Source: Aeromicrobium tamlense
Lineage (GTDB): Bacteria; Actinomycetota; Actinomycetes; Propionibacteriales; Nocardioidaceae
NCBI RefSeq assembly: GCF_013408555.1
Contig: NZ_JACBZN010000001.1
Coordinates: 620,001 to 684,000 of the forward strand
Direction of reading: 5' to 3'
Length of the DNA: 64,000 bases
Positions 1-64,000 of this stretch are shown in pieces; position 1 is the stretch's first letter, and each line of letters begins with the position of its first letter. Both the position numbers and the translations under genes were made by a program. The notes under the pieces were generated by a model that saw only the letters and a list, made by a program, of their open reading frames with translations, had not been told where the DNA came from and searched no databases.

Positions 1-1
1 C

Positions 2-1147
2 TACGTGCCCGGCGGTGGCAGCAACGGCATCAGCCGCAAGCTGCCCGAGAACGAGCGCGCGCGCCTCAAGGGCCTGCTGAAGGAGGCCCTGCCCGAGAGC
101 GCCGGCGTCATCGTCCGCACGGCCGCGGAGGGCGCCACCGAGGATCAGCTGCAGCGCGACATCGCCGCGCTGACCGCCCGCTGGGAGGACATCGAGAGCA
201 AGGTGACCGCCGGCAAGGCGCCCCAGCTGCTCTACTCCGAGCCCGACCTGATGATCAAGGTCATCCGTGACCTGTTCAACGAGGACTTCGCGTCGCTGAC
301 GATCCAGGGCGACGAGGCCTGGGACATGGTGGCGGGCTACGTCGCGCACGTCGCGCCCGACCTCGAGGAGCGGGTGAAGCGCTGGGACGGCGATGAGGAC
401 ATCTTCGCCGCCCGTCGCCTCGACGAGCAGATCCACAAGGCGCTCGACCGCAAGGTCCACCTGCCGTCCGGCGGCTCGCTGGTCATCGACCGCACCGAGG
501 CCATGGTCGTCGTCGACGTCAACACGGGCCGGTTCACCGGCTCGGGCGGCAACCTCGAGGAGACCGTCACCAAGAACAACCTCGAAGCGGCCGAGGAGAT
601 CGTGCGCCAGCTCCGGCTGCGCGACCTCGGCGGCATCATCGTCATCGACTTCATCGACATGGTCCTGGAGAGCAACCGCGACCTCGTCATGCGCCGTCTC
701 GTCGAGTGCCTCGGTCGCGACCGCACGCGTCACCAGGTCGCCGAGGTCACCTCGCTGGGCCTGGTCCAGATGACCCGCAAGCGCATCGGCACGGGCCTGC
801 TCGAGTCGTTCAGCCACGACTGCGAGGAGTGCAACGGCCGGGGTGTCGTCATTCAGGACGCGCCGGTCGAGCCGAAGAAGGACGAGGGCCAGCGGCGTGG
901 ACGTCGTGGCGGCCGCTCGAACCGCGGCAGCGGCGGCGGCAACGGTGGCGGTGGCAACAACGGTGGCGGACGCCAGCAGCGCTCGGACAAGAGCGACCAG
1001 TCCAAGGACGAGCAGCCGAAGGACGAGCAGCCCCAGGACGAGGCACCGCAGCAGGACGCCCCGAAGCCCGCGGAAGCCCAGGCCCAGGAGCAGCCCGCGC
1101 AGGCTTCCGACGCCCCCGTTTTGACCGACGATGGGGCGCCCGAGTAG
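2..1147 (+). CDS. rne: Ribonuclease E/G, C-terminal part (5' end outside window)
   Basis: The reading frame is open from the first bases, so the gene begins upstream; 381 residues are visible. RNase E/G cleaves single-stranded RNA in rRNA processing and mRNA decay. The visible part holds the DNase I-like catalytic region, with the metal-binding aspartates in VVVDVNTGRFTG and IVIDFIDM, followed by the zinc-link cysteine pair CEECNGRG. The tail after that is low in complexity, first rich in Arg/Gly and then in Asp/Glu/Gln/Pro, as in actinobacterial RNase E/G where flanking regions are disordered and bind RNA or partners. It lies just upstream of rplU-rpmA, the usual actinobacterial order. Whether it is called rne or rng cannot be decided without the N-terminus. 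Confidence 0.95.
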   Translation, partial: YVPGGGSNGISRKLPENERARLKGLLKEALPESAGVIVRTAAEGATEDQLQRDIAALTARWEDIESKVTAGKAPQLLYSEPDLMIKVIRDLFNEDFASLTIQGDEAWDMVAGYVAHVAPDLEERVKRWDGDEDIFAARRLDEQIHKALDRKVHLPSGGSLVIDRTEAMVVVDVNTGRFTGSGGNLEETVTKNNLEAAEEIVRQLRLRDLGGIIVIDFIDMVLESNRDLVMRRLVECLGRDRTRHQVAEVTSLGLVQMTRKRIGTGLLESFSHDCEECNGRGVVIQDAPVEPKKDEGQRRGRRGGRSNRGSGGGNGGGGNNGGGRQQRSDKSDQSKDEQPKDEQPQDEAPQQDAPKPAEAQAQEQPAQASDAPVLTDDGAPE

Positions 1148-1228
1148 AATCGACAGTCGGTGCGCTCGGCGCGCCCTTCAGACTTTCACGACCCAGTCTT
1201 TTTCAGTAAGTACAGAGTGAGGAATCCC

Positions 1229-1537
1229 GTGGTGTACGCAATCGTGCGCAATGGCGGCGGCCAGGCCAAGGTCGCGGTCGGCGACGTCATCTCGATCGAC
1301 CAGGTCCAGGCGACCGAGGGCGACACCGTCCAGCTCGCCGCCGTCATGGTGGTCGACGGTGACCAGGTGACGGCCGGTGCCGACGCCTCCAAGGTCAAGG
1401 TCGACGCCGAGGTGATCGGCGGCGCCAAGGGCCCCAAGATCATCATCCAGAAGTACAAGAACAAGACCGGTTACAAGAAGCGCCAGGGTCACCGTCAGAA
1501 GTACACCCAGGTCAAGATCACCGGAATCAGCAAGTAA
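1229..1537 (+). CDS. rplU: 50S ribosomal protein L21
   Basis: L21 is a 23S rRNA-binding protein of the large subunit. The sequence [19 protein letters not shown] is the family's N-terminus, and the basic [16 protein letters not shown] stretch near the end is the conserved rRNA-binding part. Length is 102 residues, normal for the family. The open frame continues upstream to 1160, but homology begins at the paired GTG codons 1229/1232, and GAGGA at 1219-1223 is correctly spaced for either. It forms an operon with rpmA, 12 bases downstream. Confidence 0.97.
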
Positions 1538-1549
1538 GGGACTGACGAC

Positions 1550-1804
1550 ATGGCACACAAGAAGGGCGCAGCCTCCACCAAGAACGGTCGCGACTCCAAC
1601 GCCCAACGCCTCGGCGTCAAGCGTTTCGGCGGCCAGCTGGTCAACGCGGGCGAGATCATCGTCCGTCAGCGTGGCACCCACTTCCACCCCGGCTCCAACG
1701 TCGGTCGCGGTGGCGACGACACGCTGTTCGCCCTCGCCCCCGGCGCGGTCGAGTTCGGCACGAAGCGCGGCCGTCGCGTCGTGAACATCGTTCCGGAGCA
1801 GTGA
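1550..1804 (+). CDS. rpmA: 50S ribosomal protein L27
   Basis: L27 sits at the peptidyl-transferase centre of the large subunit. The 84-residue product begins [19 protein letters not shown] and contains the conserved [10 protein letters not shown] and [20 protein letters not shown] blocks. There is no N-terminal extension of the type cleaved by Prp in Firmicutes. It is cotranscribed with rplU and followed by a hairpin terminator before obg. Confidence 0.98.
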
Positions 1805-1820
1805 CACGCAGATCCTCCTG

Positions 1821-1857
1821 AAGGGGGCGGTCCGCTGATGCGGACTGCCCCTTTCTC
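1821..1857 (+). terminator. Rho-independent type terminator after rplU-rpmA
   Basis: A 12-base stem (1824-1835 with 1840-1851, one G-U pair) closes a TGAT tetraloop and is followed by TTTCTCATTT. It starts about 20 bases after the rpmA stop and lies upstream of obg, so it probably ends or attenuates the ribosomal protein transcript. Confidence 0.75.
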
Positions 1858-1907
1858 ATTTCCCTCTCGGGGCTCGTTCCCCACCCAGACGCATCCAGGA
1901 GACACCC

Positions 1908-3491
1908 ATGGCGATCCCCACGTTCGTTGACCAGGTGACCCTGCACGTCTCGGGCGGCAACGGTGGGCACGGCGTCGCGTCGGTCCACCGTGAGAAGTTC
2001 AAGCCCCTCGGCGGTCCCGACGGCGGCAACGGTGGGCACGGCGGCGACGTCGTCCTGGTCGTCGCGTCCGACGTCACCACGCTGATCGACTACCACCACG
2101 AGCCCCACCGCAAGGCCACCAGCGGCGCGCCCGGCGCGGGCTCGAACCGCAACGGCGCCAACGGCGACGACCTCGTCCTGAAGGTCCCGGACGGCACGGT
2201 GATCCGCGACGAGAGCGGCGAGATCCTGGCCGACCTGGTCGGCGCCGGCACCTCCCTGGTCATCGCGGCCGGCGGTCGCGGCGGTCTGGGCAACGCCGCC
2301 CTCGCGTCGAGCAAGCGCAAGGCACCCGGCTTCGCGCTCAAGGGCGAGCCGGGCGAGGAGCGCACGGTCACGCTCGAGCTGAAGGTCGTGGCCGACATCG
2401 GCCTCATCGGCTTCCCCTCGGCCGGCAAGTCCAGTCTCATCGCCTCGCTCTCGCGCGCCCGTCCCAAGATCGCCGACTACCCGTTCACCACGCTGGTGCC
2501 GAACCTCGGCGTCGTGCGCGCGGGCGACACCACCTTCACCGTCGCCGACGTGCCCGGCCTCATCGAGGGCGCCAGCGAGGGTCGCGGCCTCGGTCACGAC
2601 TTCCTGCGCCATGTCGAGCGCTGCGCCGCGCTGGTGCACGTGATCGACTGCGCCACCGTCGAGCCCGGCCGTGACCCGCTCAGCGACCTCGACGTGATCG
2701 AGACCGAGCTCGCGCGCTACGGCGAGTACGCCGACGTCGACTTCAGCGACCGTCCCCGTCTCGTCGCCCTCAACAAGACCGACGTCCCCGACGCCGCCCA
2801 GATCGCCGAGTTCGTGATCGGCGAGCTGCGCGAGCGCGGCCTGCGCGTCTTCGAGGTCTCCGCGGCCAGCCATGCCGGCCTGCGCGAGCTGTCGTTCGCG
2901 ATGGCCGAGATCGTCGCCGCGCGTCGCGCCGCCGAGCCGAAGCGCGAGGCCACCCGCATCGTGCTGCGCCCGCCGGCGCCCTCCGGTGTGGGCCGCGAGT
3001 TCGAGGTCAGGCAGATCGACGGCCGCTGGCACGTCGTCGGCGAGAAGCCCGCCCGGTGGGTCCGCCAGACCGACTTCAGCAACGACGAGGCCGTCGGCTT
3101 CCTCGCCGACCGGCTCAACCGCCTCGGCGTCGAGGACGAGCTGCTCGGCCTGGGTGCCAAGGCCGGCGACGACATCGTCATCGGTGCCGCGCACGCCGGC
3201 GAGGTGGGCCGCGACGAGGTCGTGTTCGACTTCGATCCCACGATCACCGCCGGCGCCGAGGTGCTCGGCCGTCGCGGCGAGGACCTGCGCATCGACCAGA
3301 GCACGCGCCGCACGAACGCCGAGCGTCGCGAGCTGCTCGCCGCCCGTCGCGCCTGGGAGCTCGAGGCGGCCGCGCTGCGTGCCGAGGGCCGCGAGCCCGA
3401 GCCGTTCGACCCCAGCACGGTCCTCGAGGACTGGACGATCGGTGAGGAGTACCCCGGCGACGACGAGCTCGACGACGAGGACCTGCGGTGA
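1908..3491 (+). CDS. obg: GTPase Obg/CgtA, ribosome assembly
   Basis: Obg is an essential GTPase that binds the 50S subunit and links ribosome maturation to stress signalling. The product has 527 residues. The glycine-rich Obg fold covers about residues 1-160, including two copies of the motif GGNGGHG. The G domain follows with the P-loop GFPSAGKSS near residue 165, switch region [16 protein letters not shown] and the guanine-specifying NKTD. The C-terminal OCT domain spans about 345-425, and an acidic, charged tail follows, as in other actinobacterial Obg proteins. AGGAGA at 1897-1902 supports the ATG at 1908. The stop overlaps the proB start by four bases, so the two are translationally coupled. 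Confidence 0.98.
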
Positions 3492-4573
3492 GGGTCGTCG
3501 TCAAGGTCGGCTCCTCGTCGCTGACGACGCCGGACGGACACCTCGACCCCGACCGCATCGGCACCGTCGTCGACGCCGTCGTCACGGTGCGTGCCCGCGG
3601 TGACGAGGTCGTCCTGGTCTCGTCCGGTGCCATCGCCGCCGGCCTCGGCCCCCTGGGCCTGCCGCGCCGTCCCCGCGACCTGCCCACGCAGCAGGCCGCG
3701 GCCGCCGTCGGGCAGCGCGCGCTGATCGCGCACTACTCCGAGGCCTTCGCGGCCGCGGGCCTGGTCGTCGGCCAGGTGCTGCTCACCGTCGATGACGTCA
3801 CGCGCCGCAGCCACTACCGCAACGCGCACCAGACCTTCGCGAAGCTGCTCGAGCTGGGCGTCGTGCCGGTCGTCAATGAGAACGACACGGTCGCCACCTC
3901 CGAGATCCGCTTCGGCGACAACGACCGGCTGGCCGCGCTCGTGGCCCACCTCGTCCACGCCGACCAGCTGATCCTGCTGTCCGACGTCGACGGCCTCTAC
4001 ACGGGCCACCCCGACCTGCCCGACTCCCGGCCGATCGCCACGGTGCGGTCCGAGGCCGACCTCGCCGGCATCGACGTCGCGCGCGTCGGCTCGGCCGTCG
4101 GCACCGGAGGCATGGTCACGAAGCTCGACGCCGCGCGGATCGCCACGGCCGCCGGCATCCCCGTCCGCCTCACCTCGGCCGCCCGCGCGGTCGAGGCGGT
4201 CGAGGGCGAGCCCGTCGGCACGCTGTTCGAGCCCACCGGCAAGCGACGCGGCACGCGCCTGCTGTGGCTCGCGCACGCCAGCGAGACCAGAGGTCGGCTG
4301 CTGCTCGACGCGGGCGCGCGCCGGGCGCTCGTCGACCGCGGCGCCTCGCTGCTGGCCGCCGGGATCGTGGGCGTGGAGGGCGACTTCTCCGCCGGCGACC
4401 CCGTCGACGTGGTCGATCCCGACGGCGCCGTCATCGCGCGCGGCCTGGTCAACTACGACAGCGACGAGCTGCCCGGCATGCTGGGCCGCTCCACGGCCGA
4501 GCTCGCCGCCGAGCACGGTCCCGAGCGCGAGCGCGCGGTCATCCACCGCGACGACCTCATCCTCGTCTCCTGA
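3488..4573 (+). CDS. proB: Glutamate 5-kinase
   Basis: ProB phosphorylates glutamate in the first step of proline synthesis. The 361-residue product has the amino acid kinase fold ([15 protein letters not shown] at the N-terminus, VSSGAIAAG, and the NENDTVAT / [12 protein letters not shown] substrate-binding motifs) plus a C-terminal PUA domain from about residue 270. The GTG start overlaps the obg stop by four bases. The next enzyme of the pathway, ProA, is encoded at 10440, separated by a block of unrelated genes. Confidence 0.97.
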
Positions 4574-4582
4574 CGCATCACG

Positions 4583-4621
4583 CGGGCTTGCCCGTGACTC
4601 TCCTTCGGTGACACGGTCACC
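4583..4621. repeat. Two short inverted repeats between proB and the next gene
   Basis: CGGGC-TT-GCCCG (4583-4594) is followed by the perfect palindrome GGTGAC-ACG-GTCACC (4607-4621). The first lies 10 bases after the proB stop and could end the obg-proB transcript, but it has no T-run. The second ends just before the AGGAGGT ribosome-binding site of the next gene and could be an operator or an mRNA hairpin. Confidence 0.35.
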
Positions 4622-4635
4622 CCAGGAGGTCGGTC

Positions 4636-7626
4636 ATGTCCGGTCAGGACGCCAGCACGGTCGTGATGGAGCTGCGCGTGCACGGCGTGCGCGGCACGCC
4701 GACGGACTTGATGCTGGGCGTCCCGGCCGACGAGGTCGTCCAGGTCGCCGGTGACGGAAGGACCGGCTTCTACCGCATCCGCGACGGCGCCGACCCACCG
4801 CTGCGCACGCTGCCGCGCGGGATGGCACTCGAGGCCTACTCGTGGGGCGAGCTCACCTCGGGCGTGCGCGGCGTGCTCGGCTGGGTGACCCGGGTCCTGT
4901 GGCTCGTCCTGCTGCCGTTCGCGCTGGTGAACCTCGCGTTCTGGGCACGGACCCAGGCCGGCGAGGACAGCGGGCAGGCCCGGTGGGGGATGCGTGCCGT
5001 CCGGATCAGCGCGCTGCTGCTCACCGTGATCGCGATGCTGACCGTCTGCTTCGTCGCGATCGACCTCGTCGCCTGGCAGTGCTTCCGCGCGAACGCCGTG
5101 GCCTGCCCCGTCCTGCCCGACGCGCTCGACCGCGTGGCCGGACTGTCGGCCGGCGCCCGTATCGCGGTGATGTCGCTGGTCCCGCTCGGTGCCCTGCTCA
5201 CGCTCGTCGCGCTGTCGTTCCAGAGCCTCGCGCGCTACGAGGCGGCGGTGCACGAGGCGGACGTGACGATGACTGACGAGGAGCGTGGCCGGCCTCGGGC
5301 CAGCATCCTCGAGCACCCCCTGATGTGGCGGGGCGAGCAGCGCACCCGCCGGCTGCAGCGCCTGCACGTCGCCGCCGGCCTGACCACGGTCGTGCTGTTC
5401 ACCGGCATCCACGTGCTGGTGCGCGAGGGGCCGTCCCGGGTGTGGCCGACGACGCTGGCGGCGGCGGCCATCATGGCGGTCGTCGTGCTGCGGACGATGG
5501 CGGTCGACCAGGACGACCTGGAGTACCGCGACCGGCCGCACCAGGGACGGCTCAGCCGCCGCGTCTTCCCGTGGACGGGTCCGGGACGGATGATGCGACG
5601 GCTGCCGCTCGACGTCCTGGCCTGGGCGGCGCTCGGCGTCGTGGTGGTGCATCTGGCCGTGCTGTGGACGGTCGAGCTGCCCTTCGCGCAGCAGGACCTG
5701 GCCTGGTACGGCTCCAACCTGTGGTTCATCGGGCTGTTCGTGCTGCTGACGATCGTGCACGTCATCGTGTTCGTCGGCGGGCGCGTGCGGCTGCGCTGGA
5801 CGTGCGTCGTGGTCCTCGGCGTGCTGCTCGTCGTGGCGTCCGGCTGGCTCGTGCCCGCGTGGGTGCTGGCGGTCGAGACGGTCGCGGCGTGGGTCGTGCT
5901 GCTGGTGTTCCACCGGAACCGCAGCCGCAGGGAGCGCAATCGTCGCGTGGCCTGGGGCGGTGCGGGGGCCTCGGTGATGCTCGGCGCCGCGACGATGGTG
6001 GCGCTGCTGTTCACGTCGGCGGGAGCGGTGGCCGCGGCGAACTTCCTCAACGGCGACACCCAGACCGTGGCCGACCTCATCACCGTGCGCAACGAGCGGT
6101 CACCCGTCTCGGCGCAGGGGGAGCGGCGGCTGGCGCTGTCCGGCGACATCCGCCTGCAGGGAGCCCGCATCGTCCTGGAGAGCGGTGCCGTGCGGGTCAC
6201 CCACGGCACCATCCGTGCCGACGCGCTGTCCCGGGAGAGCGACGGCGTGGCCTCCTACTCCTTCGCCTCGACGCTCGTCGACCGAGCCGTCCTCGTGCTG
6301 CCGCCGGGCACGCGGACGGTCCGGCTGGTCGGGTCGTGCTTCGGTCGTGCCGACGACCCCGCGTACCCGGCGCAGGAGCCGTGCACGGGGGAGTCGAAGG
6401 GGTTCCGGACCGCCGGCGCCCTCGACGTCTCGCCCTCCTGCGTCCGCGACGACGCGCTCGTGCCGTGCCTGCGTGTCAAGGCCGCCGACGGGAAGGTGGC
6501 GCTCAAGGTCTCCGATCCGCCGCAGACGCCGATCGTCGTGCCCCAGGTGCTCGTGTGGACGCCGCTCATGCAGTCCTCGATGCTCGTGCTGGGCGGCCTG
6601 CTGACCGTCGTGATGGTGGTCCGCTACCGGACGAAGGCCGGTCCCGCGATCCGGCGGCTCGTGGGCCGCGACAGCCTCCGGGTGCCGTCGCAGGATCGCG
6701 ACGGAGTGACCGACGCGCGCCTCGCGGCGGGCCTGGCCCACCGCGCCGAGCGTCTGCTGGACGGCTCGGGGATGGTGACGACGGCCCTGGCCGTGGCGAC
6801 GCTCGCCCTCTCGTCGGGAGGCCGGGCGCCGTGGTCGGTCTACCCGGGGCTGCGGCCGCTCGCGACGATCTCGCTCTACGTCGCGCTGCTCGGCAGCATC
6901 GGCCTGATGATGGCCGGCGCGCGGGTCCGGCGATCGCCGACGGCGCGCCGCAACGTGGGCATCCTTTGGGACGTCACCACGTTCTGGCCGCGGGCGGCCC
7001 ATCCCTTCGCACCGCCCTGCTACGCCGAGCGGGTCGTCCCTGAGGTCACGGCGCGGGCACGCTGGGCGCTGGGCGACGACCCGAAGCGGGCGGTCGTCCT
7101 GTCCGGACACAGTCAGGGCTCGCTGATCTGCGTGGCGGTGGCGTGCCGCCTGAACGGCCAGGCGTCGCGGCTGCGGCTGCTCACGTACGGCAGCCAGGTC
7201 CGCGCGATCTACGGTCGCGTGTTCCCCGCGGCGGCGGGTCCGTCGGCCCTGGGCTACGTGCCGACGCCGGGCCCGACGAGGCTGGGCGAGGCCTGGCCGG
7301 ACGTGCCCGACGGACGGCCGCAGGCGTCGCCCGCGCCGACCGGCCTGCGGCACCAGCTCGGCGATCCGACGCACTGGGTCAACCTGTTCCGCCGCGGCGA
7401 CCCGCTCGGCTACCGCGTCTACTCCGACCGCGACCACCCCGTGTTCGACGTCCCGACGCTCGAGGTGCGGCCCGCGGACTCGGGCGATCCCGGCTCGCTC
7501 GTGATGACGCATGGCGGCTACCAGCACTCCCCGGAGTACCGCACCGCGATCGCGGCGTGGACGGGGGAGCCCGTGCACGTCTGCCCGACGGATCCGGCCC
7601 GGGCCGACGCGCTCCCGCCCACCTGA
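4636..7626 (+). CDS. Large multi-pass membrane protein with C-terminal GHSQGS hydrolase-like motif
   Basis: I do not recognise a named family. The 996-residue product starts with a soluble stretch containing LRVHGVRGTP, then about nine hydrophobic segments between residues 70 and 470. A roughly 150-residue hydrophilic, probably extracytoplasmic, region follows (about 475-630), then further membrane segments near 640 and 710-760. The C-terminal 200 residues contain VVLSGHSQGSL near residue 825, which looks like the nucleophile elbow (GxSxG) of an alpha/beta hydrolase, with VMTHGGY later as a possible histidine region. An AGGAGGT site at 4623-4629 supports the start. It may be a membrane-anchored esterase or lipase. 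The catalytic acid is not obvious. Confidence 0.8.
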   Translation: MSGQDASTVVMELRVHGVRGTPTDLMLGVPADEVVQVAGDGRTGFYRIRDGADPPLRTLPRGMALEAYSWGELTSGVRGVLGWVTRVLWLVLLPFALVNLAFWARTQAGEDSGQARWGMRAVRISALLLTVIAMLTVCFVAIDLVAWQCFRANAVACPVLPDALDRVAGLSAGARIAVMSLVPLGALLTLVALSFQSLARYEAAVHEADVTMTDEERGRPRASILEHPLMWRGEQRTRRLQRLHVAAGLTTVVLFTGIHVLVREGPSRVWPTTLAAAAIMAVVVLRTMAVDQDDLEYRDRPHQGRLSRRVFPWTGPGRMMRRLPLDVLAWAALGVVVVHLAVLWTVELPFAQQDLAWYGSNLWFIGLFVLLTIVHVIVFVGGRVRLRWTCVVVLGVLLVVASGWLVPAWVLAVETVAAWVVLLVFHRNRSRRERNRRVAWGGAGASVMLGAATMVALLFTSAGAVAAANFLNGDTQTVADLITVRNERSPVSAQGERRLALSGDIRLQGARIVLESGAVRVTHGTIRADALSRESDGVASYSFASTLVDRAVLVLPPGTRTVRLVGSCFGRADDPAYPAQEPCTGESKGFRTAGALDVSPSCVRDDALVPCLRVKAADGKVALKVSDPPQTPIVVPQVLVWTPLMQSSMLVLGGLLTVVMVVRYRTKAGPAIRRLVGRDSLRVPSQDRDGVTDARLAAGLAHRAERLLDGSGMVTTALAVATLALSSGGRAPWSVYPGLRPLATISLYVALLGSIGLMMAGARVRRSPTARRNVGILWDVTTFWPRAAHPFAPPCYAERVVPEVTARARWALGDDPKRAVVLSGHSQGSLICVAVACRLNGQASRLRLLTYGSQVRAIYGRVFPAAAGPSALGYVPTPGPTRLGEAWPDVPDGRPQASPAPTGLRHQLGDPTHWVNLFRRGDPLGYRVYSDRDHPVFDVPTLEVRPADSGDPGSLVMTHGGYQHSPEYRTAIAAWTGEPVHVCPTDPARADALPPT

Positions 7627-7674
7627 TGCACCAAATCTGAAAAACATTGCATGTGACCCACGTCATACGGCAGG

Positions 7675-8223
7675 ATGCGGGACGTGGACCAGACCCGGCA
7701 GCAGCTCGTGCGAGCGGCCCGGCACGCGCTGATCGCGGGCGAGCCGGTCGACGTGGGCAAGGTCGCCGCAGAAGTGGGTGTCGACCGCAGCACCGTGTTC
7801 CGGCGCGTGGGCCGTCGTGACCGCCTGGTCGCCGACGCGCTGTGGGAGACCACCGAGCAGATCGCCTGGCCCCGGGTCGTGGCGGAGCACCCGCCGGGGA
7901 CCGAGCACCGGGCCGCCAGCATCCTGCGCGCCTATGTGCAGCTGCTGATCGACGAGCCCTGGTTCCGCGCGTTCCTGCACCGTGACCCGGCCCGGGCGCT
8001 GCGCATCCTCACCACATCCGAGCAGCCCAACCAGGCACGAATGCTCGCCCTCGTGCGCGAGCTCATCCAGACCGAGCCGCCCGGACCGGTCGACCTCCCG
8101 TCCGACGAGCTCGCGTTCGTCGTCGTCCGGGTGGCCGAGTCGTTCATCTACGCCGACCTCATCACGGGCGGCACCCCCGACGCCGACGCGGCGTACCAGG
8201 TCTTCGTCGCCCTGCTCGGGTGA
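7675..8223 (+). CDS. TetR family transcriptional regulator
   Basis: The 182-residue product has a TetR-type helix-turn-helix in its first 55 residues ([28 protein letters not shown]) and a helical ligand-binding domain after it. The stop overlaps the open frame of the following serine hydrolase, whose own ATG lies 21 bases downstream, so they form an operon and the hydrolase is a plausible target. TGAC-CCAC-GTCA at 7654-7665, just before the start, is an imperfect palindrome that could be an autoregulatory operator. No good ribosome-binding site is visible. Confidence 0.9.
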
Positions 8224-8243
8224 CCGGAAGGAAAGAGAGAGAC

Positions 8244-9380
8244 ATGACCCCCCACGGAACCGCCGACCCCCGCTTCGACCGCCTGCGCGACCTCTTCGCC
8301 GCGAACCTCGAGTCCGGCGAGGAGCTCGGCGCCGCCATCGCCGTCGACCTCGACGGCAAGACCCTCGTCGACCTGTGGGGCGGGCATGCCGACGTCGCCC
8401 GCACCCGCGAGTGGGACCGCGACACGATCGTCAATGTCTGGTCCACCACCAAGGAGATCTCCGCGCTGGCGGTCCTCGTGCTGGTGGAGCGCGGCCTCGT
8501 CGACCTCGACGCGCCGGTGGCCACGTACTGGCCCGAGTTCGCCCGGAACGGCAAGGAGGGCGTGCTGGTCCGCCACGTCATGTCGCACACGTCGGGCGTC
8601 TCGGGCTGGGAGCAGCCGTTCGTGCTGGAGGACATGTTCGACCGCGAGGCGTCGACGGCGCGGCTGGCGGAGCAGGCGCCGTGGTGGGAGCCGGGCACCG
8701 CCTCGGGCTACCACGCGCAGAACCAGGGCCACCTGCTGGGCGAGATCGTCCGGCGGGTCAGCGGCCGCACGCTCACGCAGTTCGTGGCCGAGGAGATCGC
8801 GGGCCCGCTCGGCGTCGACCTGCAGATCGGCGCCACCGAGCAGGACGACGACCGGATCGCCGAGATCGTGCCCCCGCCGCCGCTGGACATCGACCTGAGC
8901 GCCGTCGCGATGGACTCGCCGATGGTCAAGACGTTCACGGGTCCGGTGGCCGACGCGAACGCCGCGAACACGATCCCGTGGCGTCGGGCCGAGCTGGGCG
9001 CGCTCAACGGGCACACGAACGCCCGCGCGCTGGCCCGTGCCTTCTCGGTCGTGTCGCGCGGGGGAGAGGTCGACGGGGTCCGGCTGCTCTCGAAGGGCAC
9101 GATCGACCAGATCTTCCGCGAGCAGTCGCACGGCGTCGACCTGGTGCTGGGCGTGCCGCTGCGGTTCGGCATCGGCTTCGCCCTGCCCGAGCTGGAGACG
9201 CTGCCGTACCTCCCGGACGAGCGGATCTGCTTCTGGGGCGGCTGGGGCGGCTCGATGACCGTGATGCTCCCGGACCGTGGACTGACGTTCTCCTACGTCA
9301 TGAACAAGATGGCGCCCGGAATCATCGGCTCGGAGCGATCGGCGGGGTACATCACCGAGATCCTCGCCGCCGTGCGGTGA
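8244..9380 (+). CDS. Serine hydrolase, class C beta-lactamase / EstB-like esterase fold
   Basis: This 378-residue protein belongs to the penicillin-binding-protein-like hydrolases. The S-x-x-K nucleophile motif is STTK near residue 67, and a tyrosine in SGYHAQNQG near residue 156 fits the YxN-type second motif. It ends with [17 protein letters not shown], a typical third-motif region of EstB-like esterases. No signal peptide is seen, which favours a cytoplasmic esterase over a beta-lactamase. I chose ATG 8244, preceded by GGAAAGAGAGA, over the upstream GTG 8220. The 3' end overlaps the convergent FUSC gene by 29 bases. Confidence 0.93.
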
Positions 9381-10404
9381 ACCAGCGGTCCCACCCCAGC
9401 ACGATCGCGAGTCCCACGAGGACTCCGAGCACCGTGTCGACCACCCGGTCGAACACGAGCGTGGAGGCCGGGGCGTCCGAGCCGAGGCTCACCATCAGCA
9501 GGGCGCACGGCGTGATCGCGACGAGGGCGACGGCGTAGTTGCGACCCACCAGCAGCTCGGCGATCACCTGCAGGACGATGACCACGAGGATCGTCGCGAG
9601 TGGGTTCGGCTCGAGGGCGAGCAGCCCGCCCGCGACGACCACGCCGACGGTCGTGCCGACGGCGCGGTGCAGACCGCGCAGGACCTGGTGACCGGTGCTG
9701 GGCCCGGAGGCCACGGCCGCGCCGCCGACCGCGGCCCAGTACGCGTGACCGAGGTCGAGCGCGACGGCGGAGGCTCCTGCCGCTCCGACGACGAGGGCGA
9801 CCCGGGCGACCTCCTCCAGGGTGCGCGGGCTGTGCAGCGCGCGGTGCAGGGGAGCGTCCCAGGCTGACCGCGGCCTGCGACGCGACGGCGTGAGAGCGCC
9901 GAGCGTGCCCACCACGAGGGCCAGCACCGCGGTCGCCGCGGCCACGGCTACGTGCGGCAGGACCTCGCTCGCGGCGGCGCCGGTGCTGCTCGTGGCTCCC
10001 ACGGCGAAGACGGGGAAGAGGGCGCCCGGTGGATGCCACGACCACGCGATCGAGGCGAGCGTGGCGACAGCGCCCGTCGCCGTGAGCGCCACGACGAGGA
10101 CCCACGGGCCCGTGTCGGCGGCCGCGAGGGTGGTGCCGAGCGCGACGGCGGCGACGAGCACCGTCGCGGCGGAGGTCTGCATCGCCGCGCGGGACCGGTA
10201 CGCGTTCGCCCGCCCGTACAGCGCGGTGAAGGCGCCGAAGGTGGCCGGCAGGGCGAGGTCGAGACGGTCGATCGCCCACAGCAGGAGCAGCGGGACGCCG
10301 AAGCTGACACCGGCCCGCAGCGCGATCCAGTGGGCGTGGCCGTGTGGTGCGAACTCGGTCAGCGACCGCCAGGACCGGCGCAGCGGCGAGTCGGACGAGG
10401 GCAC
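9352..10404 (-). CDS. FUSC family inner-membrane protein
   Basis: The 350-residue product has two hydrophobic blocks, each with several membrane helices, separated by a cytoplasmic stretch near residues 175-195. Sequence features such as [32 protein letters not shown] fit the FUSC/aromatic-acid-exporter superfamily, which exports fusaric or aromatic acids. The start is a GTG with TAGGCT ending six bases upstream, which fits a leaderless transcript diverging from proA. Confidence 0.85.
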
Positions 10405-10439
10405 CTCCCGAGCCTAGTTCGCGCCACTAGACTCGCCGC
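10405..10439. promoter_or_regulatory. Divergent leaderless-type promoters (FUSC gene and proA)
   Basis: Only 35 bases separate the two start codons. On the minus strand TAGGCT (10416 down to 10411) ends six bases before the GTG at 10404. On the plus strand TAGACT (10428-10433) ends six bases before the proA ATG. Both match the actinobacterial TANNNT -10 element at the spacing expected when transcription starts at the start codon. Confidence 0.55.
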
Positions 10440-11684
10440 ATGGGTACCGAGGTCCGTGAGGCTGCTCTGCGCGCGCGTGACGCCGCGCGCGTGCTGGCGC
10501 TCGCGACGCGCAAGGACAAGGACGCGGCGCTGACCGCGATGGCCGAGGCGCTCGTCGCCGGCACCGATCGCATCGTCGCGGCGAACGCCGAGGACGTGGC
10601 CGAGGCGCGGGCGGAGGGCACGCCCGAGAACGTCATCGACCGCCTCGCGCTCGATGCCGGCCGCGTGGCCGCGTTCGCGCAGGGCGTGCGCGACATCGCC
10701 GCGCTGCCCGACCCTGTCGGCGAGGTCGTGCGCGGCTCGACGCTGCCGAACGGCCTGCAGCTGCAGCAGATCCGCGTGCCGATGGGCGTGATCGGCATGA
10801 TCTACGAGGGCCGCCCGAACGTCACCGCCGATGCCGCGGCCATCTGTCTCAAGGCCGGCAGCGCGTCGCTGCTGCGCGGCTCGCGCTCGGCCCGACGCTC
10901 GAACGCCGTCATCGTCGAGATCATGCGCGAGGCCGTCGCCTCGGCCGGGCTGCCCGCCGACACGATCCAGGCCATCAGCGCCGAGGACCGCAGCACCTCC
11001 ACCGACCTCATGACCGCGCGGGGCCTGGTCGACCTCGTCATCCCGCGCGGCGGCGCCGGCCTGATCCGCACGGTCGTCGAGCAGTCCACCGTGCCCGTCA
11101 TCGAGACCGGCACGGGCAACGTGCACGTCTATGTCGACGCGGACGCCGACCTCGACATGGCGCTCGACATCGTCCTGAACTCCAAGACTCAGCGCAACAG
11201 CGTCTGCAACGCCGCCGAGTCGCTGCTCGTGCACCGCGCGGTCGCCGACGAGTTCCTGCCCCGCGTCGTGAAGGAGCTGCAGCACCGCGGCGTCGCGATC
11301 CACGGCGACGAGGCCTTCGGTGCGTTCGACGGGGTCGACGAGGCCACCGAGGACGACTACGCCACCGAGTACCTCGACGCGCAGATCGCGGCCCGCGTGG
11401 TGGACTCGCTCGACGAGGCGGTCGACCACGTCCGGCGCTACACCTCGGGGCACACCGAGGCGATCGTCACGCGCTCGCTCGACGCCGCCCGCCGCTTCAC
11501 GATGGGCGTCGACTCGGCCGCCGTGATGGTCAACGCCTCCACCCGGTTCACCGACGGCGGGGAGTTCGGGTTCGGCGCCGAGATCGGCATCTCCACGCAG
11601 AAGCTGCACGCCCGCGGGCCCATGGGCCTGACCGAGATGACCACGACCACCTACGTGGTGACCGGCACCGGTCAGACGCGCTGA
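10440..11684 (+). CDS. proA: Glutamate-5-semialdehyde dehydrogenase (gamma-glutamyl phosphate reductase)
   Basis: ProA reduces gamma-glutamyl phosphate with NADPH, the second step of proline synthesis after ProB. The 414-residue product matches the family in length and has the catalytic cysteine in [12 protein letters not shown] (Cys256), the [20 protein letters not shown] block and the [24 protein letters not shown]-terminal region (quoted in parts: [23 protein letters not shown]). It is separated from proB by a lineage-specific block but lies upstream of nadD as in other actinobacteria. Confidence 0.98.
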
Positions 11685-11697
11685 TAGATTGTCGCCC

Positions 11698-11847
11698 ATG
11701 CTCGATCTGATGCTGGCCGCCGAGGAAGTGGCCGAACACGGCGAGGCCGCGATCAACCACTGGGTGGTCGGCGGCATCGCCCTCGGAGTCCTGATGCTGC
11801 TGCTGCTCATCACGTTCCTGTTCGGATTGGGTCGCGAGCACACCTGA
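11698..11847 (+). CDS. Small single-pass membrane protein (49 residues)
   Basis: A 49-residue frame fills the proA-nadD gap. It starts [20 protein letters not shown], then has one hydrophobic segment of about 22 residues ([20 protein letters not shown]) and a short charged tail GLGREHT. TAGATT ends seven bases before the ATG, a leaderless-type promoter, and the stop is two bases from the nadD start, so it heads the nadD-rsfS operon. Small membrane proteins at this position are, as I recall, common in actinobacteria. Its function is unknown. Confidence 0.8.
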
Positions 11848-11849
11848 GC

Positions 11850-12476
11850 ATGACCGACCGTCGCCGCCGCATCGGCGTGATGGGCGGCACGTTCGATCCC
11901 ATCCACCACGGACACCTCGTTGCCGCCAGCGAGGTGCAGTCGTGGTTCGACCTCGACGAGGTCCTGTTCGTCCCCACGGGCCAGCCCTGGCAGAAGTCCG
12001 ACCGTGAGGTCTCGCCGCCGGAGGACCGCTACCTGATGACGGTCATCGCCACGGCGGCCAACCCGCGCTTCCGGGTGAGCCGCGTGGACATCGACCGCGC
12101 CGGCCTGACCTACACGATCGACACGCTGCGCGAGCTGGCCGCGACGTACCCGGACGACGAGCTCTACTTCATCACCGGCGCCGATGCGATGGCCGCGATC
12201 CTCACGTGGCGCGACCACGGCGAGCTGTTCGAGCTGGCGCACTTCGTCGGCTGTACGCGACCCGGCCACGAGATGGACGAGTCCACCCTGGAGGGCCTGC
12301 CGAAGGAGCGGGTGACGCTGGTCGAGATCCCGGCCCTGGCGATCAGCTCCACCGACTGCCGCGCACGCGTGCACAGCGGCGAGCCGGTCTGGTACCTCGT
12401 GCCCGACGGCGTCGTCCAGTACATCGGCAAGCACGGCCTCTACCAACCCCACGACCCACCCAAGGACCCCTCATGA
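11850..12476 (+). CDS. nadD: Nicotinate-nucleotide adenylyltransferase
   Basis: NadD joins nicotinate mononucleotide with ATP to give deamido-NAD in NAD synthesis. The 208-residue product shows [15 protein letters not shown], the nucleotidyltransferase GxFxPxHxGH motif, and the C-terminal ISSTDCR (ISSTxxR) signature. Its stop overlaps the rsfS start by four bases. Confidence 0.98.
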
Positions 12477-12832
12477 CCGCCACCGATCGCGCGATCGAAC
12501 TGACTCGTGCCGCTGCTGCTGCCGCCGCCGACAAGCAGGCGGCCGACATCATCGCCTTCGACGTCTCCGAGCAGCTGGCCATCACCGACGTCTTCCTGCT
12601 GTGCTCGGCGTCGAACCAGCCGCAGATGAACGCCGTCAAGGACTCCATCGAGGAGAGGCTGCTCGAGATCGGCGCGAAGACGATCCGCCGCGAGGGCCAG
12701 CGCGAGTCGCGCTGGATCCTCATGGACTACGGCGACATCGTCGTGCACGTCCAGCACTCCGAGGAGCGCGCGTTCTACGCCCTTGAGCGGCTCTGGAGCG
12801 ACTGCCCGACCATCGACCTGAAGCTGTCGTGA
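12473..12832 (+). CDS. rsfS: Ribosomal silencing factor RsfS
   Basis: RsfS binds L14 on the 50S subunit and blocks subunit joining when nutrients are scarce. The 119-residue product has the family motifs [20 protein letters not shown] and [17 protein letters not shown]. The ATG at 12473 overlaps the nadD stop (ATGA), and the stop overlaps the next gene's GTG, giving a tightly coupled nadD-rsfS-phosphatase operon. Confidence 0.97.
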
Positions 12833-13536
12833 AGCCCGGCTTCAACCCCGGCCGCCGCGTCATCCTGTGGCGGCACGGGCGCACCGAGTGGAACGTGGCC
12901 GGCCGCGTGCAGGGCCAGACCGACATCCCGCTCGACGAGGTCGGCCGCCAGCAGGCCGTCGACGCCGCGGCCCGTCTGGCGTCGCTGCGTCCCGTGCGGA
13001 TCGTCAGCTCCGACCTGTCACGTGCCGCCGACACGGCCCAGGCGCTCGCCGACCGCACGGGACTCGAGGTCGAGCTCGACCCGCGGCTGCGCGAGCTCGC
13101 GTTCGGCGCGCGCGAGGGACTGACGTGGCGCGAGTCGTGGGAGCGGTTCCCGGCCGAGATGCAGGCGTGGGCCGACGGCGACGAGACCCGCATCGAGGGC
13201 GCCGAGACGCACGCCCAGGCCGGTGCCCGCCTGGAGGCGGCGCTGCGCGACCACCTCGACGCGCTGCCGCTGGGGGAGACCCTCGTGGTCGTCGCCCACG
13301 GTGCCGTCCTGCGCACGGGCATCCTGTCGTTCCTGGGCATCGCCGAGGAGTCGTGGCGCCAGTTCGGCGGCCTGTCGAACTGCCACTGGTCGGTGCTGCA
13401 GGAGGCCCGCTACGAGGAGTGGTCGCAGTGGCGCCTCTCGGAGTGGAACTCCGGATCCCTGCCCGAGCCGGTCATGTCGGACGACGAGGCCGACGAACCC
13501 GACCCCGGTTTGGGCAACTCGGCACCGGCCGTGTAA
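12829..13536 (+). CDS. Histidine phosphatase family protein
   Basis: This 235-residue protein has the RHG motif (VILWRHGRTEWN, catalytic histidine near residue 16) and the second histidine in VVVAHGAVLRTG. In actinomycetes the gene downstream of rsfS is usually annotated as a phosphoglycerate-mutase-like phosphatase; some members are glucosyl-3-phosphoglycerate phosphatases. The C-terminal tail is acidic and less conserved. Substrate cannot be assigned from sequence. Confidence 0.92.
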   Translation: MKPGFNPGRRVILWRHGRTEWNVAGRVQGQTDIPLDEVGRQQAVDAAARLASLRPVRIVSSDLSRAADTAQALADRTGLEVELDPRLRELAFGAREGLTWRESWERFPAEMQAWADGDETRIEGAETHAQAGARLEAALRDHLDALPLGETLVVVAHGAVLRTGILSFLGIAEESWRQFGGLSNCHWSVLQEARYEEWSQWRLSEWNSGSLPEPVMSDDEADEPDPGLGNSAPAV

Positions 13537-13555
13537 TCTTACGGAGGTTGTTAGA

Positions 13556-13628
13556 GGGGCATTGGCGCAGTTGGTAGCGCGCTTCCATGGCATGGAAGAG
13601 GTCAGGAGTTCGAATCTCCTATGCTCCA
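13556..13628 (+). tRNA. tRNA-Ala (anticodon GGC)
   Basis: The 73-base sequence folds as a cloverleaf: acceptor GGGGCAT/ATGCTCC, D-stem GCGC/GCGC, anticodon stem CTTCC/GGAAG with anticodon GGC at 13589-13591, and T-arm AGGAG-TTCGAAT-CTCCT. The third acceptor pair is G-T (G3-U70 in RNA), the main identity element for alanyl-tRNA synthetase. The discriminator base is A, and CCA is not encoded. It reads GCC and GCU codons. Confidence 0.97.
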
Positions 13629-13633
13629 CCCGA

Positions 13634-13677
13634 AGCAGGTCCGGATCCTCCCAGAGGATCCGGACCTGCTGCTTTTT
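13634..13677 (+). terminator. Strong intrinsic terminator after tRNA-Ala
   Basis: A perfect 17-base stem (13634-13650 with 13654-13670) with a CCA loop is followed by GC and five T residues. It begins six bases after the tRNA and ends 17 bases before the end of the convergent rpsN gene. Confidence 0.95.
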
Positions 13678-13693
13678 CCGGTGCCGGCGACGC

Positions 13694-13996
13694 CTACCAG
13701 CTGGACTTCGTGATCCCCGGCAGCTCGCCACGGTGGGCCGCCGCGCGGAACCGGATCCTCGACAGTCCCGCCTTGCCCACGTGCCCGCGCGGCCGTCCGT
13801 CGACCTGGTCCCGCTTGCGGACTCGCACGGGGCTGGCGTCCCGGGGGAGCCGGGCCAGCGCGCGCACCGCCGCGCGGACCTCGTCCGGGGTGGTCGCCGT
13901 CCGGACGGCCTGCTTGAGCTCGGCCCGGCGGACGGCGTGACGGGCCGCGACCTCCTTCCGGCGCTCGTTCGCGACGATCTTCGACCGCTTCGCCAT
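13694..13996 (-). CDS. rpsN: 30S ribosomal protein S14, zinc-independent paralogue
   Basis: The 100-residue product is the long form of S14 without any cysteine; the zinc form is about 61 residues with two CxxC pairs. [13 protein letters not shown] and the C-terminal [24 protein letters not shown] match the family. It is the last gene of rpmB-rpmG-rpsN, with a TGATG overlap to rpmG. The Zur-type palindrome upstream of rpmB suggests expression under zinc limitation. Confidence 0.96.
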
Positions 13997-14166
13997 CAGC
14001 GCTCCTCCCGGAAGTCGACGTGCCGACGGACGACGGGATCGAACTTGCGCAGCAGCAGCCGGTCGGGGTCGTTGCGCCGGTTCTTGCGCGTGACGTAGGT
14101 GAACCCGGTCCCGGCGGTGGACCGGAGCTTCACGATGGGCCGGACGTCGTGACCGCGCCGCGCCAT
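13996..14166 (-). CDS. rpmG: 50S ribosomal protein L33, zinc-independent paralogue
   Basis: The 56-residue product starts [20 protein letters not shown] and contains [18 protein letters not shown] and [12 protein letters not shown], characteristic of L33. It has no cysteine, so the zinc-ribbon of the C-plus form is absent. Start and stop codons overlap by one base with rpmB and rpsN, so all three are coupled. Confidence 0.95.
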
Positions 14167-14402
14167 CAGATCCTCACCCCTCGGGCGAGCAGGTCGGCGA
14201 CGACCGCATCGATGCCCCGGCGGTCGACCGTCTTGATGCCGCGGGCGCTGAGGGTGAGCGTGACGCGACGGTTCAGGCTCGGCACCCAGTAGTGCCTCGT
14301 CTGGACGTTGACGTCGAACCGTCGCTTCGTGCGGCGGTGGGAGTGGGAGACCCGGTGACCGAATCCCGGCTGGGCGCCGGTGACCTGGCAGACACGCGAC
14401 AT
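14166..14402 (-). CDS. rpmB: 50S ribosomal protein L28, zinc-independent paralogue
   Basis: The 78-residue product begins [20 protein letters not shown] with the following SHRRTKRRF block, as in L28. Only one cysteine remains, so the CxxC metal site of zinc-containing L28 is missing. An upstream in-frame ATG exists, but GGAGGT at 14406-14411 fixes the start at 14402. It is the first gene of the minus-strand arm of the zinc-responsive locus. Confidence 0.95.
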
Positions 14403-14421
14403 GCGCACCTCCATCATGTAG

Positions 14422-14434
14422 AATGATAATCATT
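14422..14434. promoter_or_regulatory. Zur-type operator palindrome
   Basis: AATGATAATCATT is a perfect 13-base palindrome in an AT-rich island within a very GC-rich region. It resembles the core of actinobacterial Zur boxes (AATGATTTTCAT type). It lies 20 bases from the rpmB start and 27 from the rpmE2 start. GATAAT on one strand and GATTAT on the other are within it and could be the two -10 elements, so zinc-bound Zur would block both directions. Confidence 0.8.
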
Positions 14435-14460
14435 GTCAACTACGACGTTAGCAGGAGACC

Positions 14461-14721
14461 GTGAAGAAGGACATCCATCCCCGATACGAGACCGTGGTCT
14501 TCCGGGACAAGTCGTCCGGAACGACCTACCTGACCCGCTCGACCCTCACGAGCGACGAGCGCCTGGAGGTCGACGGCGTGACCCACCCGGTCGTCGACGT
14601 GGAGATCTCCAGCGCCAGCCACCCGTTCTGGACGGGCCGCGGCCGGGTCGTCGACACCGAGGGCCGCGTCGAGCGCTTCCGACGCCGCTACGGAACCCCC
14701 ACGGAAGGAGCGAGTCGATGA
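14461..14721 (+). CDS. rpmE2: 50S ribosomal protein L31 type B (zinc-free)
   Basis: The 86-residue product starts [20 protein letters not shown] and lacks the CxxC of type A L31. Type B L31 proteins are longer and replace the zinc form under zinc limitation. GCAGGAGACC precedes the GTG start. The stop overlaps the rpmJ start by four bases. Confidence 0.96.
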
Positions 14722-14840
14722 AGGTCCGCAACTCACTGAGGTCGCTGAAGGACCAGCCCGGGTCGCAGGTCGTGCGACGCCGCGGCCGGACGTACGTGAT
14801 CAACAAGCGGAACCCGCGGCTGAAGGCGCGGCAGGGATGA
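14718..14840 (+). CDS. rpmJ: 50S ribosomal protein L36, zinc-free paralogue
   Basis: The 40-residue product [20 protein letters not shown] continues with a basic C-terminus ending RLKARQG. The three cysteines and the histidine that bind zinc in ordinary L36 are missing. ATGA overlaps connect it to rpmE2 and to the following CobW-like gene. Confidence 0.95.
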
Positions 14841-15925
14841 CGCCGTCGCAGGCGGTGCCCGTGGTGCTCATCAGCGGCGTCGAGGACGAGCCCATGGCGG
14901 CCGCGGCGATCGCCCTGCAGTGGGACCTCCCGCGCGCGGTCGCGGTGCGCCACGTCATCGACGCCGAGCGCGAGGTGCTGTGGCGCATCGTCAGCGACGC
15001 CACGGGCGTCGTGGAGCGGACCGAGATCGACGTCGAGCACGCGTGCGTGAGCTGCGCGATCCGCGAGGACGTCGTCCCCACGCTGGAGCGGCTCGGCGCG
15101 GACGGGCGCTGGGAGACGATCATCGCCCAGCTGCCCGTCACGGCCGAGGCGGTGCAGGTCTGCCGCGTGATCGGCTGGGCGCCCCACCAGGTGCCGCACG
15201 CGCGGATCGCCGCGTCGTTGGTCGCCCTGTCGAGCGACACCCTGCTCGACGACCTCCTGGGCGACGACCTGGTCAACGAGCGCGACCTCCCGGTGCGCGC
15301 CGACGACAACCGCGGCGTGGCCGAGGTCACCTGCGCGATGGTCGAGTACGCCGACGTCGTGGCGGTCGGGGACGCGCTCGATGCCGAGGAGCGCGAGGTG
15401 CTCGAGGCGCTGGCGCGGCCCGGCGTCCCCGTCGTGGAGTCGTTCAGCCAGGTCGACGCGCGGCCCCTCGTGACGGGCGTCCACGACCACCGCGCGAACG
15501 AGTCGTGGGTCGCGGAGGTGCGTCGCGACGCGCTGCCGGACCGCGGGCTCGCGTCCGCCTGGGTGCTGGACTTCACGTCCGATCGGCCGTTCCACCCCGA
15601 GCGGCTCCGCGACGCGATCGCCGTCCTCGGGGGCGGTCCCCGGCGCTCGCGTGGCTGCTTCTGGCTGCCGTCGCGCCCGGGGCAGGTCTGCGTGTGGGAC
15701 GGTGCCGGCGGCCAGCTCAGCGTCGGCTCGACCGAGACGTGGGGGCGTACCCGTCCGCTCACGCGGATCACGGTCGTCGGCGTGGACGACGGTCGCGATG
15801 AGCTCGAGCGCGCCTTCGCGTCCTGCGTGCTCACCGATGCCGAGATGCACGAGCGCGGCCCGTACTGGGAGGTGACCGAGGACGGCTTCGAGGCCTGGCT
15901 CGGTCCCATCCGCCGCGCCGCCTGA
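14837..15925 (+). CDS. COG0523/CobW-family protein without a P-loop, Mrf-like
   Basis: The 362-residue product aligns by eye with COG0523 metal-homeostasis proteins. It keeps the family cysteine motif as CVSCAIRED (Cys70, Cys73) and a CobW C-terminal domain ([10 protein letters not shown], then [20 protein letters not shown]). The Walker A site is absent: the segment after VVLISG reads [10 protein letters not shown] instead of GxGK(S/T), and no NKxD is seen, so GTP hydrolysis is unlikely. Zur-controlled relatives with this degenerate start exist in mycobacteria (Mrf, Rv0106 type, as I recall), where Mrf brings a hibernation factor to zinc-depleted ribosomes. The operon with C-minus ribosomal proteins supports the same role, but metal chaperoning is not excluded. 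Confidence 0.85.
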
Positions 15926-15956
15926 CCCGACCACATCCCTCTCCGAAGGAGCCGTC

Positions 15957-16133
15957 ATGGCCGTTCCCAAGCGCAAGCTGTCCCGCAGCAACACCCGTCA
16001 CCGCCGCTCGTCGTGGAAAGCCACGGCAGCCGACCTCGTCCCCGTGGAGATCGACGGCCACGTCCACCGCGTGCCGCGCCGGCTGGTGAGGGCGGCCCGC
16101 CGGGGCCTGCTCGACCTCGACGGACGTGGCTGA
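15957..16133 (+). CDS. rpmF: 50S ribosomal protein L32, zinc-free paralogue
   Basis: The 58-residue product begins [20 protein letters not shown], the conserved L32 N-terminus. In ordinary L32 the C-terminal half has a four-cysteine zinc ribbon. Here that half has none ([18 protein letters not shown]), so it is a C-minus form. GAAGGAG at 15945-15951 is the ribosome-binding site. It ends the plus-strand arm of the zinc-responsive locus. Confidence 0.92.
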
Positions 16134-16174
16134 GACGGTCGCCGCCCGCTGGGGGTCTGCGCCAGACTGGTCGC

Positions 16175-17116
16175 ATGGCGCGCTACGTGACGTACACCCA
16201 GACCGGCGGACCCGAGGTCCTCGAGGTCACGGAGGGACCTGAGCCCCTGCCCGGCGAGGGCCAGGTACTCGTGGCGATCCGTGCGGCCGGTGTGAACCCG
16301 ATCGACACGAAGCTGCGGGCCGGCATCCGGCCGTCGCCGCCGTTCGAGGAGCCGCGCGGCGCGGGCTTCGACGGCGCCGGCGTGATCGTGGCGGTCGGCG
16401 AGGGCGTCGACGGCTGCGGTCCGGGCGACGAGGTCGTCCTGCAGAACACCCAGGGCACCTACGCCACGCACGTGCTGGCCGACCCGGCGAACCTCACGGC
16501 GCTCCCCGCGGGCGTCGACTTCGAGGTCGCGGCGGCGCTCGGCGTGCCGGTCTCCACGGCCTACCAGGTGCTGAACTCGCTGGGCGTGGAGACGGGCGAC
16601 CGCCTGCTCCTGCACGGCGGCTCCGGCAGCGTCGGCCAGGCGGCGATCCAGCTGGCACGCTCGCGCGGCGCGCAGGTCGTGGCCACGGCCGGCGAGGCCA
16701 ACCACGACCGGCTGCGGGAGCTCGGCGCGGTCCCGGTGACGTACGGCGAGGGCCTGCTGGACCGGCTGCGTGAGGCGGCTCCGGAGGGCTACACCGTCTC
16801 GCTCGACTGCGCCGGCACCGAGGAGGCCCTCGAGGCCAGCCTCGCGCTGGTCGACCGCACCCGCATCGGCACGATCGTCCAGGGCGCGCAGTACCACGAG
16901 CTGGGCCTGCAGGCGTGGTCCGGCGGCTCGCCCGAGCCGCTGACGCCCGAGCAGCAGGGCTGGCGGAACGAGGCGCTCGGCGTCGTGCTGCCGCTCATCG
17001 CCGCCGGCTCCTTCGAGGTCGAGATCGGGACGGTGCTGCCGCTCGACCAGGCGGTCGAGGCGCATCGCCTCAGCGAGCAGGGCGGCGTGCGGGGCAAGAT
17101 CGTCCTCGTGCCCTGA
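16175..17116 (+). CDS. Zinc-independent quinone oxidoreductase (MDR superfamily)
   Basis: The 313-residue product is a medium-chain dehydrogenase/reductase of the NADPH:quinone reductase type. GES-like N-terminal domain residues GPEVLEVTEGPEPLPGEG are followed by GVNPIDTKLRAG, and the NADP-binding Rossmann fold is marked by LLLHGGSGSVGQAAIQLAR. Structural zinc cysteines are absent. The start is ATG 16175, with CAGACT ending six bases upstream. The natural substrate is unknown. Confidence 0.92.
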   Translation: MARYVTYTQTGGPEVLEVTEGPEPLPGEGQVLVAIRAAGVNPIDTKLRAGIRPSPPFEEPRGAGFDGAGVIVAVGEGVDGCGPGDEVVLQNTQGTYATHVLADPANLTALPAGVDFEVAAALGVPVSTAYQVLNSLGVETGDRLLLHGGSGSVGQAAIQLARSRGAQVVATAGEANHDRLRELGAVPVTYGEGLLDRLREAAPEGYTVSLDCAGTEEALEASLALVDRTRIGTIVQGAQYHELGLQAWSGGSPEPLTPEQQGWRNEALGVVLPLIAAGSFEVEIGTVLPLDQAVEAHRLSEQGGVRGKIVLVP

Positions 17117-17191
17117 CGCACGCCCGCGCCCACAGCAGGCGCACAACGAGCCCACATGGACGGCTGACGTGCCGTTGGTCTGCTGTTCACC

Positions 17192-17734
17192 ATGAACTCC
17201 TACCTGGGCTACGCAGCCGACCTCGTCGCCGTCGCGGTGATGGTCTTCGTCCTGTTCCTCCCACGCGGCGGCCGCCGCGAGCTCGTCGTGGCGTACCTCG
17301 CGGTCAACGTCGGCGTCCTCGCCGTGGCGGCGGTGCTGTCCTCGAGTGGCGTCAGCGCCGGCCTCGGCCTGGGCATCTTCGGCGTGCTGTCGATCATCCG
17401 GCTGCGGTCGGAGGAGCTCTCGCAGCGTGAGGTCGCGTACTACTTCGTGGCCCTCGCCCTGGGGCTGCTGGGCGGCCTCGCGCCGGCCGACTCGTGGCTC
17501 GCGCCGGCCCTCATGGTGGCGCTGCTCGCCGTGCTGTGGGTCGGCGACCACCAGCGCTTCACGACCGGTGGCAGCCGGCAGGAGCTCGTGATCGACCGCG
17601 CCATCACCGATCGCGGCGAGCTGGCCGCGCACCTCGAGGCGCTGCTGGGCGCCGAGCCGGCGAGGATCGAGGTCCGGCGCACCGACCTGGTCAACGACAC
17701 GACCACGCTCGTCGTCCACGGTGGCGCCCGATGA
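17192..17734 (+). CDS. DUF4956 membrane protein
   Basis: The 180-residue protein has four or so membrane segments in its first 125 residues and a soluble C-terminal domain of about 55 residues. The GLGIFGVLSIIRLRSEELSQ stretch is characteristic of DUF4956. Genes of this family usually stand beside a VTC-type polyphosphate polymerase, as here: the stop overlaps the next start by four bases. Its role is unknown; it may form the membrane channel or anchor for the polymerase. Confidence 0.88.
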   Translation: MNSYLGYAADLVAVAVMVFVLFLPRGGRRELVVAYLAVNVGVLAVAAVLSSSGVSAGLGLGIFGVLSIIRLRSEELSQREVAYYFVALALGLLGGLAPADSWLAPALMVALLAVLWVGDHQRFTTGGSRQELVIDRAITDRGELAAHLEALLGAEPARIEVRRTDLVNDTTTLVVHGGAR

Positions 17735-18465
17735 CGCTCGTGGCCCCCGAGCGGCTCGCGCCGATCGGGCTGGACGAGCTCGTCGAGGACGCCGCGCTGC
17801 TGACGCGGGTCGACCGCAAGTACACGGTCCCGGCGGACGAGGTGGCCTCGCTGCTCCACGCCGTCCCGCCGGGGACGCGCGAGCTGGAGATCGACGGGCG
17901 GCGCGCCTTCGGGTACCGCTCCACCTACTTCGACACCGCCGACCTCGCGGCGTTCCACCTGGCGGGCCGGGGACGCCGTCGCCGGTTCAAGGTGCGCTCC
18001 CGGTCCTACGAGGACGCCGGGACGACGTGGCTCGAGGTGAAGGTCCCGGGACCGCGCGGCACCACCGTGAAGGAGCGGATCGAGCACCCCGGACTCGACG
18101 CGGCGTTCGTCGACGCGGCCCTGGTGGTCGGCCGGATCACGGGCGTGACGGCCGCCGACCTGCGGCCGGTCGTGGTGACCTCGTACCGACGCCGCACCCT
18201 GCTGCTGCCCGAGGGCAGCCGCGTGACGATCGACCTCGACCTCGGCTGGACGGACCTCCGCGGCGGCCGCGGCGCCCACCTCGCGCGCCCGGGGCTCGCG
18301 ATCGTCGAGACCAAGAGCCCCTCCACCCCGTCGGCGTTCGACCGGCTGCTGTGGCGCCGGGGCCATCGACCCACCACCCTCTCGAAGTTCGCGGTCGGCC
18401 TGGCCGCGCTCGACCCCGACCTGCCGCGCCTGAAGTGGGCGCGCGTCCTCAAGGAGATCCGATGA
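17731..18465 (+). CDS. VTC-domain polyphosphate polymerase-like protein
   Basis: The 244-residue product has the triphosphate-tunnel fold of VTC proteins, which polymerise polyphosphate from ATP in yeast. Visible tunnel residues are RVDRKYTVP, YRSTYFDT, RRRFKVRSRSY, TWLEVKV, SYRRRTLLL and the late AIVETKS with a conserved glutamate. It is soluble, with DUF4956 as the likely membrane partner. ATGA overlaps tie it to both neighbours. Bacterial polymerase activity is inferred from the family. Confidence 0.88.
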   Translation: MTLVAPERLAPIGLDELVEDAALLTRVDRKYTVPADEVASLLHAVPPGTRELEIDGRRAFGYRSTYFDTADLAAFHLAGRGRRRRFKVRSRSYEDAGTTWLEVKVPGPRGTTVKERIEHPGLDAAFVDAALVVGRITGVTAADLRPVVVTSYRRRTLLLPEGSRVTIDLDLGWTDLRGGRGAHLARPGLAIVETKSPSTPSAFDRLLWRRGHRPTTLSKFAVGLAALDPDLPRLKWARVLKEIR

Positions 18466-20075
18466 AGACCTCGACCTGGAAGCACCGCATCGCCCTGTCC
18501 ACAGCCGCCGCCGGACTGCTGCTGCTGTCTGCGTGCGGTGGCGAGGAGGGCGCCGCGGGATCGACCTCGACCACGGGAGCCGTGACGGCTCAGGAGGCCC
18601 TCGCCGACAACGCGGAGCCGCACGCGGACGGCGACGACACCGTCGACACCGCGAGCGCCACGACCATCACGCTCGCCGACGGCGCGTCCACCAGCTCGGT
18701 CGAGAGCGCGGCGACGGTCGCCGGCGACACGGTGACGATCTCCGCGGCCGGGACGTACGTGCTCTCCGGATCGCTCGACGACGGCCGCGTCATCGTGTCG
18801 AGCGAGGGGGACGGCGAGGTGACGCTCGTGCTCGACGGCGTCGACATCACGTCGGAGTCGGACTCGCCCCTCGTCGTGACGCAGGCCGACGCGGTGACCG
18901 TCGTGCTGGCCGACGGATCGCAGAACGCCCTGTCCGACGGCGCGGGCTCGGCGGCGGACGACGAGGAGGAGGACGCGGCGAACGCGACCCTGTGGTCATC
19001 GGACGACCTGACGATCGCGGGCTCGGGCGCCCTGTCGGTGACCTCGCAGGAGGCCGACGGCATCACGTCGAAGGACGGGCTCGTGGTGCTGGGCGGCGAG
19101 ATCACGGTGGAGGCCGGCGACGACGGCATCCGCGGCAAGGACTACCTCGCCCTCGACGGCGGCACGATCGAGATCCGCGCCGGCGGCGACGGCCTCAAGT
19201 CGGACGACGACACCGAGGACGGCACGGGCTACGTCCTGCTCGACGGCGCCACCGTGACCGCCGACGTGGGCGACGACGGGATCTCGGCCACGACCGATGC
19301 GCTGGTGGTCTCGGGCTCGCTCGACGTCACCGCGACCGCCCCGGCGGACGAGCAGGACCCGTCGCCGAAGGGGATCAACGCCGGAGCGGTCGTCGCGATC
19401 TCCGGCGGCGAGGTCACGGTCGACGACTCCGAGGAGGCGATCCAGGGCACGGTCGTGAGCATCACGGACGGGACGGTCGACCTCACGGCGACGGACGACG
19501 GCATCAACGCGTCCAGCGGCTCGGGCGAGTCGATGGCGGCCGAGGACGGCGTCGAGCTGGTCATCGCGGGCGGCACGGTCACGGTGGATGCCGAGGGCGA
19601 CGGACTGGACTCGAACGGCACCAGCACGATCACGGGCGGCACGGTCGTCGTCGACGGACCGACCCGCGACGGGAACGGCGCGCTCGACGCCGCCGGCGGA
19701 ACGGCGGTGGACGGCGGATCGCTCGTCGCGGTCGGCAGCGGCGGCATGGCCGAGGCTCCTGCCGACGGGTCGGAGCAGGGCTGGCTCCAGGCCAGCCTGG
19801 GCACCGCGGCCGCCGGGGCCGAGGTGACCGTGCAGGACGAGGACGGCCGGGAGGTCGCGACGCACACCCTCGCCAAGGCGGCCGCGAACCTCGTGGTCGC
19901 GAACGACGACATCGAGGCGGGGCGGACGTACACCGTGCTGGTCGACGGCCAGCAGGTCGCGTCGGTCACGGCGGGCGAGTCCACCGGCGGCGGCATGGGC
20001 GGCGGCCCCGGGGGCGGTGGCCCGGCCGGCGGTGGTCCCGGCGGCGACATGGCGCCACCCGACCGGCAGGAATGA
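18462..20075 (+). CDS. Lipoprotein with carbohydrate-binding (DUF4353-like) repeats
   Basis: The 537-residue product has a lipoprotein signal with lipobox LLSAC (Cys near residue 24). An Ala/Thr/Asp-rich region follows, then a beta-helix-like domain with repeated DDGI/GDGL turns (AGDDGIRGKDYLALDGGTIE and similar) to about residue 420, which fits DUF4353. The C-terminus is glycine- and proline-rich. It is the third gene of the DUF4956-VTC operon; this lipoprotein type often accompanies these genes along with CotH kinases, but no CotH gene is seen here. It is probably tethered to the outer face of the membrane. Confidence 0.85.
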   Translation: MKTSTWKHRIALSTAAAGLLLLSACGGEEGAAGSTSTTGAVTAQEALADNAEPHADGDDTVDTASATTITLADGASTSSVESAATVAGDTVTISAAGTYVLSGSLDDGRVIVSSEGDGEVTLVLDGVDITSESDSPLVVTQADAVTVVLADGSQNALSDGAGSAADDEEEDAANATLWSSDDLTIAGSGALSVTSQEADGITSKDGLVVLGGEITVEAGDDGIRGKDYLALDGGTIEIRAGGDGLKSDDDTEDGTGYVLLDGATVTADVGDDGISATTDALVVSGSLDVTATAPADEQDPSPKGINAGAVVAISGGEVTVDDSEEAIQGTVVSITDGTVDLTATDDGINASSGSGESMAAEDGVELVIAGGTVTVDAEGDGLDSNGTSTITGGTVVVDGPTRDGNGALDAAGGTAVDGGSLVAVGSGGMAEAPADGSEQGWLQASLGTAAAGAEVTVQDEDGREVATHTLAKAAANLVVANDDIEAGRTYTVLVDGQQVASVTAGESTGGGMGGGPGGGGPAGGGPGGDMAPPDRQE

Positions 20076-20093
20076 GTTCACGCGGCGTTCAGC

Positions 20094-20127
20094 CTGACGC
20101 GGCCCGGAGTTGGGCCGGGCCCGTCAG
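20094..20127 (+). terminator. GC-rich hairpin after the VTC operon
   Basis: CTGACG and GGCCCGG pair with CCGGGCC and CGTCAG, giving a 13-base-pair stem with one bulged C and an AGTTGGG loop. It lies 18 bases after the lipoprotein stop and 9 bases before the next GTG. There is no T-run, so it could be an actinobacterial I-shaped terminator or an mRNA structure at the next start. Confidence 0.55.
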
Positions 20128-20136
20128 GGTGACGCC

Positions 20137-22944
20137 GTGTCTCGTTCCCTCGCGTGCCTCGCCGGCACCGCCGTGCTGGCCACGGTCCTCCCGCTCCTGA
20201 CCACCTCCGCCGCGGACGCGGCGCCCGAGAAGTCCTTCCACCGGGTCGCGACGTACCCCGTGTTCCAGAACGTCCCCGCGGGCACTCCCGCCTCGGCCGA
20301 GACGGTCGCCGAGATCTCGGCGGTCTCCGACGACGGCCGGACGCTGGTGTACACCGACGCCCTCGGCAAGCGCATCGGCTTCCTCGACATCAGCGACCCG
20401 TCGTCGCCGCGCGGCGAGGGCTCGCTGTCGCTGGAGGAGCTCGGCGACGCCGACGACCAGCCCACGTCGGTGAGCATCGTCGGGAAGTACGTCCTCGTGG
20501 TCGTCGACACGTCCGCGTCCTTCACCGAGCCGAGCGGCCGGCTCGACGTCGTGCGCCTGTCCGACGGCGTGCGGGTCCGCAGCATCGACCTCGGCGGGCA
20601 GCCCGACTCCATCGCCCTCGACCCCGGCACGTCGGTGGCGGCGATCGCGATCGAGAACCAGCGCGACGAGGACGCGACGCCGGCCGGCCGCGCCAAGGGC
20701 GACCTGCCGCAGGCCCCGGCGGGCTTCGTGCAGCTGCTCGACCTCGAGGGCGCGCCGGCCGACTGGAGCCTGCGCCGCGTCGACCTCGACCCCGCGGTGC
20801 TCGGCGCCGCCGGGATCGCCGAGCCGACGGACCCGGAGCCGGAGTACGTCTCCATCAACGGGAAGGGCACGCTCGCCGTGACCCTCCAGGAGAACAACGG
20901 CATCGTGCTGATCGACACCGCGACGGGTGAGGTCGAGAAGGCCTTCAGCGCCGGCTCGGTGGCGCTGTCCGGCGTCGACGCGAAGAAGGACGGCGCGATC
21001 TCACTGACCGACTCGCTGGCCGCCGCCCCGCGCGAGCCCGACGCCGTCGCCTGGATCGGCGACGACCACCTGGCCACCGCCAACGAGGGCGACTGGAAGG
21101 GCGGCACGCGCGGCTGGACCGTGTTCGACACCGACGGCGACGTCGTGTGGGACGCCGGGAACACGTTCGAGCGCATCGCCGTGAGACACGGCCTGCACAA
21201 CGACGACCGGGCCGCGAAGAAGGGCGCCGAGCCGGAGGGCCTCGCGGTCGCGGAGTTCGACGGCACGCCGTACGCCTTCGTCGGCTCCGAGCGCAGCAAC
21301 TTCGTCGCCGTGTACGACGTCAGCGATCCGGCCGACCCGGAGTTCGTCCAGATCATGCCGACGACGAACGGCCCCGAGGGCCTGCTGCCGATCCCGTCGC
21401 GCGGTCTCTTCGCGGTGTCCAGCGAGACGGACGACGCCGGCGTCGGCGTCCGCGCCACCGTGGGCCTCTACTCCTGGGAGCCCGGCACGGCAGCGTTCCC
21501 GTCGATCGTGTCGGACGACAAGGGCGGCGCGCCGATCGGCTGGCAGGCGCTCGGCGCCCTGTCCGGCGACCCGAAGGACGCGAAGACGCTGTGGACCGCG
21601 GCCGACACCGTGATCAAGAACGGCACGCTCTACCGGGTCGACGTCTCGGCCACCCCGGCTCGGATCACCGACTCGGTGGCGGTCACGGACGGAGGGGCTC
21701 CGGCGGCGCTCGACATCGAAGGCCTGTTCAAGCGCCCGCAGGGTGGCTTCTGGCTCGCCTCCGAGGGCGCGACCGGCCCGGCGAACGCGCTGGTGCGCAC
21801 CGACGACGCCGGAGCCGTGCGGGAGCGCGTCCCGCTGCCGGCCGACGTCACGGCGCGACTGGGCAAGTGGGGACTCGAGGGCGTGACCGCCACGAACGAC
21901 GCCGACGGCGAGCACGTCTGGTTCGCCCTCCAGCGCCCGCTCACCGGCGAGGACGTGGTGCGGATCGGGCGGTACGACGTCGCCGACGGCACGTTCCACT
22001 GGTTCGGCTACGAGCTGGAGAGCCCACTGCGCGGTAGCGGCGACTGGGTGGGCCTGTCGGAGATCACGGCGATCGACGACGACACCTTCGCGGTCATCGA
22101 GCGCGACAAGCTCAACGGCCCCGCCGCCCGCAACAAGCGGATCTACACGTTCTCGGTCCCGGAGGACTCCGCCGAGGAGCTGCCGGTCGTGGAGAAGCGA
22201 CTCGCGATCGACGTCCTGCCGCAGCTGCGGGCGACGAACGGCTGGACGCAGGAGAAGCTCGAGGGCTTCACGATCGCGGCCGACGGCTCGCTGTACGCCG
22301 TGACCGACAACGACGGCCTCAAGGACGCCACGGGCGAGACGGTGTTCCTGCGCCTGGGCCAGGCCTCCGACGCGTTCGGCGCGGAGCTCGCCACGACGAC
22401 GGGCCTGAGGGTGTCGGCGTCGCGTGCCGCATACGGCGCGCGCCTGGCCGCCACGGTGACGCTCGGGGGAGCGGCCACCTCCGGCTCGGTCGAGCTGCGC
22501 GACGGCTCGAAGGTCGTGGCGCGGGCTCGCGTGGCGGGTGGGAGGGCCACGGTGACGCTGCCGCGCCTCGCGGTCGGCACCCACCGCCTGACGGCCCGCT
22601 TCACGGGCTCGGCCTCGGCGGCGGCGTCCACGAGCACGCCGGTCACCGTCACGGTCGTCAAGGCCGCGAGCCGGACGTCGCTCGCCGCGAAGGGCAGTGT
22701 GAAGCGTGGCAAGCCGGTCAAGGTCGTCGCGACCGTCCGCGCCATGGGCCACGTGCCCTCGGGGAAGGTCCGGTTCGTGTCCGGCGGGCGCGTCCTGAAG
22801 ACCGTGAGCCTGAGGAACGGCAAGGCCGTCGCCACGGTCCGGCTGCGCTCGACCGGTGGCCAGCGGATCCGCGCGGTCTACGTGGGCTCGTCGCAGACGA
22901 AGGCCTCGACGTCGGCGCCCCGGAAGGTCACCGTCAGGCCATAA
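20137..22944 (+). CDS. Secreted esterase-like-activity-of-phytase family protein with Ig-like repeats
   Basis: The 935-residue product has a Sec signal peptide (residues 1-28, cut near ADA-APEK). It then has a beta-propeller-like region with phytase-like family blocks: EPEGLAVAEFDG, ALDIEGLFKRPQGGFWLASEG, KWGLEGVT and KLEGFTIAADGSLYAVTDN. From about residue 752 come two Ig-like domains ending RKVTVRP, with no sortase signal. Proteins of this type are annotated as phosphoesterase or phytase-like. I chose GTG 20137 because the signal peptide begins there. It follows the polyphosphate operon in the same direction. Confidence 0.85.
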   Translation: MSRSLACLAGTAVLATVLPLLTTSAADAAPEKSFHRVATYPVFQNVPAGTPASAETVAEISAVSDDGRTLVYTDALGKRIGFLDISDPSSPRGEGSLSLEELGDADDQPTSVSIVGKYVLVVVDTSASFTEPSGRLDVVRLSDGVRVRSIDLGGQPDSIALDPGTSVAAIAIENQRDEDATPAGRAKGDLPQAPAGFVQLLDLEGAPADWSLRRVDLDPAVLGAAGIAEPTDPEPEYVSINGKGTLAVTLQENNGIVLIDTATGEVEKAFSAGSVALSGVDAKKDGAISLTDSLAAAPREPDAVAWIGDDHLATANEGDWKGGTRGWTVFDTDGDVVWDAGNTFERIAVRHGLHNDDRAAKKGAEPEGLAVAEFDGTPYAFVGSERSNFVAVYDVSDPADPEFVQIMPTTNGPEGLLPIPSRGLFAVSSETDDAGVGVRATVGLYSWEPGTAAFPSIVSDDKGGAPIGWQALGALSGDPKDAKTLWTAADTVIKNGTLYRVDVSATPARITDSVAVTDGGAPAALDIEGLFKRPQGGFWLASEGATGPANALVRTDDAGAVRERVPLPADVTARLGKWGLEGVTATNDADGEHVWFALQRPLTGEDVVRIGRYDVADGTFHWFGYELESPLRGSGDWVGLSEITAIDDDTFAVIERDKLNGPAARNKRIYTFSVPEDSAEELPVVEKRLAIDVLPQLRATNGWTQEKLEGFTIAADGSLYAVTDNDGLKDATGETVFLRLGQASDAFGAELATTTGLRVSASRAAYGARLAATVTLGGAATSGSVELRDGSKVVARARVAGGRATVTLPRLAVGTHRLTARFTGSASAAASTSTPVTVTVVKAASRTSLAAKGSVKRGKPVKVVATVRAMGHVPSGKVRFVSGGRVLKTVSLRNGKAVATVRLRSTGGQRIRAVYVGSSQTKASTSAPRKVTVRP

Positions 22945-22951
22945 TGGGCCG

Positions 22952-23524
22952 ATGCCCAAGATCTCCGCGCCCACGGTCGGCGCGCACCGCGCAGCACAGC
23001 GTGCCGCGTTGGTGCGCGCCGCCGAGGCCGTCCTGAAGGAGGGTGGCGCGGCGGGGCTCAACCCCCGCACGGTCACCGAGCGTGCGGGGATGTCGCGGTC
23101 GAGCTTCTACGACTACTTCCCCTCGAAGGACGACCTGCTGGTGGCCGTCGCGATCGAGGCGTTCGGCCGCTGGAACGAGTCGCTGGCCGAGGCGCTGCGC
23201 GACGTCGAGCCCGGCCTGCAGCGGCTCCGGGCTCTCGTCGAGACGACGATGCGGATGACCGGCGACGGCGAGCACGACCTGGAGGGTCACCTGCGCCAGG
23301 CCGAGTTCTCGCCGGCCCGGCTCGACGACCTCATGGTGCTGCACGACGAGCTGTTGCGGCCGGTCACCGAGGTGACGGCCGAGCTCGGGGCGCCCGCGCG
23401 GTTCGTGCCCCTCGTGCACGGTGTCCTCGGTGCAGGCGTCCAGGCGGTCCAGCACGGTGCCGATCCCGCGTCGACCGCCGCGGACGTCGTCGCGCTGCTG
23501 GAGTCGGGACTGCCCCGAGACTGA
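22952..23524 (+). CDS. TetR family transcriptional regulator
   Basis: The 190-residue product has an N-terminal TetR helix-turn-helix (LNPRTVTERAGMSRSSFYDYFPSKDDLLVAVA). It lies directly before a MacB-type ABC exporter operon, separated by a strong double palindrome, so it most likely represses that operon and itself. CATAAT ends six bases before the ATG, suggesting its own leaderless promoter within the preceding gene's end. The inducing ligand is unknown. Confidence 0.92.
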   Translation: MPKISAPTVGAHRAAQRAALVRAAEAVLKEGGAAGLNPRTVTERAGMSRSSFYDYFPSKDDLLVAVAIEAFGRWNESLAEALRDVEPGLQRLRALVETTMRMTGDGEHDLEGHLRQAEFSPARLDDLMVLHDELLRPVTEVTAELGAPARFVPLVHGVLGAGVQAVQHGADPASTAADVVALLESGLPRD

Positions 23525-23541
23525 CCGCTCAGGGGTCGAGT

Positions 23542-23574
23542 GACACACTGTCGGTATCTTCCCGACAGTGTGTC
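23542..23574. promoter_or_regulatory. Tandem palindromic operator upstream of the ABC exporter
   Basis: GACACACTGTCGG (23542-23554) and CCGACAGTGTGTC (23562-23574) are perfect inverted copies around TATCTTC. Each half contains its own palindrome, GACA-CAC-TGTC and GACA-GTG-TGTC, whose centres are 22 bases apart, about two helical turns. TATCTT between them could be the -10 element. This fits two TetR dimers covering the promoter of the exporter genes. Confidence 0.75.
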
Positions 23575-23601
23575 GGGATGCGCCGACCCTCGAGGAGTCC
23601 C

Positions 23602-24744
23602 ATGTTCCTGGCGCTGCGCGAGCTGCGGTTCGCCCGTGGCCGCTTCGCCCTGATGGGCACGGTGATCTCGTTGATCTCCGTGCTCGTCGTCCTGCTGTCC
23701 GGCCTGTCCACCGGCCTGGTCAACGACGGTGTGTCAGGGCTGAAGGCCATGCCCGTCACCGCCTTCGCCTTCGACGAGGGCACGATGAAGGACAACGCCT
23801 TCAGCCGCTCGATCCTCGAGGAGGACCAGCTCGCGCCGTGGCGTGACGCCGAGGGCGTCGACGCGGCCGAGCCGATGGGCGTCAGCATCGTCAACTCCAC
23901 GACCGACGAGGGCCAGCAGGTCGACCTCACGCTCTTCGGTGTCGACGCCGGGGGCTTCCTGAACCCGGGCACGTCCAGCGGTGAGGGACTCGGCACACCG
24001 AATGGCATCGTCGTCTCGGAGACGCTGAAGGACGACGGCGTCCGGATCGGCACCGTCGTCACGCTCGACCGCATCGACGTGGAGCTGACCGTGGTCGGGT
24101 TCACCGAGGGACAGGCCACCTTCGGCCACGTCGACGTCGCCTACCTGCCGCTGGAGACGTGGCAGCTCATCGCGTCGAACGCCGTCCAGCCCGGCGCGCC
24201 CACCGCCGCGACCGTCGCGGCGGCCGACTACCCGCTCTACAGCGCGATCGCCGTGCAGGCGCAGGACGGCGCCGAGCCGGACCTCGCCGCGATCGACGAG
24301 CAGGCCGGGACCACGAGCATGACGCTCACCGAGTCCTTCAACGCCTCACCCGGGTACGAGGCGGAGACGATGACGCTCAGCATGATCCAGGTCTTCCTCT
24401 ACGTGATCTGCGCGCTCGTCGTGGGCGCCTTCTTCACCGTCTGGACGATCCAGCGCGCCGGCGACCTCGCGGTGCTGCGCGCGATGGGCGCCTCCAGTCG
24501 CTACCTGCTGCGTGACAGCCTCGCCCAGGCCACGCTCGTCCTGGTCGTCTTCACCGGCATCGGCGTCGCCGCGGGCGTCGCGATGGGCGCCGTCATGCCC
24601 GACGCGATGCCGTTCGAGCTCGAGGCCGGCCCGATCGCCGTCGCCTCCGCGCTCACCATCGTGCTCGGCCTGCTCGGCGCAGCCGTCTCGGTGCTGCGCA
24701 TCACTCGCATCGACCCGCTCGCCGCGCTGGGAGGCCGACGATGA
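23602..24744 (+). CDS. ABC transporter permease, MacB/FtsX type
   Basis: The 380-residue product has one N-terminal membrane helix (about 15-40), a large extracytoplasmic domain (about 45-265) and three C-terminal helices (from about 272, 318 and 350), the FtsX/MacB layout. ATG 23602 is supported by GAGGAG at 23592-23597 and was preferred to ATG 23578. The stop overlaps the ATPase start by four bases. The family exports lipids, peptides or antibiotics or acts in envelope signalling. Confidence 0.93.
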   Translation: MFLALRELRFARGRFALMGTVISLISVLVVLLSGLSTGLVNDGVSGLKAMPVTAFAFDEGTMKDNAFSRSILEEDQLAPWRDAEGVDAAEPMGVSIVNSTTDEGQQVDLTLFGVDAGGFLNPGTSSGEGLGTPNGIVVSETLKDDGVRIGTVVTLDRIDVELTVVGFTEGQATFGHVDVAYLPLETWQLIASNAVQPGAPTAATVAAADYPLYSAIAVQAQDGAEPDLAAIDEQAGTTSMTLTESFNASPGYEAETMTLSMIQVFLYVICALVVGAFFTVWTIQRAGDLAVLRAMGASSRYLLRDSLAQATLVLVVFTGIGVAAGVAMGAVMPDAMPFELEAGPIAVASALTIVLGLLGAAVSVLRITRIDPLAALGGRR

Positions 24745-25457
24745 CCACTGACACCACCCCCGCCCTCGAGATCGTCGACGCCACGCTGGAGCTCGGCGAC
24801 GGAGACTCGCGCGTGCGCGCCCTCGACGGCGTCTCGCTGACCGTGCGCCCCGGAGAGCTCGTCGCGGTCGTGGGACCGTCGGGCTCGGGCAAGTCCTCGC
24901 TGCTCGCGGTGGCCGGTGCCCTGTCGCAGCCCGACTCGGGCTCGGTCCGCGTGCACGGCACCGACCTCTCGACACTGTCGAAGGGGGCGGCGGCGCGGTT
25001 CCGCCTGGCGACCATCGGCTTCGTCTTCCAGTCCGGCAACCTGCTGCCCGCGCTGTCGGCCGCCGACCAGGTGCGCCTTGCCGGACGGCTGGCCGGCCGG
25101 AGGCGTGTCGATCCCGTGCCCGTGCTCGACGCGGTCGGCATGGCGCACCGGGCGACGCACCGCCCGGGCCACCTGTCGGGTGGCGAGCGCCAGCGTGTGG
25201 GCATCGCGCGCGCCCTCGTCAACGACCCCTCGCTGCTGCTGGTCGACGAGCCCACCGCGGCCCTCGACCGCCGCCGCAGCCACGAGGTCGTGCAGGTCCT
25301 GGCCGACCGGGCGCGCGACGCCGACGTCGCGGTCGTCATGGTCACCCACGACCACGACGTCCTCGGGCACTGCGACCGCGTGCTGGAGATGGTCGACGGG
25401 ACTCTGACAGAGTTGGCGCATGCTGCCCGAGGGATGGATCCCGCACCGCCGAGGTGA
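24741..25457 (+). CDS. ABC transporter ATP-binding protein, LolD/MacB type
   Basis: The 238-residue ATPase has Walker A GPSGSGKSS (residues 45-53), Q-loop in FVFQSGNLLP, signature LSGGERQRVGIARAL near residue 145, Walker B LLLVDEPTAALD and the switch histidine in MVTHDHDV. It pairs with the upstream permease, probably as a dimer of each. The 3' end overlaps the next gene by 38 bases. Confidence 0.96.
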   Translation: MTTDTTPALEIVDATLELGDGDSRVRALDGVSLTVRPGELVAVVGPSGSGKSSLLAVAGALSQPDSGSVRVHGTDLSTLSKGAAARFRLATIGFVFQSGNLLPALSAADQVRLAGRLAGRRRVDPVPVLDAVGMAHRATHRPGHLSGGERQRVGIARALVNDPSLLLVDEPTAALDRRRSHEVVQVLADRARDADVAVVMVTHDHDVLGHCDRVLEMVDGTLTELAHAARGMDPAPPR

Positions 25458-26238
25458 CGGCGAGGTGGTCGGCTGGCTGGAGATCGTGGGCGACGACGTC
25501 GTCGCCCACGACCTGCTCGGCCAGCAGGTCACGCCGCGCGGGCTCGACTGGCACGAGGCGGAGCAGGCGCTGGAGGATCGGGGCATCGGATACCTGGCAG
25601 AGCAGCACACCCTCACGACGCCGTACGGAAAGCTGATGCCCGTCCGCATCGGCGAGGCCACGACGGAGCAGGTGACCGTCGTCGTCGACGAGTTCGGCAC
25701 GGCCTCGGTGATCGGCGCCGACCTCGAGTCGCACGTCCTCCCGTTCCCCGTGCCGCGGCGGCTCCTGCGCGACTACGTGCGGCCACGCTTCGACCACCGC
25801 GCCTGGCTGGACGCCGAGGGCCGTCCGATCGCCTACGGCGACCGGTGGGACATCGGCGAGGACCCGCCCGAGGAGCTGTACAGCGAGTGCGCTCATCCGG
25901 AGCGGTTCGAGCCGCTCGTCACCACGGCTCGCGCCCTGCTCGACCACCTGGAGCGCCGGTACGACGTCGAGCGGACCGAGGAGGTCGTGGGGGAGCAGAC
26001 CAACGTCACGCTCACGCCGACGGGCCCGGGCGCCGTGCTGACCGTGATCCACCCGGCGGGAACGCTGCCGAGCGTCGAGGTCCGTGCGGGAGCGAGGTCC
26101 GTCGGGAACTGGCCCGTGTGCGGCTGTGACGCCTGTGACGACTCGGTGCCCGACCTGCTCGACCAGCTGGAGACCGCCGTGTTCGCGATCGCCGAGGGGA
26201 CGGACGGTCAGCGCGCGCCGTGGCCGCTCAGAGGCTGA
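25420..26238 (+). CDS. Uncharacterised protein, DUF6226-like
   Basis: The 272-residue soluble product has the block NWPVCGCDACDDSVPDLLDQ near residue 230, which resembles DUF6226 proteins of actinobacteria; the family call is from memory. Acidic residues and three close cysteines suggest a possible metal site. Its start lies inside the end of the ATPase gene in another frame. Its stop overlaps the convergent acetyltransferase by 11 bases. No function is known. Confidence 0.75.
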   Translation: MLPEGWIPHRRGDGEVVGWLEIVGDDVVAHDLLGQQVTPRGLDWHEAEQALEDRGIGYLAEQHTLTTPYGKLMPVRIGEATTEQVTVVVDEFGTASVIGADLESHVLPFPVPRRLLRDYVRPRFDHRAWLDAEGRPIAYGDRWDIGEDPPEELYSECAHPERFEPLVTTARALLDHLERRYDVERTEEVVGEQTNVTLTPTGPGAVLTVIHPAGTLPSVEVRAGARSVGNWPVCGCDACDDSVPDLLDQLETAVFAIAEGTDGQRAPWPLRG

Positions 26239-26803
26239 GGCGCATCAGCACCCGCGGGAAACGGTTGAGGACCGAGTCGGTGTCGGCAGCCTTCGTGAAG
26301 CCCGCGCGCTCGAACAGGGCGCGAGTGCCCACGTAGGCCATCGTGAGGTCGACCTTCGCCCCCTCGTTGTCGACGGGGTACGCCTCGACGGCGGGCGCGC
26401 CCTCGGACCGCGCGTACGCCACGGCGCCCTCGACGAGGTGGTGCGCGATGCCCTGGCCGCGATGGCCGGGGCGGACGCGGACGCACCACAGGCTCCAGAC
26501 CTCGAGGTCGTCGACGTGCGGGATCTTGCGGTTCGTGGCGAAGGAGGTGTCGGCCCGCGGGTGGATCGCGGCCCACCCGACGACCTCGTCACCGTCGTAG
26601 GCCAGCACGCCGGGCGGCCCCTGCGCCATCAGCTCGCGGACCTTCTCGCCGCGGGCCTGACGGTGCAGCTCGCGGTTGACCTTGCCGGGCACGCGGTAGC
26701 TGAGGCACCAGCACACGTCGGCGTCGGGCCGCTTGGGCCCCACCATCGTGCGGACGTCCTCGAACTCCGTGGCGGGGCGCACCTCGATCGCCATGCCCCG
26801 CAT
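26228..26803 (-). CDS. GNAT family N-acetyltransferase
   Basis: The 191-residue product has the acetyl-CoA-binding motif VRVRPGHRGQGIAHHLVEGA (R/Q-x-x-G-x-G/A). It is preceded by four bases after the trpB2 stop and is probably cotranscribed with it. Start may be ATG 26803 or 26794; neither has a clear ribosome-binding site. Substrate is unknown. Confidence 0.88.
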   Translation of the reverse strand: MRGMAIEVRPATEFEDVRTMVGPKRPDADVCWCLSYRVPGKVNRELHRQARGEKVRELMAQGPPGVLAYDGDEVVGWAAIHPRADTSFATNRKIPHVDDLEVWSLWCVRVRPGHRGQGIAHHLVEGAVAYARSEGAPAVEAYPVDNEGAKVDLTMAYVGTRALFERAGFTKAADTDSVLNRFPRVLMRLSL

Positions 26804-26807
26804 CAGA

Positions 26808-28160
26808 TCAGATGACGGGGACGTTCGCCAGGGCCGCCTGCAGGTCCTCGTCCGAGAGCGGGTCGTCCTCGAGCCGGCCGTTGAGGTACGAGTCGTACGC
26901 GCCGAGCTCGAGCAGACCGTGACCGGACAGGCCCACCACGATGACCGGCTCGGTGCCGTTCTCGGCGGCCTCCAGGGCGGCCCGGCGGGCCTGGGCCAGG
27001 GCGTGGGAGGACTCGGGCGCCGGGACGATGCCCTCGGTGCGCGCGAACTCGATGGCGCTGTCGAAGCACTCGCTCTGGTGCAGCGCCGTCGCCTCGATCA
27101 GGCCCTCGTGCACGGCGTGGGACACCAGCGGCGCCATCGCGTGATAGCGCAGGCCACCGGCGTGGATCGGCGACGGGACGAAGTCGTGACCCAGCGTGTA
27201 CATCTTCATCAGCGGGGTCATGCCGCCCGTGTCGCCGAAGTCGTAGCGGTACTCGCCGCGCGTGAGCGTGGGGCACGAGGCCGGCTCGACGGCGAGGATC
27301 CGCGGCGACTGGTGGCCGGCGAGCTTCTCGCGCAGGAACGGGAAGGTGAGGCCGGCGAAGTTCGAGCCGCCGCCGGCGCAGCCGATCACGAGGTCGGCGC
27401 CGTCCTCGCCCGCCAGCGCGAGCTGCTTGAGCGCCTCCTCGCCGATGATCGTCTGGTGCAGCAGCACGTGGTTCAGCACCGAGCCGAGCGCGTACTTGAT
27501 CGTCTCGTCCTGCGCGGCGACCTCGACGGCCTCGCTGATCGCGATGCCGAGCGAGCCGGTGTGGTCCTCGGGCAACGAGCGGCCGAACTCCGTGAGGCGG
27601 CTGGGGGAGCGGTGGACCTTGCCGCCGAAGACCTCGATGAGGGTGCGGCGCTGCGGCTTGGTGTCGAACGAGGCGCCGACCTGCCACACCTCGCACTCGA
27701 GACCGAACAGCGAGCACGCGTACGCCAGGGCCGTGCCCCACTGGCCCGCGCCGGTCTCGGTGGTCAGGCGGGTGATGCCGTGGATGGCGTTGTAGTACAC
27801 CTGCGGCACGGACGTGTTCGTCTTGTGCGAGCCGGCCGGCGAGACGCCCTCGTACTTGTAGTAGATGCGCGCCGAGGTGCCGAGCCTCTGCTCCCAGCGC
27901 CGGGCGCGCACGAGCGGCGACGGACGGTACTGGCGGTAGACGTCGCGCACGGGCTCGGGGATCTCGACGAAGCGCTCGGAGGTGACCTCCTGGGCGATCA
28001 GCTCCGGCGGGAACAGCGGCGCGAGGTCGTCGGGACCGACCGGCTGGTGCGTCCCCGGGTGCAGCGGCGGAGGCGGCGGCGTGGGGAAGTCCGGGACGAT
28101 GTTGTACCAGTGCGTGGGCATGTCGGACTCGGGGAGCACGAACCTGATCTGATCGGTCAC
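26808..28160 (-). CDS. trpB2: TrpB-like PLP-dependent enzyme (TrpB2 type)
   Basis: The 450-residue product is longer than ordinary TrpB and has the TrpB2 hallmark N-terminus with [21 protein letters not shown]. The PLP lysine is K113 in [11 protein letters not shown] and the phosphate-binding loop is [11 protein letters not shown]. TrpB2 makes tryptophan from indole and serine, in some organisms without TrpA. No other trp gene is near, so it may salvage indole or serve another reaction. TAGGCT ends six bases before the GTG start. Confidence 0.93.
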
Positions 28161-28214
28161 GCGGCGAGCCTAGTGGTCCCGGCTGCCCGCCGAGGGTGAG
28201 TGTCGGGGAATCCG

Positions 28215-29420
28215 TCAGTCGACGCGAGCGGGCGCGCGGGACGCGAGCACGACGGTGGCGACGACGGGAACCGTCAGCAGGGTGGCGACGGCGGTGAGCG
28301 CGCCGAAGCTCCAGACGGCGACCACGAGGCCGGCGATCAGGCCGCCGGCGGCGCCGGCGAGGTTCATCGTGAGGTCGCTGAAGCCCTGCACCAGCGGCCG
28401 GACCTCCGGGGCGGCGCTGCGGGTGAGCAGGGCCGCGCCGGCGATCACCGACATCGACCAGCCGACGCCCAGCAGGATCAGGCCGATCGTGATCTGCACG
28501 TTGGACGAGCCGGCGGTGCCCGCGATGCCGCAGGCGAGGATCAGCACGGACTGCCCGAGCAGGATCGTGGGCTCGGGACCCCAGCGGTCGGACAGCCAGC
28601 CGAACAGCGGCGACAGCGCGAACATGCCGGCGATGTGCAGGCTGATCGTGAGGCCGATGATCGAGAGCTCGGCGCCGTGGCCGGACATGTGCACCGGCGT
28701 CAGCGCCATGACCGCGACCATGACCGCGTGCGACAACGCGACGGACGTGATCGCGATCGCCGTGGCGCCGCGGACGTGGGGCAGCGCGGCCGCGATCCGC
28801 GGCGGCGGGGGAGCGGCGGCGTCGCGGCGCGGAAGCGGGTCGGGCCGCAGCAGCACCCACGTGAGGATCCCGGCAGCCGTGAAGGCGAGCGCCGAGAAGA
28901 CCTGGGGGCCCGCCAGCTCGGGGATGCCGAGTGCGCGGGCGACCGCGGCGCCCGGACCCGTGAGGTTGGGGCCGGCGACCGACCCGATCGTCGTGGCCCA
29001 CACGACCAGCGAGATCGAGCGGCCCACCTGTGCGGGCTCGGCCCGGTCGGCGGCGGCGAACCGCGACTGCAGGTTGGCCGCCGTGCTGGCGCCGAACAGG
29101 AGGAACCCGACGAGCAGCAGCGGCAGCGAGCGCCACTCGCCGCCCGCGATCACGGCGACCGCGCCGAGCGCGCCGCCGAGCCAGCCCGCGGTCAGGGCGG
29201 GCCGACGCCCGCGGTGCACGGCGAGGTTCGACAGCGGCACGGTGAAGCCGGCGGCGCCGAGGGTCATCGCGACGACGGCGAGGCCCGCCCAGCCGGCCGA
29301 GCCGCTGACGTCCTCGACGAGCAGGGCGCCCACGGCGAGTCCGGCGCCGTTGCCGATGCCGCCCACGACCTGGGCCAGCGCGAGCGTGCCCAGGGCGCGT
29401 CGCTGGTGCGCCCAGGTCAC
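28215..29420 (-). CDS. MFS transporter
   Basis: The 401-residue product has about 12 hydrophobic segments and the MFS loop motif between helices 2 and 3 (SNLAVHRGRRPALTAGW). It is downstream of the M13 peptidase gene: the peptidase stop and this GTG are one base apart. Substrate is unknown; the sequence type suggests a drug or metabolite exporter. Confidence 0.88.
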   Translation of the reverse strand: MTWAHQRRALGTLALAQVVGGIGNGAGLAVGALLVEDVSGSAGWAGLAVVAMTLGAAGFTVPLSNLAVHRGRRPALTAGWLGGALGAVAVIAGGEWRSLPLLLVGFLLFGASTAANLQSRFAAADRAEPAQVGRSISLVVWATTIGSVAGPNLTGPGAAVARALGIPELAGPQVFSALAFTAAGILTWVLLRPDPLPRRDAAAPPPPRIAAALPHVRGATAIAITSVALSHAVMVAVMALTPVHMSGHGAELSIIGLTISLHIAGMFALSPLFGWLSDRWGPEPTILLGQSVLILACGIAGTAGSSNVQITIGLILLGVGWSMSVIAGAALLTRSAAPEVRPLVQGFSDLTMNLAGAAGGLIAGLVVAVWSFGALTAVATLLTVPVVATVVLASRAPARVD

Positions 29421-29421
29421 C

Positions 29422-31374
29422 TCAGGCCCAGATCGTGACGCGCTCGGCCGGGTCGAGCCACAGCGCGTCGTCCGGGGTCACGCCGAACGCCTCGTAGAAG
29501 GCGTCGATGTTGCGCACGACCTGGTTGCAGCGGAACTCCGGCGGCGAGTGCGGGTCGACCGTGAGGCGACGGATCGTCTCGGCCGGCCGCACCTTGCCCT
29601 GCCACGCGCGCGCCCACGCCAGGAAGAAGCGCTGGTCCGGCGTGAGGCCGTCGATCGGGTCGGCGGGCTTGCCCTCCTGCGCGAGCTTGAACGCGAGGTA
29701 CGCGATGCCGAGTCCGCCCAGGTCGCCGATGTTCTCGCCGATCGTGAGCGCGCCGTTGACGGTCTGGCCGTCGGCGTTCTCGGGGCTGAGGTCGTCGTAC
29801 TGCGCGATGATCCTCGCGGCGAGGCCGTCGAACGCGGCGCGGTCCTCGTCGGTCCACCAGTTGCTCAGGGCGCCGGTGCCGTCGTACTGCGAGCCCTGGT
29901 CGTCGAAGCCGTGGCCGATCTCGTGGCCGATGACCGAGCCGATAGCGCCGTAGTTCACCGCGTCGTCGATCCCGGCGTCGAAGAACGGCGGCTGCAGGAT
30001 CGCGGCGGGGAAGACGATCTCGTTCATCGTCGGGTTGTAGTAGGCGTTGACCGTCTGCGGGGTCATGTACCACTCGTCGCGGTCGATGGGCTGGCCGATC
30101 TTGGCCAGCTCGCGGTCCATCGCCACCGACTGCGCGCGACGCGCGTTGCCGACGAGGTCGGCCGGGTCGGTCTCGAGCGCCGCGTAGTCCTTGAACGACT
30201 CGGGGTGGCCGATCTTCGGCGTGAACGCGTCGAGCTTGGCCAGCGCGCGCTGCTTGGTCTCGTCGCTCATCCACGGCAGCTCGCGGATGCTGATCCGGTA
30301 GGCCTCGAGGAGGTTCGCGATGAGCTCCTCCATGCGCGACTTCGCCTCCGCGGGGTACTCGGTGCGGACGTAGATCTTGCCGACGGCCTCGCCCATCGAG
30401 CCCTCGACGAAGCCGATGCCGCGCTTCCAGCGGGGACGCAGCTCGTCGGTGCCCTGCAGGGTCTTGCCGTAGAACGCGAAGTTGGTCTCGACGAAGTCGT
30501 CGGACAGGAACGGCGCGGCGCCGTGGACCAGCTGCCAGCGCAGCCAGTCGCGCCACGCGGGCAGCGACCCCTCGTCGAGGAGGCCCTGGAGTCCCTCGAG
30601 GTAGGACGGCTGCGAGACGACGGCCTCGGCCAGGACGGACAGGTCGATGCCGGCGGCCTGCGCCCACGCCTGCCAGTCAAAGGCGGGGGTCAGCGCGCCG
30701 AGCTCGGCGAACGTCTTGAGGTTGTAGGTCTTCTGGGCGTCGCGGACGGCGACGCGGTCCCAGTGGTGCGAGGCGATCGCGGTCTCCAGCTCGAGGACAC
30801 GGTCGGCGCGGTCGCTCGCGTCGTCGAAGCCGGCCAGCTGGAGCATCGCGGCGACGTGGTCGCGGTAGGCGTCGCGGATCTCGGCGAACTGCTCGTCGCG
30901 GTAGTACGACTCGTCGGGCAGACCGATGCCCGCCTGGACCACGTGCGTGACGTAGCGGTCGGGCTGGCCGCGGTCGGGCGCGATGTAGAGGCCGATGATG
31001 CTGTTGACGCCCGAGCGCTCCAGCGCGCCGATCGTGCGCACGAGCGAGGGGATCGAGTCGATCGCGTCGATGGCGGCCAGGTCGTCGGCCAGGGGAGCGG
31101 CGCCGAGCTGCTCGATGCGCTCGGTGTCCATGAAGCTGGCGAACAGGTCGCCGATCTTGCGCTGCTCGTCGTCCTCGGGCTCGGCCGCGCAGGACTCGAC
31201 GATGGAGCGGACGAGGATCTCGGCCTCGTCGACGAGGTCCACGAACCCTCCGGCGGTGGCCCGGTCGGGCTTGATCGGCGTGTCGCGCAGCCAGGGCCCG
31301 TTCACGTGGCGGAACAGGTCGTCCTGCGGGCGGATCTGGGTGTCGAACGTCGTGGGATCGAAGCCTTGGGTCAC
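29422..31374 (-). CDS. M13 family zinc metallopeptidase (PepO/Zmp1-like)
   Basis: The 650-residue product has the zinc site HEIGH in VIGHEIGHGFDDQGSQYDG, the third ligand in GENIGDLGG, and the substrate-binding NAYYNPTMNEIVFPA. M13 peptidases cut short peptides; mycobacterial Zmp1 belongs here. There is no signal peptide or membrane helix, as in PepO. The GTG start has TAGCCT ending seven bases upstream, overlapping the promoter of the divergent gene. Confidence 0.96.
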   Translation of the reverse strand: MTQGFDPTTFDTQIRPQDDLFRHVNGPWLRDTPIKPDRATAGGFVDLVDEAEILVRSIVESCAAEPEDDEQRKIGDLFASFMDTERIEQLGAAPLADDLAAIDAIDSIPSLVRTIGALERSGVNSIIGLYIAPDRGQPDRYVTHVVQAGIGLPDESYYRDEQFAEIRDAYRDHVAAMLQLAGFDDASDRADRVLELETAIASHHWDRVAVRDAQKTYNLKTFAELGALTPAFDWQAWAQAAGIDLSVLAEAVVSQPSYLEGLQGLLDEGSLPAWRDWLRWQLVHGAAPFLSDDFVETNFAFYGKTLQGTDELRPRWKRGIGFVEGSMGEAVGKIYVRTEYPAEAKSRMEELIANLLEAYRISIRELPWMSDETKQRALAKLDAFTPKIGHPESFKDYAALETDPADLVGNARRAQSVAMDRELAKIGQPIDRDEWYMTPQTVNAYYNPTMNEIVFPAAILQPPFFDAGIDDAVNYGAIGSVIGHEIGHGFDDQGSQYDGTGALSNWWTDEDRAAFDGLAARIIAQYDDLSPENADGQTVNGALTIGENIGDLGGLGIAYLAFKLAQEGKPADPIDGLTPDQRFFLAWARAWQGKVRPAETIRRLTVDPHSPPEFRCNQVVRNIDAFYEAFGVTPDDALWLDPAERVTIWA

Positions 31375-31393
31375 GCGGTTTAGGCTACACAGC
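31375..31393. promoter_or_regulatory. Symmetric divergent leaderless promoter
   Basis: The 19 bases between two divergent GTG starts contain TAGGCTA (31381-31387). On the plus strand TAGGCT is followed by seven bases and the GTG at 31394. On the minus strand TAGCCT, on nearly the same bases, is followed by seven bases and the GTG at 31374. One element would serve both genes. Confidence 0.6.
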
Positions 31394-32158
31394 GTGGCTC
31401 AGAAGACCGAGGTGGAACTGACCGTCCAGCGCACCGAGGACCTGGCGCCGCGACTGCGCCGCGTGGTGCTCGGCGGAGCCGCGTTCGAGGAGTACCTGGC
31501 GCACCACCTCGACTCCACCGACACCTACGTCAAGCTGGCGTTCGCCGACGGCGACGACACCGTGCTGCGCACCTACACCGTGCGGTGGGTGGATCCCGAG
31601 GCCCGCGAGCTCGCGATCGACTTCGTCACCCACGGCACCGAGGGCCTCGCCGGGCCCTGGGCACTCTCGGCGCAGCCCGGCGACACGCTGCGGTTCCGCG
31701 GCCCCGGCGGCGCGTACCGGCCCCGACCCGACGCCGACCACCACCTGTTCGTGGGCGACGAGTCGGCTCTCCCGGCCATCGCCGCGTCCCTCGCGGCCCT
31801 CGAGCCCGGCGCCCGCGCGACGGCGTTCGTCGAGATCGACGGTCCGGGCCACGAGGTCGACCTGCCGAGCTCGGGCGAGGTCGACGTGCGCTGGCTGCAC
31901 CGCGACGGCGCGACGCCCGGCTCCACCACGCTCCTCGACGACGCGGTGCGCGCCTGGCCGTGGCCCGAGGGTCGCGTGCAGGCCTTCGTGCACGGCGAGT
32001 CCGCGCTGCTGAAGTCCGTGCGTCCCTACCTGCTCGACGGCCGCGTCGAGCGCGCCGACATCTCCGTCTCGGCCTACTGGCGCCGCGGCGAGACCGAGGA
32101 GGGCTTCCGCGCCTGGAAGCGCGAGCAGCAGGACGCCGTCATGCGCCCCGGCGCCTGA
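31394..32158 (+). CDS. Siderophore-interacting protein (FAD-dependent ferric reductase)
   Basis: The 254-residue product fits the SIP family, which reduces ferric siderophores. The FAD-binding motif is LRTYTVRW, followed by GPWALSAQPGDTLRFRGPGG. The C-terminal domain ends with the family motif SAYWRRGETEEGFRAWK. The open frame extends far upstream, but GTG 31394 starts the homologous part and has the TAGGCT promoter element. Iron control is likely in the family, but no iron-box is visible here. Confidence 0.93.
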   Translation: MAQKTEVELTVQRTEDLAPRLRRVVLGGAAFEEYLAHHLDSTDTYVKLAFADGDDTVLRTYTVRWVDPEARELAIDFVTHGTEGLAGPWALSAQPGDTLRFRGPGGAYRPRPDADHHLFVGDESALPAIAASLAALEPGARATAFVEIDGPGHEVDLPSSGEVDVRWLHRDGATPGSTTLLDDAVRAWPWPEGRVQAFVHGESALLKSVRPYLLDGRVERADISVSAYWRRGETEEGFRAWKREQQDAVMRPGA

Positions 32159-32186
32159 AGGAGTTCCTCCCCGGTAACCTCGACGG

Positions 32187-33608
32187 GTGACCGAATTGCG
32201 CAACGTGGCCGTGATCCTCGCCGGTGGCACCGGGACCCGCGTGGGGCTGGCGATCCCGAAGCAGCTGATCAAGATCGCCGGCAAGACGATCCTCGAGCAC
32301 ACCATCTCGGTGTTCCAGGCCGCCGACGCGATCGACGAGATCATCATCCTCATGGCCCAGGGCCACTTGGACCCCGTGCACGCGATCGTGCGCGACGGCG
32401 CCTACCCGAAGGTCACCCAGGTGCTCGAGGGCGGCTCGACCCGCAACGAGACCACGAGCCTGGCGCTGCAGGCGCTCGGCGACGAGGAGTGCAACGTCCT
32501 GTTCCACGACGCGGTGCGCCCGCTCGTGTCGCAGACGATCATCTCCGACGTGGTCGCCGCGCTCGGCACGTACGAGGCCGTCGACACCGCCATCCCGTCG
32601 GCCGACACCGTGGTGCAGGTGCACGACGAGCGCACGGGCGACCTCGACACGATCTCCGACGTGCTGCGTCGCGACCTGCTGCGCCGCGGCCAGACCCCGC
32701 AGGCCTTCCGGTCCTCGATCATCCGCGACGCCTACGAGAAGGCGTGGCAGGACCCCGACTTCACCGCCACCGACGACTGCACCGTGGTGCTGCGCTACCG
32801 CCCCGACGTGCCGATCGCGGTCGTCCAGGGCCACGAGCGGAACATGAAGGTCACCGAGCCGATCGACGTCTACATCGCCGACAAGCTGTTCCAGCTGGCC
32901 TCGGCCGAGACGCCGGACGAGCTCGACGACGAGCAGTACCGCGCCGCGCTCGAGGGCAGGACGATGGTCGTGTTCGGCGGCTCCTACGGCATCGGCGGCG
33001 ACATCGCGAAGCTCGCCGAGTCCTACGGCGCCCGGGTGTTCGCGTTCTCCCGCTCGTCCACGGGCACGCACGTCGACCGCCGCGAGGACGTCGCCGAGGC
33101 CGCGCGCGAGGTGGTGGAGAAGGCCGGCCGGGTCGACTTCGTCGTGAACACCGCCGGCGTGCTGCCGATCGGCGACCTCGCCGACACGTCCGAGGAGACG
33201 ATCTGGGCCGCCACCGAGATCAACTACCTCGCCCCGATCTTCATCGCGCAGGAGTTCCGCCCGCTGCTGGCCGAGTCCAACGGTTCGCTGCTGCTGTTCA
33301 CGTCGTCGTCCTACACGCGTGGCCGCAAGGGCTACTCGCTGTACTCCTCGGCGAAGGCGGCCACGGTGAACCTCACGCAGGCGCTGGCCGACGAGTGGGC
33401 CGGCGAGGTCCGCGTGAACTGCGTCAACCCCGAGCGCACCGGCACGCCGATGCGCACCAAGGCGTTCGGCGAGGAGCCCGAGGGCACGCTGCTGTCGTCC
33501 GAGGAGGTCGCGCGTCGCTCGCTCGACGTCCTCGTCGCGCCGATGACGGGGCACGTCATCGACATCCGCCGCGAGGCCGGTCCCGCCGCCATCGGCGGGG
33601 GCCACTGA
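32187..33608 (+). CDS. Bifunctional cytidylyltransferase / SDR reductase, CDP-ribitol synthase-like
   Basis: The 473-residue product joins two enzymes. Residues 1-235 are an IspD-like cytidylyltransferase (VILAGGTGTRVGLAIPKQ). Residues 250-473 are a short-chain dehydrogenase with NADP motif VVFGGSYGIGGDIA and catalytic Tyr/Lys in YSLYSSAKAA. This length and order match Bcs1/Acs1 of Haemophilus, which reduces ribulose 5-phosphate and makes CDP-ribitol for ribitol-phosphate polymers. I infer CDP-ribitol supply for a teichoic-acid-like polymer. TAACCT ends six bases before the GTG. It is not the isoprenoid IspD. Confidence 0.88.
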   Translation: MTELRNVAVILAGGTGTRVGLAIPKQLIKIAGKTILEHTISVFQAADAIDEIIILMAQGHLDPVHAIVRDGAYPKVTQVLEGGSTRNETTSLALQALGDEECNVLFHDAVRPLVSQTIISDVVAALGTYEAVDTAIPSADTVVQVHDERTGDLDTISDVLRRDLLRRGQTPQAFRSSIIRDAYEKAWQDPDFTATDDCTVVLRYRPDVPIAVVQGHERNMKVTEPIDVYIADKLFQLASAETPDELDDEQYRAALEGRTMVVFGGSYGIGGDIAKLAESYGARVFAFSRSSTGTHVDRREDVAEAAREVVEKAGRVDFVVNTAGVLPIGDLADTSEETIWAATEINYLAPIFIAQEFRPLLAESNGSLLLFTSSSYTRGRKGYSLYSSAKAATVNLTQALADEWAGEVRVNCVNPERTGTPMRTKAFGEEPEGTLLSSEEVARRSLDVLVAPMTGHVIDIRREAGPAAIGGGH

Positions 33609-33609
33609 G

Positions 33610-34521
33610 TCACGCCAGCGGGAACGTCCGGCCGCTGACCCAGCGGCGCTCGGTGCCGTCGACCGGGTCGGTGAGCTCGAGCTCGCTCGCGAGCAGCTGG
33701 AGCGGGCTCGAGAAGTCGTCGACCGAGACGTCGGCGACGGTCGGGTAGAGCGGGTCGTTCACGATCGGGCTGCCGAGCCCGGCCAGGTGCATCCGCAGCT
33801 GGTGCGTCCGTCCGGTGCGGGGACTGAGGCGGTAGACCGCGAGGTCGCCGCGGCGCTCCTCCAACTCGACGAGGGTCTCGGCGTTGACCGGCGCGTCGGC
33901 GACGACCTCGGCGCGGAGGGCGCCCCGGTCCTTGCGCAGGTGGTTGCGGACGACGACCGGCGACTCGAGCGCCTCCTGCCACGGGGCGAGGGCGCGGTAG
34001 GTCTTCTTGACCTGCCGGTGCTCGAACAGCGTCTGGTACGGCCCGCGCCAGCGGCGCTCGGTCGCGAGCAGCAGGACGCCCGAGGTGACGCGGTCGAGCC
34101 GGTGCAGCGGGGTCAGCTCGGGCAGGTCGAGCTCGGTGCGCAGCCGCACGACGACGCTCTGCAGCACGTGGCGGCCGCGCGGGATCGTCGAGAGGAACGG
34201 CGGCTTGTCGACCACGAGGACCCGCTCGTCGCGGTGCAGGACTCGGATCTCGCCGGGGACCTCGACCTCGTCGCGCAGGTCGCGGTGGAACCACACGAAC
34301 GTGTGCGGCGCGTAGGGATCGCCGACACGTACGGGCGTCAGGTCGTCGTAGACGAAGCGCTCGTCCGCCAGCATCGCGTGGACGTCGGCATGCGGCGCGA
34401 CCTCGTGCTCGAGCCACGCGACCATCGACGGCCACGGCGGTCCCTGCGGATCGCGGTCGGGCGTGCGCAGCCAGGCCGCCTGGAGCCCGTGACGGGGCGG
34501 CAGCGGCGAACGGGGAGGCAC
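33610..34521 (-). CDS. RluA-type pseudouridine synthase
   Basis: The 303-residue product has the RluA catalytic motif LHRLDRVTSGVLLLA with the aspartate nucleophile, VVDKPPFLSTIPRG and the RTGRTHQLRMHLAGLGSPI block (quoted as two parts: RTGRTHQLRMHL, GLGSPI). It isomerises uridine in rRNA or tRNA; target site unknown. TAGACT ends six bases before the GTG start. Its stop is one base from the stop of the convergent neighbour. Confidence 0.94.
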   Translation of the reverse strand: MPPRSPLPPRHGLQAAWLRTPDRDPQGPPWPSMVAWLEHEVAPHADVHAMLADERFVYDDLTPVRVGDPYAPHTFVWFHRDLRDEVEVPGEIRVLHRDERVLVVDKPPFLSTIPRGRHVLQSVVVRLRTELDLPELTPLHRLDRVTSGVLLLATERRWRGPYQTLFEHRQVKKTYRALAPWQEALESPVVVRNHLRKDRGALRAEVVADAPVNAETLVELEERRGDLAVYRLSPRTGRTHQLRMHLAGLGSPIVNDPLYPTVADVSVDDFSSPLQLLASELELTDPVDGTERRWVSGRTFPLA

Positions 34522-34553
34522 CGCCCGAGTCTAGGCACGGGATACTGGAGGGC

Positions 34554-35486
34554 GTGACGGTCACCAGGCGGGACGTGCAGGCGGCGGCGAGCCGGATCGA
34601 AGGACGCGTGCGGCGCACGCCGTTGTGGCAGACCTCGGCGGACGGTTCCCTGTGGCTCAAGCTCGAGCTGCTCCAGCACTGCGGCGTGTTCAAGACGCGC
34701 GGTGCGTTCAACCGCCAGCTCGCCGGACTCGAGTCGGGGGAGATCACCGACGCCGGCATCGTGGTGGCGTCCGGCGGGAACGCCGGCCTCGCCCAGGCGT
34801 TCGCCGCGCGCGAGCTGGGCGTGCGGGCCAACGTGTTCGTCCCCGAGGCGGCGCCGCAGGTCAAGGTCGACCGCATCGAGGCGTACGGCGCCGAGGTCCG
34901 CCGGGTGGGAGCCGAGTTCGCCGAGGCGCACCGTGCGTCCGTCGAGTTCGCCGACGAGACCGGAGCGGCGCTCGCGCACGCCTACGACCAGGTCGACGTC
35001 GCAGCCGGAGCCGGCACGCTCGCCGAGGAGCTGCTCGAGGACGAGCCCTCGATCGACACGATCGTCGTCGCGGTGGGCGGCGGAGGCCTGTACGCGGGCG
35101 TCGCGGCGTCCGCGTTGGGCCGGGCGCGCGTCGTGGTGGTCGAGCCCGAGCAGTGCCCGACGCTGCACCGCGCGATCGACGCCGGGCGACCCGTGGACGT
35201 CGCGGTCTCCGGCGTGGCCTCGGATTCACTCGGCGCGCGCCGGCTCGGCGATCTCGCGTTCTCGGCCGTCGAGGCCGAGGCGCCGGTCCCGGTCATGGTC
35301 ACCGACGACGAGATCGTCGCAGCCCGGACGGCGCTGTGGGACGAGTTCCGCGTGCCGTCCGAGCACGGTGCCGCCGCGGCCTACGCCGCGCTGCACTCCG
35401 GCCGCTACGTGCCGGAGCCCGGCGAGCGCGTCGCGGTCGTCGTCTGCGGCGCGAACACGGACGCGGCCACCCTCGCGCGTCCCTGA
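34554..35486 (+). CDS. PLP-dependent threonine/serine dehydratase-like enzyme
   Basis: The 310-residue product is a fold-type II PLP enzyme. The Schiff-base lysine is K47 in GVFKTRGAFN, the substrate loop is VVASGGNAGLA, and the phosphate-binding loop is VAVGGGGLYAG. The usual SxGNHAQG of threonine dehydratases is SGGNAGLAQ here, so the substrate may differ. GGAG at 34547-34550 could serve as ribosome-binding site for GTG 34554. Confidence 0.9.
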   Translation: MTVTRRDVQAAASRIEGRVRRTPLWQTSADGSLWLKLELLQHCGVFKTRGAFNRQLAGLESGEITDAGIVVASGGNAGLAQAFAARELGVRANVFVPEAAPQVKVDRIEAYGAEVRRVGAEFAEAHRASVEFADETGAALAHAYDQVDVAAGAGTLAEELLEDEPSIDTIVVAVGGGGLYAGVAASALGRARVVVVEPEQCPTLHRAIDAGRPVDVAVSGVASDSLGARRLGDLAFSAVEAEAPVPVMVTDDEIVAARTALWDEFRVPSEHGAAAAYAALHSGRYVPEPGERVAVVVCGANTDAATLARP

Positions 35487-35497
35487 GGTGCCCCGGG

Positions 35498-35553
35498 GAC
35501 GAACGATGAGGCATTCGGGTAGCCGAGCGGGGCGGAATGCCTCATCGTTCGTC
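35498..35553. repeat. Perfect 19-base inverted repeat between convergent genes
   Basis: The left arm (35498-35516) and right arm (35535-35553) are perfect complements separated by 18 bases. The right arm includes the last codons and stop of the minus-strand acetyltransferase. It probably ends transcription from both sides although no T-run is present. The 15 bases at 35487-35501 recur exactly at 44625-44639 beside another inverted repeat. Confidence 0.8.
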
Positions 35554-35964
35554 CGCCAGGACCATGCCGACCGACCTCGGGGCGCTGTCGACGAACCCGT
35601 GGCGCTCGTACAGGCGGCGGCCGGGCGGGTCGACCATCAGCGAGACGTAGGCGCCCGGGGGAGCGTCCGTGGCGATCACGTCGAGCAGGTGCGACAGGAC
35701 GAGGTCGCCGAGCCCGCGGCGCTGGTGGTCGGGCAGCACGGCCATGTCGACGACGTGGAAGTACCAGCCGCCGTCGCCGATGACGCGGCCCATCGCCACG
35801 GTCTCGCCACTGGCCTCGTGCACCACGTGGCACGCCGCCCAGCCGCCGGCGAGCGCCGGGCCGGCCTGGTCGGGGCGCTTCGGCGTGAGCCCCGACGCCT
35901 CGCGCAGGCGCAGGTAGGCGACCTCGTCGGGGGCCGTTCCGTGCAGGGAGTAACCGTCCACCAT
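35542..35964 (-). CDS. GNAT family N-acetyltransferase
   Basis: The 140-residue product has the acetyl-CoA motif LPDHQRRGLGDLVLSHLL. It follows the hydrolase gene by four bases and is probably cotranscribed. The C-terminal codons form part of the inverted repeat at 35535-35553. Substrate is unknown. Confidence 0.88.
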   Translation of the reverse strand: MVDGYSLHGTAPDEVAYLRLREASGLTPKRPDQAGPALAGGWAACHVVHEASGETVAMGRVIGDGGWYFHVVDMAVLPDHQRRGLGDLVLSHLLDVIATDAPPGAYVSLMVDPPGRRLYERHGFVDSAPRSVGMVLADER

Positions 35965-35968
35965 GGGC

Positions 35969-36712
35969 CTACTGTCCCACCGTCGGGCCCGGCCAGAGGT
36001 GGCGGACGAGGAAGGCCATCGCGGGGTCGGCCTCGAACGCCGGCACCCCGGTGTGGCCGCCCATGTTGGCGTGCAGGGTCTTCTCCGCCGTGGCGAACGC
36101 GTCGAACAGGTCGAGGGCCCGTTGCCGGTCGTTGCCCGCGTCGTCCCACTGCAGGAGAACGTGCACGGGGATGCGCAGCCGCCGCGCCTCCTCGAAGGTC
36201 GACCGGGGAACGAAGCTGCCGGCGAACAGGAGCGCCGCCGCGATCCGCGGGTCCGTGACGGCGAGCCGGACGGCCAGCGCGATCACGCCGCCCGAGATGC
36301 CGACCGGCCCCTCGACCTCGGGCAGCTCGAGTGCGGCGTCGAGGGCCGAGCGCCACTCGGGTGCGGCCAGGTCGACCAGCGTGAGGACGAGGGCATCGAC
36401 GATCGCGTCGTCGACCGGACGTCCCTCGGCCAGGGCCGAGCGCAGATCGGTGCGGGCCTGCTCCAGCTCCGGGATGCGAGGTCGGACACCCGCGCCGGGC
36501 AGCTCGATCGTCAGGGAGGCGAAGCCGTGCTGGGCCGCGTCGCGCGCGCGGCCGAGGAGCCGCTGGTGCATCGGCTGCAGCCCGCCGGGGTGTCCGAGGA
36601 GGATGAGGGGAGCGGGGCCGGAGTCCGGCGTCCAGAGGATGCCGGGGACGTCGTCGTGAGTGAGGTGGCGCTCGAGGACGCCGTCGTGGCGCTGCTCGGA
36701 GAGGAACTGCAT
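35969..36712 (-). CDS. Alpha/beta hydrolase, dienelactone-hydrolase-like
   Basis: The 247-residue product has an alpha/beta hydrolase core: ILLGHPGGLQ near residue 39 (oxyanion region), nucleophile elbow GISGGVIAL (serine in place of the cysteine of true dienelactone hydrolases) and a late GGHTGVP histidine. GAAAGG upstream supports the ATG at 36712. A short upstream frame with a hairpin at its stop lies between it and the methyltransferase gene. Substrate is unknown. Confidence 0.85.
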   Translation of the reverse strand: MQFLSEQRHDGVLERHLTHDDVPGILWTPDSGPAPLILLGHPGGLQPMHQRLLGRARDAAQHGFASLTIELPGAGVRPRIPELEQARTDLRSALAEGRPVDDAIVDALVLTLVDLAAPEWRSALDAALELPEVEGPVGISGGVIALAVRLAVTDPRIAAALLFAGSFVPRSTFEEARRLRIPVHVLLQWDDAGNDRQRALDLFDAFATAEKTLHANMGGHTGVPAFEADPAMAFLVRHLWPGPTVGQ

Positions 36713-36747
36713 GGTCGTGCCTTTCGGGAGTGCAGGAACGGCGCTCC

Positions 36748-36765
36748 CGGACGACCTATCGTCCG
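36748..36765 (-). promoter_or_regulatory. Palindrome with upstream-ORF stop codon in its loop
   Basis: CGGACGA and TCGTCCG are perfect inverted copies around CCTA; on the minus strand the loop reads TAGG, so the stop codon TAG of the short upstream frame lies in the loop. It is 35 bases before the hydrolase start. It may be an operator or an attenuation hairpin. Confidence 0.5.
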
Positions 36766-36806
36766 ACCGTGACCCCGGAGGGGAGCACCCGTCGTGATGT
36801 GTTCAC
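36756..36806 (-). CDS. Possible 16-residue leader peptide
   Basis: A frame reading VNTSRRVLPSGVTVGR starts at GTG 36806, seven bases after a full AGGAGGT (36820-36814), the best ribosome-binding site in the area. It stops in the hairpin loop at 36756-36758. It has the layout of a leader peptide that controls the downstream hydrolase gene. There is no run of one amino acid to suggest an amino acid signal. Confidence 0.4.
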   Translation of the reverse strand: MNTSRRVLPSGVTVGR

Positions 36807-36865
36807 GGGTACCACCTCCTCGCTGTGCTGCACGGACCCTCCGACCGTAGCAGCGCGCGGCCCGC

Positions 36866-37288
36866 TCATGGTGCGACGAGCCGTCCGTCCACGTAGAGCG
36901 GGGCGCCGGGGATCGTCGCGGCGCGGAGCGCGGCGAGCGTGGCGTCCTCGAGGTCGGGATGGCGTCCGTCGAGGGCGCCGACGCGGTTCGCGACGACGAG
37001 GTCGAACGGGTCCTCTCCGGGCTCGAGCCTGAACGACTCGGCGGACGCGTGGCGCACGCCCAGGACACCCGCCGCGATCTCGGTGGCGCAGGCGGTGCGG
37101 GTGGCCGCGACACCCCGCTGCGAGCGGTCGACCACGAGGACGAAGCCGCCGGGGGAGACCCGGGCGGCCATCGCGCGGGCGAGCGGGCCGGGCGCTCCGC
37201 CGATCTCGAGCACCCGCAGACCCGGCGCGAGCGGCAGCGCCTCGAGGACTGCGGCCAGCCGCGGTGAGAGCGCGCTCATGGCGCCCAT
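36866..37288 (-). CDS. Class I SAM-dependent methyltransferase-like protein
   Basis: The 140-residue product has the SAM-binding motif I LRVLEIGGAPGPLA, motif II acidic residue in FVLVVDRS and motif IV-like FDLVVANRVGAL. It is shorter than most class I methyltransferases and may be a minimal form. CATCTT ends six bases before ATG 37288. Substrate is unknown. Confidence 0.8.
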   Translation of the reverse strand: MGAMSALSPRLAAVLEALPLAPGLRVLEIGGAPGPLARAMAARVSPGGFVLVVDRSQRGVAATRTACATEIAAGVLGVRHASAESFRLEPGEDPFDLVVANRVGALDGRHPDLEDATLAALRAATIPGAPLYVDGRLVAP

Positions 37289-37341
37289 CGTCGCAAGATG
37301 CGGGCCTGTTCGGCACGCCCCCGCGGGGTTACCGTCGAGGC

Positions 37342-37638
37342 ATGTGCCGCAACATCCGAGTCCTCCACAACTTCGAGCCGGCGACGACGGACGAGGAGGT
37401 CCGCGAGGCCGCGCTGCAGTTCGTGCGGAAGGTCAGCGGGTCCACGAAGCCGTCGCGCGCCAACCAGGAGGCGTTCGACCGCGCGGTCGACGAGATCGCG
37501 GAGGCCACCCGGCGTCTGCTCGACGACCTCGTGACGAAGGCGCCGCCGAAGAGCCGTGAGCGCGAGGCCATCAAGGGACGCGAGCGTCACGAGAAGCGGA
37601 TGGAGCGCGAGGTCCGCCTGCGCACCGCGAGCGCATGA
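37342..37638 (+). CDS. DUF2277 family protein
   Basis: The 98-residue product begins MCRNIRVLHNFEPATTDEEV, the hallmark of DUF2277, and continues with a conserved basic helical region and a charged C-terminus. TACCGT ends six bases before the ATG, a leaderless-type promoter. Its function is unknown; the family is common in actinobacteria and its N-terminal cysteine is conserved. Confidence 0.93.
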   Translation: MCRNIRVLHNFEPATTDEEVREAALQFVRKVSGSTKPSRANQEAFDRAVDEIAEATRRLLDDLVTKAPPKSREREAIKGRERHEKRMEREVRLRTASA

Positions 37639-37645
37639 GCCTGCG

Positions 37646-37696
37646 GCGCACGTGAGAAGGGACACGTGCGCGCTCGGGAAGGTTCGAGCCCCGAGC
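37646..37696. repeat. Two inverted repeats between DUF2277 and RutE-like genes
   Basis: GCGCACGTG (37646-37654) and CACGTGCGC (37663-37671) form a 9-base stem with an 8-base loop. GCTCGGG (37672-37678) and CCCGAGC (37690-37696) form a second. They may be a terminator for the first gene or operators for the second, which starts at 37713. Confidence 0.5.
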
Positions 37697-37712
37697 AGAC
37701 GTTAGTTGAATC

Positions 37713-38309
37713 ATGAACGATTTTCTCGAGCTCTCGTCAGACGCCCAGGACCTGCTGTTCCGTCAGGCCCGCACCGCGAACTCCTTCACCGACGAGCCGG
37801 TGACCGATGAGCAGGTCGCGGCGATCCAGGACCTCGTGAAGTTCGGCCCGACCGCGATGAACTCGCAGCCCCTGCGCATCGTCCTCGTCCGCAGCGACGA
37901 CGCCCGCGCGCGCCTGCTGAAGCACATGGCCGACGGCAACCGCGACAAGACCGCCGCCGCCCCGCTGGTCGCCATCCTCGCCGCGGACACCGACTTCAAC
38001 GAGCACCTGCCCACCGTCTTCCCGCACGCCGAGGGTGCCAAGGACTGGTTCCCGGACCCGGTCGCGCGCGAGGCCACGGCTCGTCTCAACGCCGGTCTGC
38101 AGATCGGCTACTTCATCATGGGCGTGCGCGCCGCCGGCCTGGCCGCGGGCCCGATGACCGGCTTCGACGCCGAGGGCATCGACGAGGACCTGCTGGCCGG
38201 CACCGGCTACAAGACGATGGTCGTCGTCAACATCGGCCACCCGGGCGAGAACGCCTGGTTCGACCGCCTCCCGCGCCTCGAGCACGAGCAGGTCGTCACG
38301 GCTCTCTGA
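37713..38309 (+). CDS. Malonic semialdehyde reductase (RutE)-like nitroreductase
   Basis: The 198-residue product is an FMN nitroreductase close to RutE/HadB types: DLLFRQARTANSFTDEPVTD at the N-terminus, then KFGPTAMNSQPLRIVLV, the FMN-binding region. RutE reduces malonic semialdehyde in pyrimidine degradation, but no other rut gene is here, so the substrate is open. Its 3' end overlaps the convergent gene by 14 bases. Confidence 0.92.
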   Translation: MNDFLELSSDAQDLLFRQARTANSFTDEPVTDEQVAAIQDLVKFGPTAMNSQPLRIVLVRSDDARARLLKHMADGNRDKTAAAPLVAILAADTDFNEHLPTVFPHAEGAKDWFPDPVAREATARLNAGLQIGYFIMGVRAAGLAAGPMTGFDAEGIDEDLLAGTGYKTMVVVNIGHPGENAWFDRLPRLEHEQVVTAL

Positions 38310-39348
38310 GCCCCACCGGGGGCGCGTCCACCGCCTCCTCCCCGTGCCCGCGTCGAGTCACCTCGGCGCGGGCACGGTCGATTCCGCCATGCTCCAGCGC
38401 GGCGAGGCCCGACTCGCCCTGCCACACCAGCCGGTCGCGGTGGTGGACCGTGACGTGCATCCGGGCGCCGAGGTGCTCGATCGCGCCGGGCACGTTGCGG
38501 CGCTCGCGAGGCACCGGCACCGGCAGCACGTGGGCGGCGGCGAGGTCGCCCCAGCCCTCGATCTCGATCCGCCAGCGGGCACTGCGGCCGCGCAGGGACC
38601 AGCGCTCGTCGCTGACCTCGGCGCGCACCGGCGACACGACCGGGTCGCCGAGCCGCACGAGCCGCCCGTCGGGCAGCAGCACGACGACGGCCGTCACGGT
38701 CGTGCGCAGCGGGCCGGCCGAGACCTCGCCACCCGCGAACGCGACGCACACCGACGGGTCCTCGAAGCCCTGCGCCTGGCCCCACCACCACGCGTCGGGG
38801 AAGCCGCCCTTGCCCCAGTTCTTCTCGCCGTAGACCTGCCAGCCGTCGATCTCCCAGGTCTGCGTGCCGACGACCGCCTCGCCGTGGGCCGAGCCGCCGA
38901 GCAGCCACGGATGCCAGTACTGGTTGAGGCCCGGGACGGCCTGGAAGATGCTCGAGCCGCCGAGGCTGCGGCGCGGCCACGGCACCGGCTGCCGGACCTC
39001 GACGTCGATCCGCGCGTCGGGTCCGAGATCGACGTGCAGGCGGTCGGGCGAGCCGCGGAAGGCGACTCCGGAGACGACGCCGAGCCCGCTCGCGTCCGCC
39101 TCGCCCACGGGGTGCGCCGTCGTGCGCAGGAACCCGTTCGGGTGGGAGGCCACGCCGAGCGTCGACCACGTGCCGCCGGCCGCGCGGTTCACCCCGTCGA
39201 GGGCGATCAGGACGCGCCCGGAGGCGGGGTCGGCGAACCTCCAGAAGTAGCCCTCCATCGCGACGCCGTGCGCGGGGAGGGGGTCGCCGAACGGGCGGTC
39301 CGCACCACTCGCCCGGTAGGCGTCACGCAGCGCGGCTGGCCGGCGCAT
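38296..39348 (-). CDS. Tocopherol-cyclase-like protein
   Basis: The 350-residue product resembles the tocopherol cyclase / lipocalin-like family: GYFWRFADPASGRVLIAL near the N-terminus, then WEIDGWQVYGEKNWGKGGFP and WWWGQAQGF. Actinomycetes do not make tocopherol, so the real substrate is unknown; a prenylated quinone or lipid is possible. It starts three bases after the zf-TFIIB gene and is probably cotranscribed with it. Confidence 0.85.
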   Translation of the reverse strand: MRRPAALRDAYRASGADRPFGDPLPAHGVAMEGYFWRFADPASGRVLIALDGVNRAAGGTWSTLGVASHPNGFLRTTAHPVGEADASGLGVVSGVAFRGSPDRLHVDLGPDARIDVEVRQPVPWPRRSLGGSSIFQAVPGLNQYWHPWLLGGSAHGEAVVGTQTWEIDGWQVYGEKNWGKGGFPDAWWWGQAQGFEDPSVCVAFAGGEVSAGPLRTTVTAVVVLLPDGRLVRLGDPVVSPVRAEVSDERWSLRGRSARWRIEIEGWGDLAAAHVLPVPVPRERRNVPGAIEHLGARMHVTVHHRDRLVWQGESGLAALEHGGIDRARAEVTRRGHGEEAVDAPPVGLREP

Positions 39349-39351
39349 GGC

Positions 39352-39633
39352 TCAGTCGAACAGCTCGCCGAGCCAGTGACTCTTCTTCTTGCCCCGGTAG
39401 CCGCTGCTGCGGTCGTCGTATCGGCGGTCCCGGTCGTCGTACGACGGGCGCGGCGCGTAGCGGTCGTCCCGCTGCGGCGCCGCCGTGCGGGTGGCGTCCT
39501 GCTCGGCGCGCTCGAGGATCTTGTCCAGCTCGCCGCGGTCGAGCCACACGCCCCGGCACTCGGGGCAGTAGTCGATCTCCACGCCGGACCGCTCGCTCAT
39601 CACGAGGGTCGTCGCGTCGTTGGGGCACTTCAT
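39352..39633 (-). CDS. zf-TFIIB domain protein
   Basis: The 93-residue product has two cysteine pairs, MKCPNDATTLVM and YCPECRGVWLDRGELDKI, which form the zf-TFIIB zinc ribbon. The second half is rich in Arg, Asp and Tyr and probably disordered, ending KSHWLGELFD. GGAGGT precedes the ATG. It forms an operon with the tocopherol-cyclase-like gene. Function unknown. Confidence 0.93.
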   Translation of the reverse strand: MKCPNDATTLVMSERSGVEIDYCPECRGVWLDRGELDKILERAEQDATRTAAPQRDDRYAPRPSYDDRDRRYDDRSSGYRGKKKSHWLGELFD

Positions 39634-39739
39634 CGGGGACCTCCAGGAGTGGGAACTGGGTTCAGCCTAGGCGGGTCCTGCCAAGGCTGCCGCCGCTCGG
39701 CGTGCTTGCCGAGCGGGCCGCGGACGGTGAGCATGAGGC

Positions 39740-40567
39740 ATGACCAGCCCGTCGCGCCGATGGCTCGTCCGGGCCCTCGCGGTGGCGCTGGTGCTGGTCG
39801 GGATGGGGGTGGCGGCCGTGTGGGCGCTGCAGCGCCAGCTGATCTACTTCCCCGACGCGGAGCCGGTGCCCGCGGCGGCGGAGGCGGTCCCCGGCGCGCG
39901 CGACGTCACGCTGAGCACCGCGGACGGGCTCGAGCTGGGTGCGTGGTTCGTTCCGGCGGCCGAGACCGACACGGGTCTGGCGGTGCTCCTGGCTCCGGGC
40001 AACGGGGGCAACCGGCTGAGTCGCACGGGTCTCGCGGAGGAGCTGAGCCGGCGCGGTCTCGCGGTCCTGCTGATGGACTACTGCGGCTACGGCGGCAACC
40101 CGGGGCGCCCGAGCGAGGACGGGCTCGCGGCCGACGCGGACGCCGCCCTCGAGGCGCTGGCCGACCTCGGGTACCCGGCCGATCGCACGATCCTGTTCGG
40201 CGAGTCCCTCGGCTCGGGCGTGGTCGCCGCGCTGCAGGCGCGCACGACACCGGCGGGAATCGTGCTGCGCTCGCCGTTCACCGAGCTGGCCGACGTCGGT
40301 GCGCACCACTACCCGTGGCTGCCGGTGCGGATGCTGCTGCGCGACCGCTTCCCGGTCTCGGAGCACCTGGCCGCCAGCGACGTGCCCGTCACGGTGATCC
40401 ACGGCCACCACGACACGGTCGTGCCGACCGAGCTCAGCGAGCGCGTCGCCGACGGTGCACCCTCGCTGTTCGAGCGGGTCGTGCTGACCGGCGACCACAA
40501 CGACGCCGTGATGTTCGGCGCACCTGTCGCGGACGCTGTCCTGCGGCTCGCGCACCACGTTCGGTGA
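39740..40567 (+). CDS. Membrane-anchored alpha/beta hydrolase (BEM46/ABHD13-like)
   Basis: The 275-residue product has an N-terminal hydrophobic anchor (about 9-32), then QLIYFPDAEPVP, typical of BEM46-like hydrolases. The nucleophile elbow is FGESLGSG, the acid lies in GHHDTVVP, and the histidine in GDHND. The anchor suggests it acts on the outer face of the membrane. Substrate unknown. Confidence 0.92.
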   Translation: MTSPSRRWLVRALAVALVLVGMGVAAVWALQRQLIYFPDAEPVPAAAEAVPGARDVTLSTADGLELGAWFVPAAETDTGLAVLLAPGNGGNRLSRTGLAEELSRRGLAVLLMDYCGYGGNPGRPSEDGLAADADAALEALADLGYPADRTILFGESLGSGVVAALQARTTPAGIVLRSPFTELADVGAHHYPWLPVRMLLRDRFPVSEHLAASDVPVTVIHGHHDTVVPTELSERVADGAPSLFERVVLTGDHNDAVMFGAPVADAVLRLAHHVR

Positions 40568-40602
40568 GGCGTCGACGTCGGGTCAGCCCCTCGGCCGCGT
40601 GA

Positions 40603-41235
40603 TCATCCGTCCCTGAGGCGATTCGCGAGCAGCTCGACCCCGGGACCGTCGAGGTCGTCGAGGGCGACGCGGCGGCCGGAGAGGGCGAGCAGCAGCGACA
40701 GCGTCGGTCCTCGGACCTCGGGCCCGTCGCCCGCCGCCAGGTCGGCGTCCGTGGCAGTCATGCGGACGCCCGTGAGGTGCTCCTTGCCGCCGCCGAACGC
40801 CACGGTCGTGCGCTCCTGCAGACGGAACGCGCGCACGACCGCCTCCTGCGGGTAGGCGCGCACCAGTCCCAGAGGCCGGCGGATGTCCTCGCCATGGACG
40901 ACCTCCTCGACGAGGCGGCTGTCGAGCGGCGCCGGCGGCGTGGAGGTCCGGTGCGCGACGTCGCGCAGGCGGCGCAGGGTCTCGTGAGGACTCGCGCCGC
41001 GATGGCGGCGGACGCCCCGCTCGTTCTGGCGATGGAAGTCGAACCGCGCCCGGACGAGTCCCGCGACGAAGCCCACCCGTGTCGTCGACGCGGTGTCGAC
41101 CAGGTGCGCCGCGACGTCGTGCACGGTCCATCCGTCGCACAGCGAGGGCAGCTCCCACGAGGACTCCGGCAGCTGCCCGAGGTCGGCGACGAGCGCCTCG
41201 CGCTCGGCATGCACGAGCGGCCAGACGTCGGACAT
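40603..41235 (-). CDS. Mycothiol-dependent maleylpyruvate isomerase-like (MDMPI/DinB-fold) protein
   Basis: The 210-residue product begins MSDVWPLVHAEREALVADLG and has LCDGWTVHDVAAHLVDTAS, the DinB-like metal-binding helix region of MDMPI-domain proteins, and VHGEDIRRPLG. Many members use mycothiol. The frame is open up to 41385, but TAGGGT ending seven bases upstream marks ATG 41235. It is divergent from a PIG-L deacetylase gene. Reaction unknown. Confidence 0.88.
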   Translation of the reverse strand: MSDVWPLVHAEREALVADLGQLPESSWELPSLCDGWTVHDVAAHLVDTASTTRVGFVAGLVRARFDFHRQNERGVRRHRGASPHETLRRLRDVAHRTSTPPAPLDSRLVEEVVHGEDIRRPLGLVRAYPQEAVVRAFRLQERTTVAFGGGKEHLTGVRMTATDADLAAGDGPEVRGPTLSLLLALSGRRVALDDLDGPGVELLANRLRDG

Positions 41236-41242
41236 GACGCCC

Positions 41243-41284
41243 ACCCTAGGAGGGATGTACGCCGCGCGCGCCCGGGCGTACATT
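41243..41284. promoter_or_regulatory. Divergent promoters with palindrome between MDMPI and PIG-L genes
   Basis: TAGGGT (41248 down to 41243) faces the MDMPI gene, and TACATT (41279-41284) ends six bases before the PIG-L start. Between them ATGTACGCC (41255-41263) and GGCGTACAT (41275-41283) form a perfect 9-base inverted repeat with an 11-base spacer. The right arm overlaps the TACATT element, so a bound protein would block the deacetylase promoter. Confidence 0.55.
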
Positions 41285-41290
41285 CCGAGA

Positions 41291-42067
41291 ATGAGCGCAG
41301 ACGAGCTGCTCCCGCCGTTCCCCGACGACGCGTTCGAGCGCATCCTGTGCGTCGTGGCCCACCCGGATGACGTCGAGTACGGCACGTCCTCGGCCGTGGC
41401 GCGCTGGACGAGCGAGGGCGTCGACGTCGCCTACCTCCTGCTGACCCGTGGCGAGGCGGGCATGGACGCGCTGTCGCCGAAGGAGACCGCCGAGTTGCGT
41501 CGCGACGAGCAGATCGCCGCCTCCGAGGTCGTGGGCGTGTCGCAGGTCGACTTCCTGGACTACCCGGACGGGATCCTGGAGTACTCCCTGGCGATGCGCC
41601 GCGACATCGCGATGTCGATCCGCGGCTTCCGCCCGGACGCGGTGCTGGTGGGCTCGTGGGACGTCGAGTTCGTCGCGGGGCTGAACCAGGCCGATCACCG
41701 CGTCGCCGGTCTCGCGGCGATCGACGGCCTGCGCGACGCCGGCAACCGCTGGGTGTTCCCCGAGCTGCTCGCCGAGGGCCTCGAGCCGTGGTCGCCGCGC
41801 TGGCTGCTGGTCTCGGGCGACAACCGTCCCACCCACGGAGTCGACGTGACGGGCGAGCCGCTCGAGCGCGGCATCGCGTCGCTGGAGGCGCACGGCCAGT
41901 ACCTCGCCGGGATCCCCGGCCACCCGCCGCCGCGCCCGATGATCACGGGCATCACGGCGATGCAGGGTCGCCGGATGGGCGTCGACCACGCGGTGCTGTT
42001 CCGTGCCTTCGACTTCCATGCGCCGCCGCCGATCGCTCGCGAGGCGATGGAGCTCGGCGGGGCCTGA
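41291..42067 (+). CDS. PIG-L/LmbE family deacetylase
   Basis: The 258-residue product has the zinc motif VVAHPDDVEYG and the later HRVAGLAA region with a metal-binding histidine. The family includes MshB and Mca of mycothiol metabolism and other N-acetylglucosamine deacetylases. The C-terminal MGVDHAVLFRAFDFHAPPP differs from MshB as I recall it, so substrate is open. ATG 41291 is set by the TACATT promoter element. Confidence 0.92.
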   Translation: MSADELLPPFPDDAFERILCVVAHPDDVEYGTSSAVARWTSEGVDVAYLLLTRGEAGMDALSPKETAELRRDEQIAASEVVGVSQVDFLDYPDGILEYSLAMRRDIAMSIRGFRPDAVLVGSWDVEFVAGLNQADHRVAGLAAIDGLRDAGNRWVFPELLAEGLEPWSPRWLLVSGDNRPTHGVDVTGEPLERGIASLEAHGQYLAGIPGHPPPRPMITGITAMQGRRMGVDHAVLFRAFDFHAPPPIAREAMELGGA

Positions 42068-42078
42068 CCTGCGCCCCG

Positions 42079-42492
42079 TCACGCCGTGAGCAGGCCGATG
42101 CCGAGGGTCGTGAGGCTGACGGCCAGCAGCGCGGCACCGCCGAAGACGAGCGCGATCAGCGCGTTCGGCCGCGTGCGTCCCCGGCCCATCGAGGCGAAGA
42201 AGAAGCCGCCCGGCATGAGCAGGGCCGAGACCGCGACGCCGGTGCGGGCGAGCCACTCCCAGATCCCGGTGAGTGTGGTGGCGTCGACGAACGGCTGGCA
42301 GACCAGGGCGAGGACGAGCAGGACGCCGGCGTGGGCGTGACCGGCCCGGGCGAACTTCTCCTGGAAGGAAGTGACGTCCTCGCGGCCGGTGACGATGCGC
42401 ACCATGTACAGGCCGCCGGTCTCCACCGTGACGAGCGCGAGGAAGAGGATGCCGGCGAGCTGCCGCGAGTCGTCGGAGAGCAGGGATTCCAT
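42079..42492 (-). CDS. Four-helix membrane protein, unassigned
   Basis: The 137-residue product has four predicted membrane segments (about 12-32, 50-70, 80-98, 112-134) and a charged loop MGRGRTRPNA. I do not recognise the family. It diverges from a MerR regulator with a palindrome between them, so it is the likely target. The convergent PIG-L gene ends 11 bases away. Confidence 0.8.
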   Translation of the reverse strand: MESLLSDDSRQLAGILFLALVTVETGGLYMVRIVTGREDVTSFQEKFARAGHAHAGVLLVLALVCQPFVDATTLTGIWEWLARTGVAVSALLMPGGFFFASMGRGRTRPNALIALVFGGAALLAVSLTTLGIGLLTA

Positions 42493-42508
42493 GGGGGCTC
42501 CAATGTTC

Positions 42509-42525
42509 GGATAGTGGAACTATCC
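42509..42525. promoter_or_regulatory. Palindromic operator candidate for the MerR regulator
   Basis: GGATAGT-GGA-ACTATCC is a perfect 17-base palindrome between the divergent membrane protein and MerR genes. A half copy, GGACTATCC, lies at 42542-42550. MerR proteins bind such palindromes in the promoter spacer of their target. Confidence 0.65.
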
Positions 42526-42569
42526 CATTTATTGGAGACCTGGACTATCCGATCTGTCAAGATGTCCCC

Positions 42570-43175
42570 ATGCGCCTCGCCGAGCTCTCCGCCCGCAGCG
42601 GCCTGTCGACCGCGACGATCAAGTACTACCTGCGCGCCGGCCTGGTCCCTCCGGGCGAGACCGAGGGCGCCACGTGGGCCCGCTACGACGAGTCGCACCT
42701 GCGCCGGCTGCGGCTGGTCCGCGCCCTGACGGAGGTCGCCGGACTTGCCCTCGACGAGGTGCGGGCGGTCGTCGCGGCGCTCGACGCGTCGGTCTCCGAG
42801 CACGAGGCCCGCGGGATCGCCCAGTGGCCGCTCTCGACGCCCGTCGCCGAGAACCCCTCGGACGACTCGCGCGAGCAGGTCGACGCCCTCCTCGCGCGGC
42901 ATGACTGGCACCTGGAGGCGCAGAGCCCTCACCGCCGCACGCTCGCCGCCGCCCTCGACACGCTGGAGCAGCTCGACTTCCCCGCTACGGACGAGGTCCT
43001 CGACGCCTACCTCCGGGCGGCCGAGTCCGTGGCCGCCGTCGACGTCCCGCGCGTCGTGGCCGAGGCCGACCCCATCGTCGCGGCCGAGCGGCTGGTGGTC
43101 GGCACGCTGCTCTACGAGCCCGTGCTCACCACGCTGCGACGCATGGCGCACGAGGTCGTCTCTGGCCGCGGCTAG
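42570..43175 (+). CDS. MerR family transcriptional regulator
   Basis: The 201-residue product has a MerR winged helix at its N-terminus (RLAELSARSGLSTATIKYYLRAGLVPPGE, quoted here in parts as RLAELSARSGLS and IKYYLRAGLVPPGE). A helical coiled-coil and C-terminal effector domain follow. No metal-binding cysteines are present, so it senses a non-metal ligand. It probably controls the divergent membrane protein gene. Confidence 0.93.
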   Translation: MRLAELSARSGLSTATIKYYLRAGLVPPGETEGATWARYDESHLRRLRLVRALTEVAGLALDEVRAVVAALDASVSEHEARGIAQWPLSTPVAENPSDDSREQVDALLARHDWHLEAQSPHRRTLAAALDTLEQLDFPATDEVLDAYLRAAESVAAVDVPRVVAEADPIVAAERLVVGTLLYEPVLTTLRRMAHEVVSGRG

Positions 43176-43177
43176 TC

Positions 43178-43195
43178 CGGGACGGTGCAGTCCCG
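43178..43195. terminator. Short hairpin between convergent genes
   Basis: CGGGAC and GTCCCG pair around GGTGCA between the MerR stop (43175) and the end of the convergent gene (43201). No T-run follows. Confidence 0.35.
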
Positions 43196-43200
43196 CGCGG

Positions 43201-43791
43201 TCACCTCCGGGTGTAACGGACCCACGGGGTGTACGCGCCGCTGGCCGGCAGGTGATCGACGAGCGGCGGGTCGTTGGGATGGAACGTGGTGCCCTCGTAG
43301 TAGCCGCTCTGCTGCGTGCGGACGTTCACACGGACCAGCTTCGGGTGGTACAGGCAGCCCTTCTTCGGGCGGATGTGGACGGTGATGACGCCCTTCTGGA
43401 CGTCCCAGCTCTCGGCGACGGTCCTGCCGCACCGGCCCACCGACGGGTAGGTGCGCCAGCTCTTCTTGAACCGCTTCGAGCCGTGGCGCGCGGAGAACCC
43501 GCCGTCGCCCGGCATCCCGAAGGCCTCCGCGAACTCGGCGCCGCCACCCTTCTTGGTGTCGATGAGCATCCGGAAGTCGCCCAGGGGACTGGAGGTCACC
43601 CAGTCGACAGGGTCGATCGTGACCGTGATCCGCACGCCCTTGGCGTTGTTCGTGACCTTCACGCGGTGGATGTCGAGCAGGCTCGATCCGCCGCCGCGGG
43701 GGTCCCTCGTGGTCTTCGTCTGCGCCACGGCGGGCGCGGCGGTCGCGCTCAGCGCGAGGACGAGCAGCAGGATCCCCCAAGTGCGTCGCAT
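43201..43791 (-). CDS. Secreted protein of unknown function
   Basis: The 196-residue product has a Sec signal peptide (MRRTWGILLLVLALSATAAP, cut near AVAQ). The mature part is basic, with two spaced cysteines (GRCGRTV and KKGCLYHP), and begins with the block IHRVKVTNNAKGVRITVTID. I do not recognise the family. TACCGT ends six bases before ATG 43791, which fixes the start although the frame is open to 43926. Confidence 0.82.
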   Translation of the reverse strand: MRRTWGILLLVLALSATAAPAVAQTKTTRDPRGGGSSLLDIHRVKVTNNAKGVRITVTIDPVDWVTSSPLGDFRMLIDTKKGGGAEFAEAFGMPGDGGFSARHGSKRFKKSWRTYPSVGRCGRTVAESWDVQKGVITVHIRPKKGCLYHPKLVRVNVRTQQSGYYEGTTFHPNDPPLVDHLPASGAYTPWVRYTRR

Positions 43792-43858
43792 CAGGCCACG
43801 GTAGACCTGCACGAACCCGCTCGCCAGCAGTTCCGTTGCGTCGGTACGGACGGATCTC

Positions 43859-44617
43859 TCACGGGGTCTCACGGATGCGGTCGACCACGAGGTTGGGCAC
43901 GTGGGCGGCCTCATCGGGACCGCCACGCTCGGGGAAGTCGAACACCGCGAGCATGACCTGCATCGGGTAGCGCGGCGGGGTCGGGCAGGTGCGCAGGAGG
44001 CGACCGTCGACCGAGAAGCTGACCTCGTCGGGCGTCCATTCCAGGCCGTAGGTGTGGAAGCGGCTCACGTCGATCGGCACCCGTGAGGTGGCGAAGTCCT
44101 CGGGGGCTACCGGGTCGCGGAACGCGTGGAGTCCGGCGCCGACCTCAGCCGACTCGCCGGCGACGATCGTGTCGCCGAAGACCTCGAACACGCAGATCTC
44201 GGCGCACTCGCGCGGGTCGACCTCGCGGCCCACCAGCCAGCACGACGCCATCGACCGAGGGGAGAGGTCCATGCGCGCGGTGATCTCGAGTCCGGTCAGC
44301 CGCGGGGTCCAGCCCCAGTGCTCGGACTGCTTCTCGCGGACCCGGAGGCCGGGCCGGAAAGGCTGCTGACCCTGCGTGCTGCCGACCGGTCCGGAGTGGT
44401 TGCCGCTCTGCACGCCCGAGACCCGCAGCGGCGGCTCGTGGTCGTCCTCGCACCAGACGCCCTGGCCCGGGCCGATCCGCAGGGTCAGGCAGGAGTCGGC
44501 CACCGAGTAGTCCGCGGCGGTGGCGTCGAGCGAGCTCCAGGCCGGGAGGTAGTGCGGCAGCCACACCGAGCGGTCGAGGTCCGAGTCGTCGAAGTGGTCG
44601 TCGAAGCGCGTGGCCAT
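43859..44617 (-). CDS. Glycoside hydrolase family 16-like protein with altered catalytic motif
   Basis: The 252-residue product fits the GH16 beta-jelly-roll: FDDHFDDSDLDRSVWLPHYL at the start, FHTYGLEWTPDEVSFSVDGR near residue 190. The catalytic motif, normally E-x-D-x-x-E, reads EICVFE (Glu140, Cys142, Glu145): both glutamates remain but the central aspartate is cysteine. There is no signal peptide. It may be catalytically impaired, adapted, or a binding protein. Confidence 0.85.
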   Translation of the reverse strand: MATRFDDHFDDSDLDRSVWLPHYLPAWSSLDATAADYSVADSCLTLRIGPGQGVWCEDDHEPPLRVSGVQSGNHSGPVGSTQGQQPFRPGLRVREKQSEHWGWTPRLTGLEITARMDLSPRSMASCWLVGREVDPRECAEICVFEVFGDTIVAGESAEVGAGLHAFRDPVAPEDFATSRVPIDVSRFHTYGLEWTPDEVSFSVDGRLLRTCPTPPRYPMQVMLAVFDFPERGGPDEAAHVPNLVVDRIRETP

Positions 44618-44645
44618 GCCTCATGGTGCCCCGGGGACGCGCCGA

Positions 44646-44710
44646 GGGGGACGGATCCTGGTACCCAGATGTCGCCGGAGCGACCCGAAGGCAGGAAGGA
44701 TCCGTCCCCC
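44646..44710. repeat. 14-base inverted repeat with long loop
   Basis: The left arm (44646-44659) and right arm (44697-44710) are perfect complements with a 37-base loop. It lies between the GH16-like and DUF1059 genes. The upstream GGTGCCCCGGGGACG (44625-44639) also precedes the inverted repeat at 35498, so the two may belong to one class of intergenic element. Confidence 0.7.
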
Positions 44711-44727
44711 CGCAGGGCGGTGCGGCG

Positions 44728-44964
44728 TCAGTCCTCGGGCTTGTCGGCGAACGCCTTCTTCATGTCGTTGTACCAGCCGAGGGACTTCTTGGGGTGGCGC
44801 CAGCGACCCTTCATGGCGTCGCGCGCTGCCTGGTGGATGGCGTCGCCGGACTTCTCGGCGTCCTTGAGGTGCTTGTCCTGGGCCTGGATGACGTCGTCGG
44901 CCGTCTCGCCGCGGTGCTCGAGGTCGCAGGGGCCGCCGAGCTCGCGGCACGTCATGGTCTTCAT
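44728..44964 (-). CDS. DUF1059 family small protein
   Basis: The 78-residue product begins MKTMTCRELGGPCDLEHRGE, the DUF1059 signature with two cysteines. The rest is helical and charged. GGAGAA lies upstream of the ATG. It is 64 bases downstream of the sigma factor gene on the same strand. Function unknown; the family is often annotated as stress-related. Confidence 0.85.
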   Translation of the reverse strand: MKTMTCRELGGPCDLEHRGETADDVIQAQDKHLKDAEKSGDAIHQAARDAMKGRWRHPKKSLGWYNDMKKAFADKPED

Positions 44965-45028
44965 GGTGTTCTCCTTCGAAGCGGTTCTTCTACTCGTCTG
45001 ACGATCGGGAGGGCGCGAGTGTGACCAT

Positions 45029-45862
45029 TCAGCGCGGATCGGCGCCGTCGCGGCGCACGACCTGCTCGAGCACCTCGGGTGCGGCGCGGAACGTGATGCC
45101 CCGCACGAGGCCGTCGGCCACGGTGAAGTCGAAGACGACCTTCGCGTCGCCGAGGTGGAACCAGGCGGTGCCGGGCCGGTCCTCGACGAACACGGGGAGC
45201 GCTGCCTGGGCGCTGCCGTTGAAGAACGCCGCCACGTCGCCGCGACCCTCGATCCGCTCGGGGGTGCCGACGAGGATCGCCGCGTCGTCCGCCGTGACGA
45301 GGGCGTCGGGAGCCAGCAGCTGCAGCAGCCGGTCGAACTCGCCGTTCTTCGCCGCCGCCATGAACGCGTCCACGACCTCCCAGTCGGCGAGGGCGTCCTC
45401 GGCCGCCGGCTGCCGGACCTTCGCGCGGGCCCGCGAGGCGAGCTTGCGCGCCGCGGCCGGCGTCGTGTCGAGCAGCTGCGCGATCGTGGGGAACTCGAAG
45501 CCGAACGAGTCGTGCAGCACGAACGCGACGCGCTCGCCCGGCGTCAGCCGGTCGAGAACGACGCTCAGCGCGATGCCGACCGTGTCGGCCAGCGCCACGT
45601 CGTCGGCGGGGTCGTCCACGGTCTCGCCGGGGTCGAGGTCGTCCACCGGCTGCGGCGTGCGGGACCGGAGCCGGTCGAGGCACAGCCGCGTGGTGACCGT
45701 GGTCAGCCAGGCCGGCAGGTTGTCGATCTCGGTCTCGGTCCCGTGCAGTCGCAGCCACGCCCGCTGCACGATGTCCTCCGCCTCGGCCGGGTCCCCGAGC
45801 ACGCGGCTCGCGATCGACACGAGCCGCGGTCGCTCCGCCTCGAACTGCTCGTCCTGGTCCAC
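45029..45862 (-). CDS. ECF41-type RNA polymerase sigma factor
   Basis: The 277-residue product has sigma-70 regions 2 (RLVSIASRVLGDPAEAEDIVQ) and 4 (LTPGERVAFVLHDSFGFEFP), then a SnoaL-like C-terminal domain of about 110 residues. ECF41 factors carry this domain instead of a separate anti-sigma factor. I chose GTG 45862, which has GGAAGG nine bases upstream, over GTG 45871 or 45892. Confidence 0.9.
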   Translation of the reverse strand: MDQDEQFEAERPRLVSIASRVLGDPAEAEDIVQRAWLRLHGTETEIDNLPAWLTTVTTRLCLDRLRSRTPQPVDDLDPGETVDDPADDVALADTVGIALSVVLDRLTPGERVAFVLHDSFGFEFPTIAQLLDTTPAAARKLASRARAKVRQPAAEDALADWEVVDAFMAAAKNGEFDRLLQLLAPDALVTADDAAILVGTPERIEGRGDVAAFFNGSAQAALPVFVEDRPGTAWFHLGDAKVVFDFTVADGLVRGITFRAAPEVLEQVVRRDGADPR

Positions 45863-46004
45863 GGTGATCACCCTTCCACGTTCGTCGGTCACTCCCTCGA
45901 CGTTCGGCGCGGCCCGAGTGTGACAACCGGGGAATCGGTCATCCGCGCGGACCATGTGCGAGTGAGCCCGTTCGGGAGCACAGTGGGAGCAGGAGCTGAT
46001 CACG

Positions 46005-47183
46005 ATGACGAATCTCCTTCGCTGGGCCGTGGTGATCATCGTGACCGTGCACGGCCTGATCCATCTCCTGGGCGCCGCCGAGCGGTTCGGCTGGGCCGAC
46101 GACCCGACCCTGGAGCCGTCGAACGGGCTCGGCCTGCTGTGGCTCGCCGCGGCGATCCTGCTGCTCGTCACCGCACTGTTCGCCGCCCTCGGGCGGGTGG
46201 TCGGCTGGTGGCTGCTCGCCGTGGTCGCGGCACTCGTCTCGCAGGCCGCGATCCTTACCTCGTGGGACGTGTCGAGCGGCGGGACGGTCGTGAACGTCTT
46301 CCTGCTGCTGGTCGCCGTCTACTCGTTCCTGCTGCGCGGGCCCTTCAGCCTGCACGCGCAGTGGCACCGACACGTCGACGACGCGCTCGAGGCGGTCGGG
46401 ACGGACGCGCGGGTCGTGACAGAGGAGGACCTGCGCGACCTCCCGGCACGGATCGCGGCCTATGTCCGGGCGTCGGGCGCGGTCGGCCGGCCGCGGCCCA
46501 CGAGCGTCCGCGCCGACTTCCACGGCCGGATCCGCAGTGGCCCCGACGCCGCGTGGATGTCGATCACGGGCAAGCAGGTCAACACGTTCGGCGCCGACCC
46601 GCGGCGGTTCTTCCTGCTGGAGACGAGCCGCGCCGGGCTGCCCGTGCTGGTGCTGCACGCGTACGCCGGCGCCACCGCCTCGATGTGCGCGAAGGTGCTC
46701 TCGGTGTCCACGGTCGTCGACGCGGCCGGACCCGAGATGGACCAGGGCGAGACCGTCACGGTCTTCAACGACCTCGTCGTGCTGGCCCCCGGGGCGATCG
46801 TCGGCGCGCCGATCGAGTGGACGGCGCTCGACGACCGGCAGGTCCGCGGCGTGTTCACGAACGGAGGCCGGAAGGTCGAGGCGACTCTCACCTTCGACGG
46901 CGACCGCCTCGTCAACTTCGTCTCGCACGACCGGTTCCGCGCCTCGGCCGACGGGAGGTCGTTCGACCGCCAGGCCTGGTCGACCCCGCTCGCGGGCCAC
47001 ACGGCGGCCGACGGGCGCCACGTCATCACCTCGGGGGTCGGCCGCTGGCAGGACCCGAAGGGCTGGTTCACCTACGTCGAGATCGAGTTCGACGACATCA
47101 CGCACGACGTCGGCGAGATGCACCGCACCGGCGAGCCTCGGCTCCGCACGCGCGCGTCGACGCCTAGCGATGCGACTCGGTGA
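46005..47183 (+). CDS. Membrane protein with DUF6544-like domain
   Basis: The 392-residue product has about four membrane segments in its first 110 residues, then a soluble domain with the run VRADFHGRIRSG, FVSHDRFRASADGR and GVGRWQDPKGWF. The soluble part resembles DUF6544 (family from memory). GTG/ATG choice: ATG 46005 with GGAGCAGGAGC upstream. Its end overlaps the YCII-related gene by 20 bases. It diverges from the ECF41 gene and could be its target. Confidence 0.78.
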   Translation: MTNLLRWAVVIIVTVHGLIHLLGAAERFGWADDPTLEPSNGLGLLWLAAAILLLVTALFAALGRVVGWWLLAVVAALVSQAAILTSWDVSSGGTVVNVFLLLVAVYSFLLRGPFSLHAQWHRHVDDALEAVGTDARVVTEEDLRDLPARIAAYVRASGAVGRPRPTSVRADFHGRIRSGPDAAWMSITGKQVNTFGADPRRFFLLETSRAGLPVLVLHAYAGATASMCAKVLSVSTVVDAAGPEMDQGETVTVFNDLVVLAPGAIVGAPIEWTALDDRQVRGVFTNGGRKVEATLTFDGDRLVNFVSHDRFRASADGRSFDRQAWSTPLAGHTAADGRHVITSGVGRWQDPKGWFTYVEIEFDDITHDVGEMHRTGEPRLRTRASTPSDATR

Positions 47184-47505
47184 GGAACTCGCGGACCTCC
47201 TGGTCGCAGCGGCACGCGGCCGCGAACTCCGCGGCCCACTCCAGGGCCTCCTCGTAGGTGGGCACCTGGATCAGGGCGAACCCGGCGATCGCTCCGTTGA
47301 CCCCGGGCTCGGGGCCGTCGATGATCTTGCGCTCGGGCGTGACGATGGTCGTCTCGTCGTGATGCCTCAGCCCCCCGCCCAGGATCCACACGCCCGCGTC
47401 CTTGGCCTCGGCGACCACCGCGTGGGCGGCGCGGACCACCTCCGGCAGCTCCTCCTCGGACACGTCCATCGCGCCTTCGGTGAACGAGATCAGATACTTC
47501 GTCAT
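47164..47505 (-). CDS. YCII-related (YciI-like) protein
   Basis: The 113-residue product begins MTKYLISFTEGAMDVSEEEL and has the FALIQVPTYEEALEWAAEFA block of YCII/DGPF proteins, with dimeric alpha-beta-barrel fold. It has a conserved histidine pair in LRHHDETTIV. The family is often paired with ECF sigma factors. ATG 47505 is supported by GGAAG upstream. Confidence 0.88.
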   Translation of the reverse strand: MTKYLISFTEGAMDVSEEELPEVVRAAHAVVAEAKDAGVWILGGGLRHHDETTIVTPERKIIDGPEPGVNGAIAGFALIQVPTYEEALEWAAEFAAACRCDQEVREFLTESHR

Positions 47506-47626
47506 CTCACGCTTCCTTTCGGCAGCCTCGGGGGCCTTACTGGCCATTGTGGACCCGCGGCGGGCTTCCGGGGTGTCGGAAGCGTGTCGCGCGTGCGAGC
47601 CTGAGGAAAAGCCCGCAGGAGGATCC

Positions 47627-48196
47627 ATGTCCCAGTACCGCGTCGGCTACTTCGTCGGCAGCCTCTCCTCGACCTCGCTCAACCGGGCGCTGAGCCGGGC
47701 GCTCATCCGGCTCGCGCCGGAGAGCCTGGAGTTCACCGAGCTGCCGATCGGCAACCTTCCGCTCTACAGTCCCGACTTCGACAGCGCGTACCCGCCGGAG
47801 CCCCAGGCGCTCAAGAACGCCATCGCCTCCTCGCATGCCGTGCTGTTCGTGTCGCCGGAGTACAACCGCTCGATCCCCGGCGCGCTCAAGAACGCCATCG
47901 ACTGGGCCTCGCGGCCCTGGGGCCAGAACTCGTTCGACCACGTGCCGGCCGCGGTCATCGGCGCCTCGCCGGGCCAGATCGGCACGGCCGTGGGCCAGCA
48001 GAGCCTGCGCTCGGTGCTGAGCTTCTGCAACGCCCGTCAGATGACCGCGCCGGAGGCGTACATCACCGCTCCGCCGGGGCTCATCCAGGACGATGGCGAG
48101 GTGACGAGCGAGTCCACGGCGGCGTTCCTGAAGGACTTCATGCAGGAGTTCGCCGACCACGTCGCGCGCGTGCTGACGGTGCTGCCGCGCTCGTAG
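47627..48196 (+). CDS. NADPH-dependent FMN reductase
   Basis: The 189-residue product is a flavodoxin-fold reductase: FVGSLSSTSLNRALSRAL binds FMN phosphate, and SPEYNRSIPGALKNAIDW is the second family motif. Members reduce FMN, quinones or chromate. AGGAGG at 47617-47622 gives a strong translation start. It overlaps no other gene and ends two bases before the convergent FAD gene. Confidence 0.94.
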   Translation: MSQYRVGYFVGSLSSTSLNRALSRALIRLAPESLEFTELPIGNLPLYSPDFDSAYPPEPQALKNAIASSHAVLFVSPEYNRSIPGALKNAIDWASRPWGQNSFDHVPAAVIGASPGQIGTAVGQQSLRSVLSFCNARQMTAPEAYITAPPGLIQDDGEVTSESTAAFLKDFMQEFADHVARVLTVLPRS

Positions 48197-48198
48197 CG

Positions 48199-49563
48199 TC
48201 AGGCCAGCTGCAGCAGCCGCTCGATGGCCGGCACGGTGTGCGTCGCGATCCGCTCCCGCGCGTCGTCGAGAGCGGGTGAGGCGGGGTACCCGGCGGGGAT
48301 CCGCGTCGGGTTCAGCGGCACGTCGTTCGCCCACGCCTTCACGTCGGGGGCGGAGGTCGCCGACGCGGCGGCGCGCGTGCCCAGGACGGTCATCCGCACC
48401 CACGCGGCGAGCGAGTCGCCGTACGGCGTGGGCGGGCACAGGCGGTTCTTCTCCGCGTCGTCGTCGCGGGTCGCCTCCACGTAGCCCGCGAGGGCGGCGC
48501 CGAAGCACGGGAAGCCGGCCCGGATGGGCTGGAGGGTGATCGCGCGCGGGCCCCAGATGGGCACGAGCGGCGGATACTTCAGGCCGTCCGCGGCGCAGTG
48601 CACGACGAGGGCGTCACGTTCCACCGCGACCGTGGCGTCGGCGAACCTCAGCTCGCCGGGCGCGACCGCCACGAGGTGACCGTGACGGACCACGTTCTCC
48701 ACGGTGCGCAGCTGCTCGAGCTCCCACGTGGCCAGCGTCGGTGCCTTCGCCATCGTCGGCACTCTCGAGCGGTCGATCCGCAGCATGATGCCGTGATCCT
48801 CGAGCCTCAGGAAGAGGTCGTCGAGGGACTCGGCCACCCGTGCCGACTCCATCAGGTCGGCCACCATGCCCAGGAAGATCGCCGGGTCCGGCTGGATCAC
48901 GGCACGGTTGAACATCCAGGGCTCGCGGGCACGCACCCACGTGATCCGGTCGGGATCGACGCCCTGCGCGAGCAGCCAGATGCAGGCATCCGTGGCGGTC
49001 TTGCCCGCTCCCACCACGACGAGCTCGTCGGGCACGTCCTCCAGGCGGGGGAGCGCGTTGACCGGCACGACTCGAACGCCGTCGAGGACCTCGAAGGGTG
49101 GTGGCGTCTCGGCGGGGATACTCGGCGCGAGGTAGCGGGCGTCGACGACCCGGCAGCCGCCCGGCACCTCGGTGCGTCGTCCCGAGACGCGCGAGACCAC
49201 GGCGCCGTCGGCGTACTCGCTGCTGGTGATCAGCTCGACCCGTCCCGTCTCCAGCAGCCGGGCGAGGACCTGCTCGTAGTACCGGCAGATCTCGGTCCGT
49301 GTGGCGCGCTCCTGGAGGCCGGCCTCGGGTCCGTGCTGCTGCAGCTGCCCGCCGCCGAGCAGCGTCGACGCGACGCCGTAGAACGCGGAGGCCTGGTGCA
49401 GGTGGACGAACGGGTAGGCCTCGAGCCAGTGCCCGCCGACGCCGTGACGGCGGTCGACGAGGGCGACCCGGGCGTCGGCGTGGTCGACCAGGGCGTCGGT
49501 GAAGGCCATCCCCATGGCGCCGGCGCCCACCACGAGGTAGTCGGCCTCGAGCGTGCGAGCCAC
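48199..49563 (-). CDS. FAD/NAD(P)-binding protein (flavin monooxygenase-like)
   Basis: The 454-residue product has the FAD motif LVVGAGAMGMAF at residue 10, GGHWLEAYPFVHLHQASAFYG after it, and a second dinucleotide motif VVVGAGKTATDACIW near residue 180. The fold suggests a flavin-containing monooxygenase or lysine/ornithine-type oxygenase relative. GGAGG precedes the GTG start. Substrate unknown. Confidence 0.88.
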   Translation of the reverse strand: MARTLEADYLVVGAGAMGMAFTDALVDHADARVALVDRRHGVGGHWLEAYPFVHLHQASAFYGVASTLLGGGQLQQHGPEAGLQERATRTEICRYYEQVLARLLETGRVELITSSEYADGAVVSRVSGRRTEVPGGCRVVDARYLAPSIPAETPPPFEVLDGVRVVPVNALPRLEDVPDELVVVGAGKTATDACIWLLAQGVDPDRITWVRAREPWMFNRAVIQPDPAIFLGMVADLMESARVAESLDDLFLRLEDHGIMLRIDRSRVPTMAKAPTLATWELEQLRTVENVVRHGHLVAVAPGELRFADATVAVERDALVVHCAADGLKYPPLVPIWGPRAITLQPIRAGFPCFGAALAGYVEATRDDDAEKNRLCPPTPYGDSLAAWVRMTVLGTRAAASATSAPDVKAWANDVPLNPTRIPAGYPASPALDDARERIATHTVPAIERLLQLA

Positions 49564-49594
49564 GCCTCCACGGTGCGCCTCGTCCGCGCCTCGG

Positions 49595-50863
49595 TCAATG
49601 GCCGCTCGGAGCGGGGTTCTTTCGCGTGATGCGGTAGTCGAGCGTGAGGAACGGGAAGCCGAAGACCCGGAAGGCGTGCTCGGCGCGCAGGGCGCCGTCC
49701 TCGACGAACACGTCGAGCTGCTCCTCGAAGCCCGGCACGGCGAGGGTGGTCAGCTCGTCCGCCTCGGTGTCGACGTAGGAGAGGTAGTGCCCGGCCTGGC
49801 CGTCCTCGACGCGGCTGCTCAGGGTGAGGCCGCCGTCGCGTCGCGCCCTCGGGCGCAGGGTGGCGGTGAAGCTGCCCTCCGGCAGGGGGAACCCCACGCT
49901 GACGTAGCCGCGACCGTCGTGGACGTAGGTCGTGTAGATCCCGAGCATGATCGGCCGGTCGTCATCGGCGAACGATCGGATCCAGCCGCGCACGGACACG
50001 GCGCCGTCGACGCCGCTGATCGTGTCGATCCGGCTGCGGACGCCGCGCTGCGCCTCGCGCTGGTTCATCGGCATGATCGCCTGGCCGAGCGGTTGCGCCA
50101 CGGCGGACCGGTACAGGAGGTAGCCGGGCCGGACCCAGGCCCGCCACCGGGGCACGATGTCGAGCGCGAACTCCGTGGTGTGCTCGTAGAACTCGCGCAC
50201 CAGCGGGTGGACGACGGCCGGGTCGAACCCGGGGCCGGCCAAGGTGTCGAGGCTCGCCACGATGCCGGTGTCGCGACGATCCGCGGTGTACGTCCCGCCG
50301 AGCTCCTCGGCCAGCTCGCGCACGTAGCCCGTGCCGATGTAGCGCGAGCGCGACCGGCGGGCGACCACGAACGGCAGGTCGGTGGTGCGCGCGCGCTCGG
50401 CCAGCAAGGTCACCTGCGCGTCGCGGAAGAGCAGATTGGCGAGGCAGCGCTGGGCGACGACGGCGGTCGTGGCGACCACGGCACCGGGCGACCCCGCACG
50501 CCTCAGGACCAGTCCGACGCCCGCGCCGACCACCGGACCCATGAGGACCTTCTGCGGTCGCACGCCGAGCGCGCCCACCGCGGCGCCCGCGGCCGTGCCG
50601 ATCGCGCCGGGACCGGCACCGGCCCGCTCGGCCGCCCAGCCGAGCGGCGCGGCCAGCGCACCGCTCACGACGATGCGGTGCCAGAGCCCGGGGATCTCGT
50701 CGGGCTGCTGGCGCGCGCGGGCGACGGCCTCCGACGCGGCGAGCCCGGCGGCCCCGGCGAGGGCGGACAGCGCCACCGAGCGCGCCCCGCGGCGGGCCGA
50801 CAGGGCGGCACCGGCGAGACCGCCGATCGCGGCCGCGAAGCCGAGGGAGGAGGGAGTCGCCAC
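49595..50863 (-). CDS. Uncharacterised protein, hydrophobic first half
   Basis: The 422-residue product starts with alanine/glycine-rich hydrophobic segments (residues 5-150, about 5-6 helices). A soluble domain of about 260 residues follows, including [20 protein letters not shown] and [14 protein letters not shown] blocks. I do not recognise it. TAGGCT ends seven bases before GTG 50863, so I start there instead of the open frame at 50980. The stop is 31 bases from the GTG of the downstream FAD gene. Confidence 0.75.
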
Positions 50864-50891
50864 GCCCGCGAGCCTAGTGCCGGACGGACTC

Positions 50892-51671
50892 TCAGCGGAC
50901 CGCCCGCAGCTGCGACGACGTGGCCAGGGGAGTCCCGTCGGGCGTCCAGATCGTGATGTTCTCGGTGAGCCAGCCGTCATCGCTGGCGTCCACGGTCACG
51001 GCGTCGACGAGCACCCACGAGAACTCCGCCGTGGCGACCTCGGGCGTGAACCGCACCGTCGTGCGCACGGTGGGCATCGTGCGCAGCTCGGTCATCACCG
51101 CCGAGAGCGACGGGGCGAGTGCGTCGGCCAGCACGAGGAGGCGCTCCCACGGGTCCGCGACCTCCTCCGCGAGCCGGATCCACGCGCGCAGATTCGGCTC
51201 GGGCGAGGCCGAGAACGGCAGTGGATCGGTGGCCGGACGGATCTCGATGCGCGTGCTGATCGGCACGAACTCGGGGGGTACGACGAACGGGCGCGCGGTG
51301 GCCAGTGGGTGGTCGACCTCGGGTGCCTGCACGCGGGTCGTGGGCACGCCGGGGCGGTGCGTCGAGCCCAGCACGGCGGTGGCCACGGCGGCCGTGCGCG
51401 CGCCGGAGGAGGCCGTGGCCGACACGACGGTCACGGCGCGGCCGCGGTGCGTCACCTCGGCTGCCACGCCGAGGCGCGTGTCGACGGGACGGACGAGGTG
51501 CGCGGTCAGCTCGACCGGGACGAGGCCCGGACCGGCGACGGCACGCATCTCGCGCAGCGCGATGGCGGCGACGATGCCGCCCTGGAGTCCGCCGAACCCG
51601 TGGAACGGCCGCAGGTCGAGGTCGTCCCCCGAGAGCACGTCGGCGATGCCGGGCGAGGTCGTGATGGTCAT
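50892..51671 (-). CDS. Thioesterase-like (hot-dog fold) protein
   Basis: The 259-residue product resembles double hot-dog acyl-CoA thioesterases: [14 protein letters not shown] at residue 27 and [20 protein letters not shown]. The start overlaps the MFS gene stop (ATGA), so the two are cotranscribed. Acyl-CoA substrate is unknown. Confidence 0.88.
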
Positions 51672-53029
51672 CGGGGCTCCCTTGCCATCACGGTGACGGA
51701 GGACGCGAGCGCGAAGACCGCCGTCGTCCACCACGCGGCCTCGAACGCCTCCGCGCCGGGGGACTGCGCCCCGAGGACGGCGACCAGCACCGCCACGCCG
51801 ACGGCGATGCCGACCTGTCGGGCGGTCTGCAGGACGGCCGAGCCGGTGCCACGACGGTCGGGCGGCAGCTCGCTGGTCCCGAGCGCCATCGAGGGCGGGA
51901 CGACGAGGCCGACGCCGACGCCGGTCAGCAGCATGCCGGGCAGGACGGTCGCGGCGTACGAGGTGGAGGCGCCGGCGAGGACCGCCCACGACGCCACGCC
52001 TGCCGCGAAGACCGCCCCGCCGAGCGCGATGACGGCGCGCGGGCCGATCGCCGCCACGAGCCGGCCCCCGTACACCGCGACGAACGGCACGAGCAGCGGT
52101 CCCGGCGCGATCGCGAGGCCGGCCTCGAGTGCCGAGAGCTCCCAGACCTCCTGCAGCCACAGCACGATCGACAGCAGCATCGCGCCGAACGCGACGTGGA
52201 ACGTGAGCAGGGTGAGGCTCGTCGACGCGAAGTGCGGCGCCCGCAGGACGTCGAGGCTGACGAGCGGGTCGGCCGCGCGGGTCACCGCGGCCACGTTGAG
52301 GGCGAGCCCGACGACCGTGACGGCGGCGAACGCCAGGGTGCGGCCTGACGTCCAGCCCCACTCCGGCCCGTTGACCAGGACGAGGACGAGCGCCGCGACG
52401 GTGACGGTCAGGAGCAGCGCGCCGACGAGTCCGGGCGCCCGGCCCCGGTCGCCCGGTGCGTCGGGCAGCACACGCCAGCCGACGAACGCCGCCACGAGGC
52501 CGGTGGGGATGTTGACGAGGAAGACCCACCGCCAGTCGGCGTGCACCAGGACGCCACCGACGACGGGTCCGAGGGCGGCGCCGATGCCGCCGAGTCCGGC
52601 CCACAGTCGCACGGCGCCCTGGCGGCCCTCGGGCGGGAAGGCGGTGAGGACGAGCCCCAGCGACGAGGGGATCATCAGTGCCGCGCCGGCCGCCTGGACG
52701 ACGCGGAAGGCGACGAGTCCGGCGAGGCCGGGGGCGAAGGCGCAGGCCGCGGAGGCGGCCGTGAACAGCAGCAGCCCACCGAGGAAGCCGCGCTTGGCGC
52801 CGATGCGGTCGCTGATCCGCCCGGCCGGCACCAGCAGCGCGGCGAAGGTGATCGCGTACGCGTTGAGGATCCACGACAGGTCGGCGAGGTCGCTCACGCC
52901 GAGCGCGACCGCGATGTCCCCGAGGGCGACGTTGACGATGAACAGGTCGAAGCCGGAGAGGAGGACGCCGACCGCGACGACCGCCATGACGAGGCGGGTC
53001 GAGGTGGGACGTTCTGTCAGTTGCGTCAC
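51668..53029 (-). CDS. DHA2 family MFS drug exporter (EmrB/QacA-like)
   Basis: The 453-residue product has about 14 hydrophobic segments. Typical DHA2 motifs are FIVNVALGDIA, WILNAYAITFAALLVPAGRI and motif C-like GPVVGGVLVHADWRWVFLVN. Divergent from an HxlR regulator, with palindromes between, it is likely controlled by it. I chose GTG 53029 because TAGTGT ends seven bases upstream; an ATG at 53059 would place the start upstream of that promoter element. Confidence 0.92.
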   Translation of the reverse strand: MTQLTERPTSTRLVMAVVAVGVLLSGFDLFIVNVALGDIAVALGVSDLADLSWILNAYAITFAALLVPAGRISDRIGAKRGFLGGLLLFTAASAACAFAPGLAGLVAFRVVQAAGAALMIPSSLGLVLTAFPPEGRQGAVRLWAGLGGIGAALGPVVGGVLVHADWRWVFLVNIPTGLVAAFVGWRVLPDAPGDRGRAPGLVGALLLTVTVAALVLVLVNGPEWGWTSGRTLAFAAVTVVGLALNVAAVTRAADPLVSLDVLRAPHFASTSLTLLTFHVAFGAMLLSIVLWLQEVWELSALEAGLAIAPGPLLVPFVAVYGGRLVAAIGPRAVIALGGAVFAAGVASWAVLAGASTSYAATVLPGMLLTGVGVGLVVPPSMALGTSELPPDRRGTGSAVLQTARQVGIAVGVAVLVAVLGAQSPGAEAFEAAWWTTAVFALASSVTVMAREPR

Positions 53030-53037
53030 GAAACGCA

Positions 53038-53066
53038 CACTAGACCTAGTGCGTTGCATGGTGCAA
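53038..53066. promoter_or_regulatory. Two palindromes in the MFS / HxlR divergent promoter
   Basis: CACTAG-AC-CTAGTG (53038-53051) overlaps the TAGTGT -10 element of the exporter gene. TTGCA-TGG-TGCAA (53054-53066) includes a TTGCAC -35-like hexamer on the minus strand, 18 bases from TAGTGT. TACGCT (53072-53077) ends six bases before the HxlR start. The layout suggests an HxlR operator that blocks the exporter. Confidence 0.65.
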
Positions 53067-53083
53067 CTGACTACGCTGGGGGC

Positions 53084-53584
53084 ATGCGCCGCAGCAGCTT
53101 CTCCGACATGAACTGTTCGATCGCCCAGAGCCTCGAGGTGATCGGCGAGTGGTGGACGCCTCTGATCCTGCGCGACGCCCTCATGGGTGTGACCCGCTTC
53201 GAGCAGTTCCAGTCGCGCCTCGGGATCGCGCGCAACGTCCTGTCGGCCCGCCTGCAGACCCTCGTCGAGCACGGCGTGCTGGAGGAGGTCGAGTACTCGC
53301 AGCGGCCGCCCCGCTCGGAGTACGTGCTGACCCCGAAGGGCCGCGAGCTGTGGACCGCCCTCACGATGCTGCGCCAGTGGGGCGACAAGTGGCTCGCGCC
53401 CGACGGTGCTCCGGTGGAGCTCGTGCACACCTCTTGCGAGCACGTCGCGCACGCCGAGCTGACCTGCTCGCACTGCGGCGAGCGCCTGCGCGGGCGTGAC
53501 CTCGAGCTGCGTCACGGGCCCGGCGCCCCCGGCGGCGGACTCCTCCCCGAGCCTCGAGTCGACAGCGGGGTCCCACGGGGCTAG
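53084..53584 (+). CDS. HxlR family transcriptional regulator
   Basis: The 166-residue product has the HxlR winged helix with the conserved cysteine in MNCSIAQSLEVIGEWWTPLI and RLGIARNVLSARLQTLVEHG. After it a C-terminal extension has CEH and CSHCGERL, a possible metal or redox cluster. The cysteine near residue 11 is the usual HxlR sensor of electrophiles. It probably represses the divergent exporter-thioesterase operon. Confidence 0.94.
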   Translation: MRRSSFSDMNCSIAQSLEVIGEWWTPLILRDALMGVTRFEQFQSRLGIARNVLSARLQTLVEHGVLEEVEYSQRPPRSEYVLTPKGRELWTALTMLRQWGDKWLAPDGAPVELVHTSCEHVAHAELTCSHCGERLRGRDLELRHGPGAPGGGLLPEPRVDSGVPRG

Positions 53585-53593
53585 ACCTGAGGG

Positions 53594-55171
53594 ATGGAAC
53601 CAGGCACTCGCGCGGGCGCGAAGCTCGCCGGCATGGCAGCCGCGGCGCTCGGAGGCGTCGTCGCCTACGACCTCACGCAGAAGAAGCACGCGATCCTGCG
53701 GAACTTCCCGGTCATCGGCCACTTCCGCTACTGGGTCGAGACGGTCGGTCCCGAGCTGCGCCAGTACATCGTCACGAGCAACGACGAGGAGCGCCCGTTC
53801 TCGCGCGACCAGCGGCGCTGGGTCTACGCCAGCGCGAAGGGCGAGAACAACTACTTCGGGTTCGGCACGGACAACGACGTGGAGCGCGTGGTCGGCTACC
53901 CGATCATCAAGCACCGCACGTTCACCGGCCCCGGGGCGACCACCGCCCCGCACGGCGGCGAGGGGATGCCGCTGCCCTCGGCGAAGGTGCTCGGAGGTCC
54001 GCGCGGACGGCGCCACGCGTTCCGTCCGGCGTCGGTCGTGAACATCTCGGGCATGAGCTTCGGGGCGCTGTCCGCGCCGGCCATCACGGCGCTCAACGCG
54101 GGCGCCGCGATCGCCGACTGCCTGCAGAACACGGGGGAGGGCTCGATCGCGCCGGCCCACCGGCAGGGCGGCGACCTGGTATTCCAGATCGGCACCGCCT
54201 ACTTCGGCTGCCGCGACGAGCAGGGCCGCTTCGACCTCGGACGCCTCGTCGACCTCGTGCAGTCCGCGCCCGTGCGCGCCATCGAGATCAAGCTGTCGCA
54301 GGGCGCGAAGCCCGGCCTCGGCGGCATGCTGCCGGCGGCGAAGGTCGACCGCACGATCGCCGGCATCCGCGGCATCCCCGAGGGCGTCGACTGCGCCTCG
54401 CCCAGCCGCCACACCGCCTTCGACGACGTCGACTCGATGCTGGACTTCGTCGAGACCGTCGCCGAGGCCACCGGGCTGCCGGTCGGCATCAAGTCCGCCG
54501 TCGGCAACATGACGTTCTGGGACGAGCTCGTCGAGCGGATGGAGCCGCGGCAGCGCGGCGTCGACTTCGTGAACGTCGACGGCGGCGAGGGCGGCACGGG
54601 CGCGGCGCCGATGATCTTCGCCGACTCGGTGGCCTACCCGTTCCGCATCGCGTTCACCGAGGTCTACAAGCGCTTCGCCGAGGCCGGGCTGACCGATGAC
54701 CTCACGTTCATCGGCGCCGGGAAGCTGGGCCTCACCGAGAACGCGCTGGTCGCGTTCGCGCTCGGCGCGGACATGGTCAACGTCGGCCGTGAGGCCATGC
54801 TCTCCATCGGCTGCATCCAGGCGCAGAAGTGCCACACCGACCACTGCCCGGTGGGCGTCGCGACGCAGAATCCGCGGTACACGCGCGGCCTCGACCCCAC
54901 CCTGAAGAAGGAGCGGCTGGCGAGCTACGTCCTGTCGCTGCGCCGCGACCTGCTGAAGGTCTCCGAGGCGGTCGGCGTCGTGCACCCCGGCCTCATGAAC
55001 GCCGACGACATCGACATCCTCGACGGGCAGCGCTCGGCCGAGTCCCTGCGCGCGCTCTACGGCTACGAGCCCGGCTGGGGCGAGCTGGGCCAGGGCCTCC
55101 AGGACGAGCTGCTCGACGTCATGGCGTCGCTCGGCGAGGGACAGCACGACGACGAGGACGGGAAGCGCTGA
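53594..55171 (+). CDS. FMN-binding glutamate synthase family protein
   Basis: The 525-residue product resembles the FMN and iron-sulfur domain of glutamate synthase: GEGSIAPAHRQGG, SQGAKPGLGGMLPAAKV, VDGGEGGTGAAP and the 3Fe-4S cysteine motif CIQAQKCHTDHCPVG. The glutaminase domain of GltB is absent, so it is a stand-alone flavoenzyme of unclear substrate. An N-terminal hydrophobic anchor is possible (LAGMAAAALGGVVAYDL). It follows the HxlR gene by nine bases. Confidence 0.9.
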   Translation: MEPGTRAGAKLAGMAAAALGGVVAYDLTQKKHAILRNFPVIGHFRYWVETVGPELRQYIVTSNDEERPFSRDQRRWVYASAKGENNYFGFGTDNDVERVVGYPIIKHRTFTGPGATTAPHGGEGMPLPSAKVLGGPRGRRHAFRPASVVNISGMSFGALSAPAITALNAGAAIADCLQNTGEGSIAPAHRQGGDLVFQIGTAYFGCRDEQGRFDLGRLVDLVQSAPVRAIEIKLSQGAKPGLGGMLPAAKVDRTIAGIRGIPEGVDCASPSRHTAFDDVDSMLDFVETVAEATGLPVGIKSAVGNMTFWDELVERMEPRQRGVDFVNVDGGEGGTGAAPMIFADSVAYPFRIAFTEVYKRFAEAGLTDDLTFIGAGKLGLTENALVAFALGADMVNVGREAMLSIGCIQAQKCHTDHCPVGVATQNPRYTRGLDPTLKKERLASYVLSLRRDLLKVSEAVGVVHPGLMNADDIDILDGQRSAESLRALYGYEPGWGELGQGLQDELLDVMASLGEGQHDDEDGKR

Positions 55172-55192
55172 GCGCCGCCGTCCGGGCCGCGG

Positions 55193-56917
55193 TTAGAAGG
55201 TGCGCGTGTTCGACGACGAGTCAGGATCGGCGTTGCCCTTGCCCGAGACGGTGACGGTCCCCGACGGCGACACGGCCATCAGCGCCAGCTGCAGTGGCGT
55301 CACGTCCTGGCCGGGCTGGTAGGCGTACTGGCAGCGCACCTGGAGGAAGAAGTACGGGTTGCCGCTCGAGTCGCCGGCCTCGATCGGCCCGCAGTCCCAC
55401 CCGGGGGAGCGCCGCGCGACGAATCCCGTGACCTGGTTCATGGTGATGTCGACCGCGAGGGTGAACGGCGCCGCGGCGGCGCCCTCCGTCGCGAGGATCG
55501 GCACGGTCAGCTCCCAGGACGTCTCGTCGCCGGTCTGGACGAGCGTCGGGTCGCCGACGCCGAGGTCCACCGGCTCCGGCTGAGGCTCCGGCGTCGGCTC
55601 GGGAGTCGGTTCCGGGGTCGGCTCGGGAGTGGGCTCCGGGGTCGGCTCGGGAGTGGGCCCTGGGGTGGGCGTGGGTGTCGGGGTCGGCGTCGGATCCGGG
55701 TCGGTGACGGGCTCCGGGTCGGGCGTTGGCGTGGGCGCCGGCGGAGGGTCGTCGACCGGCGTCACGTCCGTGGGCGCCGGGTCGGTGGGCGCATCGGTCA
55801 CGATCAGGGGCGAGGACAGCAGCGTCGCCGCGTCGTCGGGCGCGGGAGTCTCCGCCGGCAGGGGGTCGGCCTCCACGGCGGGCGCGAGCAGGGGAGCGGC
55901 CACGTCGACGGGCAGCTCCGCACGGTCGTTCGCGAGGTGGACCACCCCCGCGGCCACGGCGGCGACGACTCCCACGGCCACGGCGATCGCGGGCACGGCC
56001 GCGAGGACGCCTCCGGAGGCCGCGGCCGAACCCGCCGCGCCGGCCGAGCCGGCGCCACCGGACGCCCCGCCACCGCCCGAGCCCGACGAACCCGAGCCGT
56101 GGGGGGTGACGACACCTGTCGCCGGGGCCGACCACGGGAACGCGCCGGCGGACACGCCGCCCGCGAGCACGAGCGGCCAGACGACGGCGCCCAGCTTCGT
56201 GTTGAGGCGGTGCAGGTCGTCGTAGAGGGCGGAGCAGTCGGCGCACTCGCTCAGGTGCTGGTGGACCTTGGCGGTGAGGCGCGAGGTGAGGCTGCCGCGG
56301 GCGAGCCGGCTGAGCCGGGCCCGCGTCCACTCGCAGCGGTCGTCGTCGGCGGGGGGCACGTGCTGGTCGAGGTAGGCCACGCGCAGGCCCTCGCGGGCCC
56401 GGTAGACCGTGCTGGACACGGTGGTGACGGGCACCTCGAGCTCGCGCGCGACCTCGGCCGGCTTGCTGCCCTGGACGTCGAGGCGCCACAGCAGCTTCTG
56501 CCAGGTCTCGGGCAGCGAGCGCAGGGCGCGGGCGGCGCGGTCGGCATCGACCTCGGCCTCGAAGGGCCCGGGCTCCGTCTCGTCCACGGAGTCCAGCAGC
56601 CACGGCTTGTCGGACGCGGCCTGCTCGCGGCCGGCCCGGCGACGGCGCTCGAGGTTGAGGTTGCGGATGACGGTGTGCAGGTAGGCGCGGAACCCGCTGG
56701 TGGGGCCGCCGCCGTCGGCGATCCGGGTGACCACGCGGGCGAAGGCCTCGGCGGCGAGGTCGTCGGCGTCGGTGTCGGGGCTGACGATGCGGGCGACGCG
56801 CAGGGCGTCGGGGTGGTGGCGTGCGTAGAGCTCCGCCATCGACTGATCGTCGCCGGACCGCACCCCTGCCACCAGCTCGGCGTCAGGGATCGCGGCGTGC
56901 GTCTCCAGTTCCGTCAT
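55193..56917 (-). CDS. ECF sigma factor fused to zinc finger, membrane segment and C-terminal domain
   Basis: The 574-residue product joins parts that are usually separate. Sigma regions 2 (about 26-95) and 4 (about 130-185) are followed by a zinc-finger anti-sigma-like motif, Cys195 then HLSECADC (His221, Cys225, Cys228). Two hydrophobic stretches follow (243-262, 303-327), then a Pro/Thr/Glu repeat linker (about 380-450) and a domain (450-574). One membrane crossing puts the C-terminal domain outside, as a sensor. It diverges from a large surface protein gene. ECF groups with such fusions are known in actinobacteria. Confidence 0.88.
   Translation of the reverse strand: MTELETHAAIPDAELVAGVRSGDDQSMAELYARHHPDALRVARIVSPDTDADDLAAEAFARVVTRIADGGGPTSGFRAYLHTVIRNLNLERRRRAGREQAASDKPWLLDSVDETEPGPFEAEVDADRAARALRSLPETWQKLLWRLDVQGSKPAEVARELEVPVTTVSSTVYRAREGLRVAYLDQHVPPADDDRCEWTRARLSRLARGSLTSRLTAKVHQHLSECADCSALYDDLHRLNTKLGAVVWPLVLAGGVSAGAFPWSAPATGVVTPHGSGSSGSGGGGASGGAGSAGAAGSAAASGGVLAAVPAIAVAVGVVAAVAAGVVHLANDRAELPVDVAAPLLAPAVEADPLPAETPAPDDAATLLSSPLIVTDAPTDPAPTDVTPVDDPPPAPTPTPDPEPVTDPDPTPTPTPTPTPGPTPEPTPEPTPEPTPEPTPEPTPEPQPEPVDLGVGDPTLVQTGDETSWELTVPILATEGAAAAPFTLAVDITMNQVTGFVARRSPGWDCGPIEAGDSSGNPYFFLQVRCQYAYQPGQDVTPLQLALMAVSPSGTVTVSGKGNADPDSSSNTRTF
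55580..55663. repeat. In-frame PEPT-coding tandem repeats
   Basis: About seven imperfect 12-base repeats encode the Pro-Glu-Pro-Thr linker of the sigma-factor fusion protein. Alternating GGTTCCGGGGTC and GGCTCGGGAGTG units suggest growth by slippage. Confidence 0.85.
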
Positions 56918-57010
56918 CGCCTCGTGAGCGGGTCCCGTCGACCCCGCTCTCCTCCCGTTCGCGCGTCACGTTACTTCACCATGCGGAACAAAGGTCTCGT
57001 TTCGCCCCGA

Positions 57011-57026
57011 TGTGAACAGGCCCACA
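57011..57026. promoter_or_regulatory. CRP/GlxR-type site in the sigma / surface protein gap
   Basis: TGTGA-ACAGGC-CCACA matches nine of ten bases of the CRP consensus TGTGA-N6-TCACA. It lies 107 bases before the surface protein ATG and 94 bases from the sigma factor start, between two divergent genes. A GGAAC at 56985-56989 resembles an ECF -35 element. Confidence 0.5.
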
Positions 57027-57132
57027 TCCGCGCGGTTTTCGCGCGAGATTTCCGGGCTCGTCACTCCAGTAGGCGTAACCAGCGTTCGCGGACTCCGCGG
57101 ATGCACGCCTCACCACGAAGGACGAGACACCG

Positions 57133-60100
57133 ATGAGACGAACCCTGCCGGCCGTAAGGGCCGCGGTCGTGGCGGCGCTGGCGCTGCTGCTGACCGCGCT
57201 GGCGCTGCCTGCGATCGCCGCGACCTCCGGGATCACCTCCAGCCTGCTGCTGAACGGCGCGACCTACCACGGCACGGACGTGGTCACCGAGGGCGACGTG
57301 CTGACGCTGCGCGTGCAGTACAACACCGACGTCACCCCCGGCTCGACGGTCGAGTTCGACCTCGGCACGAACGTCAAGCTCACCGGTGTCCCGTCGGCGA
57401 ACACGGCGATCGAGTCGGTGACGCAGGACGGCAACTCGGTGGCCATCACCTTCAAGGACCCGTGGCCGACGGGCGTCAACCAGGGCGTCTTCGACCTGAA
57501 GCTCACGGTCGACGAGGTCGAGGGCAGCTCCGCCGAGAAGATCGTGTGGAAGGTCGACGGCGAGGAGAACTCGATCGACGTCATCATCCGCGACCGCGGC
57601 GACGAGTTCGCGAACGTCACGGAGGGCTTCTCCAAGGGCGTGACCCCCGGCAACCTCGACAGCTTCGTGACCGTCGTCGACGGCACCGTGAGGCTGAAGC
57701 CGGAGATCGTCGACCAGGACCTCACCTACACGCTTCGGGTGAACTCGCCCGAGGCACGCGACGACTTCGAGATCGCCGACCGTCTCCCCGCCGGCCTCGG
57801 CTACGTCGCCGGCTCGTTCGCCGGCGAGATCACGAGCTGGGACGAGGACGGACTCAACAAGAGGACCGGTCCCTTCGCGTTCGCGCCCACCGTCTCGGGA
57901 CAGACCTTCGCCGGCACCGTGGACGTGCCCGGACCGTCGATCCTCGCAATCACCTACAAGGCCCGGGTCACCGACGTGGCCGCGATCGAGGCACTCCTGC
58001 AGGCGCAGCTCGACCGGCTCACCGATGGCTACGGCCAGTTCGAGACCGTGCTGACGAACACGGCCACCTTCGGCTCGGCCACGGTCGAGCGCCAGGCGGG
58101 CGTCCGCCTGCGCCACACGGTGGCCAACCCGAACCCCGGTCCGAACGTGGGCTCGCTCTTCGGCAAGACCGCCGACTGGAGCGCGAAGAACGTCGTCACG
58201 GACGAGGCCGGGAACCTCGAGCCGCCGGCCGAGATCACCTACACGCTGAAGGCCGACCTGCGCGGCTGGGACGGCAGCAACCCGAACAAGGTGCTCGCGC
58301 GCAACGTCGTCATCAGCGACACGCTCCCCGCCCAGGCCGCGTGGCGCACCGACGCCGGTGACTTCATCACCGCCACCGGTATCACGCTGACGAAGGCCGA
58401 GACCTGCCCCGCCACCCCCGCCGCGTTCGCGGGCAACGAGTTCGTCGGCCAGTACTGCGTGGACGGCCAGCGCCTGCTGGTCAACGTCGGCAAGGACACG
58501 ACGACGAACGCGTCCATCGCGGTCAAGGCGCAGCTGAACTCCGTGGACGGACTGACCGTCGCGGGCAGCACGACCATCAAGGACGCGACCCCGTACCGCT
58601 GGCGCAACGTCGCGGACTTCCACTACCGCGACGGCAACCCGCACACGTCGACCCGCGACGTCACGGTGGTCGTCCTGCCCGACACGACCGGCGGGATCAA
58701 CGACCCGAGCGTCTTCAGCAAGACCGGCGCGCCGCGCCAGAAGGCCGTCGACCCGGGCGAGTCCGTGACCGTCGACTACACGTTCACCGTCGCCGCCGGC
58801 AAGGGCATCGACGTGCGCGAGAGCCGGATCGTCGACCACGTGGACGCCGACGTCTACGACCTGGGCGACCTCTCCAGCGTGAGCGTCTCCGGCAGCTACG
58901 ACGGCGTCGCGCTGAACGCCTCCCACTTCGACCTGCGCAAGAGCGCCGACGGCGACCTCGTCATCGAGCTCAACGCCGCGGGCGACGCCATCGTCACCTC
59001 GCGTGGGGCCGACAAGCGCTTCCAGGTCACGATCGCGCTGACCACGAAGGCGTTCGAGGGCAAGGAGACGAAGACGATCAAGAACAAGGCCACGCTCCTG
59101 GGCCTCGACGACAAGCCCCTCCACTGGTCCGAGACCGTCAGCGAGGCCACGTCGTACGGCGACGAGGCCGAGGTCCGCAAGCGGGTCTGGGACACCGTGA
59201 AGCAGGAGTGGGTCGCGTCCCTCTCGGCGCAGATGGACGGCGCGGGCTCGCTCGTGCAGGACGAGTACGTCTACCGCATCGAGTTCATCCCGCACGGCAG
59301 CTACGACCAGGTCGCGATCCTGCCGGTCGTCGACGTCCTGCCCGACGCGGTCGAGTTCCTCGGCTTCGTCGACGAGGACGACAAGGCCACGGCCGCCGGC
59401 GCGAGCGCGGGACCGGTCGACATCGGTGGCAACCTCGTCGCCTCGCACGACGCGGGCACCGTGACGATCAAGCAGAAGGACGGCACCCGCCTGCAGGCGG
59501 GCGGCACGCTCGCGGCCTACGTGGCCGTGAAGGTCACCGACGCGTCGGCCCCGATCGTCAACCGGATCGGTGACACGTCCGCGGAGATCGTGCCGGTGCG
59601 CTCGGTGTCGGTCGGCGACTTCGTCTGGGTGGACGAGGACCGCGACGGCCGCCAGGGCGAGGGAGAGCCCGGCATCGAGGGCGTCGTGCTCGAGCTGGTC
59701 GGTCCCGACGGCGAGCCCGTCGTGGACGTGTTCGGCCAGCCCGTGCGTCCGGTCACGACCGACGCCGACGGCCGGTACACGTTCGACCACCTCCCGGCGC
59801 TGACGGGCGACCAGACGTACACCGTCCGGATCGACCGCGAGGAGTCCGCCGAGGCGCTGCGACCGTACGTCCCGACGCGTCCCGGCATGGGCGACCGCGT
59901 GCTCGACTCGTCGACCTGGGAGGCCACCACGGTTCCCGGCGAGCTGCACGAGGACGGCGACCGCGACCCGACGCTGGACTTCGGCTTCGTGACGAAGACC
60001 TACGCGATCGGCGACCGGGTCTGGATCGACACCGACAAGGACGGCGTCCAGGACCCCGGTGAGAAGTCGCTGCCCGGCGTGAAGGTCGAGCTGCTCGACA

Positions 60101-60645
60101 CGGACGGCACCGTCCTGGCGACGACCACGACCGACCGTGACGGCCGGTACGCGTTCGACGAGCTGCCCGCGGGCACCTACCGGGTGCGGTTCACGCTGAC
60201 GCCCGAGCAGCAGCGGACGTACGAGTTCACCAAGCGCGACGCCGGTGACGACGACGCCGCGGACTCGGACGCGAACCCCGCGGACGGGCTCACGATCGAG
60301 ATCGTCCTCGACGACTCGAACACGGCGCTCACGGGCGACTACGAGCACCGCGAGATCGCGGCCACACAGGGCATCGACCCGACGTGGGACGCCGGCGTCG
60401 TCGTGAAGCCGGAGCCGGTCGAGAGCGGCACCGGGGGAGAGCAGGACCCGGAGGGCGAGGACACTCCGGTCACCGACGAGTCCGGTTCTGGGGGACCGGA
60501 CGCCAGCGAGCCGAACGCCGAGGAGTCGGACGGGCAGCTGCCCCGCACCGGCGCCGACCTCGGCCTCGGGCTCGTCGCGCTCATGCTCGCGCTGCTCGGC
60601 GCGGGTGGAGCGCTGGTGTGGCGCGGACGGCGCGGGACGCTGTGA
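57133..60645 (+). CDS. LPXTG-anchored surface protein with SdrD-type repeats
   Basis: The 1170-residue product has a signal peptide (residues 1-30), several fimbrial isopeptide/D2-type domains (about 30-815), and two SdrD B-like repeats, VGDFVWVDEDRDGRQGEGEP (about 822) and IGDRVWIDTDKDGVQDPGEK (about 957). An acidic linker and LPRTG (1136-1140), a hydrophobic segment and a RGRR tail follow, so it is a sortase substrate. No sortase gene is in the window. A poly-G run and a strong terminator follow the stop. ATG 57133 is preceded by AAGGAC. Confidence 0.93.
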   Translation: MRRTLPAVRAAVVAALALLLTALALPAIAATSGITSSLLLNGATYHGTDVVTEGDVLTLRVQYNTDVTPGSTVEFDLGTNVKLTGVPSANTAIESVTQDGNSVAITFKDPWPTGVNQGVFDLKLTVDEVEGSSAEKIVWKVDGEENSIDVIIRDRGDEFANVTEGFSKGVTPGNLDSFVTVVDGTVRLKPEIVDQDLTYTLRVNSPEARDDFEIADRLPAGLGYVAGSFAGEITSWDEDGLNKRTGPFAFAPTVSGQTFAGTVDVPGPSILAITYKARVTDVAAIEALLQAQLDRLTDGYGQFETVLTNTATFGSATVERQAGVRLRHTVANPNPGPNVGSLFGKTADWSAKNVVTDEAGNLEPPAEITYTLKADLRGWDGSNPNKVLARNVVISDTLPAQAAWRTDAGDFITATGITLTKAETCPATPAAFAGNEFVGQYCVDGQRLLVNVGKDTTTNASIAVKAQLNSVDGLTVAGSTTIKDATPYRWRNVADFHYRDGNPHTSTRDVTVVVLPDTTGGINDPSVFSKTGAPRQKAVDPGESVTVDYTFTVAAGKGIDVRESRIVDHVDADVYDLGDLSSVSVSGSYDGVALNASHFDLRKSADGDLVIELNAAGDAIVTSRGADKRFQVTIALTTKAFEGKETKTIKNKATLLGLDDKPLHWSETVSEATSYGDEAEVRKRVWDTVKQEWVASLSAQMDGAGSLVQDEYVYRIEFIPHGSYDQVAILPVVDVLPDAVEFLGFVDEDDKATAAGASAGPVDIGGNLVASHDAGTVTIKQKDGTRLQAGGTLAAYVAVKVTDASAPIVNRIGDTSAEIVPVRSVSVGDFVWVDEDRDGRQGEGEPGIEGVVLELVGPDGEPVVDVFGQPVRPVTTDADGRYTFDHLPALTGDQTYTVRIDREESAEALRPYVPTRPGMGDRVLDSSTWEATTVPGELHEDGDRDPTLDFGFVTKTYAIGDRVWIDTDKDGVQDPGEKSLPGVKVELLDTDGTVLATTTTDRDGRYAFDELPAGTYRVRFTLTPEQQRTYEFTKRDAGDDDAADSDANPADGLTIEIVLDDSNTALTGDYEHREIAATQGIDPTWDAGVVVKPEPVESGTGGEQDPEGEDTPVTDESGSGGPDASEPNAEESDGQLPRTGADLGLGLVALMLALLGAGGALVWRGRRGTL

Positions 60646-60670
60646 GGGGCGAGTAGCGCCGGTCGCGTGA

Positions 60671-60680
60671 GGGGGGGGGG
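60671..60680 (+). repeat. G10 homopolymer after the LPXTG gene
   Basis: Ten consecutive G residues lie 26 bases after the LPXTG stop, preceding the terminator. Such runs are prone to slippage and to sequencing error. Confidence 0.8.
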
Positions 60681-60693
60681 AATTGGGGAAGTG

Positions 60694-60725
60694 ACGGTGC
60701 CCCGGCCGAGAGGCCGGGGCACCGT
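60694..60725. terminator. Bidirectional terminator hairpin
   Basis: Perfect 14-base arms (60694-60707 and 60712-60725) close a GAGA loop. It lies between the convergent LPXTG and response regulator genes. No T-run follows on either strand, but the stem is strong. Confidence 0.85.
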
Positions 60726-60740
60726 TGCGTTCCGCGGCGG

Positions 60741-61385
60741 TCAGTCCTCGCCGATGCCGGCGTCGCGCGCCCGGGCCACGGCCTCGGCGCGGGTGCCGGC
60801 CTGGAGCTTCGCGAGGATGTCGCTGACCCGGTTGCGCACGGTCTTCTCCGAGAGGAACAGCTGTCGGGCGATGCTGGCGTTGTCGAGTCCGCGCGCCATC
60901 AGGTCGAGGACCTCCCGCTCGCGGGTGGTGAGGTGGGGGAACGCCGACGTCGCCGGTGCGCTCCCGCCTCCGGCGAAGAACCGCACCACGTGCTCGGCCA
61001 CCTTCGGGCCGAACACGGCCTCTCCGCGCATCACGCCCTCGACGACCCGGTGGACGTCGTCGGCACCCGACTCCTTCAGCAGGTAGCCGCGGGCGCCGGC
61101 GCGCAGGGCGGCGAAGACCGAGTCGGGGTCTTCGTTCATGGTCAGCACCACGACCTTGGTGTCCGGGTGCCGCTCGGTGATCCGCCCGGTGGCGGCGAGG
61201 CCGCCGATGCCGGGCATCCGCAGGTCCATCAGCACCACGTCGGGCCGCAGCCGCGCCACGGACTCGAGCGCCTCCTCTCCGGTGGAGGCCTCGCCCGCGA
61301 CCTCGATCCCAGGCAGGCTGCCGAGGACGGCCAGCATCCCGGCGCGGAAGAGCTCGTGGTCGTCGACGACGAGGACGGTGGTCAT
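60741..61385 (-). CDS. NarL/FixJ-type response regulator
   Basis: The 214-residue product has a receiver domain with phosphoacceptor Asp54 (VVLMDLRMPG), a conserved lysine in GYLLKESG, and a C-terminal LuxR-type helix-turn-helix (LTTREREVLDLMARGLDNAS). ATG 61385 overlaps the kinase stop by four bases. It is the cognate regulator of the neighbouring kinase. Confidence 0.96.
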   Translation of the reverse strand: MTTVLVVDDHELFRAGMLAVLGSLPGIEVAGEASTGEEALESVARLRPDVVLMDLRMPGIGGLAATGRITERHPDTKVVVLTMNEDPDSVFAALRAGARGYLLKESGADDVHRVVEGVMRGEAVFGPKVAEHVVRFFAGGGSAPATSAFPHLTTREREVLDLMARGLDNASIARQLFLSEKTVRNRVSDILAKLQAGTRAEAVARARDAGIGED

Positions 61386-63358
61386 GGGCGCTCCTCGGGC
61401 AGCGGGATCGAGAGGTGCACGGTGGTGCCGCCGCCGGGGGTGGGGCGGTGCTCGATCGTTCCCTCGAGCTCGGCGGCGCGCTGGCGCATGCTCGTCAGGC
61501 CCACGCCGGCGCGCGGGTGGGCGGGCAGCCCGCGGCCGTTGTCGGCGACCGTCACGTGGACGCCGTCGCCTCGACGGGCCTCGAGGCGCACGCGCGAGGC
61601 GGCGCTGTGCTTCACCGCGTTCGTCACGGCCTCGGCCGCGATGGCGTAGGCCGCCACCTCGACCGCCGCGGGCAGGTCGCCCAGGTCGTGGACGTCGGCC
61701 TCGCCGACGATCGGCTCGATGCCGGCGACGAGCTGGCGAAGCGACTCCTCGAGCCCGACCTGGTCGAGGATCGGCGGGCGCAGGCCGTGCGAGACCGAGC
61801 GGACGTCGGCCACGGTCTCGCGCAGGCGGTCGCGGATCAGCACCGCGTGCTCGCCGTGGTCGCTGTCGGAGAGCTGGTGGGCCAGCACGTCGGCCTGCAG
61901 GGCGATGGCCGCGAGGGAGGGCCCGACGCCGTCGTGCAGGTCGTTGCGGAGGCGGCGGCGCTCCTCCTCGCGCGCGCCGACGATCGAGGCGCGGCTGCGC
62001 TGCACGTCGGCCACGAGTCCGGCCGCGTACGCGAGCATCCCCGCCTGGGCCGCCGACTCGTCGAGCACCTGGCGCTCCTGGCGCGTGAAGCCCTCGCCCT
62101 CGCGGCGTGGGCCGATCTCGAGCAGGCCGACCTCGCGCCCCATCGCGACGGCGTCGAGGGCCACGACGTGCTCGGGCCGTCGGCCACTCTCGACCGAGGC
62201 GAGGCCGGGCCCGCTGAAGCCGACGTACGGCAGACGCATCGTGGTGCGCACGGCCGCGACCAGCTCGCGCAGGGCCTCGCGCGGCTCGGTCGAGCCCGAC
62301 ATGGCCGCGGCGATGCGGCGGCCGAGCAGGCGCGAGCTCTCGCGTTCGGGGAACAGCCAGCGGTCCACCCCGTGCTGCACCGCCGCGCGCAGCAGCACCG
62401 CCGCCACGGCGAGGGCCGCGATGAGGAAGATGCCGCGGCGCGTCCCGGCGACCTCCGGGTCCAGCCGCAGCAGCAGCCAGGCGCCACACGCCATCACGAC
62501 CGCGAGCACGACGACGAACACCAGCGACCGGCCGAGGACGACGTCGATGTCGAACAGCCGGTGCCGCACGATCGCGACGGCGATGGCGAAGGGCACGCCC
62601 AGCAGGCCCATCGCGAACACGGCGGGGTGGGTGTCGGGCACGGCCGAGAGCAGCAGCGACACCAGGACGAAGACGCCGCCGAGCGCGAGCCACTGCAGCT
62701 GCGCCCGCTCGACGCCGACCGACCGACGGATGCGTCGCAGCACCGCCACGATCGCCACCGGGATGCCCACGAGGTTGCAGTAGATCGCCGAGATCAGGAC
62801 GACGTAGTTGAGCGCGTCGGGGACGGGGAGGTCGAGCGGGCTGTAGACGTTCGGGTCGATGTCGCTGCGGCCGGGGACCAGCATGCGGCAGACCGCGACG
62901 GCCGCCGCGGCGACGACGATCGACCAGGCGAACGGCCGCCAGCGCGGCGAGGGGAGTCGTCCGTCGGGGAACAGCAGCGGCACGAGGGGCAGCACCAGGA
63001 CGTAGGCCGCGAAGCCCCACATCGACGTCCAGTCGGTGAACGCGGCGAACGGCAGCTCGGAGACGTAGGCGTTCCAGATGCTGTACTCGCCGAGCAGCTG
63101 GTAGACCGAGATCCACGCCGTGCCCACGAGCAGCCAGCCGCAGCGGTTGCGCGGCTGGGCGCGCACGACGACGAGCCCGGCGAGGGGCCACGTCGCGCCG
63201 AACGCGAGGTTCGACCACGCGAAGACCGGGACCTCGGGGGAGCGGGCCTGCGCGACGACGTGGAGCGCGACGGCGCCCGCCGAGCACACCAGCGACACGA
63301 CCACGCAGGCGGCCGCCAGGCGGCGCAGCTGCGGATCGGTCAGGCGGGACACGAGCAC
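61382..63358 (-). CDS. Sensor histidine kinase, NarX/HisKA_3 family
   Basis: The 658-residue product has about 8-9 hydrophobic segments in its N-terminal half, a GAF-like cytoplasmic region, then the HisKA_3 phosphoacceptor in RNDLHDGVGPSLAAI (His near residue 470) and an ATPase domain with DNGRGLPAHPRAGVGL. The multi-span N-terminus suggests it senses membrane-associated signals. It is cotranscribed with the response regulator. The start GTG 63358 is one of several close GTG codons. Confidence 0.93.
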   Translation of the reverse strand: MLVSRLTDPQLRRLAAACVVVSLVCSAGAVALHVVAQARSPEVPVFAWSNLAFGATWPLAGLVVVRAQPRNRCGWLLVGTAWISVYQLLGEYSIWNAYVSELPFAAFTDWTSMWGFAAYVLVLPLVPLLFPDGRLPSPRWRPFAWSIVVAAAAVAVCRMLVPGRSDIDPNVYSPLDLPVPDALNYVVLISAIYCNLVGIPVAIVAVLRRIRRSVGVERAQLQWLALGGVFVLVSLLLSAVPDTHPAVFAMGLLGVPFAIAVAIVRHRLFDIDVVLGRSLVFVVVLAVVMACGAWLLLRLDPEVAGTRRGIFLIAALAVAAVLLRAAVQHGVDRWLFPERESSRLLGRRIAAAMSGSTEPREALRELVAAVRTTMRLPYVGFSGPGLASVESGRRPEHVVALDAVAMGREVGLLEIGPRREGEGFTRQERQVLDESAAQAGMLAYAAGLVADVQRSRASIVGAREEERRRLRNDLHDGVGPSLAAIALQADVLAHQLSDSDHGEHAVLIRDRLRETVADVRSVSHGLRPPILDQVGLEESLRQLVAGIEPIVGEADVHDLGDLPAAVEVAAYAIAAEAVTNAVKHSAASRVRLEARRGDGVHVTVADNGRGLPAHPRAGVGLTSMRQRAAELEGTIEHRPTPGGGTTVHLSIPLPEERP

Positions 63359-63507
63359 ATCGTGGCACGCAGCGGCGGTGGCCCGGGCCCGATCCGGGCA
63401 GGAATCCCGGGCGATCGGGGGTCCTCGTCCCTCCTGCCCGGGACGCGTCCCGACCTAGCTTCGGGTCACCGAGAACAGATCCGTGATCCTCCAGAAAGGG
63501 ACCCACC

Positions 63508-64000
63508 ATGACCGCCACCACCGCGCCCCACCCGCAGGCCGAGCCCGCCACCGTCGGACGAGGCCGCTGGCCGCTGCTGGGCGTCGCCGCCGGCATCGGC
63601 AGCATCGTCGCCACGCTCGCGCTGGACATCCACCCGTCGGGCTGGGACATCGACACCCCGTACAGCCAGGCCGTCGTCGAGCAGGTCAGCACCGGCAAGG
63701 CGCACGCCAGCGTCATCGTCGGCTACCTGACGGTGGGCCTGCTGCTCTTCCTCGCGGCTGCGTGGCGTCGTCACGTCGAGCCGCGAGCGCTGGCCAGCAC
63801 GGCCGCCCGGGTCGTCCCGCTGGCGCTGACCGCCGCGGCGGGCGCCCTGTCGCTCGGCTACGGCTGGCGCGGCGCGTTCGGCCTCTACACCGGCAACGAG
63901 GCGGGCGCCTTCGACACGGAGGGTCTCTACGTCCTGTTCGTGCTGAACGACTTCGGCGCCTACATCGGCTACCTCGGCGTCACCGTCGCCGCGGCCGCCG
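63508..64000 (+). CDS. Membrane protein, partial (3' end outside window)
   Basis: The frame starts at ATG 63508 after AGAAAGGG and is open to the end of the window (164 codons). It begins MTATTAPHPQAEPATVGRGR, followed by hydrophobic segments (for example WPLLGVAAGIGSIVATLAL) and a loop WDIDTPYSQAVV. At least four membrane segments are visible. I do not recognise the family. It diverges from the sensor kinase and may be its target. Confidence 0.8.
   Translation, partial: MTATTAPHPQAEPATVGRGRWPLLGVAAGIGSIVATLALDIHPSGWDIDTPYSQAVVEQVSTGKAHASVIVGYLTVGLLLFLAAAWRRHVEPRALASTAARVVPLALTAAAGALSLGYGWRGAFGLYTGNEAGAFDTEGLYVLFVLNDFGAYIGYLGVTVAAAA

Follow-up and report, generated by a model that had tools for sequence, protein, structure and literature searches.

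A divergent cluster of six zinc-free ribosomal protein genes and an MRF-like gene around one Zur-type palindrome in Aeromicrobium tamlense

The window analysed here, a stretch of 64,000 nucleotides from Aeromicrobium tamlense, carries a gene cluster that, taken as a whole, is best explained as a Zur-controlled zinc-sparing module combined with a hibernation factor, a reading to which we assign a probability of about 85%. Six ribosomal protein genes are arranged in two divergent arms (13694-16133), with S14, L33 and L28 on the minus strand and L31, L36 and L32 on the plus strand, and a seventh, MRF-like gene lies within the plus arm. Here a single operator seems to govern, within one small natural unit of 2.4 kb, the swapping of the cell's zinc-ribbon ribosomal proteins, a unit whose deletion would give access to the zinc-reservoir idea and to its connection with hibernation.

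Gene content and zinc-ribbon paralogues

The gene order is L28-L33-S14 in the minus arm and L31-L36-MRF-like-L32 in the plus arm. The minus arm encodes a zinc-free form of L28 of 78 aa (14166..14402; PF00830, 85.2 bits), a zinc-free L33 of 56 aa without cysteine (13996..14166; PF00471, 56.3 bits; TIGR01023, 76.7 bits) and a cysteine-free S14 of 100 aa (13694..13996; PF00253, 76.7 bits), which is the long zinc-free form according to the long-S14 model NF006477 (112.6 bits, cut-off 77). The plus arm encodes a type B, zinc-free L31 of 86 aa with a GTG start and no cysteine (14461..14721; NF002462, 119.1 bits, cut-off 86), a type B, zinc-free L36 of 40 aa, likewise cysteine-free (14718..14840; NF002021, 77.8 bits, cut-off 70), the MRF-like protein of 362 aa (14837..15925) and a zinc-free L32 of 58 aa without cysteine (15957..16133; PF01783, 36.8 bits; TIGR01031, 45.3 bits, cut-off 22.6). 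All seven reading frames are open. Overlaps occur at four of the five within-arm junctions, namely 1 nt between the L28 stop and the L33 start, 1 nt between the L33 stop and the S14 start, and ATGA overlaps joining L36 to both L31 and the MRF-like gene; the products of each arm are therefore probably made together.

An earlier note on this DNA had described six cysteine-free ribosomal proteins. This is exact for S14, L33, L31, L36 and L32, in which no cysteine is present, but L28 retains Cys5, against four cysteines in its zinc-ribbon twin; the zinc-ligand cysteines are lost in all of them. The note was right that S14 is the longer C-minus form, and the zinc-form paralogues for which it had suggested looking exist for all six proteins, sited elsewhere in the genome and bearing cysteine pairs. 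S18 is encoded by a single-copy gene that is already cysteine-free, and the one S4 examined, a neighbour of the main L36, has no cysteine in the 171 residues read before the locus end cuts the gene. Since S18 and S4 were thus found already zinc-free, the six cluster proteins cover, as judged from sequence, the zinc-ribbon members seen among the eight families compared, and the claim of a complete set turns out even truer than it was made. The inventory of six ribosomal genes also stands, but the MRF-like gene at 14837-15925, inside the same span, had been missed and hibernation had been left out.

Zur-type palindrome and predicted regulation

The gap between L28 and L31 measures 58 bp and contains a Zur-box palindrome, TGATAATCATTGTCA (14424..14438), separated from the starts of these genes by 21 and 22 bp, so that both arms do start at one Zur-type palindrome, as had been proposed. 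It fits exactly the consensus tGaNNatSatNNtCa, which is given as the Streptomyces Zur consensus (PMC5472717). The pattern TGANAATNATTNTCA, allowing at most two mismatches, has four occurrences, grouped in three neighbourhoods, in the 3.37 Mb searched, and the reversed pattern had no occurrence in the same 3.37 Mb at the same tolerance, so that the matches exceed chance. Besides the box in the cluster, the close genomic matches comprise a tandem pair at znuACB-zur plus a single box before an AztD-like gene, whose product scores 394 bits for a cut-off of 400. Among the window and 80 named related loci, L28 and L31 are divergent in 53, and a Zur-like box with at most two mismatches is present in all 50 of the divergent gaps of 20-600 bp, versus 1.0% of control stretches, three divergent loci with longer gaps being left out of this count. 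A sigma-70-like promoter match for the L31 arm (GCGACA-17-TAGAAT; 14396..14424, plus strand), a consensus match only, ends at the palindrome (1 found vs 0.1 expected in shuffles), and the same search gave no match for the L28 arm. Control of the cluster by Zur for zinc sparing is well supported by these sequence features and by the zinc-ribbon twins, and the cluster is apparently switched on by zinc shortage.

The MRF-like seventh gene

The best NCBIfam match of the gene at 14837-15925 is MRF, the mycobacterial hibernation recruiter, and its product carries a CobW C-terminal domain (PF07683, 52.2 bits). As it scores 135.8 bits with the MRF equivalog model NF047431, below the cut-off of 375, it is called MRF-like here and not MRF. 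A CxxC motif is present (C70-V-S-C73), and CxxC[AT] is found in 97 of the 98 sequences compared. The P-loop GxxGxGK[ST] and the CxCC motif are those of the COG0523 zinc chaperone GTPases (ZigA/YciC). CxCC occurs in none of the 98 sequences, and the P-loop was found in the first 60 residues of none of them, one of the 98 starting too late for this test. These motif counts, like those of the broader survey and of the flanks, include a few genomes twice (G020/L111, G034/L126, G010/L152, G004/L114). The genome contains one HPF gene. Searches of solved structures gave no sequence match for the seventh gene, and those of plasmid records gave 707 matches, every one below 60% identity, with no carrier identified among the 20 rows listed. 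Mycobacterial MRF is described as Zur-controlled and as a CXXC protein that is degraded by Clp when zinc-bound and that aids Mpy binding (PMC13418864, PMC7174638). The seventh gene likely encodes a hibernation factor, as suggested by its best match, its gene neighbourhood and one motif.

Comparison with known systems

The cluster resembles the locus MSMEG_6065-6070 of Mycobacterium smegmatis, where zinc-free S14, L33 and L28 under Zur control are described beside a CobW-domain MRF and L31 (PMC7174638), the MRF of this species also having a CXXC motif (PMC13418864). The Zur motifs printed for MSMEG_6068 (L28) and MSMEG_6069 (MRF) share 21 bases when compared and are one palindrome given on two strands (PMC7174638). 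Two separate Zur sites for the mycobacterial L28 and MRF genes were considered and set aside, as the printed letters correspond to one palindrome (PMC7174638); the single operator is thus no longer a difference from mycobacteria. The two loci differ in that a zinc-free S18 is present in M. smegmatis and neither L36 nor L32 is among the genes listed for it (PMC7174638), whereas in the window L36 and L32 lie inside the locus and S18 outside, the sole S18 gene being cysteine-free.

In Streptomyces coelicolor, zinc-free S14, L28, L31, L32, L33 and L36 exist and respond to low zinc (PMC3087516), and the Zur consensus is the same as in the window (PMC5472717). Control by sigma-R and not by Zur is, however, reported there for L33B and L36 (PMC3087516), and rpmF and rpmG/B are listed as Zur targets distinct from each other (PMC5472717); in the window, by contrast, one palindrome is common to all six genes. 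Zinc-free L36 and L32 are therefore already known from S. coelicolor (PMC3087516), as is a shared divergent Zur palindrome from mycobacteria (PMC7174638). No printed description of the six-gene, single-operator layout was found in searches of the open-licence literature.

Clusters of identical content, with all seven genes and a Zur-like palindrome that is likewise conserved, are found in Nocardioides, Aeromicrobium, Propionibacteriaceae and some Micrococcales. The earlier note had regarded the complete set as unusual, which was not borne out: all six ribosomal genes are found no further than 4.5 kb from the MRF-like gene in 44 of the 80 related loci, a count drawn from named records only, these 80 being the best of 135 relatives in the MRF alignment and hence biased towards clusters with a similar MRF, and 15 of them offering less than 4.5 kb of sequence to one side of that gene (8 still complete, 7 not). 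A divergent plan like that of the window is present in 41 of the 44 complete loci. Most clusters differ from the window in the order of the plus arm, which is L31-MRF-L32-L36 in 32 of the 44, the order L31-L36-MRF-L32 of the window being found in 9 (three titled Propionibacteriaceae, three Micropruina, one Propionicicella, one Actinomycetales and one Aeromicrobium MAG). The survey labels for ZnuA, Zur and the oxidoreductase are provisional ones derived from single-query profiles.

Proposed mechanism and alternative explanations

When zinc is present, Zn-Zur would bind the single palindrome and keep both arms shut. When zinc falls, Zur would leave and both L28-L33-S14 and L31-L36-MRF-L32 would be induced. 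New ribosomes would then incorporate the six zinc-free proteins instead of their zinc-ribbon twins and, because S18 and S4 were found already zinc-free, the resulting ribosome would lack a zinc ribbon across the eight families compared, releasing or saving at most 6 zinc ions per ribosome. Under deeper starvation, the MRF-like protein would guide the product of the single HPF gene to zinc-free ribosomes, as in mycobacteria, bringing about hibernation, and its CxxC would be the zinc-sensing point.

Other explanations concern the seventh gene or the purpose of the set. Instead of a hibernation recruiter, the seventh gene could encode a COG0523-type zinc chaperone (ZigA/YciC), in which case the locus would merely redistribute zinc. 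The CobW C-terminal domain, a weak match to the ZigA model NF038288 (85.6 bits, cut-off 600) and the 20 plasmid rows listed of the 707, which are ZigA, GTP-binding proteins or unannotated, are in line with this proposal, which we nevertheless judge unlikely: the MRF score exceeds the ZigA score (135.8 vs 85.6 bits), the lack of a P-loop and of CxCC makes the usual nucleotide-driven metal transfer improbable, and the matching place in mycobacteria is occupied by the MRF gene (PMC7174638).

It is slightly less probable again that the alternative proteins mainly give a ribosome with other translation properties, the zinc saving being a side effect. The alternative proteins of M. smegmatis are indeed reported to affect physiology beyond survival of severe zinc loss (PMC5912738), but the operator that the cluster shares with znuACB-zur and the aztD-like gene suggests that zinc supply comes first. 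Finally, a relic that is expressed rarely or never would agree with the absence of the cluster from three close relatives, but with seven open frames, an exact operator fit and overlapping junctions all retained, this is very improbable.

Genomic placement and origin

The cluster adjoins the 3' end of a tRNA-Ala (GGC) gene (13556..13630, plus strand; ARAGORN), and is followed on the right, outside the set, by a quinone-oxidoreductase-like gene (16175..17116, plus strand; PF13602, PF08240). A terminator-like hairpin (13634..13670, plus strand; 17-bp stem, 3-nt loop, T run) lies between the tRNA gene and the S14 end, and is statistically weak (1 found vs 0.4, sd 0.7, in shuffles). Three close relatives are without the zinc-free set, and in two of them tRNA-Ala is directly followed by the quinone-oxidoreductase-like gene. 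In this empty-site comparison, the interval missing from the relatives spans about 13636-16150, with the tRNA gene at its left edge, and holds only the seven genes, no integrase being found within it. Other marks of a genomic island integrated at a tRNA gene were likewise not seen: the tRNA 3' end gave a single match in the window, with no duplicate; no repeat of at least 14 bp joins the two borders; and no foreign base composition was seen, GC being 0.68-0.74 over 13500-16499 vs 0.68-0.75 in the flanks. Acquisition or relocation of the whole cluster in one piece next to the tRNA gene may explain this, and loss in the three close relatives, as opposed to gain in the lineage of the window, might also account for the pattern. 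Comparison at the nucleotide level by blastn of 13640-16150 with 16 same-genus tRNA-Ala(GGC) neighbourhoods, fetched from among 36 genomes of the genus, gave no similarity (E 1e-8, at least 60 bp), an observation that favours gain or relocation.

By MRF tree and gene order, the closest affinities of the window are to Micropruina, Propionicicella and Propionibacteriaceae and not to most Aeromicrobium. Indeed, in the MRF tree the window and locus L092 fall within a 14-row clade (SH-aLRT 98; 97 in a 49-row subset), which mixes Propionibacteriaceae with Micropruina and Propionicicella. The last two genera belong, like Aeromicrobium, to the Nocardioidaceae according to NCBI, and are filed differently by GTDB. 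In the tree of the six joined ribosomal proteins, the window is paired, at modest support (89), with a Nocardioides MAG, without a supported place near the Propionibacteriaceae/Micropruina/Propionicicella group, and its best single-protein matches are often Aeromicrobium or Nocardioides. An AU test did not reject the grouping of the window and L092 with eight clusters of the mixed group (p-AU 0.34). AU tests rejected the grouping of the window with all Aeromicrobium, a result that is in part trivial, since the trees do not unite the Aeromicrobium clusters in a single clade; two narrower tests also ended in rejection. An origin of the cluster in one block from Propionibacteriaceae was considered and is at most partly supported, the clade being mixed and the joined-protein tree and the single matches disagreeing; accordingly, no donor is named.

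The Aeromicrobium clusters fall into seven flank groups, of which three face tRNA 3' ends, the number of groups depending on the thresholds (300 bp, E 1e-15, 3.5 kb flank). We tentatively raise the possibility, which we hold to be doubtful, that the complete set of six proteins, MRF-like factor and one operator in 2.4 kb is a mobile cassette of Actinobacteria that settles at tRNA 3' ends, and that Aeromicrobium took it in, lost or relocated it several times. If so, a lineage could gain zinc-independent ribosomes in one step, and a package of ribosomal protein genes would be exchanged as a unit. Transfer of genes for zinc-free ribosomal proteins, taken by itself, has been documented before (PMC3087516).

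Gene content and predicted zinc-sparing function

Two divergent arms with seven genes in total make up the interval 13694-16133 of the window. The minus arm encodes the ribosomal proteins L28 (14166-14402), L33 (13996-14166) and S14 in its long form (13694-13996), with stop/start overlaps of 1 nt, and the plus arm encodes L31 (14461-14721), L36 (14718-14840), a CobW-domain protein (14837-15925) and L32 (15957-16133); ATGA overlaps join the first three of these, and a 31-bp gap precedes L32. All six ribosomal proteins reported in the earlier note are indeed present according to Pfam and NCBIfam (L31 and L36 by 'type B' models), but the CobW-domain gene, which occupies 45% of the cluster span, had been overlooked. 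The description of all six as cysteine-free holds for five of them; L28 has one cysteine, and a single-cysteine L28 is also found in 43 of the 44 complete clusters of relatives.

The genome, a single 3.37-Mb contig in which the window spans bases 620001-684000, encodes elsewhere a zinc-ribbon twin of each of the six, with cysteines seen on reading: L33 (start 140273), S14 in its short form (175283), L36 (188019), L28 (795489), L32 (802493) and L31 (2061838). S18 is present in a single copy with no cysteine, and S4, Pfam-confirmed at the end of locus L021, has none across the 171 residues read. Eight ribosomal protein families with alternative forms are named in PMC5912738; a zinc-ribbon form was seen here for six of these, which would be the same six that are replaceable from the cluster. 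Since S18 and S4 were read without cysteine and the six twins carry a zinc ribbon, the cluster could replace every zinc-ribbon family seen here.

The top NCBIfam match of the CobW-domain protein is MRF, the mycobacterial ribosome hibernation factor recruiter (135.8 bits against a curated cut-off of 375), followed by ZigA (85.6 bits), and the product is here called MRF-like. A set of 98 MRF-like sequences was gathered, which includes that of the window and counts a few genomes twice. No P-loop occurs within the first 60 residues of any (one sequence begins too late for this to be judged) and no CxCC in any, while CxxC followed by A or T is present in 97; NCBIfam nevertheless names the MRF family a GTPase. 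In mycobacteria, as described in PMC13418864, MRF is Zur-controlled, has a CXXC motif, is degraded by Clp in its zinc-bound form and aids the hibernation factor Mpy onto zinc-free ribosomes; its gene adjoins those of zinc-free L28 and L31 (PMC7174638). One HPF gene is encoded in the genome.

Putative Zur operator

The palindrome TGATAATCATTGTCA lies in the L28/L31 gap at 14424-14438 and has no mismatch to the Streptomyces coelicolor Zur consensus, tGaNNatSatNNtCa, as printed in PMC5472717. With up to 2 mismatches, the pattern TGANAATNATTNTCA matches four places genome-wide: the cluster palindrome, two sites in tandem where a znuA-znuC-znuB-zur operon begins, and a site at G000:C1:3241712-3241726 of the same genome (L038:5713-5727), which precedes an AztD-like gene (394 bits against a cut-off of 400) by 13 bp. 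The genes on the other side of the latter box presumably resemble an ECF-type transporter. The backward control of the pattern matched no place genome-wide.

When the window is added to the 80 named loci, L28 and L31 are divergent in 53; leaving out three with gaps above 600 bp, a palindrome with up to 2 mismatches is present in all 50 remaining gaps (median 60 bp), compared with 1.0% of length-matched random stretches. A sigma-70-like match is present for the L31 arm, and the same promoter search gave none for the L28 arm. The zinc-sparing function proposed earlier is very likely, as indicated by the twins of all six proteins, the exact Zur-box fit and the same box at znu-zur and the AztD-like gene, and on these sequence features the cluster is best read as a zinc-sparing module under Zur that probably includes a hibernation factor.

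In nine same-genus stretches (L064, L067-L069, L071, L073, L075, L078, L084), zinc-free L36 stands alone, the other zinc-free genes not being nearby, with a Zur-like palindrome (up to 1 mismatch) just before it.

Distribution of the gene set

Named genomes were scanned with an MRF alignment, giving 80 loci (the best 80 of 135). In 44 of these, the genes for all six ribosomal proteins lie no farther than 4.5 kb from the MRF-like gene; contig ends cut 7 of the other 36. The order is L31-MRF-L32-L36 in 32 of the 44 complete clusters, that of the window (L31-L36-MRF-L32) in 9 and different in 3; the divergent plan is common to 41. The mycobacterial locus likewise has the divergent plan and a single palindrome for both arms, since reversing one of the two Zur motifs given for L28 and MRF shows them to have 21 bases in common (PMC7174638). 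The complete set can therefore not be called unusual, except that, relative to the best-known cases, L36 and L32 lie inside the locus. Similar clusters are already known; it is the placement that suggests mobility, which merits attention.

Genomic placement and descent

The cluster begins 63 bp past tRNA-Ala(GGC), and a quinone-oxidoreductase-like gene starts 41 bp beyond its end. The neighbouring phosphoglycerate-mutase-like protein, compared in 24 of 36 same-genus genomes, identifies G006, G007 and G018 as the closest of those compared (86-90% identity; 56-71% in the others, only a weak match in G017). In G007 and G018 the cluster is absent and the oxidoreductase follows tRNA-Ala by 60 and 67 bp; in G006 its place is taken by 5.6 kb of DNA encoding an iron-siderophore ABC transporter set together with an AraC-type regulator (L173, G006:C1:540000-548500, 240-5765). 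This siderophore-iron uptake set makes the interval a possible hotspot for modules of metal supply. Immediately beyond the oxidoreductase, window positions 17118-20077 (~3 kb) and 17117-22939 (~5.8 kb) have no blastn match in the G007 and G018 stretches compared, respectively, a second difference adjoining that of the cluster.

Twenty-three Aeromicrobium cluster loci, in which at least three genomes appear twice, form seven flank groups, and in three of them a neighbouring tRNA has its 3' end towards the cluster: tRNA-Ala(GGC) for the window, tRNA-Ala(CGC) in G020 (LLX17) and G033, and tRNA-Arg(TCT) in G008, G034 (A. endophyticum), L123 and L140. The distance from the tRNA-Arg(TCT) 3' end is 29-94 bp in L080, L081, L123, L126 and L140 (L081 and L126 being the same genome). 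A tRNA lies no more than 400 bp away in 9 of the 77 cluster loci that hold five or more of the seven families; these 9 represent 7 distinct genomes. Relatedness inflates the count, and about 1 in 70 is expected from the density of 26 tRNAs over 1.46 Mb of the loci. A classical island is disfavoured, as no integrase was found in the cluster interval, no repeated tRNA end in the window and no border repeat joining the cluster edges, and the GC content is ordinary.

The MRF tree places the window and the Aeromicrobium MAG YM.16 (L092, 75% identity) inside a 14-row clade (SH-aLRT 98) of Propionibacteriaceae mixed with Micropruina and Propionicicella, both filed under Nocardioidaceae by NCBI; the 9 further loci that share the gene order of the window all belong to this clade. 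Placing the window and L092 with an Aeromicrobium group was tested for two such groups and rejected each time. The six ribosomal proteins do not decide between these placements; taken singly, they often resemble those of Aeromicrobium or Nocardioides, so the cluster may be a mosaic. In L092 it has other genes as neighbours. The simplest reading of the site is that the cluster was gained, exchanged or moved as a unit; alternatively, G006, G007 and G018 may have lost it, rather than the window lineage gaining it. In each of these three genomes a single match was obtained for S14 and for L36, both zinc-ribbon forms on reading. Of the same-genus genomes, this one counted in, 28 have a completeness of 90% or more and a contamination of 5% or less; S14 is present in two copies in 16 of them, and L36 in two or more copies in 25.
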